Virus record (IMG/VR): IMGVR_UViG_3300040801_005862
Span: 1-30,106 of that record
DNA length: 30,106 nucleotides
Strand: one strand, 5' to 3'
From: a virus
The notes under the pieces were generated by a model. The model saw only the letters and a list, made by a program, of their open reading frames with translations. It did not search any database and was not told the origin of the DNA. Position numbers and translations under genes: made by a program. How positions within the stretch are numbered: the first letter of the stretch is position 1; each line of letters opens with the position of its first letter. Of the stretch, positions 1 to 30,106 are shown one piece after another.

Positions 1-446
1 ACCTTCACGTAACGCCTGCGTCGCTGGCCTCTTCGGCTCTCGAAGTGGGCGCTGGCGCACGTCGCGGGCAACCCCGTCGCGTCCATCGCCGCCTCTTTGC
101 AGAGCGAATCGTCATCGGCGTCAACCATCTCGGCCAGCGTCGCCAGCATCGCGTGCATGACCTCCATCACACCCTCACGATCCGCGAACTTCGCCAGCGT
201 CGAATAGTGCGGCAGCTTCGTGAGCCCCAGCGCCTCACGCACCTCGCTCGACACCGCGAGTTGTTCGATCACCCCGCGGTAGGTCGTCTTCCAGTACGTC
301 CGCAGCACAAGGCACGCCATCAGCTGCGGCTGCGTGAAGTCGTGCCGACTCTTCACGCTGCCGTACGCCGTCATGTGCCGACGCCCCAGGCTCAACGCAA
401 GATGAACGACTCGAAGGATCCGGTCCGGCTGCGCGTCCGTGCTCAT
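1..446 (-). CDS. IS4/IS5-type DDE transposase, N-terminal part (runs off the window)
   Basis: Reading leftward from an ATG at 446, the frame is open to base 1 and encodes the first ~148 residues of a transposase. It begins MSTDAQPDRILRVV. A MDATGL stretch near residue 120, followed by an ASAHFESRRG motif, matches the first catalytic Asp region of DDE transposases of the IS4/IS5 group common in planctomycetes (family knowledge). A second copy starts at 30044 in the opposite direction and is nearly identical over its visible length. The 3' end and second IS terminus lie outside the window, so activity cannot be judged. Confidence 0.85.
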   Translation of the reverse strand, partial: MSTDAQPDRILRVVHLALSLGRRHMTAYGSVKSRHDFTQPQLMACLVLRTYWKTTYRGVIEQLAVSSEVREALGLTKLPHYSTLAKFADREGVMEVMHAMLATLAEMVDADDDSLCKEAAMDATGLPATCASAHFESRRGQRRRRYVK

Positions 447-474
447 GCGAACAGTTCAGCGCCGATCGAACGGG

Positions 475-497
475 CTGTCAAATGAATTCAACAGAGC
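475..497. repeat. IS end (inverted repeat), left copy
   Basis: These 23 bases are the reverse complement of 29993-30015 and match 25077-25099 with two differences. They sit about 30 bp upstream of the transposase start, and similarity between the two IS copies ends here, so this is taken as the IS terminus. Confidence 0.75.
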
Positions 498-507
498 ATC
501 TCTATCT

Positions 508-550
508 CATAACCCGGGAAGGGGTACAAACTCCAACCGGCGGGTTATGA
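508..550. repeat. Short inverted repeat TCATAACCCG / CGGGTTATGA
   Basis: TCATAACCCG at 508-517 and its exact reverse complement at 541-550 face each other across 23 bases. The same 10-mer CGGGTTATGA recurs at 2887-2896, beyond the phospholipase D gene. It may be a terminus of a mobile element; the identity is not known to me. Confidence 0.5.
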
Positions 551-891
551 CTGCGGATCAGGCTCCACGCAGGGTCGGGCGTGGTCGGATGATCACGGAC
601 TCGGTCCGGGAGCTGATCGGGCGGATCGGTCGTGAGAACCACAGCTGGGGCGTTCGCCGCGTGGTGGGCGAACTCAAAAAGCTGAGCATCCGGGTCAGCC
701 GCAGTTCCGCGCGGCGGGTGATGATCGACGAGTGTCTGCTGCAGGACCCCGACCGCCACGCACCCAAGGGCGTGATGACCCCGTGGCGAACGTTCGTCTC
801 GGCCCAGGCGAACGTGATGGTGGCGACCGACTTTTTCTGCAAGACGGTGTGGACGCCTTTGGGCATCCGATTGACCGTCGGCGATGGTTAA
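547..891 (+). pseudogene. Integrase-core (rve type) transposase remnant
   Basis: The frame encodes a helix-turn-helix-like stretch (SWGVRRVVGELKKL) followed by an ATDFFCKTVWTPLGI segment, the pattern around the first catalytic Asp of rve-type transposases common in planctomycetes. It stops at 891, long before the second Asp and the Glu expected in a catalytic core of ~150 residues. A further 25 sense codons continue in the same frame after the stop, to 969, without recognisable transposase sequence. The N-terminus is cut by the IS end at 497. I read it as a broken transposase; no complete copy is visible. Confidence 0.6.
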
Positions 892-1045
892 GGGCTAACG
901 AGCCCAGAGGCGGTGCAGGCGTTGAATGACGCGCTGGCTGACGTGAAGCAGGACTTCCGGATCGAGTGACTGCGGTGTCCTAACGGTCGAAGAGACATCC
1001 GCTTAGTGACACCAACGTCAGCCGGGTAGAATCAAGGCACGACTC

Positions 1046-1336
1046 ATGGCGAAAAGGACACTATCGAAGCCAGTACTCCTCCAATGGACCAAGCATGTAC
1101 CCGCAGCGGATGTGCAGGACCCGTTGGGGACGAGCCTCCGGGGTTCAACTCGAATCGCCAACCGGCTGTTGTTCTGTATCACGTCGATCACACCGAGAGC
1201 ACGGTACTTCTCCTTCATCCCGTGGTGCGTCAAGGACTACGACAACCGCGAGCGTGAGTATTCGCACGCGCTCGGCCTTCGTGCCGCCATCTTCCTGAGA
1301 GAACAAGCCTTGACGCTGGGCTTCGTTGTGCATCAC
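1046..1336 (+). pseudogene. N-terminal fragment of an unrecognised accessory protein
   Basis: From an ATG at 1046 the frame gives a well-formed start (MAKRTLSKPVLLQW) and a motif RARYFSFIPW near residue 50, reminiscent of the N-terminus of large uncharacterised accessory proteins. The frame ends at 1393, and the sequence stops looking protein-like after about residue 97 (near 1336). There a different frame carries a phospholipase D-like gene. The simplest reading is the 5' end of one gene joined by deletion to the 3' part of another. The family is not identified with certainty. Confidence 0.45.
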
Positions 1337-2798
1337 GTCCAATCTGCCGGTAGATGCACTCAAACGAATGAAACGGCGTGTCGGTGTGTATGAGGTCCAC
1401 ACGACATCACGCCGGCTTCACGGGAAGTTGGTCGCGTGGGAATCGGATGGCGCTTGTGGTGCGATCATTGGCAGCGCAAACTTCACCTCCGCTGCATATG
1501 ACGGAAGGAACATCGAGACATGCCTGTTGTTGCCTGATTCGTTAGCTCATACAGGATCGCTCTTCGATTCCCAACTGCCGAGGCGTGCAGTGTCCATCAA
1601 TGAATTCGTGCCTGCGGATGTCCTTGAGCCACAGCCGGACGATGACGATGCCGCAAGCCTCGAGTTAGCGACCGCCGTGCTTACCGTGGATCGCAAGCTC
1701 GCGTTGCACCACCAAGGCGATGTTCCTGAGGGCGCAACCGTTTCGGTTGCGCTTCGCGCCGGCAGTGAATCCCACCCGCGCTGCACCTTGCCAATTCTGC
1801 GGTTCAACGACCACCAAGCCACCGTCTCCGTTCCCGAATCGGCCACTCAAGACCTGCATGGCGCGCTTATCGCTTCGCTTGTCGCGCAGAGGGGTGCCGA
1901 TCGCGAAGAAGGACCACCAACCTGGGTCATACAAGAGCACCGTCTGACTCAAGAGCACGGCGATGGGGCCGGAGACCGCAGTCGCACTCGGGTCGAGGAG
2001 ACCGGAGAAGGGCTGACGGAGTTTCTTGATGAGCTAGGCAAGCGCGAGGGTGTGACGAGCGTGGTCGAGTATCTCAATCACCTCAATATTCGTTTCATGG
2101 ACGGCGGCGGCGGCCTGGGCAGAACGGGCGCGTTCCGGCTGCGTCGGAGTGACCCATTTCATCCTGACCTTCCCCCCGAGTGGTGGGACCAGATTGATCC
2201 GCACGCGAGTGACCTTGAGTCCGCGATCTACGGCTTCTGTGACCGCCACGACAAGAAGCGTCTTCGTAAACACGCGGCTCGCGGAAACATCAACGGGATT
2301 GAGAATTTCCTTGATATCTTCACGGCGATTGTTCGCCTCCTGTATGTGTATATGTGCAGACTCGATACCCATCGCCGTCCCATCGTGAAGAAGCCCCAGT
2401 TCATCGGTCGTGTGTGCCGAATGCTTGATATTGCTACCTGCGGCATTGATGAGCGAGATGATCAGTGTCCTGGCTATCTCGTCACGCTCCAAGATAATCT
2501 GCGTGGTGACGACGGTCTGCTCCGCGAACGCTTGGTTGAGGTAAACTACTGTGGACATATCGCTGCGGCTTTGCTTCTTGCGCAAATCGCCAGGTTTAAT
2601 CCGAACGAAATGCCGCTGTTCGGCCCAAGAGCAACGCGATCGGGCGACTGCTTGGGGCACCAAGTCAAGAAGGTGGGAGCCTCCGTCACTGAAGCGATCG
2701 GGCAGATGCCATCTCGCGATCAGGTAAGGCAAGCTCTCGATCAATACAACATGATCTCGGAAGACAAGATGCCTTCGATGATCGCTGAGGTGGGTTGA
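1326..2798 (+). CDS. Phospholipase D-like (HKD) protein, possibly N-terminally truncated
   Basis: The 490-residue product begins with an apparent TTG and shows an early PLD active-site signature: RLHGKLVAW (H-x-K near residue 52) followed by GSANFTSAAYDGRNIE. This is the HKD phosphodiesterase motif, typical of PLD nucleases and of PLD domains in restriction or defence proteins. PLD enzymes normally use two HKD motifs, within one chain or across a dimer. Only the distal one is present, and the stop at 1311-1313 just upstream suggests the first half was lost. Beyond residue ~150 lies a long helical C-terminal region I do not recognise (WWDQIDPHASDLESAIYGF and onward). GC content is lower than in the phage genes. 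A role in defence is inference. Confidence 0.6.
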   Translation: MCITSNLPVDALKRMKRRVGVYEVHTTSRRLHGKLVAWESDGACGAIIGSANFTSAAYDGRNIETCLLLPDSLAHTGSLFDSQLPRRAVSINEFVPADVLEPQPDDDDAASLELATAVLTVDRKLALHHQGDVPEGATVSVALRAGSESHPRCTLPILRFNDHQATVSVPESATQDLHGALIASLVAQRGADREEGPPTWVIQEHRLTQEHGDGAGDRSRTRVEETGEGLTEFLDELGKREGVTSVVEYLNHLNIRFMDGGGGLGRTGAFRLRRSDPFHPDLPPEWWDQIDPHASDLESAIYGFCDRHDKKRLRKHAARGNINGIENFLDIFTAIVRLLYVYMCRLDTHRRPIVKKPQFIGRVCRMLDIATCGIDERDDQCPGYLVTLQDNLRGDDGLLRERLVEVNYCGHIAAALLLAQIARFNPNEMPLFGPRATRSGDCLGHQVKKVGASVTEAIGQMPSRDQVRQALDQYNMISEDKMPSMIAEVG

Positions 2799-2886
2799 AG
2801 GCTTTGTACATCCTGCGACTGTTGACGCCACCTGACGACGTCACTGTCGGACGGCAGTAGTGAGTCCACAACCCTCCTCGAAACGC

Positions 2887-2896
2887 CGGGTTATGA
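2887..2896. repeat. Third copy of CGGGTTATGA
   Basis: Exact copy of the 10-mer at 541-550 and inverted relative to 508-517, so the transposase remnant and the phospholipase D gene are bracketed by it. It falls in the 175-bp gap before the phage late operon, where I see no gene. Confidence 0.4.
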
Positions 2897-2973
2897 GCTG
2901 AAGGGCGAGCCCGTTCGAACGTCTAGTCCCTCCCTTCGCGTAACCCAACGACCGCCCGTCGTAGCGAACCCGA

Positions 2974-4329
2974 TCACAGCTTCTCCACCCCCCGCCCGGC
3001 CGCGCCGTCGTCGAGCATGGTCAGGGTGTTGCGGTCGAGCCTGCCGTTGGTGGTGCCGTAGCTGGTGATCTCCGGCGACGGCAGGCTGGTCTCGTGCGTC
3101 CAGCTGACGCTGCCGGCGAGGTGGTCGATGCGTGAGAGGTCGACTTCCTGCCTTGACGGGTTGTGCGTGAACGCGAGCAGGCTGTTGGCGTTGCCTTCGC
3201 GGCAGATGGCTTTCAAGGTGCGGTTGTCGCCGAAGAGGTCGAGCATGCGGACCGACCAGAGCGTGTCGCGCGGATTGGTGACGCCGTTTGACCAGCCGAA
3301 CGGCCGGTACTCGGCGATCACGGTGTCCTGCTCGTGGCCCTGGGCGTAGTAGCCGTTGGACGCCCAGCCTGCGACGATGAGGTTCAGCACGTCGGTCGGG
3401 TTGCGCAGCACGCAGCCGATCGAGTGAGGCACGATCCGCGAGACGGTGCGGTCTTCCTGGATCTGAAGCGGGTACCAGCCGGTGCCGGCCCGGGCGAACC
3501 AGCCGGCTTCAAACCCGCCGGGCAGAACAACGGGGGATGAGTTGTAGTCGGCCGCCGGGATGTAGCTGATGCGCCCGCTCGCCCAGATCGTGCGACGCTC
3601 AGAGCTGGGCACGTAGGCGTCGCGGTAGTCGCCGGGCAGGCCGACCAACTCGACGAGGTACTGGCCGTGGTGGCTGGGGTTGTAGGCCTGCATCGACATC
3701 AGCATCGCGCAGAACTTGGAGCCGTGGTGGTAGGCGTTCCGCGGGGTCATGATGTAGCTGGTCTGCTCGAGATCGGTGAACGAGCCGGTCTGCAGCTGGA
3801 CCGAATCGACCAGCGCGAAGTCGTGGGTGAGCTGGGTGTAGGCGAAGCGTCGGTCGCGCCGCCCCTCGCCGAGGAAGACGCCGTTGCTGTTGACGCTGAT
3901 GCACTGGTCGCCGCAGTAGATGTCGTACACGCCGTTCTGGCTGGAGGGGTTGCCGCTGTGCAGGTCGGCGAAGTAGCTGGGGATCGTGGTCATCGGGACC
4001 GACAGCTCCTCAGTCGCCGTGGACAGCCGATACCTCTTGAAGTAGCTTTCGCCCCCGCTATTTCCGGGGGCGGAACTTCCGGGGTCGTACCACCAGACGC
4101 GGTTGTCCCAGACGTCCACGGCCTCGACACCGGTGAGCGTGCCGATGGGCCACTGCGTGACGGTCGGGGGCGTGGTCGATTCATCGATACGGAAGTGGTA
4201 GAGGCTCCGCTGGTAGGAGAGCACGAGGTCGACGGGGGTGGGGTCGCACGGGCAGTCGTCGGCGACGCAGACGATGCCCTGATCATTGAGCACCAGTCCA
4301 CCCCCGGCGTTGCCGGTCCAGGCGGTCAC
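2974..4329 (-). CDS. Phage structural protein, distal tail / adhesion position (unknown family)
   Basis: The 451-residue product starts at a GTG whose last bases overlap the stop of the upstream gene (GTGA, 4326-4329), indicating translational coupling. It is the last gene of the minus-strand late operon. It is rich in aromatic residues, Gly and Ser, with repeating beta-type stretches (VEAVDVWDNRVWWYDPG, TLWSVRMLDLFGD), which would suit a beta-propeller or beta-sandwich tail-tip protein. No catalytic motif is seen. Two CCCCGGAA-family repeats lie inside it at 4062 and 4077. No lysis genes follow; the operon ends ~80 bp before the CGGGTTATGA repeat, so the original 3' end may be missing. Confidence 0.6.
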   Translation of the reverse strand: MTAWTGNAGGGLVLNDQGIVCVADDCPCDPTPVDLVLSYQRSLYHFRIDESTTPPTVTQWPIGTLTGVEAVDVWDNRVWWYDPGSSAPGNSGGESYFKRYRLSTATEELSVPMTTIPSYFADLHSGNPSSQNGVYDIYCGDQCISVNSNGVFLGEGRRDRRFAYTQLTHDFALVDSVQLQTGSFTDLEQTSYIMTPRNAYHHGSKFCAMLMSMQAYNPSHHGQYLVELVGLPGDYRDAYVPSSERRTIWASGRISYIPAADYNSSPVVLPGGFEAGWFARAGTGWYPLQIQEDRTVSRIVPHSIGCVLRNPTDVLNLIVAGWASNGYYAQGHEQDTVIAEYRPFGWSNGVTNPRDTLWSVRMLDLFGDNRTLKAICREGNANSLLAFTHNPSRQEVDLSRIDHLAGSVSWTHETSLPSPEITSYGTTNGRLDRNTLTMLDDGAAGRGVEKL

Positions 4330-5150
4330 GCGGCACCCCCGGTCGCTTGGCATGCGTTGGCGTTGGGGACCTCGTTGATCCAGTACAGCGCAACCGTGCC
4401 GTCGGCCCCCGGAGTGCCTCCCGGAACGGCCAGACCAGCCGTGGCGGCGAGGTACTGCCCGCGTGGCATGCGTCGCCAGGCGTGCGGGGCGGCGATGGGG
4501 TCCACGCCGGTCGCGAGCTCGTTGCCGGCGAGGTCACGGACGGTGTAGGTGAACGAACACTGGTTGTCCTTGTCGCCGGGCAAACCGCCGGTCTGCGTGA
4601 GCTGGACCGGGACAAGGGGGTCGGCTTCGCCGAAGCGGACGAGGGCGAAGACCACGCCGGTGCCGGTCTCTTTCCAGAGGATGGTGAGCGGCCCCGCGAA
4701 CGTGGAGGTGATCGTGGTCGTGCCGTCGGCCACGTCGGCGTGGGTGTGTGCCTCGTCGGTGACGTCGATCTTCGCGATGCACACGCCGCTGGCATAGGCC
4801 CGGCCGATACTGCCGGCGACGACCGGCTCGGCGGTGATGACGATGCGTCCCGTGCCGACGTCCTCGACGACCGGTGTGGCGACGGTGAATCCGGGGGTTG
4901 CGGCGAACGCTTCGGCGTTGTCGGCGGGATCGATCAGCACGCCCGAGATCGCCGCGGCCGAGAACCTTTCAAGGTCATCCCCGGAAGTGTTCTTCACGCG
5001 GATCGTTGCCTTGGACGTCACCATGGATGGCACGGGTCGCGGCGTGCCAAGCGCCTCGTAGTGTGCCCGCGTGGCGTCGATGACGCGGTTCCAGTCCGCG
5101 GCGGGGATGCGCATCGGCTGGCCGGACTGGACGTGACGCAACCCGGCCAT
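4326..5150 (-). CDS. Phage structural protein (unknown family)
   Basis: 274 residues from an ATG at 5150, two bases after the upstream gene's stop at 5153. A longer reading from 5420 is possible but its N-terminus is only the out-of-frame shadow of the upstream gene. The start region MRIPAADWNRVIDATRAHYEALG is helical and recurs in tail-region proteins of planctomycete prophages (recollection, not verified). The rest is beta-rich with Thr, Val and Gly repeats, as in virion proteins. It lies between two other uncharacterised proteins downstream of the tape measure, where distal tail and hub proteins are encoded. Confidence 0.6.
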   Translation of the reverse strand: MAGLRHVQSGQPMRIPAADWNRVIDATRAHYEALGTPRPVPSMVTSKATIRVKNTSGDDLERFSAAAISGVLIDPADNAEAFAATPGFTVATPVVEDVGTGRIVITAEPVVAGSIGRAYASGVCIAKIDVTDEAHTHADVADGTTTITSTFAGPLTILWKETGTGVVFALVRFGEADPLVPVQLTQTGGLPGDKDNQCSFTYTVRDLAGNELATGVDPIAAPHAWRRMPRGQYLAATAGLAVPGGTPGADGTVALYWINEVPNANACQATGGAA

Positions 5151-5152
5151 GA

Positions 5153-5947
5153 TCAGATCCCCAGCCCCGCGAAGCTGGCCTGCCGGTAGACCCGCTCGAC
5201 GTACGCGGCGATGGGCTTGCGCACCAGCATCTTGGCCGCCGTGTCCTCGGCCTCCTGGTAACGCACCCACAGGTAGTCCCACCCCGCCTTGAAGACCCCC
5301 GGAATTGATCCGATGGTGAGGCCGCTCACATTGGGCGAGCCGGCGAAGGCGTACGTCACCTCCCAGAGGTCGTCCGATGAGGTCCCGCGCCGCGAGCCGG
5401 CCGCCCCGAGGAACAGGCACTCCCCCGGATCCAGCCCGCGGAAGGCGTTGGTGTTCACGCAGCCGGTGAGGCTGAACAGCGTGCCCTTGTAGGCGGTGGT
5501 CACCGTGGACGGGCTCAGCCAGTGCGTCTCGGAGAACGAGTAGACGGGCACGGTGATGTCCACGCCGTCGACGCCCGATTCGGTAACACCAATCGCCCCC
5601 TCATAATTGGCCGCCGTCCCGCTCGCCGCGTACGACGCCACCGTCTGCAACGATTGCGTGATGTGCTGCGTGCCGCCGCGGGTCTCGAAGGTGAAGCTGG
5701 ATTCGCCCGGATCGGCCGTCGCCCCGCCCGTCGGCTTGGTGTACCGCACGGCTCCCAGCCAGATGTTCGGGGCGATCTCCTCGACTTCGGCGTCGTCGCG
5801 TTTCAGGCCTTCGTGCGTGGCGGGCGACGCCGACAGCACCTGCGATCGTGCCGTGGCGTCCGAGTCGGTGCCGCGAACTATATAGGTCAGCTCCGCCGAT
5901 TCGTCGGCGAGCACGCGACCGAATTTTTCCTCGACGACAACGGCCAC
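5153..5947 (-). CDS. Phage tail-region structural protein (unknown family)
   Basis: 264 residues. The GTG at 5947 is chosen because a GAGGAG ribosome site lies 9 bases upstream, overlapping the end of the tape-measure gene (stop at 5961-5963). The frame is open further upstream but there it overlaps the tape measure and reads as low-complexity shadow. The protein is beta-rich (AELTYIVRGTDSD, FTFETRGGTQHITQ) and has the GAIGVTESGVDGVDITVP segment often seen in planctomycete prophage proteins just after the tape measure, the usual place of distal tail or baseplate proteins. Function is inferred from position only. Confidence 0.6.
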   Translation of the reverse strand: MAVVVEEKFGRVLADESAELTYIVRGTDSDATARSQVLSASPATHEGLKRDDAEVEEIAPNIWLGAVRYTKPTGGATADPGESSFTFETRGGTQHITQSLQTVASYAASGTAANYEGAIGVTESGVDGVDITVPVYSFSETHWLSPSTVTTAYKGTLFSLTGCVNTNAFRGLDPGECLFLGAAGSRRGTSSDDLWEVTYAFAGSPNVSGLTIGSIPGVFKAGWDYLWVRYQEAEDTAAKMLVRKPIAAYVERVYRQASFAGLGI

Positions 5948-5960
5948 TGGGGTTCGCTCC

Positions 5961-7964
5961 TCATGTGAACGTGAGGCCGCCGGTGCGGACTTCACGTTCG
6001 ATGCGCTTGGTGTTGCGGGCCGTCGCCTCGGCCGCGTCGGCGGTGCGTTCGGCGGCGTCGCTCTGGAAGGCCATGCCGACGAGCGCCGCGGGGTTGAACG
6101 ACCCCACCGACGCGATGCGATCCATGGCCCGGTCCAACTCATCGCCCAGCCCAGACAAATCTGGCAACTCGATGCCGTCGAGGCCCAGCGGCGTCCCGCC
6201 TTCCGCTTCGACCGTCTCGCGCTTCTGCTTGGCCTCGGCGATCGCCTGCTCCCACTCGCGGCGGGCGTCGATCAACGCCCGCTCGGCGTCACGCTGGGCC
6301 TTGGCCTGTTCAACCGCTTGTCGGTCCTGTTCGTCCTCGTACCGTTGGCCGATGACGCCGAGCGTCTGCTCGTTGAGCTTGGCCGCCCGGCGGCGTCGGC
6401 TCTCGCGACGGCGGTCGGTCTCGATGACCCGCTCGCCCGTCGTCGAGTCGATCTCTGACAAACGCTCCTTCAACGCCCGATCGACCTCGGCGTTCGCTTT
6501 CCGGGGGTCGAGGGAGTCGTCGAACAGACCTTTGATCGTGTTCCACGTCTTGGCCGCCAGCGCCCGCATCCGCTCCCATGAGCGGTTGAAGATGTTCACG
6601 AACCCCAACCACGCGGTCTGCAGGAACGCGGTCGTCTCGATCCAGCCCGCTTCGAGGCCGTGCCAGACGAGTTGCAACGCCGACAGAGCGCCGGTGAACG
6701 CGCCAACCAGCACGTCCATGATGAAGTGCTTGAAGCCGAGCCAGAGCCCGCGGACGAAGTTCGTGCCACGGACCCACTCGGCCTTGAGCGCCAGCCAGAG
6801 GATGCGGGCAGCCAGCGAGACGTCCCCCGCGGCCAGCGCATCCGCAATCCCGCGGAAGGTTTGGGTCGCTCGATCGCGGAGCTGGATGAATCGATCCGCC
6901 AGCCAGTCGAGCGCTTTTCCCGCGATGCCGCTGGCGTGCAGCAGGTACGCCGACAGCGCCGTCACGGCGACGATCACCGCCCCGATCGGCGAGACAACAA
7001 ATGCCAGCGCCGCGGCCAGACCGCCCAGCAGCGACACCACCCCGGCAACGGCCGACGCCAACACCCCGATCACCACGGCGGAGCCGAGCAGCAGCCCGCC
7101 CAGCAGGATCAGCGCAACGCCCGCCCTGGTGATCACCGCGGCGATCTTCGCGCCCTGCACCACGAGCTGGCGATTGGCTTTGATCCACTCGGTCGCGGTG
7201 ACCGCCAGCCGCAGCAGCGTGTCGGCGAGCCTGGTGAGCAGCGGAGCCAGCGCCGCCCCGACGTTGAACACCCCCTGGCGGACCACTTTCCACAATCGGT
7301 CGAGGGCATCGGTAAAGACCTCGGCCGCCGCGGCGTCCTCGCCCGACATCGTCAGGCCCAGGCGTCGCGCCTCGTCCTGCAGCGCCGAGATGCCCTCGGC
7401 ACCCTGGGCGAACATCGGCAGCAGCTGCGTGCCCGCCCGGCCGAACAGGGCCTGGGCCAGCGCCGCCTTGCGGGTGGGGTCCTCGATGTCCGCGATGGCC
7501 TCGGCGATCCGCTTGAACTGTTCCTCGGGCCCCCCGGAGAGCCCGTCGAGGTCCTCGTACGCCAGCCCCAGGTCCGCGAGCGCGTCGGTCTGCGTCGACA
7601 GCCCACGCCCCGCGTCGTAGATCGATCGCTGCATCCGACGCATCCCGCCCTCCAATGCCTCCAGCGACGTGCCGGTCTGTGACGCGACGAACTTCAGCTC
7701 GGACAACGCCTCGACCGACAGGCCCGTCCGCTTGGCCATCTTGGCGACCTGGTCCCCGTAGGAGCTGAAGTACTTGGCCGACGCGATCAGCGGGGTCAGC
7801 AGCGCCGTGCCGATGCCCGCCACGCGCAGCCCCATCCCCCGGATCGAGCCACCGAACCCCCGGAGTTGGCGCTGGGCGTGGCGCAGCGCGCGGACGAGCT
7901 TGGTGTCGTCGGCGAACAGCTCGACGAACGCGCGACCGGCCCGGATGCCGCGTGAGCTGGCCAT
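5961..7964 (-). CDS. Phage tail tape measure protein
   Basis: 667 residues, fitting a tail-length ruler that also acts in DNA ejection. The N-terminal part (residues 1-250) is helical with AKYFSSYGDQVAKMAKRTGL and an SVEALSELKFVA segment typical of TP901-type tape measures. A hydrophobic membrane-like block spans residues ~270-340 (ALILLGGLLLGSAVVIGVLA and neighbours). The C-terminal ~150 residues form a charged coiled coil rich in Arg, Glu and Ala. It follows two tail assembly chaperone genes, as in most long-tailed siphoviruses. It is short compared with many tape measures, so the tail would be short if made. Confidence 0.85.
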   Translation of the reverse strand: MASSRGIRAGRAFVELFADDTKLVRALRHAQRQLRGFGGSIRGMGLRVAGIGTALLTPLIASAKYFSSYGDQVAKMAKRTGLSVEALSELKFVASQTGTSLEALEGGMRRMQRSIYDAGRGLSTQTDALADLGLAYEDLDGLSGGPEEQFKRIAEAIADIEDPTRKAALAQALFGRAGTQLLPMFAQGAEGISALQDEARRLGLTMSGEDAAAAEVFTDALDRLWKVVRQGVFNVGAALAPLLTRLADTLLRLAVTATEWIKANRQLVVQGAKIAAVITRAGVALILLGGLLLGSAVVIGVLASAVAGVVSLLGGLAAALAFVVSPIGAVIVAVTALSAYLLHASGIAGKALDWLADRFIQLRDRATQTFRGIADALAAGDVSLAARILWLALKAEWVRGTNFVRGLWLGFKHFIMDVLVGAFTGALSALQLVWHGLEAGWIETTAFLQTAWLGFVNIFNRSWERMRALAAKTWNTIKGLFDDSLDPRKANAEVDRALKERLSEIDSTTGERVIETDRRRESRRRRAAKLNEQTLGVIGQRYEDEQDRQAVEQAKAQRDAERALIDARREWEQAIAEAKQKRETVEAEGGTPLGLDGIELPDLSGLGDELDRAMDRIASVGSFNPAALVGMAFQSDAAERTADAAEATARNTKRIEREVRTGGLTFT

Positions 7965-7967
7965 CGA

Positions 7968-8201
7968 CTACTTCCTCCCCGCCTCGAGCGCGGCCCGCAC
8001 CATGGCCAGGCCCTGGCGGTCGGGTTCGTCGGGTTGGATCGTTGTGGGTCGCATGGTCTTGGGGAGGAAGTCGGTGATCTGGAACACGCGCTGCTTCTTG
8101 GATCTGTTTGCATTCGCGATGACGGCACACAGGGCGGCGGTCCGTTGCCAACGGTCGCAGGCGTGGCCGTCGGCCATCCACAACAGCTCACGCAAGGTCA
8201 A
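7968..8201 (-). CDS. Tail assembly chaperone, second frame (gpGT-like T part)
   Basis: Up to 77 residues; the first possible start is a TTG at 8201 overlapping the stop of the preceding gene (8198-8200), with a later ATG at 8177. The product has the WMADGHACDRWQRTAALCAVIANANR pattern (positions ~8-33) that I associate with the small protein between chaperone and tape measure in siphoviruses. In lambda the equivalent is expressed by a -1 frameshift from gene G. Here the two frames overlap by 4 bases and I see no clear slippery heptamer, so coupling by overlap is as likely. Confidence 0.6.
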   Translation of the reverse strand: MTLRELLWMADGHACDRWQRTAALCAVIANANRSKKQRVFQITDFLPKTMRPTTIQPDEPDRQGLAMVRAALEAGRK

Positions 8202-8728
8202 CCCTCCGAGACCACTACTTCCGGGGCCGGGGCTGAGTCCGAGGACGCCTGCGATCTGCCAGACGGTTGCCCATCCACCTCCTTCATCGCCTCGTCGGTC
8301 AGCGTGGCGGGGTCGATCCGATCGAGTCTCATCTCGATCGCTTTGACCGCTGCGTCGATCATGCCCATCTGCTTGGCGACGGCTTTCGCGCGGTCGGTCC
8401 GCCCCCGACCTCGGAAAAAAGTCACGAGCTCCTCGTAGAAGGCACGCTGGGCTGCCAGCAGCGTGGTGCCATCAAACACCCCACGGACCTCGTCAGCGGT
8501 GACGCCGTGGGCCGCGAACTGGCCCTCGAGCATGAGGCAGAGGACTTCGCCCAGCAGCATCTCGTCGGTGCCAAGCAGGGTCAGCGCGGGCGGCCCGTCG
8601 GGGTCGTCACGGCGGGGGGACTCGGGCTGGAGGAGGTCGATGCCGAGTCGGTCGCGGACCGCCATGGCGGTGCCGAGGTTGAGCGTCAGCGTCCACGTGC
8701 GGCCCGAGGCGTCTTGGAAGGTTTGCAT
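8198..8728 (-). CDS. Tail assembly chaperone (gpG-like)
   Basis: 176 residues from the ATG at 8728, preceded by GGAG nine bases upstream; the TTG six bases earlier lacks such a site. The product begins MQTFQDASGRTWTLTLNLG and is acidic with helical segments (ELVTFFRGRGRTDRAKAV) and a disordered Ser/Ala-rich tail, as in chaperones that coat the tape measure before tail-tube polymerisation. It sits between the tail tube and tape-measure genes, which is the diagnostic position. Family assignment rests on context and general character. Confidence 0.7.
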   Translation of the reverse strand: MQTFQDASGRTWTLTLNLGTAMAVRDRLGIDLLQPESPRRDDPDGPPALTLLGTDEMLLGEVLCLMLEGQFAAHGVTADEVRGVFDGTTLLAAQRAFYEELVTFFRGRGRTDRAKAVAKQMGMIDAAVKAIEMRLDRIDPATLTDEAMKEVDGQPSGRSQASSDSAPAPEVVVSEG

Positions 8729-8781
8729 AGTCAATCACTCCGTTGGCTTTCGCTTTGCCTGTTCACAACTTCCGGGGGGGG

Positions 8782-9219
8782 TTAGGCGACTTCGACCCAC
8801 TGGTCGAAGACGGCGAGCTTGGCGGTCACCGACACGGTGACGCCTTCTTCAAGCGGTTCGCTGCGGCTGAAGTTGGTGATGGAGAAGTCGCCGAGCGGTC
8901 CTTCGGTGCCCGAGGCGTCGCTGGCCCCGGTGAGCACGGCGAGTCGCAGGGTGCCGGCGGTGAGGAAGGCGGTCTTGACGGCGTCAAAGCCGGTGTCGCC
9001 GGGCTTCCAGAGCATCTCGAACTCGGCGGTGCATTCGCGGAGGGTGGGGGCGGTGGCTCGCCAGCCCTGGTTGGCGCGGGTGGTGACGTCGGCCTCGCCG
9101 GCCTCGAGGTTGAGGGTGACGTCCTTGACGTTGGACATCTCGATGAGGGAGGTGATCGCGGTGCCGGCGGGGCCTTGATAGATCTTGGCGTTCATGCCGA
9201 GGAGGAAGGCGTCGGGCAT
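8782..9219 (-). CDS. Major tail (tube) protein
   Basis: 145 residues from ATG 9219, with GGAG eight bases upstream. The sequence (NAKIYQGPAGTAITSLIEMSNVKDVTLN and EADVTTRANQGWRATAPTL) has the pattern of the phage tail tube proteins of the TP901-1 / gpV type, which form the hexameric tube around the tape measure. It lies just upstream of the two chaperone genes. A CCCCGGAA-family repeat falls in the gap after its stop (8770-8777). Length is normal for the compact versions of this family. Confidence 0.8.
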   Translation of the reverse strand: MPDAFLLGMNAKIYQGPAGTAITSLIEMSNVKDVTLNLEAGEADVTTRANQGWRATAPTLRECTAEFEMLWKPGDTGFDAVKTAFLTAGTLRLAVLTGASDASGTEGPLGDFSITNFSRSEPLEEGVTVSVTAKLAVFDQWVEVA

Positions 9220-9240
9220 GGTGGTACTCCGTGGGTTCCT

Positions 9241-9669
9241 TTAATGGACCGAGTCCCGCCACATGACGGACAGCTTGGGTTGTTCTTTCTCGAAGGCGGG
9301 GCCCATGTAGGGCCTCGACCGGATGCGGACGCGGTGGCGTTGGCCGCGTCGGCGGAGGGTGGTCGTGCCGCCGTGTTCGAGCAGGGAGGGCGCGTCGCCG
9401 CGGCCCGAGCCGTTGAGGCGGGCGGGGCCGATGACGACGGAACGTTTGGACGGGTTAAAGCCGAAGAAGAGGAAGCGCTTGAGCAGGCCGGTGCGCGACG
9501 TGGGCGGTTGGCCCGGGGCGGAGACCCTCTTCCGGGGGCGGATCGACGAGCGAGCTGAGCGACGAACGAACGCGCCGAAGCGGCTGAAGACGCGACGGGT
9601 CGCGCGATCGGTCGCCCGCACAACGGCGGGCTGGTCGAAGAACAGGTGGTTGATCTTCATGCCGATCAT
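9241..9669 (-). CDS. HK97 gp10-like head-tail / tail component
   Basis: 142 residues from ATG 9669 (an internal ATG at 9660 is the alternative), with a GAAGAGAAGCG stretch upstream as possible ribosome site. The protein is very basic, with RSSIRPRKRVSAPGQPPTSRTGLLKRF in the middle and RPYMGPAFEKEQPKLSVMWRDSV at the end (two adjoining conserved blocks). This is the pattern of HK97 gp10-type proteins, which join head and tail. The reading frame is continuous with the frameshifted gene upstream, giving an artificial open frame to 10341; the real gene starts here. Confidence 0.75.
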   Translation of the reverse strand: MIGMKINHLFFDQPAVVRATDRATRRVFSRFGAFVRRSARSSIRPRKRVSAPGQPPTSRTGLLKRFLFFGFNPSKRSVVIGPARLNGSGRGDAPSLLEHGGTTTLRRRGQRHRVRIRSRPYMGPAFEKEQPKLSVMWRDSVH

Positions 9670-9797
9670 GGCGTTGACTCGCTTCTCTTCGCGGGCAATT
9701 CCGGGGCTTCCGGGAGCGGAACTTCCGGGTGGGGCAGGAAATGGAGCTCGAAAAATGGCGCTTGATTCCTGTCCACGCGGTGTCCCGCGTCGAGAAG

Positions 9798-10197
9798 TCA
9801 GGTGATGTCCTCCAACGGTCCTTCGCTGGTGATGCGATAGGACGACGCCTTCGCCGGCGACAACGGAGCGGACGTGGATCTTGCTGGCGTCGTCGATGCG
9901 GATGACCACGCCGCGGTAGTTGGGCGGGGTTAGCGGCATGTTCTGCCCCCCGGAATCTCCTAAGAAGATGGGCTTGGTATTGATGTAAGTGGCGTCGTTG
10001 TCGATGGGCGAGGCGATCCACACGAAGCGGCAGGGCGTGGGTTCGGCGACCAGCGGCTCCGCGACGCCGGCCTGGGCGGGAGCCATGCTGCCGCCCGTGA
10101 AGGAGGTGGGGGCGGTGATGTCAACGAGCATTGCGCCGTCGTCAGGGTCGATGGCGATGGTCGCGCTGTTGAGCCATTGGCGTCGGGGTGGGGCCAT
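9798..10197 (-). pseudogene. Small phage structural protein with apparent frameshift
   Basis: From ATG 10197 the frame reads MAPPRRQWLNSATIAIDPDDG and continues beta-rich to about residue 115 (SKIHVRSVVAGEGVV). From there the natural continuation, SYRITSEGPLEDIT then stop, lies in a different frame (stop at 9798-9800). The indel falls between about 9836 and 9850. Without it the protein would be ~130 residues; as it stands the first frame runs on into the gp10-like gene. Its position among connector and tail genes suggests a minor virion protein; the family is unknown. A real mutation or a sequencing error are both possible. Confidence 0.5.
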
Positions 10198-10238
10198 GGG
10201 GGTCTCCGGGTGTGAGTTCCGCGGGAATTCCGGGGGGG

Positions 10239-10673
10239 CTATTTCATGCCGCGGTAGGTGACGGTGAGGACGCTGGTGAACACACGACGCTCGCTCAGGT
10301 GCTCGGGGGCGTAGACGGGGTCGTTGGTGGTGCTCACCCAACTCACCCCCGGAAGTTGGACCAACTCGCGGCGTCGCAGGTGGTCGGCGATGGCGTCGAC
10401 CAGCCCGCTGCGTTCGAGCACGAAGGCGTCGACATCCGATTCCGGGGGGACGCGCTGCTGGACGCCGATGTCGATGGTGAGGTCGTGCTGACTGGCGGCG
10501 CGGGTGGCCCCGGTGATCTCGACGGCCTTGGGCACGACGGTGACGCGCAGGCCGGTCAGCTCGGACAAGTCGTAGACCGGCAGCACGCGCCGCTCGGCGA
10601 TGAATGCGGGCGTGAAAGTGGCCACGTTCAGTTCCGCCTTGACGGCGTCGGCGACCTGGACGATCAGGCTCAT
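10239..10673 (-). CDS. Tail completion / terminator-like protein
   Basis: 144 residues from ATG 10673. An upstream extension to 10754 is open but overlaps the neighbouring coiled-coil gene. The N-terminus SLIVQVADAVKAELN is followed by alternating strands and helices ending TNDPVYAPEHLSERRVFTSVLTVTYRG. This layout, with a late conserved strand, fits the minor tail or tail-completion proteins that cap the tube (lambda gpU or gpZ position). It lies between the adaptor remnant and the tail-tube gene. Assignment is by position and general pattern. Confidence 0.6.
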   Translation of the reverse strand: MSLIVQVADAVKAELNVATFTPAFIAERRVLPVYDLSELTGLRVTVVPKAVEITGATRAASQHDLTIDIGVQQRVPPESDVDAFVLERSGLVDAIADHLRRRELVQLPGVSWVSTTNDPVYAPEHLSERRVFTSVLTVTYRGMK

Positions 10674-10675
10674 GG

Positions 10676-10924
10676 TCACACGCCCCCCGTTGAGGACGCG
10701 ACGGTCATCAGCCAGGTTGCGATCGCCGTGGCGGCCGTGCCGATGGCGAGCCACGCAAGCTTGTCGTGGCGGCGGGCGGCCTGTTCGAGACGATCCAATC
10801 GCGTCTGGATCCCGGGCTTCGTGCCGTTGCCGGGGGTGCCGCGGATGGCGTCGTCGAGGCGGTCGAGCTTGTCGTGGATGGCCCGCAGCTCGGATTGCAC
10901 GTTGGTTGAGTTCAGTTCGCTCAC
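10676..10924 (-). CDS. Small coiled-coil plus single membrane helix protein
   Basis: 82 residues from GTG 10924, which overlaps the stop of the adaptor remnant (GTGA). Residues ~8-55 form a charged coiled coil (SELRAIHDKLDRLDDAIRG, QTRLDRLEQAARR). A hydrophobic segment (LAWLAIGTAATAIATWLMTVA) sits near the end. This resembles XhlA-like or holin-accessory proteins, but the location among connector genes is unusual for lysis genes. Other possibilities are a membrane-anchored assembly factor. The ORF ends two bases before the next gene's start. Confidence 0.55.
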   Translation of the reverse strand: MSELNSTNVQSELRAIHDKLDRLDDAIRGTPGNGTKPGIQTRLDRLEQAARRHDKLAWLAIGTAATAIATWLMTVASSTGGV

Positions 10925-11039
10925 GACTCGGCTCCGGTCTCGCGGGTGTGGATGCGGTAGGTGGTGCGGTGGGCGTCGGACCACCGCCAGGGCCCGTCGC
11001 CGTGGACGTCCATGACCTCGTACACGCGGCCGTCGTGGA
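10921..11039 (-). pseudogene. 3' remnant of a head-tail adaptor gene
   Basis: The stretch between the truncated portal's stop and the next gene is open for 40 codons, reading VYEVMDVHGDGPWRWSDA and ending TRETGAES before a TGA at 10921-10923. It has no start of its own. The sequence looks like the end of a head-tail connector or head-closure protein. It is directly joined to the portal fragment, which is what a deletion of the intervening head genes would leave. Confidence 0.5.
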
Positions 11040-11612
11040 TCAGTTGGTGACCGACACGCGGTTCAGGTCACGTCGCGACAGCGGCGTGGTGACCCGGTCG
11101 GCCTCGATCAGCCGAACGTCCAGTTGCACCGGCCCGTCCACGCTGGGGTTGTGGGTCAGCACGGCAAACGCCTCGCCCGACTCGGCCCGGGCCATGCGCA
11201 TCGTGCGCAGCTTCTCGGCGAGCCTCACCGACTTCGCCCACCGCATGAAGGCCTGCTCGACCGCCGTGTTGGCCGCGGGGTCGTCGGTCAGCATCTGCAG
11301 ACGCGGGCCGGTGCCGACGGTGTCGTTGGCCAGGGTCAGCACTATGCCGCGGGCGTAGCTGTTGTTCGCCACCTCGTAGCGGGACCGGCTGCGCAGGATC
11401 GCCCGCACCTCGGGCGACGCGGCGGCGTCGGGGCTGAGCCGGTCGGCGTTGGCCCAGTGGCGGTAGTTGTCGGGCGTGGTCTGCGCGGCGTCGTACTTCC
11501 CACGAAGCGCGGGCACGACACGGAACAGGCCGCGACGGCGGTCGGCCGCCACGGCCCGGGGGGAGGGGGTGCGGTTGGCGGGGCGCAGGCGGGAGAGCAG
11601 CGGCAAGCGCAT
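11040..11612 (-). pseudogene. Phage portal protein, N-terminal third only
   Basis: 190 residues from ATG 11612 (GTG 11615 also possible). The sequence MRLPLLSRLRPANRTPSPRA, then DNYRHWANADRLSPDAAASPEVRAILRSRSRYEVANNSYARG (two adjoining conserved blocks), is the start of lambda-type portals, which form the dodecameric DNA channel. Such portals are usually ~500 residues. Here the frame ends DRVTTPLSRRDLNRVSVTN, and what follows is an unrelated adaptor 3' end. The rest of the portal, the head protease and the capsid genes are absent. Confidence 0.7.
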
Positions 11613-11818
11613 CACGCGGCCCCCGGCGGCACGAGCTTGGTGGTCTTGACGCCCAGGCCACGCTTCGACACCGCACGCTTGGACGCGAGGTAGCGGTCGG
11701 CGGCGATCTGCTCGGCGAGGCCGTGCTGCTCGACCGACTGACCGTCGACGCTCGCCTTGGAGGGCGAGACGGCGTTGTCACGGATCGCTTCGTCGAGGCT
11801 GTTTGCTTCGTCGCTCAA
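11612..11818 (-). CDS. gpW-like small head-tail joining protein
   Basis: 68 residues, apparently from TTG 11818. The centre SVEQHGLAEQIAADRYLASKRA and end KTTKLVPPGAA match, in my recollection, the small protein encoded between terminase and portal in lambda-like phages, where lambda has gpW. Its stop shares a base with the portal's ATG, so the two are translationally coupled. Nothing resembling a ribosome site precedes the TTG. The adjoining scar and AbiE pair separate it from the terminase, so it has probably lost its original upstream context. Confidence 0.5.
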   Translation of the reverse strand: MSDEANSLDEAIRDNAVSPSKASVDGQSVEQHGLAEQIAADRYLASKRAVSKRGLGVKTTKLVPPGAA

Positions 11819-11970
11819 GGCGTGGTCTCGATGGGAAGGATGTCCCTATCGATGACTTACGCGGTGGCGAAGCGAATGGCACGCTTAGCGATGAATCTCT
11901 GGATAAGTTTTTGATTGCGACGCATCGCGGCGGAACAACAGACCGCATCGCTTCATTCTTGCCAACGTGT
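11819..11970 (+). other. Unassigned scar between gpW-like gene and AbiE pair
   Basis: No phage gene is seen here. On the plus strand ~45 codons read as ordinary protein (GKDVPIDDLRGGEANGTLSD, then ESLDKFLIATHRGG) but have neither a credible start nor an end, and run into the antisense of AbiEii. It may be a fragment carried in with the AbiE cassette. Confidence 0.3.
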
Positions 11971-12867
11971 GTCAGGCTGCCACCGGCCGACGCGGGGCTG
12001 ACCGTTCGCCAGCGAATCCACCACTGGACTCAGAAAGGCTGCGAGCAAAGCCACCACCTCGACGAAGTCCTCCGGAGCCAGTTCGGCTCGGGTCGTCCTG
12101 AGAAACGCCCGCCACTGCTTCTGCTTCGCTTCGCTCGCCGCGAAATCCTCATGGAAACAGACCGGGTCCGGTTCGACGTTGGTGCCACGCCGAGCCAACG
12201 TCGTGGCGATGACCCTGGCAAGTCGCGGCCCGTCAAAATCAGACGACGACGCCAGCACGTAGATGTCAAAGAAGTCCTTCATCCGGGTGTTCAGCTCACC
12301 GAGCTTGACCATCGCTTCGAACTTCTCGGCGATCACCGTCTCGCGGTTGTAGGCCATCAACTCAGCGGGCGGGTGGTCAAGAATCGACGGATAGGTGATC
12401 GGCTCGGGCGACGGCGTGACGGCGTCGCTGAACCCGAAGTCGATCTGCATCGCCAGAGGCATCTTGCCGAACGCGGCCCGGAAGGTCGCACGAACGCCCT
12501 GGTAGTCGGCATCTTCGGCGATCCCCTCGGTCTTGACCGTGCCTGCCTCGTAGACGATGCCGTCGTCATCCACCGCAACGCCGCTGACATCGCCGACCAT
12601 GGAAGCGATGCCCGCTCGGTCATGCGCCACTCTGCCCAGCAGGTCGATGTCCCGCGTCACTCGGCTGGACGGCAAGTCCCAAACCCTCAGCAGCAGGCCT
12701 CCTTTGAGCACCACCCGATCGGCGTACGCCGACTTCGAGAGCCGGTAGAGGAATCGCTCGATCGCGTAGTACATCACGACGTCGTTGAAAAGACGCCCCG
12801 ACTCCGCGGCCACATTCAACAGTCGCTGATGGATCGACGCCTGGATGTTGCGGGTGGGCCGGGTCAC
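11953..12867 (-). CDS. abiEii: AbiEii nucleotidyltransferase toxin
   Basis: 304 residues. AbiEii toxins are nucleotidyltransferases of the Pol-beta superfamily (type IV toxin-antitoxin), causing reversible growth arrest or phage exclusion when the antitoxin fails. Visible motifs: KGGLLLRV at 55-62, RVTRDIDLLG at 69-78 (the two-Asp nucleotidyl-transfer motif), QIDFGFSD at 141-148, REtVIAEKFE-like RETVIAEKFEAMVKLG at 175-190 and RMKDFFDIY at 195-203. All hallmark residues are present, so it should be active. The ATG overlaps the antitoxin's stop (ATGA, 12864-12867). The pair is inserted between phage genes. Confidence 0.93.
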   Translation of the reverse strand: MTRPTRNIQASIHQRLLNVAAESGRLFNDVVMYYAIERFLYRLSKSAYADRVVLKGGLLLRVWDLPSSRVTRDIDLLGRVAHDRAGIASMVGDVSGVAVDDDGIVYEAGTVKTEGIAEDADYQGVRATFRAAFGKMPLAMQIDFGFSDAVTPSPEPITYPSILDHPPAELMAYNRETVIAEKFEAMVKLGELNTRMKDFFDIYVLASSSDFDGPRLARVIATTLARRGTNVEPDPVCFHEDFAASEAKQKQWRAFLRTTRAELAPEDFVEVVALLAAFLSPVVDSLANGQPRVGRWQPDTRWQE

Positions 12868-13490
12868 AGCACCGCTTCCAGGTAAGGCCGCATGACCCGC
12901 TCGACGCGGCAGGTCCTGGCGTGCTCAAGGACACGCTGGAAGCGGGCCCCACGCCGAGAGCGATACATGCGTAGCGCTTCAAGCGCCACATCGAGGCCGA
13001 TCTTGTTGCGGTACTTGAAGGCATCCGCCAGCGTCTTCTCGGGCTCGTAGACCCGCAGTTCCACGCCGTCCGTATCGCGCGTCTCAACCCCGGTTTCGTA
13101 CGCCGCCTCCGAGAATCGATAAACACGCAGCGGAGGATAATCCAGACGCGGCGCTCGCCCGTTGCGCGGAACGGCTACGTCCACCGCGTGAGGGATCTGC
13201 GTGGTCAGCTCGTGATACGCCAGCGCCGAGATCAGACAGATCACGCCGTGCGGCACGCGCTTGCAGACGGTCGCCAGATCGGGCTGGGCCATCGGCTCCA
13301 TCTCCGCCAGGCGGTACACACCCCGGGCGAGCTCGACGAGATCGCCCGCGTCTCGCAGGCCGTAGAGATCACGGGGATGAACCCCCGCCTCCAGCGCCTC
13401 GGTAGTGCGCATGACGCCGCCGTGGTCACGGAACACCGCCTTGGCACGGTCAGCAGGCGTGAGCGAGGATGGTGAGACGGGGGGCGGCAT
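12864..13490 (-). CDS. abiEi: AbiEi antitoxin / transcriptional repressor
   Basis: 208 residues from ATG 13490; a GTG at 13520 lies within the promoter region and is less likely. The protein has the N-terminal winged-helix (LTPADRAKAVFRDHGGVMRTTEAL, with GVHPRDLYGLRDAGDLVELARGVYRLAE, two adjoining blocks) and the C-terminal domain of AbiEi antitoxins. In studied cases these repress the operon by binding inverted repeats and block AbiEii. An inverted repeat lies just upstream (13503-13548). The pair forms an autonomous operon, opposite in origin to but co-oriented with the phage late genes. Confidence 0.92.
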   Translation of the reverse strand: MPPPVSPSSLTPADRAKAVFRDHGGVMRTTEALEAGVHPRDLYGLRDAGDLVELARGVYRLAEMEPMAQPDLATVCKRVPHGVICLISALAYHELTTQIPHAVDVAVPRNGRAPRLDYPPLRVYRFSEAAYETGVETRDTDGVELRVYEPEKTLADAFKYRNKIGLDVALEALRMYRSRRGARFQRVLEHARTCRVERVMRPYLEAVL

Positions 13491-13502
13491 CAGCAACCTA
13501 TC

Positions 13503-13548
13503 GGATAAAAAGCGGTACACATATTAGATTGTGGCGACGTTTTTATCC
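13503..13548 (-). promoter_or_regulatory. AbiE operator: 9-bp inverted repeat around a promoter
   Basis: GGATAAAAA at 13503-13511 and its exact reverse complement at 13540-13548 flank 28 bp that contain TAATAT on the minus strand (13521-13526), a credible -10 box. AbiEi proteins are known to bind inverted repeats at their own promoter, so autoregulation is likely. Confidence 0.6.
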
Positions 13549-13566
13549 AGTCTAGAGAACCGATCT

Positions 13567-15843
13567 TCACCGCTTCGCCGCCTGCAACGCCGACAGCTTC
13601 ACCCGCGGCTTCCTCGGCTCGGCCTGCGTCTCGACGCCCAGCCGCACCCCGCCCATCGACGCGGCGACGGCGCAGCCCACCAGACAGTCGAACCAGTGAT
13701 TGTCCGGCTTGGACGGCCGAACCGTCCACTCGTCCACCATGCGACCGTGCCCCTGCGTCCGCGTCCACGACTCCGAGCCGGCAACGTGGTCGGCGAACTG
13801 CCGGTGCATCGCCGCGGGGGCGTTGCCGTCGCCCTTGCCCCACAGGGTCAACGCCCCCCGGTCGCCCGGGGCGACCGCCAGGCGGGCGTGGGTGAACGTC
13901 TTCCAGTAGTTCACGTCGATCTGCACGTGCCGGAACTCGGCGGTCCGCGAGACATTGGGCACGTACCAGTGATGGCCGTGCCGCTCGCCGGGCTTGCGTC
14001 GGTACGTCGCCATCGGGCGGTTGCCCGCCCGGATGCCCACGCCCTTGGACGGCACCGCTGCTCCGCCCGGGAGTTTGTGGCAGACGTTGGAGACCACCCC
14101 CGGAAGGTAGCCCGAATCGATGAGCAAACGCTCGATTCTGATGTTGCCTTCGCCCTGGGGATAGTCGGTCGTCAGCAACTCCGTCGCCAATTGCTCCAGC
14201 CCAGCCTGCACCGCGCCTTCCACGCCGGCCCCGGGCATCAGATCACCGAGCGTCTTCTTCGCGTCGCGGAGCGAGAACAGCGACCGCTTCTGGTCGGGGT
14301 AGGTGCCGTAGTCGATGACGAAGCCCGTAAAGTCCTCCGCCCAGGCGCAGACGGCGTAGTACAAGAGCTTGTCATGCACATCGATGAATGCCGTCAACCG
14401 AGTGCATTCCACCGGCACTTGTTTCCGGGGGCGTCCGTTGACACGGGTGGCGACCTGGTCCGGGGTCAGCACGTCCTCATCGGTCTGCTCGGCGACGGGC
14501 TCGTTCTGGTACTCGGCGAAGAACGCCGGCTCATCCCGCAGCTTGAGGTTCATCGCGTGCTGCAGGGCGCTGACCTCGTCGTGATTGAACCGCTGCGGCC
14601 ATGCGACCGCCGACCCCACGTCCATCGCGTCGCGGTGCCGCTCGTAATACTCGGTCGCCTCCGAACCGTCACGCCCCTCACGCAGCGACTCAGCCCGGAG
14701 CTGGGCGTACTTATCCCAATGCTTCTCGGCCTCGGACGACTCGGGGAACTGATAGACCAGCTTCGTGCATTCACCTTGCCACTCGGGATTGCGCGAGCGA
14801 TCGAGGATCTGATCCGCCAGGTCGTCGTGATAGATCTTGGTGCAGGTCATGAACCCAGCCATTTTCACGCTGGGTCCGCCGAGGCCGAGCACATCACCGT
14901 TGAGGATCGACAAGCGGTGGCGGGTCTGTGCCGGCGAGTTGGCCGACTGGCGCGTCTGCGGGTCGTCGAGGATCACCAACGACGGACGCACGATGGTCCC
15001 GTCCATCCGCGTGTGCTGCTGCCCCCGGATGTTGGAGTCGAGGCCCGCGACGGTAATGATGCCTCCAGACGACGGGCTGCCGTCCATCGTGGGCATGACC
15101 AGCCGATCCGACGACCACGTGATGTACGTGGGCTTGCCCTGGCACAGCTGGCCGATCTGGCGACGGGCGTTGTTCTCCAGCTTGCGGATGGGGTAGATCG
15201 CTTCGGGGAAGTCGGCCAGCAGCAGGGGGTTCGCGAGCATCTCGCGCTTGATCGCGTCGAGCATCGACTTCGCCTGATCCTCGGCCGAGCCGATCAAACA
15301 CACATAGGGCCGGTAGCCGTAGAGGATCGCCCACAGTCCGGCGACGCGGGCGAGGGTAGTTTTTCCACTGCCCCTGGGCATGGCGAACGCGAACAGCCCG
15401 CCGTCGATCGTGGCCCGCTCGATCTTCTCGATCACCCGCAGGTGGTCGTCGCTCCACGCGAAGTGAAACGCCGCCGGGAAATACGTCTCGCAGAACCCCC
15501 GGAAGTTGTCGCCGCAGGCAGAGCGACGACCGGGGTCTTCGATGGCGGGCGGGGTACCGATGTCGCGGCCGGCGCGGGAGAGGGCGCGACTGCGCTCCGC
15601 TTCTCTGGCCTTGCGTTCTTCGTAGCTGATGGTCTCCGGCACAGGCTTGTCGCGCTGCCGCGTCAGCCACGCCACGTACTTCACGAGGTTCACCTTCCGG
15701 GGGTCGCCCGACGCGGTGATCCGCAGGCCCGCCTCGTTCATCTGGCGGTGCACCTTGGCGGCGCTGACGACGACACCCGCCAGCGTGCTGTTGAGCAGTC
15801 GGACCAGCTCGGTCGGAGACAGCGCACGCACGTCCATCGTCAC
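13567..15843 (-). CDS. Phage terminase large subunit (GpA type)
   Basis: 758 residues. The packaging motor carries Walker A PRGSGKTT at 156-163, Walker B SLVILDDPQ at 288-296 and a C-terminal nuclease region with TAFIDVHDKLLYYA around 484-497 (D488 as likely metal ligand) and NHWFDCLVG near 718. The N-terminal ~65 residues (SPTELVRLLNSTLAG to NLVKYVAWLTRQ) resemble the small protein encoded just upstream. The ATG overlaps that gene's stop (15840-15843). It is at the longer end for large terminases. Five CCCCGGAA-family repeats fall in or near it. Confidence 0.9.
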   Translation of the reverse strand: MTMDVRALSPTELVRLLNSTLAGVVVSAAKVHRQMNEAGLRITASGDPRKVNLVKYVAWLTRQRDKPVPETISYEERKAREAERSRALSRAGRDIGTPPAIEDPGRRSACGDNFRGFCETYFPAAFHFAWSDDHLRVIEKIERATIDGGLFAFAMPRGSGKTTLARVAGLWAILYGYRPYVCLIGSAEDQAKSMLDAIKREMLANPLLLADFPEAIYPIRKLENNARRQIGQLCQGKPTYITWSSDRLVMPTMDGSPSSGGIITVAGLDSNIRGQQHTRMDGTIVRPSLVILDDPQTRQSANSPAQTRHRLSILNGDVLGLGGPSVKMAGFMTCTKIYHDDLADQILDRSRNPEWQGECTKLVYQFPESSEAEKHWDKYAQLRAESLREGRDGSEATEYYERHRDAMDVGSAVAWPQRFNHDEVSALQHAMNLKLRDEPAFFAEYQNEPVAEQTDEDVLTPDQVATRVNGRPRKQVPVECTRLTAFIDVHDKLLYYAVCAWAEDFTGFVIDYGTYPDQKRSLFSLRDAKKTLGDLMPGAGVEGAVQAGLEQLATELLTTDYPQGEGNIRIERLLIDSGYLPGVVSNVCHKLPGGAAVPSKGVGIRAGNRPMATYRRKPGERHGHHWYVPNVSRTAEFRHVQIDVNYWKTFTHARLAVAPGDRGALTLWGKGDGNAPAAMHRQFADHVAGSESWTRTQGHGRMVDEWTVRPSKPDNHWFDCLVGCAVAASMGGVRLGVETQAEPRKPRVKLSALQAAKR

Positions 15844-16079
15844 TCACCCCCGTCCTGTCGCCCGTCGTTCCCCCGTCGCGGCGAGTTGAGCCAGGCCGCG
15901 TAGTGGACCAGGTGAACGGTGCCGTTGGCGTTGGTGGGCGCGCCGTCGGCCACGTGACGGCGTAGGTCATCGATAGGCAGACCCAGCAATCGTGCCAGTT
16001 GCTCGACCGGCACGGCCGAGGGGTTCAGCGGGCCGTCTGCGCCGCCGCCCGGCATGTCGGGGCCGACTTCCGGGGTCAT
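15840..16079 (-). CDS. Small terminase-like DNA-binding protein
   Basis: 79 residues, first gene of the late operon. The centre reads VPVEQLARLLGLPIDDLRRHV followed by HLVHYAAWLNSPRRG. The pattern is that of a short helix-turn-helix with a conserved Tyr-x-x-Trp-Leu end. The same pattern occurs at the start of the large terminase (NLVKYVAWL), so one may derive from a duplication of the other. Position immediately before the large subunit suits a small terminase or a DNA-recognition accessory. It is shorter than typical small terminases (~150 residues). Confidence 0.6.
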   Translation of the reverse strand: MTPEVGPDMPGGGADGPLNPSAVPVEQLARLLGLPIDDLRRHVADGAPTNANGTVHLVHYAAWLNSPRRGNDGRQDGGE

Positions 16080-16283
16080 CCCTGATCTCCGTAAATAACT
16101 GTCGATGCTGGCATTACTGCCTTGATGACGCCGCCGAATCGAGGCTCAATGTGTTCATACACCACGCCCCCGGAAGGAGAACGCAGATGACCACCAACCC
16201 CACCCACCAGGCTCAAGGCCGCCGCCGCGGCAGACCAGGAGAACGCTCGGCTCCGTGACGAGCGAGACGCGAGCAAAGACGGC

Positions 16284-16574
16284 ATGACCGCCAGCGAACG
16301 GGCCATGACGGAGACCGCGAAACAGCCCAACGCCGACAAGCCCATGAGCCTGCTCGACGCCGCCGCCAAGGTCCTCGCCGACGCCAGCGAGCCGATGAAC
16401 ACCCGCGAGATGGTCGACGCCGTGCAGACCAAGGGGCTGTGGAAGCCGGGCACCGGCAAGACGCCCCACGCGACCTTGTACTCGGCCATCCTCCGCGAGA
16501 TGAAGCACAAGGGCGACGACAGTCGCTTCACCAAGGTCGAACGCGGCCGGTTCACCTGCACGAAGGGAGCGTGA
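16284..16574 (+). CDS. HARE-HTH domain protein (start probably lost by frameshift)
   Basis: The 96-residue frame contains PMSLLDAAAKVLADASEPMNTREM and KGLWKPGTGKTPHATLYSAILREMKHKG (two blocks, residues ~18-75), then RFTKVERGRFTC. This is the HARE-HTH (winged helix) fold found in phage and restriction-related proteins. The best ribosome site (AAGGAG) serves an ATG at 16187 whose frame stops at 16258. Upstream of 16284 the correct frame continues open as KAAAAADQENARLRDERDASKDG, a coiled coil, so the true start was probably 16187 with an indel near 16200-16212. Role: probable DNA-binding regulator. Confidence 0.65.
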   Translation: MTASERAMTETAKQPNADKPMSLLDAAAKVLADASEPMNTREMVDAVQTKGLWKPGTGKTPHATLYSAILREMKHKGDDSRFTKVERGRFTCTKGA

Positions 16575-16577
16575 TCT

Positions 16578-16925
16578 GTGCCGACCCGAACCACCCGCCA
16601 CGAAACCTTCCGCGTCGACCGCGCCGGCATGCTGGTGCGATCGGTCACGCCGGCCAAGGGACGAGCCTACGAGCACCGCTGCTCGCTCGAGCACCTCGAA
16701 CGCATCGCCCACGCCTTCGACGAGACCGACGCCGGCCACACCGTTGAATCGCTCCGCGACGCCGAGGACATCCCGATGAGCCAGGCCGCCACCGCCATCG
16801 CCTTCCTGCTCGAGCGCGGCGTCGTCATCAGCGAGGGCAGGCGGAACCACGCCGTCGGCACCTGCGTCCACCTCGACGCGATGACCGAGTACCACGCGCT
16901 GCGGGAGGTCGACCCAGCGGCCTGA
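16578..16925 (+). CDS. Hypothetical winged-helix-like protein
   Basis: 115 residues from a GTG at 16578, three bases after the HARE-HTH gene, so the two are co-transcribed. The sequence AHAFDETDAGHTVESLRDAEDIPMSQAATAIAFLLERGVV has the layout of a small winged-helix domain (one block, residues ~48-87), preceded by a basic beta stretch. No family name can be assigned. Small HTH genes in this position, upstream of other early genes, often act in phage regulation. A terminator follows at 16951. No signal peptide or membrane segment is seen. Confidence 0.6.
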   Translation: MPTRTTRHETFRVDRAGMLVRSVTPAKGRAYEHRCSLEHLERIAHAFDETDAGHTVESLRDAEDIPMSQAATAIAFLLERGVVISEGRRNHAVGTCVHLDAMTEYHALREVDPAA

Positions 16926-16950
16926 CCCCCGGGCCACGCCTTCTCTCTCA

Positions 16951-16972
16951 CCCCGGCGCTGGCCGGGGTTTT
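16951..16972 (+). terminator. Rho-independent terminator
   Basis: CCCCGGC...GCCGGGG hairpin (16951-16968) followed by TTTT, 26 bp after the stop of the 115-residue gene. Confidence 0.75.
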
Positions 16973-17008
16973 CTCGTCGGGCACGGCTCGCTTCACTGGT
17001 AAAGAACG

Positions 17009-17078
17009 CTTGACTAGTGCGGAACGTTAGGTAAGATTCCTTGACTAACCAGCCGCCTAAGTCAAAGGAGCTTGACCA
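17009..17078 (+). promoter_or_regulatory. fic promoter with three phased CTTGAC(T/C)A repeats
   Basis: TTGACT (17010-17015) and TAAGAT (17032-17037) are spaced by 16 bp as -35 and -10 boxes. CTTGACTA at 17009-17016, CTTGACTA at 17040-17047 and CTTGACCA at 17071-17078 are each exactly 31 bp apart, about three helical turns. The first overlaps the -35 box, the second follows the -10 box, and the third lies between the ribosome site (AAGGAG at 17065) and the ATG. Confidence 0.6.
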
Positions 17079-17081
17079 GCG

Positions 17082-18239
17082 ATGCCCCGCACCACCGGCA
17101 CCTATCGCGTCACCGCCGCCGGCGATGAGCGGGTCAAGGCGTTCGTGCCCCACCCCCTGCCGCCAAGCGATCCCGCCCTCGCGATCGACGACGGCATCCG
17201 CGATCGGCTCGCCGATGCGACCGCCGCCATTGCTCGGCTCTCCGTGGCCGGGTCGATGGTCCCCAGCGCCGACTGGTTCATCTACGGCTTTGTTCGCAAG
17301 GAGGCGGTCGTGTCCTCGCAGATCGAGGGTACGCAGGCCACGCTCGAAGACGTGCTCAACTACGAGGCCACCGACCAAGCCGAACGGCCCGACGACGTGC
17401 AGGAGGTTTGCAACTACGTCGAGGCGCTGACCTACGCCCGCCGCGAGATCGCTCGGCCCAAGGGCCTGCCCCTGAGCTCGCGCCTGCTGTGCCAGGCCCA
17501 CAAGCGGCTGATGAAGGGCGTGCGGGGCCACCACAAGCAACCCGGCCAGACGCGTCGCTCGCAGAACTGGATCGGTGGCACCCGGCCGGGCAACGCCGCC
17601 TTCGTGCCCCCGCCGCCCGAACTGGTGCCCGACCTGCTTTCGGCGCTGGACCGATGGATCCACGGGGACGACCCGCTGCCGCCCCTGATCAAGGCGGGGC
17701 TGGCTCACGTGCAGTTCGAGACCATCCACCCCTTCCTCGACGGCAATGGTCGCATCGGACGGCTCCTGGTCACCCTGCTCGTCGAGCACTGGGGCCTGCT
17801 GGACGTCCCGATCCTCTATCTCAGCCTGCCGCTCAAGCGACACCGGCCGATCTACTACGAGCGGCTCGCCGCGGTCCGCAACGGCGGCGACTGGGAAGGC
17901 TGGACACGGTTCTTCCTGGAGTGCGTCCGCGAGGCGGCCGACGATGGCGTCGTCGTGGCCCGGGCACTGTTTACGCAGATCAACTCCGATCGTCAGGCGG
18001 TCGCGACCCACGACGCGGCCACGGTCTCGGCGATCCGCTTGTTCGACCTGCTCCCCAAGCACCCCATCGTGACGCTGCCACGCGCCGTCGATCTCTTGGG
18101 GACCAGCAAGCCGACCGCCATCAAGGCCATCGCGGCGTTGACCGACGCGGGCGTTCTTCGCGAGACCACCGGCCGCCAGCGCGACCGCGTCTACGCCTAT
18201 CACCGCTACCTCAATCTGCTCACGCGAGACAACGCGTGA
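17082..18239 (+). CDS. Fic family AMP/NMP-transferase with C-terminal winged helix
   Basis: 385 residues. The catalytic loop HPFLDGNGRIGR at 216-227 matches the HPFx(D/E)GNGRxxR consensus, so it should transfer AMP from ATP to a target hydroxyl. An N-terminal SSQIEG at 78-83 matches the (S/T)xxxE(G/N) inhibitory helix, so it is self-inhibited (class II). A C-terminal winged-helix domain (residues ~325-385, LLGTSKPTAIKAIAALTDAGVL) suggests DNA binding, and the repeated operator upstream fits autoregulation. Fic proteins of this layout are common, with roles in growth control or phage defence; the target here is unknown. Confidence 0.9.
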   Translation: MPRTTGTYRVTAAGDERVKAFVPHPLPPSDPALAIDDGIRDRLADATAAIARLSVAGSMVPSADWFIYGFVRKEAVVSSQIEGTQATLEDVLNYEATDQAERPDDVQEVCNYVEALTYARREIARPKGLPLSSRLLCQAHKRLMKGVRGHHKQPGQTRRSQNWIGGTRPGNAAFVPPPPELVPDLLSALDRWIHGDDPLPPLIKAGLAHVQFETIHPFLDGNGRIGRLLVTLLVEHWGLLDVPILYLSLPLKRHRPIYYERLAAVRNGGDWEGWTRFFLECVREAADDGVVVARALFTQINSDRQAVATHDAATVSAIRLFDLLPKHPIVTLPRAVDLLGTSKPTAIKAIAALTDAGVLRETTGRQRDRVYAYHRYLNLLTRDNA

Positions 18240-18273
18240 CCCCGGTGCCGCCTTCTCGGCGTACCCTGCCCTC

Positions 18274-18492
18274 ATGGCGTCAAGCATCACCATCCCGCTT
18301 AGCGAATCTTCCCGACGCGGACTCGAAGCGATCACCCGACGGCGAGGGCAGACGGTCGAGGAAGTGGCGTGTGATGCGATCGAGCGTTTCCTGGGCACCA
18401 CGCGCTTCGCGATGATCCGCGAGCAGACCGTCCCGCTCGCCGAGGCAGCGGGGTACGCGGCCGACGAGGACGTCTTCCGCGTCGTTTCCTGA
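18274..18492 (+). CDS. Ribbon-helix-helix-type antitoxin-like protein
   Basis: 72 residues starting MASSITIPLSESSRRGLEAITRRRGQTVEEVACDAIERFL: an initial beta strand followed by two helices, the ribbon-helix-helix layout of small antitoxins and regulators. No toxin gene follows; the next gene is convergent and the gap is 23 bp. The Fic gene upstream ends 35 bp before it. It may therefore be an orphan antitoxin or a regulator coupled with Fic. Function is inferred only from fold-like pattern. Confidence 0.55.
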   Translation: MASSITIPLSESSRRGLEAITRRRGQTVEEVACDAIERFLGTTRFAMIREQTVPLAEAAGYAADEDVFRVVS

Positions 18493-18514
18493 GTCGAAGG
18501 CAAGGATCGGTAGG

Positions 18515-19996
18515 TCACGCCGCCTCCTCGGCCACCGCATCCGCGGTCACACGCTCGGCCTTCTTGCCGGTGAACTGCTCCCAGCGCTTCACGATCACGT
18601 CGCAGTACGCCGGGTCGATCTCCATCAGGAACGCACGCCGCCCGGTTGTCTCGCAGCCGATCAGCGTCGAGCCCGACCCGCCGAAGAGGTCGAGGACGTT
18701 CTCGCCGGCTTGCGACGAGTAGCCGAACCATTCTTGGAGGAGCTGGACCGCCTCGTCGTCGTCGCCAAAGAGCTGGTCCAGAAACCGCAGCCACTCCTCG
18801 GGCATCGTTTCGTCGGGGTCGGGGTCGTAGTCCAAGGCGTTGACGTTGAAGAACCGCGGCGTTGCGGGGAACTCCTCGCCGGTTGGCAGGTGCAGCAGCT
18901 TCGACCGGCACGGCAGCAGCTCGTCCGCGGTCGCGAGCGGCTCGCCCGAGAGCCACGAGGGCGACTCGATCGACGCTTCGAGGTAGCAGTGCGCGGCGAG
19001 GGTCTCGAAGGCCGACCGCACCGTCGCGGGGTTCGACTCGAAGTCGACGAGCATCGGCTCGTTGGTCTTGCGGTCGACGACGTACTTGAGCGCCTCGTGC
19101 AGCCACGGCCCGAGCCGGTTGCGGACCAGGCCGTCCTCGATCTCGGCGTAGCGGCCGGCGCGCCAGGCCATCAGCATCCCGGCGTAGTGGTGCAGCGTGC
19201 GGCCCTGCGGGTGGCGATGGAACTCTCGGACGTAGGCCTGGGCCGTCGGAAGCGTTCGCTTCGGCGAGAGCACCAGCCGGCCCGACTCGGGGTCGCGCTC
19301 GCCCAGCGGGACGATGCCGCCGTCGTCCTGGCCCCCGCCGTTCGAGTCGTCGCCCGAGGCGTTCCCCCCTCCGCCGCAGCCGCCGTTGGATCGACGCTGG
19401 CCGTACACCTCCGGGCAGTCCTCGATCGCCTTGCCGATCGTCCACTGGCGGTAGTCGTCGCGGTCCCACTTCTCGCGGTACCGGCCAGAGACGCGGAACA
19501 AGCGGTCCATGCGGTCCGCGTCGCACGCTGTCCAGAACGCCAGGTGGTTGCAAAGCGCGAGGTCGCCGGCGCTGGTGTCGCCGCCGTGCGCGGAGTCGTC
19601 GCCCTCCCACAGCCGGCGAATCGCCTCGGCGTTCTTCGCGGCGAACATGCGGTCGATCAATTCTTGGTCGTCGGCCACCGCCGGCTCGGTGGGAGTCTGG
19701 CGGCGGACAGGATGATCGGCTTTGGGTGGCCAGAGACGCGCACACAGCGCTTCGAGTTCGGCCTGCCCGTCGGCGATCTCAGCGGGCGTGCCCGGAAGGC
19801 GCTGTCCAGTCATCGTGAAGAACCGGGCGTGGTCGTAGATCTCGACCTCTTTGATCCCCTCGATCGCCTTGGACTTGCACTCCGCTTCTTCTGGTTTCTT
19901 GCCACGGATGATCAGCTTGACGCCGGTGCCGCTTGGCGAGACCTCGGTGTATGTCGCGAACCGATCGACGATCTCTTGCGCCGGTGGCGTCAGCAC
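18515..19996 (-). CDS. Chimeric phage primase fused to a DNA methyltransferase C-terminus
   Basis: 493 residues from GTG 19996. The N-terminal half is a phage/plasmid primase: ATYTEVSPSGTGVKLIIRG, KEVEIYDHARFFTMTG and WDRDDYRQWTIGKAIEDCP. Residues ~300-420 resemble the region before a D5-type helicase. Then, after EEWLRFLDQLFGD and LLQEWFGY, the sequence jumps to SSQAGENVLDLFGGSGSTLIGCE and ends VKRWEQFTGKKAERVT, the signature end of beta-class N4/N6 methyltransferases (SAM-binding FGGSGST). The helicase Walker motifs and the methyltransferase catalytic motif are missing. The primase catalytic GIDLDDC lies upstream, in frame but before any start codon (open to 20134). I infer an in-frame deletion near 18712-18722. 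Confidence 0.75.
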   Translation of the reverse strand: MLTPPAQEIVDRFATYTEVSPSGTGVKLIIRGKKPEEAECKSKAIEGIKEVEIYDHARFFTMTGQRLPGTPAEIADGQAELEALCARLWPPKADHPVRRQTPTEPAVADDQELIDRMFAAKNAEAIRRLWEGDDSAHGGDTSAGDLALCNHLAFWTACDADRMDRLFRVSGRYREKWDRDDYRQWTIGKAIEDCPEVYGQRRSNGGCGGGGNASGDDSNGGGQDDGGIVPLGERDPESGRLVLSPKRTLPTAQAYVREFHRHPQGRTLHHYAGMLMAWRAGRYAEIEDGLVRNRLGPWLHEALKYVVDRKTNEPMLVDFESNPATVRSAFETLAAHCYLEASIESPSWLSGEPLATADELLPCRSKLLHLPTGEEFPATPRFFNVNALDYDPDPDETMPEEWLRFLDQLFGDDDEAVQLLQEWFGYSSQAGENVLDLFGGSGSTLIGCETTGRRAFLMEIDPAYCDVIVKRWEQFTGKKAERVTADAVAEEAA

Positions 19997-20209
19997 CCCG
20001 TCGATCAGACAGTCGTCCAGATCGATCCCGCAGTATCCTCCTCGTCCGACGGGACGAAGCCCGGCGAACGAGACAGGTCCCTGGCGAGCCTGCCGATGCG
20101 TTTGAAGAGGTAGCCGTCCGTGTCGCCAACGTGGTCAAAAACCATCCTGAAGTTCCCTGCGTCGGGGCCACCATTGGCAACCGAGGCCGTGGGAAAATCA
20201 GGGGGCGTC

Positions 20210-20250
20210 AGTCAGAGGAGTTCTGACTGTTGTCTGACTCTCGTCTGACT
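20210..20250. repeat. Phased TCTGACT heptamers
   Basis: TCTGACT at 20222-20228, 20233-20239 and 20244-20250 are spaced exactly 11 bp, one helical turn, and an inverted copy AGTCAGA lies at 20210-20216. The cluster precedes the primase chimera, so it may be an operator, or an iteron-like site for replication. Confidence 0.6.
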
Positions 20251-20257
20251 GAGCGGA

Positions 20258-20854
20258 TCATGTTTGTTCCTCCGGAAGATTGACAATGAGGTGCGACTCG
20301 CCACGAGCCAATCTGAAACCGAGGGGTATGTTTCTATCCAGAAGACGACCCTCCAAGGACCGCTTAAGTTCATTGAGCCGATGTCGCTGTGATTTGTATT
20401 TCGTGGCAGAAGCAGTGTGTTCGCTATCTGCTAGCACTTGGTTCCATACGCCCTCGTCCCCACTCTGATAGATCTGGTCCAGAGGCACCACCGTCTTGCC
20501 GGAGCAGACTCGTAGGAGGCTCTTCTGTTTGACCGTCAGTACGTTGCACTGGTACTTCTTACCGCGGACATAAATGCTCCCGGGCTCCTCGAACTTCCAC
20601 GGCTCCAGTTCCGCGTCGTCGAGATCTGCATCGCTGCCAATCTTGTCGCGAAGCTCCCCAAGCACGGGATACAACCCGGTCTCGCCGAACTGCACGAGAT
20701 CGCAAAGCCGTACGCTCTTGGCCCCCGACGTGCCGAGCTTAACTTCGTCGAGGGGCTCGTCGCAGCTGAGAATCAGGGTGGAGCTGCCGAACTTGGACGA
20801 CACGTCCGCAGCGGAGATCGCCGCCGCGCTTCGAACGATAAACAGCCGCGGCAC
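20258..20854 (-). CDS. Hypothetical protein, probably 5'-truncated
   Basis: From a possible GTG at 20854, ~198 residues; the frame is open further upstream to 20986, but that part overlaps the plus-strand recombinase and looks like its antisense. The C-terminal half reads NVLTVKQKSLLRVCSGKTVVPLDQIYQSG with a basic end, the character of a small HTH regulator. Its GC content is lower than its neighbours. The frame seems to have been cut at a junction near 20900, shared with the recombinase. I do not recognise the family. Confidence 0.45.
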   Translation of the reverse strand: MPRLFIVRSAAAISAADVSSKFGSSTLILSCDEPLDEVKLGTSGAKSVRLCDLVQFGETGLYPVLGELRDKIGSDADLDDAELEPWKFEEPGSIYVRGKKYQCNVLTVKQKSLLRVCSGKTVVPLDQIYQSGDEGVWNQVLADSEHTASATKYKSQRHRLNELKRSLEGRLLDRNIPLGFRLARGESHLIVNLPEEQT

Positions 20855-20936
20855 GAACCCGCGGATCGACGGGGTGCCGAGTTCCCAGGCGATGCCGGGG
20901 ATCACCTCCGACGGTCGGCGGACCACCTGCAAGCCC

Positions 20937-21662
20937 ATGGGCGGCAAGCCGCTCGACAAGCCGGCCGTCTGGCGGATCCTCAGCAACGTCGTCTACGCCG
21001 GCAGGATCGCCTACGCGGGCGAGACCTACGACGGCGAGCACGAGGCGATCGTCGACGCCGCCACGTGGGCCGACGTCCAGGCGACCCTCGCGAGCAACGG
21101 CCGAGCGGGCGGGCACGGCCCCTACGCCACACGCCGCGACACGGCGCTCCTGGGCGGCCTCCTCGCCTGCGGGTCGTGCGGCTCGGCGATGTCGCCCACC
21201 TACACCGTCAAAGACACCAAGACCGCCGGCCGCAAGCGATACCGCTACTACGCCTGCGGCAAGGGCTCCAAGACGGGCCGACGCCAGTGCCAATGCCCCA
21301 CCCTCCCCGCCGGCGAGATCGAGCGGTTCGTCGCCCAGGAGGTCGCCACCATCGCCCGCGACCCCGGCCTGCGCGAAGAGGTGCTCGACGAGGCCGACGC
21401 CCAGCTCGCCGCCAAGGCCAAGGGCAGCCGCCCGCCCCGCATCGACCGAAACGCAGCCGAGCAAGCCCTGACCGAGTTCGGCCTGGTATGGCAAGCCCTC
21501 TCGCCCGGCGAGCAGCGCCGGCTGATGACGCTGCTCGTCCAGCGGGTCGCCTACCACCACGCCGACTCACGGGTGTCGATCACCTTCCGCCCCGCCGGCA
21601 TCGCCGCGTTCGTCGCCCCGCCCGACGCCGACCAGCCCACCTCCCGAGAGGCCGCCGCATGA
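20937..21662 (+). pseudogene. Large serine recombinase, C-terminal part only
   Basis: The 242-residue product begins MGGKPLDKPAVWRILSNVVYAGRIAY, the start of the recombinase domain of large serine integrases. It then has a zinc ribbon (LLACGSCGSAM, YRYYACGKGSKTGRRQC) and a basic C-terminus. The N-terminal resolvase domain with the catalytic Ser is missing: the sequence ahead of about 20900 is unrelated (antisense of the minus-strand gene). Such integrases are 450-650 residues. It cannot recombine as it stands. The small partner gene downstream overlaps its stop by four bases. Confidence 0.75.
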
Positions 21663-22099
21663 GCCTGACCTTCCACCGAACCTTCGCCCTCACCACCGGC
21701 TCCCACGGCCGCAAACGACTGGCCGACCCCGACGCCGAACGCGTCCCCACGCCCGAGACCGCTGGCCCGCCCCCCGGCCGCGTCCCCCGCATCACCCGCC
21801 TCATGGCCCTGGCCATCAAGTTCGACGGCTACCTCCAAGCCGGCGTCGTACACGACTACGCCGAGCTCGCCCGCCTCGGCCACGTCAGCCGCGCCCGCGT
21901 CACCCAGATCATGGACCTCACCCTTCTCGCCCCCGAGATCCAAGAGGCCCTTCTGACGCTCCCACGCACCCAACGCGGCCGTGACCCCATCCGCGAGCTG
22001 CGCGTCCGCCCCATCGCCGCCACCCCCGACTGGCGGGAGCAGCGGCGGATGTGGGGCCAACTGGTCGAGGAGCATGGCCCAACAGCCGTTGACGGGTAG
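21659..22099 (+). CDS. Small HTH partner of the serine recombinase
   Basis: 146 residues from ATG 21659, overlapping the recombinase stop (ATGA). The sequence GRVPRITRLMALAIKFDGYLQAGVVHDYAELARLGHVSRARVTQIMDLTLLAPEIQEALL (residues ~47-105, several conserved blocks) contains a helix-turn-helix (LGHVSRARVTQIM). Similar genes are widely found immediately after serine recombinases in planctomycetes and proteobacteria (recollection). A role in integration or excision control is plausible. The pair is followed by a terminator at 22126. The gene appears intact even though the recombinase is not. Confidence 0.7.
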   Translation: MSLTFHRTFALTTGSHGRKRLADPDAERVPTPETAGPPPGRVPRITRLMALAIKFDGYLQAGVVHDYAELARLGHVSRARVTQIMDLTLLAPEIQEALLTLPRTQRGRDPIRELRVRPIAATPDWREQRRMWGQLVEEHGPTAVDG

Positions 22100-22125
22100 C
22101 ATGATGGAAATTCAACCCCCGGAAG

Positions 22126-22163
22126 CGCCCGGTCTGGCCTCGCGCCGGCCGGGCGTGTTTTTT
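22126..22163 (+). terminator. Rho-independent terminator
   Basis: CGCCCGG (22126-22132) pairs with CCGGGCG (22149-22155), followed by a run of six T at 22158-22163, downstream of the recombinase partner gene. It also contains the CCCCCGGAAG motif just ahead. Confidence 0.8.
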
Positions 22164-22193
22164 GCCTCTTGTGACTACACCCGCAGTGGCACG

Positions 22194-24338
22194 TCAAAGC
22201 GCATTTGGCACTAGGTCCTCCAAGAACTCAGACCCCGGCTCCACCCCAGTCAACAGCAGGTGATCCCGCGCTCGTGTGCACGCCACGTACAGCAGATGAC
22301 GCTCTGTCTCGTAAACGACCTCCACGTCCGCCGGATCATTCAACGCCTCGACTCGACCCGCCAGCGGCACCACATCCTCGTCACACGCCATCACCACCAC
22401 CGCCCGGAACTCCAACCCCTTCGCGTCGTGCATCGTCCCCACCGCCACAGCCCCCGCGGGCAACTCCGCCTTCTCGCCCAGCCGCGCCAACGCCAGCCCC
22501 GCCGTAGCGACCGCCCGCTTCGCCCGCCCCAACTCCGCCTCGCTCCGCACAAACACCCCCACCTCGCTCGGCTCCACCCCGCCCGCCACCCGCTCCTTCA
22601 ACCAAGCCGCCACCCGCTCCACCTCCGCCTCCTCGTTCTTTTCTACCCGCACCACCGGATCGGGCCCGCTGAACGCCGACACCGTCCCCTTCCGCTCGTC
22701 CGATACCCCGTCCACGTCTGCTGTTTCCTCGGCCAAGAGTTGATCCGCCAGCCGGCGAATCTGATGAGACGTGCGGTAGTTGATCTTCAGCGTCCGCGAC
22801 CGCCCACGCACATCCACGCCCAGCCCCTTCCACGAAAACGGCGTCTGGAAGATCCGCTGCCCCAAGTCGCCCGCAAAGAACAGCCCGTCCGCCCGTTCCC
22901 CTGCCAGCGCCGCCAGGAACCGCAGCTGCGGCACCGTCACGTCCTGCGCCTCGTCCACCACTGCGTGCGTCGCCACCGCCACCTCACCCGCCGACACGGC
23001 CCGCGTCGCCTCCGCAAACACCCCCGGCATCGTCACCAGCCCCCCGGCCGCCAGCCCCTCCCGCACCCGCTCAAACATCGCCCACAGCAGCGCCCGCTGC
23101 TTCTCCCCCACCCGCGTCTTCCGCCCCAGCCTCGGCACGTCCCGATACGCCTCCCAAGTCCCCACCTGCCAGGCGTCCACCACCTCCACCCACTCCTCCA
23201 TGACGAACGCGGCCGAGAAACGATGCCCTGCCACCTCCCCCATCGCCCGCTCCACCAGCTGCCGCACCATCCCCGCCGTCGCCACCCTAGCCTGCCCGGC
23301 CACTGCCTCGTACGCCTCCAACCCGACCTCGTCAATCGCCCGCACAATGATCCGCCCTCCGACCTCTCGGTCCCCATCCACCAGCCGCCCCAGCTTGGCC
23401 CGCAGCATCCGCGCCAGCGGGATCGAGAACGTCGTCAGCAGCACGCGCGCCTCCGGATACGTCAACGCCAGCTCGACCGCCCGATGCAATGCCACCACCG
23501 TCTTGCCCGTCCCCGCCGACCCGCCCACCCGCGCCGGCCCGTTGTACCGCCGCTCCACGATCGCCCGCTGCGACGGGTGCAAAAACACCGCCCACCGGTC
23601 CCACGGATAGTCCAGTGCCCGCTGCAGTTCCTCCGATGAAGCCACCAGGCGGAACCGCCGCTTCGCGTCCGGGTGCTCAAACGGGTCCGGCTCCACCCCG
23701 GCCTCCGCCTCAACTACCACCGCCGGCTCCGGCACGCCCCCCGCCGCCAGCGTCACCAACGCCTCGGCCGCCTCGGCCGGCAGGTGCTCCGCCAGGTCCA
23801 ACAGCCCGTCCTCGTCCACCCCCCGCACCGTCTCCAGCCACTCGGCCGGCACCCCGTGCCCCAGCAGCTCATCGTCCGACGCCTCGGCAAACAAGGCCGG
23901 CTTCATCGGCTCGACCGACGTCGCCGCCGGCTCCGTCTCCCCTCCTTCCGGGGTCGGGGTCACGTAGCGCGGCACTTCGATCTCCCGCACCGTCTCCCGC
24001 AGCTCCACGAGCTGCGCCGCCCCCGTCTTCGGGTGCGTCTCCAGCCGCCGCCGCTCGACCCACGCGTACGCCTTGTCGTGATGATCGACGTAGCAAACCA
24101 GCAGGCTCGCGCAGCCCTCGGAACCGCTCTGATGCACGATCAGCCGAATGTCCCGGCTCACCCGCACCGACCAGAACCCCTTGTCCTTCGCCCGATCCAC
24201 CCGATGAATCTTGAGTCCGTGACTCACCTGGTCCGACTGAAGGTCGTAGACCGTGATCTTGACCTGCTTTTGCTCATCGTTCGTGAGCTTGGCCAAGCTG
24301 GCGGTGAAGGTGTCTGCGATGCGGAGTTGGATGCTCAT
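22194..24338 (-). CDS. RelE-like domain fused to UvrD/Rep-type helicase
   Basis: 714 residues from ATG 24338. Residues 1-100 have the RelE/ParE fold pattern (FWSVRVSRDIRLIVHQ, LLVCYVDHHDKAYAWVERRR), as in an mRNA-interferase or gyrase-inhibitor toxin. A linker of ~150 residues follows. The helicase part has Q-motif HPSQRAIV at 254-261, Walker A GGSAGTGKT at 272-280, VVDEAQD at 460-466, FAGDLGQRIF at 488-497, INYRTSHQI at 519-527, GTMHDAKGLEF at 634-644 and YVACTRARDHL at 684-694. All superfamily 1 motifs are intact. The start overlaps the stop of the upstream HTH-like gene. Fusions of this kind are known in databases but their role is not clear to me; defence or stress control is inference. 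Confidence 0.85.
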   Translation of the reverse strand: MSIQLRIADTFTASLAKLTNDEQKQVKITVYDLQSDQVSHGLKIHRVDRAKDKGFWSVRVSRDIRLIVHQSGSEGCASLLVCYVDHHDKAYAWVERRRLETHPKTGAAQLVELRETVREIEVPRYVTPTPEGGETEPAATSVEPMKPALFAEASDDELLGHGVPAEWLETVRGVDEDGLLDLAEHLPAEAAEALVTLAAGGVPEPAVVVEAEAGVEPDPFEHPDAKRRFRLVASSEELQRALDYPWDRWAVFLHPSQRAIVERRYNGPARVGGSAGTGKTVVALHRAVELALTYPEARVLLTTFSIPLARMLRAKLGRLVDGDREVGGRIIVRAIDEVGLEAYEAVAGQARVATAGMVRQLVERAMGEVAGHRFSAAFVMEEWVEVVDAWQVGTWEAYRDVPRLGRKTRVGEKQRALLWAMFERVREGLAAGGLVTMPGVFAEATRAVSAGEVAVATHAVVDEAQDVTVPQLRFLAALAGERADGLFFAGDLGQRIFQTPFSWKGLGVDVRGRSRTLKINYRTSHQIRRLADQLLAEETADVDGVSDERKGTVSAFSGPDPVVRVEKNEEAEVERVAAWLKERVAGGVEPSEVGVFVRSEAELGRAKRAVATAGLALARLGEKAELPAGAVAVGTMHDAKGLEFRAVVVMACDEDVVPLAGRVEALNDPADVEVVYETERHLLYVACTRARDHLLLTGVEPGSEFLEDLVPNAL

Positions 24339-25012
24339 CGCCGATCGACCCTCTCGCGCTGCTTTGCCCCTCGGCGCGACTGACAATGCTTTCGATAGAA
24401 CTGCCCTAGGTCGCCGTCGTAGGACTCGATGAACTTCTGAATTGCGTCGATAGCCTGCTGGGAATAGCCGTCCGTCTTTAGGCCAGTGGCAGGACCGTGT
24501 TGGTGGTAGTAATCGGGGTTCTCCTTGATCTTCAACTCGCACATCACCCCGTACAGCTTGTTCCTCGTGACGCCAACGCGCTGACAAACGTCCGTGAATC
24601 TGAAGGGGTGCGAATCTTTCGGGTCTCGCTTCTGCACGGCTACAAACGCAGTTCCGTCACCCGCCACCTCGGTAGCATCGAAGGCACCTCCTCGCCGTTT
24701 CACCGAAATAAAAAGGGTCGCGCCGGTCTCTGTCTGTGTGATCGGGAGACCGGCGATGCCCGGAAAAACACTCAACATGTCGCTTTGCGCCCTGACCCGC
24801 TCCAGTGTGTCGGCCGCCTCTCGGACGCTCACCTTGACATCATCGACGCCTTGGGTCGCTTTCTCAAGAATCGCGAGCGACCGCGCTGCGGCCACTGCGC
24901 GCTGCTTCTCACCGGCCTCTAAAAGCCTCTTGATCTGCTGGTGCTTCCGGTCGAGAAGTACTGCGCTGCTAGCTAGAGGAACGGTCGAGATCGGTAGGAC
25001 CAATGACCCCAA
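24335..25012 (-). CDS. HTH-like partner of the RelE-helicase, probably N-terminally cut by an IS end
   Basis: Reading from a TTG at 25012, ~225 residues. The frame continues open to 25153, but from 25077 upstream it is IS-end and unrelated sequence, so the native N-terminus is uncertain. A coiled coil (residues ~30-90, KQRAVAAARSLAILEKATQ) is followed by a C-terminal segment FRFTDVCQRVGVTRNKLYGVMCELKI, which looks like a winged helix. The stop overlaps the helicase start (ATGA), so the two form an operon. The family is unrecognised. It could be a regulator or antitoxin of the RelE-helicase. Confidence 0.55.
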   Translation of the reverse strand: MGSLVLPISTVPLASSAVLLDRKHQQIKRLLEAGEKQRAVAAARSLAILEKATQGVDDVKVSVREAADTLERVRAQSDMLSVFPGIAGLPITQTETGATLFISVKRRGGAFDATEVAGDGTAFVAVQKRDPKDSHPFRFTDVCQRVGVTRNKLYGVMCELKIKENPDYYHQHGPATGLKTDGYSQQAIDAIQKFIESYDGDLGQFYRKHCQSRRGAKQRERVDRR

Positions 25013-25076
25013 CTCATCCGAAAGATCTCTCCAAAAGACCTCCCAGAGGACCTTTTGAAAGATGTGAACTGAACTT

Positions 25077-25099
25077 GCTCTGTTGAATCCATTTGACAC
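25077..25099. repeat. Solitary copy of the IS end
   Basis: Matches 29993-30015 in 21 of 23 bases, same orientation. No transposase sequence follows; a broken chromosomal-looking gene does. It is a lone IS terminus left by deletion or rearrangement, and cuts into the HTH-like gene upstream. Confidence 0.7.
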
Positions 25100-25567
25100 T
25101 CTGCTCGAGGGGTACCAAGAGAAGCACGCCGCCGTGCTCTTCGGCCGCGTCAAGCTCTACGGCCATCGTGCCCACAACGACGCCGTCGGCGACGAGGTGT
25201 TCCCGCAACTGTTCGGCAACGGATCGCTCACGATCGCCGACGCCGATCGCTCGCTCCGCGTGTTCGACATGTTCGGCAACGAGGTGTCCCGTTCCTCCGA
25301 CACCATCTCGCTGCCGCTGGACGAGCACCCGTACTACGTCACCTCCGACGCGGGCCTCGCCTGGTGCCGATTGACGAGTTCGGCGACGAACAGACCGTTG
25401 ATTACGGCGGACGCGAACGTAGTTGTGAAGCAAGGCGGGCCGACCCCAACGGCTTCTACCACGGCGTGGCGGTGAGCTACCGCGGCGACTGGTTCGTGCT
25501 CCACGGTCCCCCGGCGCGATTCGAGCCAGGTGAGACAGCCCAGCCGGGCCTCTTTGCCGGACCGTAG
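25083..25567 (+). pseudogene. Remnants of a protein-coding gene with a frame change
   Basis: From just inside the IS end, one frame reads EGYQEKHAAVLFGRVKLYGHRAHNDAVGDEVFPQL and SLTIADADRSLRVFDMFGNEV to about 25370 (two blocks). These resemble the C-terminal end of a large glycoside-hydrolase-like enzyme. From 25364 another frame carries NGFYHGVAVSYRGDWFVLHGPPARF and stops at 25567. Either the gene has a frameshift near 25365 or two fragments were joined. The start is missing because of the IS end. It looks like host DNA broken by the element. Confidence 0.4.
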
Positions 25568-25632
25568 CAATCCAGCATTTCTGAGTGTTCCCGGCCGCAC
25601 GCCTGAAACACACGTCGAGGTACGGTGTTGGC

Positions 25633-26391
25633 GTGAAGCATTTTGGGTCCACGCTGTCCAGAGCTCTGACCGTCGAGCGGCACGTCCGCGAGGCCTACGC
25701 CAGCACGTCACCGAGCCGTCGGCTTCTGAAACAATGGCGAGGCGCCGCTCTCTGGCAACAAGCCCTCATGGTCGGTGGGTTGGTCTCCGTCACCGTTGGG
25801 ATCGTTTACGACGCACTGGATATCACGCCGCCTGGTGTCTGGCTGATGCTACTCGGCATGACCATGCTGGTCATCGGCGTCATCGCCGCCGAGCGGCGTG
25901 TTTTCCACGAGGCCTACAACGAGTTCGGCAACTTCCTGGCGGGTCGCCGCGATGAACCCTCTCGTTTGCGATACCTCGGCTTCCTCGATCAGCTCCGCAG
26001 ACGGACGGAGATCGACAGCCAGGATGTGATCGACGTGATCCCCAGCTTCGAGTCACGCATCAACTACCGCCAGTCGTTCCTGACCCGGTACCCCATCCTG
26101 ACACTCAACGGAATCATCGTGGGCATCCTCACCACGGCCGGCCTCAGCCACCCGGCCCTGTGGGCACCTCCGACGCCAATCGGACTCTACTTGCTCGCGC
26201 TCTCGGTCGTGTTATGGCTCGTCCTCATTCCCTACAGCCGCATGTACCGCGACCTCCGCCCGTCCCGCGAGACGCAGGAGCGCGAGCTCGTGACCTTCCT
26301 GCACCTGGCGGCGATGGACCTCAAGCAACCGGCGGGCGAGCAACGCCCTGCCGAAGGTCCGATATGCGACACCCCCGAAAAATCCTCGTAA
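25633..26391 (+). CDS. Four-helix integral membrane protein (unknown)
   Basis: 252 residues from GTG 25633 (a GTG at 25585 is the alternative). Hydrophobic segments lie near 44-61, 67-85, 155-175 and 185-203, giving two membrane hairpins separated by a soluble loop with the RYLGFLDQLRRRTEID stretch. The C-terminus is charged (SRETQERELVTFLHLAAMDLKQP). It lies between a gene remnant and AT-rich DNA, and no ribosome site is strong. Function unknown. Confidence 0.55.
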   Translation: MKHFGSTLSRALTVERHVREAYASTSPSRRLLKQWRGAALWQQALMVGGLVSVTVGIVYDALDITPPGVWLMLLGMTMLVIGVIAAERRVFHEAYNEFGNFLAGRRDEPSRLRYLGFLDQLRRRTEIDSQDVIDVIPSFESRINYRQSFLTRYPILTLNGIIVGILTTAGLSHPALWAPPTPIGLYLLALSVVLWLVLIPYSRMYRDLRPSRETQERELVTFLHLAAMDLKQPAGEQRPAEGPICDTPEKSS

Positions 26392-26580
26392 GTCACGCTT
26401 TTAAAGGTACTTACAAAGTCCGGTAATGTCGCTTATGTTCAATTACATGGAAGATAGTCCCCAGGTCTGCGCGAAACAGTAAGATGCGAGATAAGACCGG
26501 ATCGGCGTCTGAGGAACATACAAGCCTTGCTGATGGACCGATTCGTGCGGTCAGCTTTTCCAAGGGGAATCCAAACCACG

Positions 26581-26904
26581 ATGTTCTTACCGAAGCTCGA
26601 CAGCTACGCCCACTTCCGACATTTCAAGCTGCCTCCGGAACCAGATGGCACTGATGACGTTCTGATTCAACTGTTCCGACCAGATAACGAACCAAAGCCG
26701 CAAAACCATCTAGAGTCTCTAAGCAGATTTGAGCGCTGGCTCAAGCAGCCGTCTGTGAATCCAGAGGGGTTTCCCGAATATGCTAATGATATCGAATCTT
26801 CGGTCGGGGCATGGATATTTGTCTGTAGCCGCCATTGGGCTGAACGATATGAAACCCAAAAAAGCGCATGGAGTTGGGAGGAACCGCTGGCCGTGGAGCC
26901 CTGA
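26581..26904 (+). CDS. Hypothetical protein in lower-GC DNA
   Basis: From ATG 26581 the frame gives 107 residues (longer from 26527). It reads FLPKLDSYAHFRHFKLPPEPDG and ends AERYETQKSAWSWEEPLAVEP. Composition is normal for a soluble protein but I recognise no domain. It is antisense to the end of the truncated resolvase frame, whose family similarity stops near 26943; one of the two is therefore shadow in the overlap, and I favour this gene there. The 130 bp before it hold no gene I can support. Confidence 0.45.
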   Translation: MFLPKLDSYAHFRHFKLPPEPDGTDDVLIQLFRPDNEPKPQNHLESLSRFERWLKQPSVNPEGFPEYANDIESSVGAWIFVCSRHWAERYETQKSAWSWEEPLAVEP

Positions 26905-27257
26905 CGAGTGTAGTCCTTGCCACACTTGGTGTGGTTGGCTTTGATGGTGGTGTCGATCGTGGCGCCCTCACCGGCGAGCACCTTCAACCCGACGCCCTGC
27001 TCGCGAAGCTCGTCGACGAGCGTCACCAAGTGACGCAGCGACCGGCCGAGCCGGTCTAGCTTCCAGACGACGAGCGTATCGCCATCGCGAAGCGATCTGA
27101 GGCAGGTTTCCAGGCCGGGCCGGTCGGCCTTGCCGCCGGACGCCTGGTCAGTGTAGACGTGGCTGGGTTTCACTCCGGCAGCCGTCAAAGCGTCAGTCTG
27201 TAGGTCCAGCACCTGCGAGCCGTCGGCCTTCGAGACGCGGGCGTATCCGATGAGCAT
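26667..27257 (-). CDS. Serine resolvase, catalytic domain, C-terminally truncated
   Basis: From ATG 27257, residues 1-105 are a clean resolvase/invertase catalytic domain. They comprise MLIGYARVSKADGSQVLDLQ with Ser9 as nucleophile and Arg7, then HVYTDQASGGKADRPGLE, VVWKLDRLGRSLRHLV with the catalytic Arg pair, and VLAGEGATIDTT. The normal continuation into the DNA-binding helix-turn-helix is lost: beyond about 26943 the frame runs antisense to another gene. The protein would lack the site-recognition domain. An array of inverted motifs lies upstream (27273-27375). No cognate transposase is seen. Confidence 0.7.
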   Translation of the reverse strand: MLIGYARVSKADGSQVLDLQTDALTAAGVKPSHVYTDQASGGKADRPGLETCLRSLRDGDTLVVWKLDRLGRSLRHLVTLVDELREQGVGLKVLAGEGATIDTTIKANHTKCGKDYTRQGSTASGSSQLHALFWVSYRSAQWRLQTNIHAPTEDSISLAYSGNPSGFTDGCLSQRSNLLRDSRWFCGFGSLSGRNS

Positions 27258-27272
27258 GGCCCCTCCTTGAGC

Positions 27273-27375
27273 TGTTTCATAGACGGTCGTTTGTGAAACA
27301 CTTCACATCGACCGCATAATCGACGCGTCGAGTGCTTCACAACTCGTATCGTATTCTTTGTTTCACAAAGGGTCA
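27273..27375 (-). promoter_or_regulatory. Possible res site / operator of the resolvase
   Basis: Upstream of the resolvase start lie TGTTTCA at 27273-27279 with TGAAACA at 27294-27300, then TTCACA copies at 27302 and near 27336, and CTTTGTTTCACAAAG near 27356-27370. This spacing of related inverted motifs over ~100 bp is typical of res sites with three subsites. Confidence 0.45.
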
Positions 27376-27503
27376 ATACAAAACTCCACCCGCCCGGCCC
27401 TTGGTCGTGCGTGACGGCAGAGCCTTGAGCAGGTCGAACGCCGACCGCCGCGGGCTCGGCAGTAGGGATAGAAATCAAGGAATCGGTGAAGCCGCTTCGT
27501 CGA

Positions 27504-27839
27504 TCAGGCGTGCACCGGCTCGCGAGGAGTCGCATCAGGCACGAACGACACGTGGACGTGCATGTCGAGGGCCTCGGCGATCCGACGCAGCATCCGCAGC
27601 GTGTGGCCCTGGTACTCGGCGTCTTCCAGGTCGGAGATGATCGACTGGCTCGTGCCGATCCGCTTGGCGAGCTGGGCCTGAGTCAGGCCGGCCGCGGTGC
27701 GGGCGGCATGAATCTGCTCGCCGACCTCCATGTCCTGCTTGATCCGCTCGATCTCGCCCTGGCGTTCGGCGTCGTCGCCGAAGTGGTGACGCAGCACCTC
27801 GACGGCGTTGGCGGTGGTTCGTTGCTTGGTCTTGCTCAT
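27504..27839 (-). CDS. higA: HigA-type XRE antitoxin
   Basis: 111 residues. The helix-turn-helix AARTAAGLTQAQLAKRIGTSQSIISDLEDAEYQGH (residues ~45-79, as adjoining blocks) is an XRE-type domain; the C-terminus VHVSFVPDATP is short. It neutralises the upstream toxin and represses the operon in known HigBA pairs. The ATG overlaps the toxin's stop (27836-27839). The toxin-first order is typical of HigBA. Confidence 0.85.
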   Translation of the reverse strand: MSKTKQRTTANAVEVLRHHFGDDAERQGEIERIKQDMEVGEQIHAARTAAGLTQAQLAKRIGTSQSIISDLEDAEYQGHTLRMLRRIAEALDMHVHVSFVPDATPREPVHA

Positions 27840-28219
27840 GGCAATTCTCCTTCGTATCGGTGGGAGTCGGGGTCGGCCTCGTAGCGAAGCTTCCTCGCGA
27901 TCGCCCGGTCAATGTCGGCCGGGGGCACGGCCTTTTCCTTGGTCAGCCCGTGGGCCAGCAGCGCCACGCCGCGGCCATGAAAGAAGTACAGGACGCGGTA
28001 GTTCACGCGGCCCACGCGGACCCGCAGCTCGTAAATGCCGTCCCGAAGTAGATCGGCCTGCGGGCGTCGGAGCTCGTGCCCCATCGCCTGCAGCCGCTCG
28101 ATCGCGGCCTGGCACTTCACGGCGGCCCGTCGGTCCTGCTGGTCGAGCTCGACCAGCCAGTCCAACACCGGCACGTCGCCGGGGGCGTCCTGATAGAAAA
28201 ACACGTCGGTCTGCGGCAT
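27836..28219 (-). CDS. higB: HigB-type RelE-family toxin (Gp49-like)
   Basis: 127 residues. The sequence WLVELDQQDRRAAVKCQAAIERLQAMGHELRRPQADLLRDGIYELRVRVGRVNYRVLYFFHGRGVALLAHGLTKEKAVPPADI is the pattern of phage-derived Gp49-like HigB toxins (RelE superfamily, mRNA cleavage). Key blocks are LRDGIYELRV near residue 57 and YRVLYFF near 74, followed by LLAHGLTKK-type LLAHGLTKEK. Length is normal. A well-formed promoter lies upstream. No truncation is visible. Confidence 0.85.
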   Translation of the reverse strand: MPQTDVFFYQDAPGDVPVLDWLVELDQQDRRAAVKCQAAIERLQAMGHELRRPQADLLRDGIYELRVRVGRVNYRVLYFFHGRGVALLAHGLTKEKAVPPADIDRAIARKLRYEADPDSHRYEGELP

Positions 28220-28241
28220 CCTTACCTCTTATCGTCTTTTC

Positions 28242-28270
28242 ACGATATCGCATTTAGGCGATAATGTCAA
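28242..28270 (-). promoter_or_regulatory. higBA promoter
   Basis: On the minus strand TTGACA (28265-28270) and TATCGT (28242-28247) are separated by 17 bp. Copies of the GCGATA / TATCGC type overlap both boxes, a likely operator for HigA. Confidence 0.7.
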
Positions 28271-28295
28271 CCCTCGGAACCGATCCGAGAGGCTC

Positions 28296-28340
28296 CCCGG
28301 GGGCTTCCGGGGGGGAGCGGGATCGCTCCCCCGCCGGGGA
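28296..28340. repeat. Strong GC-rich hairpin
   Basis: GGGGGAGCG (28311-28319) pairs perfectly with CGCTCCCCC (28324-28332) over a 4-base loop, within a wider CCCCGG...CCGGGG frame. There is no T-run, so it is not an obvious terminator. Confidence 0.6.
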
Positions 28341-28401
28341 CGAGTGCCCCTAGGCCTGCCGGTCCCTGGCACGGAGCTCGGTGATGCGGTCGTTGAGCGG
28401 C

Positions 28402-28464
28402 ATGGCGAAGATCGACATCTACCAGGCGGTCACGCACCGCATCCTCGACACGCTCGACGGGTAA
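28402..28464 (+). pseudogene. ArdC-like N-terminal remnant
   Basis: MAKIDIYQAVTHRILDTLDG then stop: it matches the first ~20 residues of ArdC-type antirestriction proteins (single-stranded DNA binding N-terminus). Nothing of the rest is found. A coincidental short frame cannot be excluded. Confidence 0.35.
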
Positions 28465-28743
28465 CCGTCTCTTGGCAGCATCCTACTAGAACCACCGACG
28501 CTTACAGGAGCGTACCTCGTACACCACGCGAAAGACAAGCAGTTACACGGAAGCCAAAATCTACCTACTTCCGATCACCATCTCAGCCAAAGACTTCAAA
28601 GAATAAAGGCACTAAAACAGACACGTACATCTCGCTAGCAGAATGTATAACGCTTTCGAGCAATGGGTAAAATTAAATTCATCACTTGAATTGTATTAAT
28701 GTTGCTCGACGACCCTTTGAACACCAGCGGCGACTCACTATCT
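28465..28743. other. AT-rich stretch without recognisable gene
   Basis: About 280 bp with sharply lower GC than the left part. I see no long coding frame on either strand, no RNA gene and no clear repeat. It separates the ArdC remnant from the AT-rich minus-strand gene, and may be part of the same imported DNA. Confidence 0.5.
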
Positions 28744-29961
28744 TCAATGACGATGAGAATGATAAGAAGGAGAATTAGGCAACACCACGTATACACCAGG
28801 TTTTAAGCCTAAGAGATCTCGATAGCCTACAACAGAATTATTTTTTTGCACTTCCAAACCTGCCTGTTGAATACGACTGGCCATATACTCAATGTATGAA
28901 GTATCTGTAGCGCCAGAGAATGCTGACTGCGATTGAAGCCAAGTCTTGAATTCTTGGTCTAACCATTGCTTTGACGAAAGCACACTCAAAAGAACACGTG
29001 CAGCCGATCCCACAGAACTGTTTTCTACCACATCAAACGAAGCTATCTTCGACTGCAAACTGCCAATTATCGTAAAGTTCTGCGTCCCGTAGGCTGCGAG
29101 CTCGGTAACAAAAGACGCGATCACCGCCTTCAACATAAAATCGGCGGCGGCACTATCTTCGTTAATTCCACCAAGCAAATCCCGAGCCAATTCCCAGCTG
29201 CTTTCTGTAGCCAGAAAGATTTGAGTTAACGCACGCACCTTGTCGGTAGCTTCAACCGTATACATTAAACGGCTCTGCTCAGGCTCCAGGCTTACTATAA
29301 CTGACTCGATGACATTGCGACTAATTTCCTTAGGGTTCTCTAGTTGCAGCCATTGGAAAAAGCTGGTCCAAATAAACCATTCTTCATGCTTGAGTCGTTG
29401 ATTAAGTTGTACCACACGCTTGTCGCCAACGCTAGGCGATCGCGCGTAATGAGCAATGATTGCATCAAGCACAACACGACGACCAGTCAAGTGGCCACCA
29501 TATCCAGGAATACCGTTCGAATCACGAGTTGTAAATCGTTCCATCTCAGAATCAAGAATACCTAGCGCCTTATCCGGAATTGTCGACTGCGACAGAGCGC
29601 CTATAATGATAATCCAGGTCCTATCAATTTCATTTGTCTCGTAATATTCGAGAGCTTGACCGACAAGGTCAATCCGGTCATTATCCATTACACAAACAAA
29701 AGCGAGCAAAGGGTTGTCAAGCACAGCCTTGCTATCATTGAGCTCGGCCGCATCTCGTTTCATTGAGTCAAAAACCGGTTGTGGGAACTCGGCAATGAGT
29801 GGTCGCCAGTAGTTTTGGAAAACGTCCGTCTTTGGCCAAGTAAACACTATGGGATCCTCACTTTGCTCAGCCGAGACTGTGTCTTGTAGAGCAAAGCAAG
29901 CGAGCAACAGCAGGGCAATCATTAGATTAGACAACCGTCGTTTATTTACTAGTGCCTCCAC
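28744..29961 (-). CDS. Secreted or periplasmic protein of unknown family, AT-rich
   Basis: 405 residues. The GTG at 29961 is favoured because GGAGGT lies 5 bases upstream. The N-terminus KRRLSNLMIALLLLACFAL then SAEQSEDP is a signal peptide. The mature part is helical (ALGILDSEMERFTTRDSNG, VVLDAIIAHYARSPSVGDKR), somewhat like alpha-solenoid proteins; no known domain is recognised. GC content and codon use are clearly lower than in the phage genes, so it was acquired separately. It adjoins the right IS end, only 32 bp away; the frame reads on through the IS end upstream. Confidence 0.65.
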   Translation of the reverse strand: MEALVNKRRLSNLMIALLLLACFALQDTVSAEQSEDPIVFTWPKTDVFQNYWRPLIAEFPQPVFDSMKRDAAELNDSKAVLDNPLLAFVCVMDNDRIDLVGQALEYYETNEIDRTWIIIIGALSQSTIPDKALGILDSEMERFTTRDSNGIPGYGGHLTGRRVVLDAIIAHYARSPSVGDKRVVQLNQRLKHEEWFIWTSFFQWLQLENPKEISRNVIESVIVSLEPEQSRLMYTVEATDKVRALTQIFLATESSWELARDLLGGINEDSAAADFMLKAVIASFVTELAAYGTQNFTIIGSLQSKIASFDVVENSSVGSAARVLLSVLSSKQWLDQEFKTWLQSQSAFSGATDTSYIEYMASRIQQAGLEVQKNNSVVGYRDLLGLKPGVYVVLPNSPSYHSHRH

Positions 29962-29992
29962 TGCGCACCTCCAACAGACCAGTCTTGATCTT

Positions 29993-30015
29993 GCTCTGTT
30001 GAATTCATTTGACAG
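29993..30015. repeat. IS end (inverted repeat), right copy
   Basis: Exact reverse complement of 475-497. It lies 28 bp upstream of the right transposase start. Confidence 0.75.
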
Positions 30016-30043
30016 CCCGTTCGATCGGCGCTGAACTGTTCCT

Positions 30044-30106
30044 ATGAGCACGGACGCGCAGCCGGACCGGGTCCTTCGAGTCGTTCATCTTGCGTTGAGC
30101 TTGGGG
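30044..30106 (+). CDS. IS4/IS5-type DDE transposase, first 21 codons
   Basis: ATG at 30044; the visible part, MSTDAQPDRVLRVVHLALSL, differs from the left copy only by V for I. It is the same IS in opposite orientation, continuing beyond the window. Confidence 0.8.
   Translation, partial: MSTDAQPDRVLRVVHLALSLG

What the first reader, a model, noticed from the sequence alone, without database searches (positions are those of the whole stretch)
4062..16176. A short motif, TTCCGGGG/CCCCGGAA, repeated at least 19 times in the phage late region
At ~65% GC an exact 8-mer of this composition would be expected about once in 13 kb on both strands; I count 19 exact copies plus near variants, in both orientations, inside genes and between them. 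It is absent from the AbiE insert and much rarer to the right. Two copies are paired in a GCGGAACTTCCGGG arrangement (4070 and 9716). It could be a protein-binding or packaging-linked site, or a small mobile motif.
Basis: seen in the sequence. Interest (0 to 1): 0.6.

Follow-up and report, generated by a model that had tools for sequence, protein, structure and literature searches.

The report
Short DNA word spreading by tiny insertions
An 8-9 letter DNA word (TTCCGGGG/G) is packed into the genomes of certain planctomycete bacteria and their phages, and relatives show that many copies arrive ready-made as insertions of only 6-30 letters, which is an unusual way for a repeated sequence to spread; what drives it is not known.

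Summary
TTCCGGGG occurs 22 times in the window, 19 of them in 4062-16176, against 1-2 expected. Synonymous codon shuffling gives 2.7 coding copies against 17 seen. The window is a fragment of a phage of Phycisphaerae (Planctomycetota). The word is also the top over-represented 8-mer in related phages and is strongly enriched in about a dozen of 198 class genomes.

The main result comes from comparing homologous DNA. In word-rich phages, 49 of 159 small insertions create the word, versus 9 of 1012 in other phages. A second set of loci gave 30/113 versus 2/103. Inserts are 6-30 nt, mostly multiples of 3, and some have flanks identical at 40 of 40 bases. A host type III restriction gene pair shows the same pattern. 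Ungapped copies are better conserved than their flanks and one-mismatch variants are scarce, which suggests the word is recognised by something.

Best reading: a DUS-like word spread as short templated tracts, but densest in phages and accessory genes. Reverse transcriptases and RAYT transposases do not track it. The driver is unidentified, and in this window itself insertion is only weakly shown.

The parts
4062..4069 (+). TTCCGGGG copy 1, in gene 2974-4329(-)
4077..4084 (+). copy 2; forms GCGGAACTTCCGGGG with 4070, 15 nt from copy 1
4979..4986 (-). copy 3, in gene 4326-5150(-)
5297..5304 (-). copy 4, in gene 5153-5947(-)
6499..6506 (+). copy 5, in tape-measure gene 5961-7964(-)
8219..8226 (+). 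copy 6, in gene 8198-8728(-); relatives L104, L004 and L015 have gaps of 12 nt in total here, L001 a substitution
8770..8777 (+). copy 7, 4 nt after the stop of the tail-tube gene 8782-9219(-): TAA-CCCC-CCCCGGAA in the sense strand
9530..9537 (+). copy 8, in gene 9241-10197(-)
9699..9706 (+). copy 9, followed by TTCCGGG at 9708 and GCGGAACTTCCGGG at 9716
9948..9955 (-). copy 10, in gene 9241-10197(-)
10228..10235 (+). copy 11, 3 nt after the stop of gene 10239-10673(-), sense CCCCGGAA
10347..10354 (-). copy 12, in gene 10239-10673(-); identical in L001
10440..10447 (+). copy 13, in gene 10239-10673(-)
14098..14105 (-). copy 14, in TerL 13567-15837(-); 2 mismatches in L001
14423..14430 (+). copy 15, in TerL; 1 mismatch in L001, present in L009, L014, L015
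15497..15504 (-). copy 16, in TerL (peptide FRG); kept in L001 and L012, substituted in other relatives
15695..15702 (+). copy 17, in TerL; kept in L001, substituted in L002 and L003
16068..16075 (+). copy 18, in small gene 15840-16079(-), 4 nt from its start; kept in L001
16168..16175 (-). copy 19, intergenic, runs into GGAAGGAG before an ATG; kept in L001
22117..22124 (-). copy 20, intergenic, 17 nt after the stop of gene 21659-22099(+), sense CCCCGGAA
23946..23953 (+). copy 21, in the helicase gene 22194-24338(-)
28305..28312 (+). copy 22, intergenic

Best explanation
TTCCGGGG(G) is a proliferating genomic word of some Phycisphaerae and of their phages and accessory genes. Shown by comparison: many copies enter DNA as finished short tracts (insertions of 6-30 nt, sometimes block replacements), not only by point mutation. 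They persist where they are tolerated: in frame in permissive protein loops, and just after stop codons in one orientation. Aligned without gaps, copies are better conserved than the sequence beside them. Inferred: a sequence-specific DNA-transfer or recombination protein favours DNA carrying the word, so the word spreads by molecular drive through short-patch, microhomology-type recombination templated by other copies. This is the logic of DNA uptake sequences, here working chiefly on phages and mobile genes. Not shown: the protein, the template, or any use to the phage.
For: Enrichment. Tract insertion: 49/159 small insertions in rich phages create the word against 9/1012 in others; replication with new loci 30/113 against 2/103; 57 distinct contexts such as GACTA[TTCCGGGGG]CGGGG; 40/40 identical flanks around [CCCCGGAACTGC]. 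Block replacement: 15.7% of word sites differ at 3 or more of 8 positions from the closest ungapped relative against 5.8% of control windows, and 5 of 115 against 0 of 690 at 6 or more. Maintenance: 62% of word sites unchanged against 51% of flanking windows; 1-2 mismatches in 23% against 43%; excess of one-mismatch neighbours only about 0-0.3 of the exact excess, where neutral decay predicts about 1. Not phage-only: in a host type III mod/res pair 4 of 7 copies lie in inserted segments. Within 20 nt of stops 39 copies are sense CCCCGGAA and 0 the other way; close inverted pairs are 11 head-head to 1 tail-tail. Neisserial DUS show the same three traits: recent copies too diverged for point mutation, high conservation, inverted pairs used as terminators (PMC2397512).
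Against: [quoted passage not shown] here phages and accessory genes are densest. No receptor, enzyme or template was found. Several window copies, notably in TerL, arose by substitution. Inserts are far shorter than ordinary conversion tracts. No long insert had a clear donor elsewhere. The low one-mismatch excess could also come from fast removal of recent insertions.
Confidence: 0.42

Rival explanations
1. A micro-mobile element with no cellular recognition role: an unknown enzyme or template (RNA, ssDNA or dispersed copies acting through template switching) writes TTCCGGGGG at breaks or stalled forks, and purifying selection leaves copies only where harmless.
For: Short exact inserts with undisturbed flanks and no target duplication; variable bases at the insert edges; tandem arrays with spacing 9 and 12; accumulation in phages, restriction genes and linkers.
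Against: Scarcity of one-mismatch relics and better-than-flank conservation are not expected of inert insertions. Neither reverse transcriptases (6/10 rich against 5/10 poor genomes at most) nor Y1/RAYT transposases (9/10 against 7/10, stronger hits in poor genomes) track the word, although MAGs are incomplete.
Confidence: 0.3
2. A protein-binding site kept by ordinary selection, for example a stoperator-like silencer, a Chi-like recombination site or a terminator half-site.
For: Sharp asymmetric G-rich 8-mer; conservation; polarity after stop codons, 39 to 0; head-head pairs, including a hairpin with a T-A to C-G change on both sides between two prophages of G005.
Against: Coding copies show no orientation bias (68 opposite, 66 same); no strand bias along a complete host chromosome (71 forward, 74 reverse and intermixed); selection alone does not supply exact 6-12 nt inserts.
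Confidence: 0.15
3. A packaging or encapsidation site of this phage.
For: High density in the late region of this contig.
Against: Found throughout related phages, in host chromosomes and in a restriction operon; density differs several-fold among related prophages of one host.
Confidence: 0.03
4. Chance, composition or codon usage, or peptides such as FRG, PE and SGG that happen to be common.
For: The window is GC-rich and CGGGGG is moderately common; tandem copies encode low-complexity linkers.
Against: Dinucleotide and codon shuffles; all frames and both strands; reversed-word control low in rich genomes.
Confidence: 0.02

Closest known systems
DNA uptake sequences (DUS/USS) of Neisseria and Pasteurellaceae
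   Same: Short asymmetric word on both strands, in genes and between them; new copies not explained by point mutation; highly conserved copies; inverted pairs near gene ends (PMC2397512).
   Different: Here densest in phages and accessory genes, whereas DUS favour the core genome and are absent from recent acquisitions; no uptake protein is known.
Very small mobile repeats: cyanobacterial small dispersed repeats, yeast mitochondrial GC clusters, rickettsial palindromic elements (from own knowledge; GC clusters also in PMC4478555, title and abstract only)
   Same: Tiny dispersed repeats that insert between genes and, in the rickettsial case, in frame within genes.
   Different: Those units are about 20-150 bp; here the constant part is 8-9 bp and inserts begin at 6 nt.
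Chi sites and KOPS
   Same: Asymmetric G-rich octamer enriched in a genome.
   Different: No strand bias in the complete chromosome; gain by insertion.
DRT10 / telomerase-like bacterial reverse transcriptases (PMC12632851)
   Same: They make tandem repeats of a 9-nt unit; tandem TTCCGGGGG arrays with 9-nt spacing occur here.
   Different: Products are not known to enter genomes; no reverse transcriptase was found in several of the richest genomes.
Mycobacteriophage stoperators (from own knowledge)
   Same: 20-30 asymmetric sites per phage, some at gene ends with one polarity.
   Different: Most copies here are inside genes without orientation bias, and the word is in the host chromosome.

Membership tests
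DNA uptake sequence | Short word strongly over-represented on both strands | tested here: met
DNA uptake sequence | New copies too diverged from homologous DNA to be point mutations | tested here: met
DNA uptake sequence | Copies better conserved than neighbouring sequence | tested here: met
DNA uptake sequence | Over-represented in core genome, missing from recently acquired DNA | tested here: not met
   Prophage regions of G005 0.15-1 per kb and rich phages 1-2 per kb against about 0.15 per kb in sampled chromosome
DNA uptake sequence | Raises uptake or transformation through a receptor | not testable with these tools
   Needs a competence assay
Chi / KOPS | Strand bias relative to replication | tested here: not met
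   Extended word 71 forward and 74 reverse, intermixed along the complete G005 chromosome; the apparent polarity was a listing artefact
RAYT/REP system | Palindromic unit of 20 nt or more and an associated Y1 transposase | tested here: not met
   The word is not a palindromic hairpin; Y1_Tnp does not separate rich from poor genomes
DRT10-type reverse transcription | Reverse transcriptase with a template RNA present in carriers | tested here: not met
   RVT_1 absent from G060, G003, G119 and G067; MAG incompleteness remains a caveat
Stoperator-type regulatory sites | One orientation relative to transcription | tested here: inconclusive
   Met within 20 nt after stops (39 to 0), not met in coding copies (68 to 66)
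Stoperator-type regulatory sites | Bound by the phage repressor | not testable with these tools
   A transcriptional-regulator-like HTH gene exists at 27504-27839(-); its binding was not tested
Very small mobile repeat elements | Copies present or absent as insertions in otherwise homologous DNA | tested here: met
Very small mobile repeat elements | A fixed unit with defined ends | tested here: not met
   Insert length 6-30 nt with variable edges around a constant 8-9 nt core

The most novel reading that the evidence does not exclude
The word is the product of a dedicated, unknown machinery that writes 6-12 nt copies of one fixed sequence into DNA, in frame into working genes, of phages and of the host: a mobile or marking unit far smaller than any recognised element. 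Related phages may use other words.
Probability: 0.22. Interest if true: 0.9.

Novelty: new variant of a known kind. Interest (0 to 1): 0.62.

Why it matters
If correct, a single short word is being spread through coding DNA of planctomycetes and their phages as ready-made tracts. It would either be a DNA-transfer signal in a phylum where I know of none (own knowledge; the paper searches turned up none), centred on mobile DNA rather than the core genome, or a micro-scale mobile sequence. Either makes the open question of how uptake-type words originate directly testable, because donor-free and donor-bearing alleles sit side by side in many phages.

Tried and rejected
Replichore polarity (KOPS/Chi): one search suggested it, but that was an artefact of the listing order and refuted it. 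Telomerase-like reverse transcriptase: not tracked. RAYT transposase: not tracked. Integron attC sites, prompted by GCCTAAC/GTTAGGC beside some copies: spacing and phage context did not fit (inspection; not tested further). Recombination linkers at gene borders: a W-L001 gene-size indel at 9673-10244 has copies near both borders, but other breakpoints do not. Donor search for long inserts: nothing specific. Rfam and tRNA scans of the window: nothing. Near-identical annotated phages: none in the phage collection. Literature: no paper about the word was found among those listed (only the top 30 of 153 were shown), and no relevant planctomycete octamer paper.

Full report
What the window is. The record is a 30,106-base IMG/VR fragment. 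It encodes a GpA-type large terminase (13567-15837, -), a lambda-type portal fragment (11040-11612, -), a tail tube protein (8782-9219, -), a tape measure (5961-7964, -), an AbiEi/AbiEii pair (11953-13490, -), a Fic protein (17082-18239, +), a primase (18515-19996, -), a serine recombinase (20574-21662, +) and a UvrD-like helicase (22194-24338, -). The nearest terminases are in other IMG/VR contigs (94% identity) and in genomes of Phycisphaerae and other Planctomycetota, so the host is very probably a planctomycete. Gene positions come from a simple hexamer-based gene caller that I wrote and are approximate.

The observation. TTCCGGGG occurs 22 times, 19 of them in 4062-16176; 1-2 are expected. 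The 9-mer TTCCGGGGG is even more extreme (16 against 0.25). Copies lie in all frames and both orientations. Shuffling synonymous codons within the window gives 2.7 coding copies on average, never more than 9 in 1000, against 17 observed. GCGGAACTTCCGGG is at 4070 and 9716 as reported.

Where else it occurs. Among 160 related loci the word is the top, or close to the top, 8-mer in a subset: up to 28 copies in 13.2 kb (L102), 21 in 16.1 kb (L007), 22 in 22 kb (L082), 16 in 22 kb (L001). Most other relatives have none or one. Density differs among prophages of one host: L082 has 22 copies and L096 has 3, both in isolate RI_212. In whole genomes of the class most are at the level of the reversed-word control, but about a dozen are far above it, for instance 893 against 61, 583 against 19 and 535 against 27 copies of TTCCGGGGG; a phylum sample shows few strong cases outside that set. 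In the complete genome G005 the sampled chromosome has about 0.15 copies per kb, while regions with prophages of this family have up to 1 per kb. Strands are balanced and intermixed there (71 forward, 74 reverse for the extended word).

How copies arise. I aligned all loci against each other and collected insertions of 3-60 nt with at least 14 of 20 matching bases on each side. In word-rich phages 49 of 159 such insertions create the word where the relative lacks it; in the other phages 9 of 1012 do. The word covers only about 0.6% of the rich DNA. New loci fetched with a different terminase gave 30 of 113 against 2 of 103. After merging repeated contexts 57 remain. Lengths are 6 (18), 9 (19), 12 (10), and a few of 15, 21, 24 and 30, plus 10 and 11 nt in some contexts. 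Examples: GACTA[TTCCGGGGG]CGGGGCC, TTCGA[TTCCGGGGG]CATCC and GGTCCCTCCC[GCAGTTCCGGGG]GGCGAG, the last with 40 of 40 flanking bases identical. I saw no target duplication and no constant insert ends. Direction (insertion rather than deletion) is inferred from the rarity of the longer allele, not from a tree for each case, and homologous contexts may not be fully independent.

Not phage-only. In a type III restriction-modification pair of a word-rich host (L231, G084), 4 of 7 copies lie in segments absent from the 80%-identical relative L240; the other 3 are in ungapped stretches, two of them absent from and one shared with L240. Some copies arise as block replacements: at ungapped sites 15.7% differ at three or more of eight positions from the closest relative, against 5.8% for neighbouring windows. 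Others arise by ordinary substitution, including several terminase copies of this window. In the window itself only copy 6 (8219) lies where some relatives have gaps; for most other copies no close relative is available, so the insertion claim rests on the relatives rather than on this contig.

Signs of recognition. If copies were inert insertions that decay neutrally, one-mismatch variants should be about as much in excess as exact copies. They are not: the ratio of excesses is about 0.2-0.3 in rich phages and near 0 in G005 prophages. At ungapped sites 62% of copies are unchanged in the closest relative against 51% of flanking windows, and 1-2 changes are half as common. Within 20 nt after stop codons all 39 copies read CCCCGGAA in the sense strand; coding copies show no preference (68 to 66 in relatives). 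Close inverted pairs are head-head in 11 of 12 cases, and one such hairpin between two G005 prophages shows a T-A to C-G change on both sides (L163 14032/14065 against L165 8730/8762), as expected if some pairs serve as terminators. An alternative for the stop-codon polarity is selection against G-runs near translation starts; the data do not separate the two.

Interpretation. Three facts must be explained together: ready-made short tracts, maintenance of the exact word, and concentration in phages and accessory genes. Neisserial uptake sequences share the first two, and the same inverted pairs (PMC2397512), but have the opposite genomic distribution, so this is not filed as a DUS. The preferred reading is a recognised word spread by short-patch, microhomology-type recombination with drive. 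The runner-up is a micro-mobile sequence without cellular recognition. A reverse-transcribed template, suggested by the 9-nt repeat products of DRT10 (PMC12632851), is not supported: the tool counted reverse transcriptases in 6 of 10 rich and 4 of 10 poor genomes, and in none of G060, G003, G119 and G067. Y1 transposases do not track the word either. Incomplete MAGs limit both tests.

Verdict. The 'small mobile motif' guess is the best of the three offered. The insertion behaviour is well supported statistically; the mechanism is open.

Noticed in passing
L068:2458-2779 and 4768; L039:463-607; L053:5199-5419: Related planctomycete phages carry clusters of other short words in both orientations and in tandem (GGACAAAAG, AGTCCAAT, CAATAGGT); either iterons or other words of the same kind.
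   Followed up: partly
L156:4414-5577: TTGAGCAC recurs 17 times at about 72-base spacing, CRISPR-array-like, near a terminase relative in Gemmatales KatS3mg105.
   Followed up: no
L155 (Rubripirellula obstinata prophage locus): TCGCCGGC occurs 47 times, dispersed, reminiscent of HIP1-type words.
   Followed up: no
window 11953-13490: AbiEii/AbiEi type IV toxin-antitoxin pair placed between portal and terminase genes in the late operon; free of the word.
   Followed up: partly
window 17082-18239 (+): Fic/DOC family protein with possible HTH domain beside the terminase region.
   Followed up: no
window 25070-25108 and 29986-30024: 39-nt direct repeat, 85% identical, near the right end where GC falls to 0.47; could mark an end of an element.
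   Followed up: no
window 20574-21662 (+) and 26667-27257 (-): Two serine-recombinase-family genes, one with a zinc ribbon and one with a resolvase N-terminal domain.
   Followed up: no
genomes behind L085/L090/L094/L110, L086-L095, L118/L132/L133/L154; G005 3.06-3.37 Mb: Single planctomycete genomes carry four or more related prophages with this terminase.
   Followed up: partly
L163:14032-14072 and L165:8730-8769: Head-head word pairs form a hairpin at the same intergenic place in two prophages, with a compensatory T-A to C-G change.
   Followed up: partly
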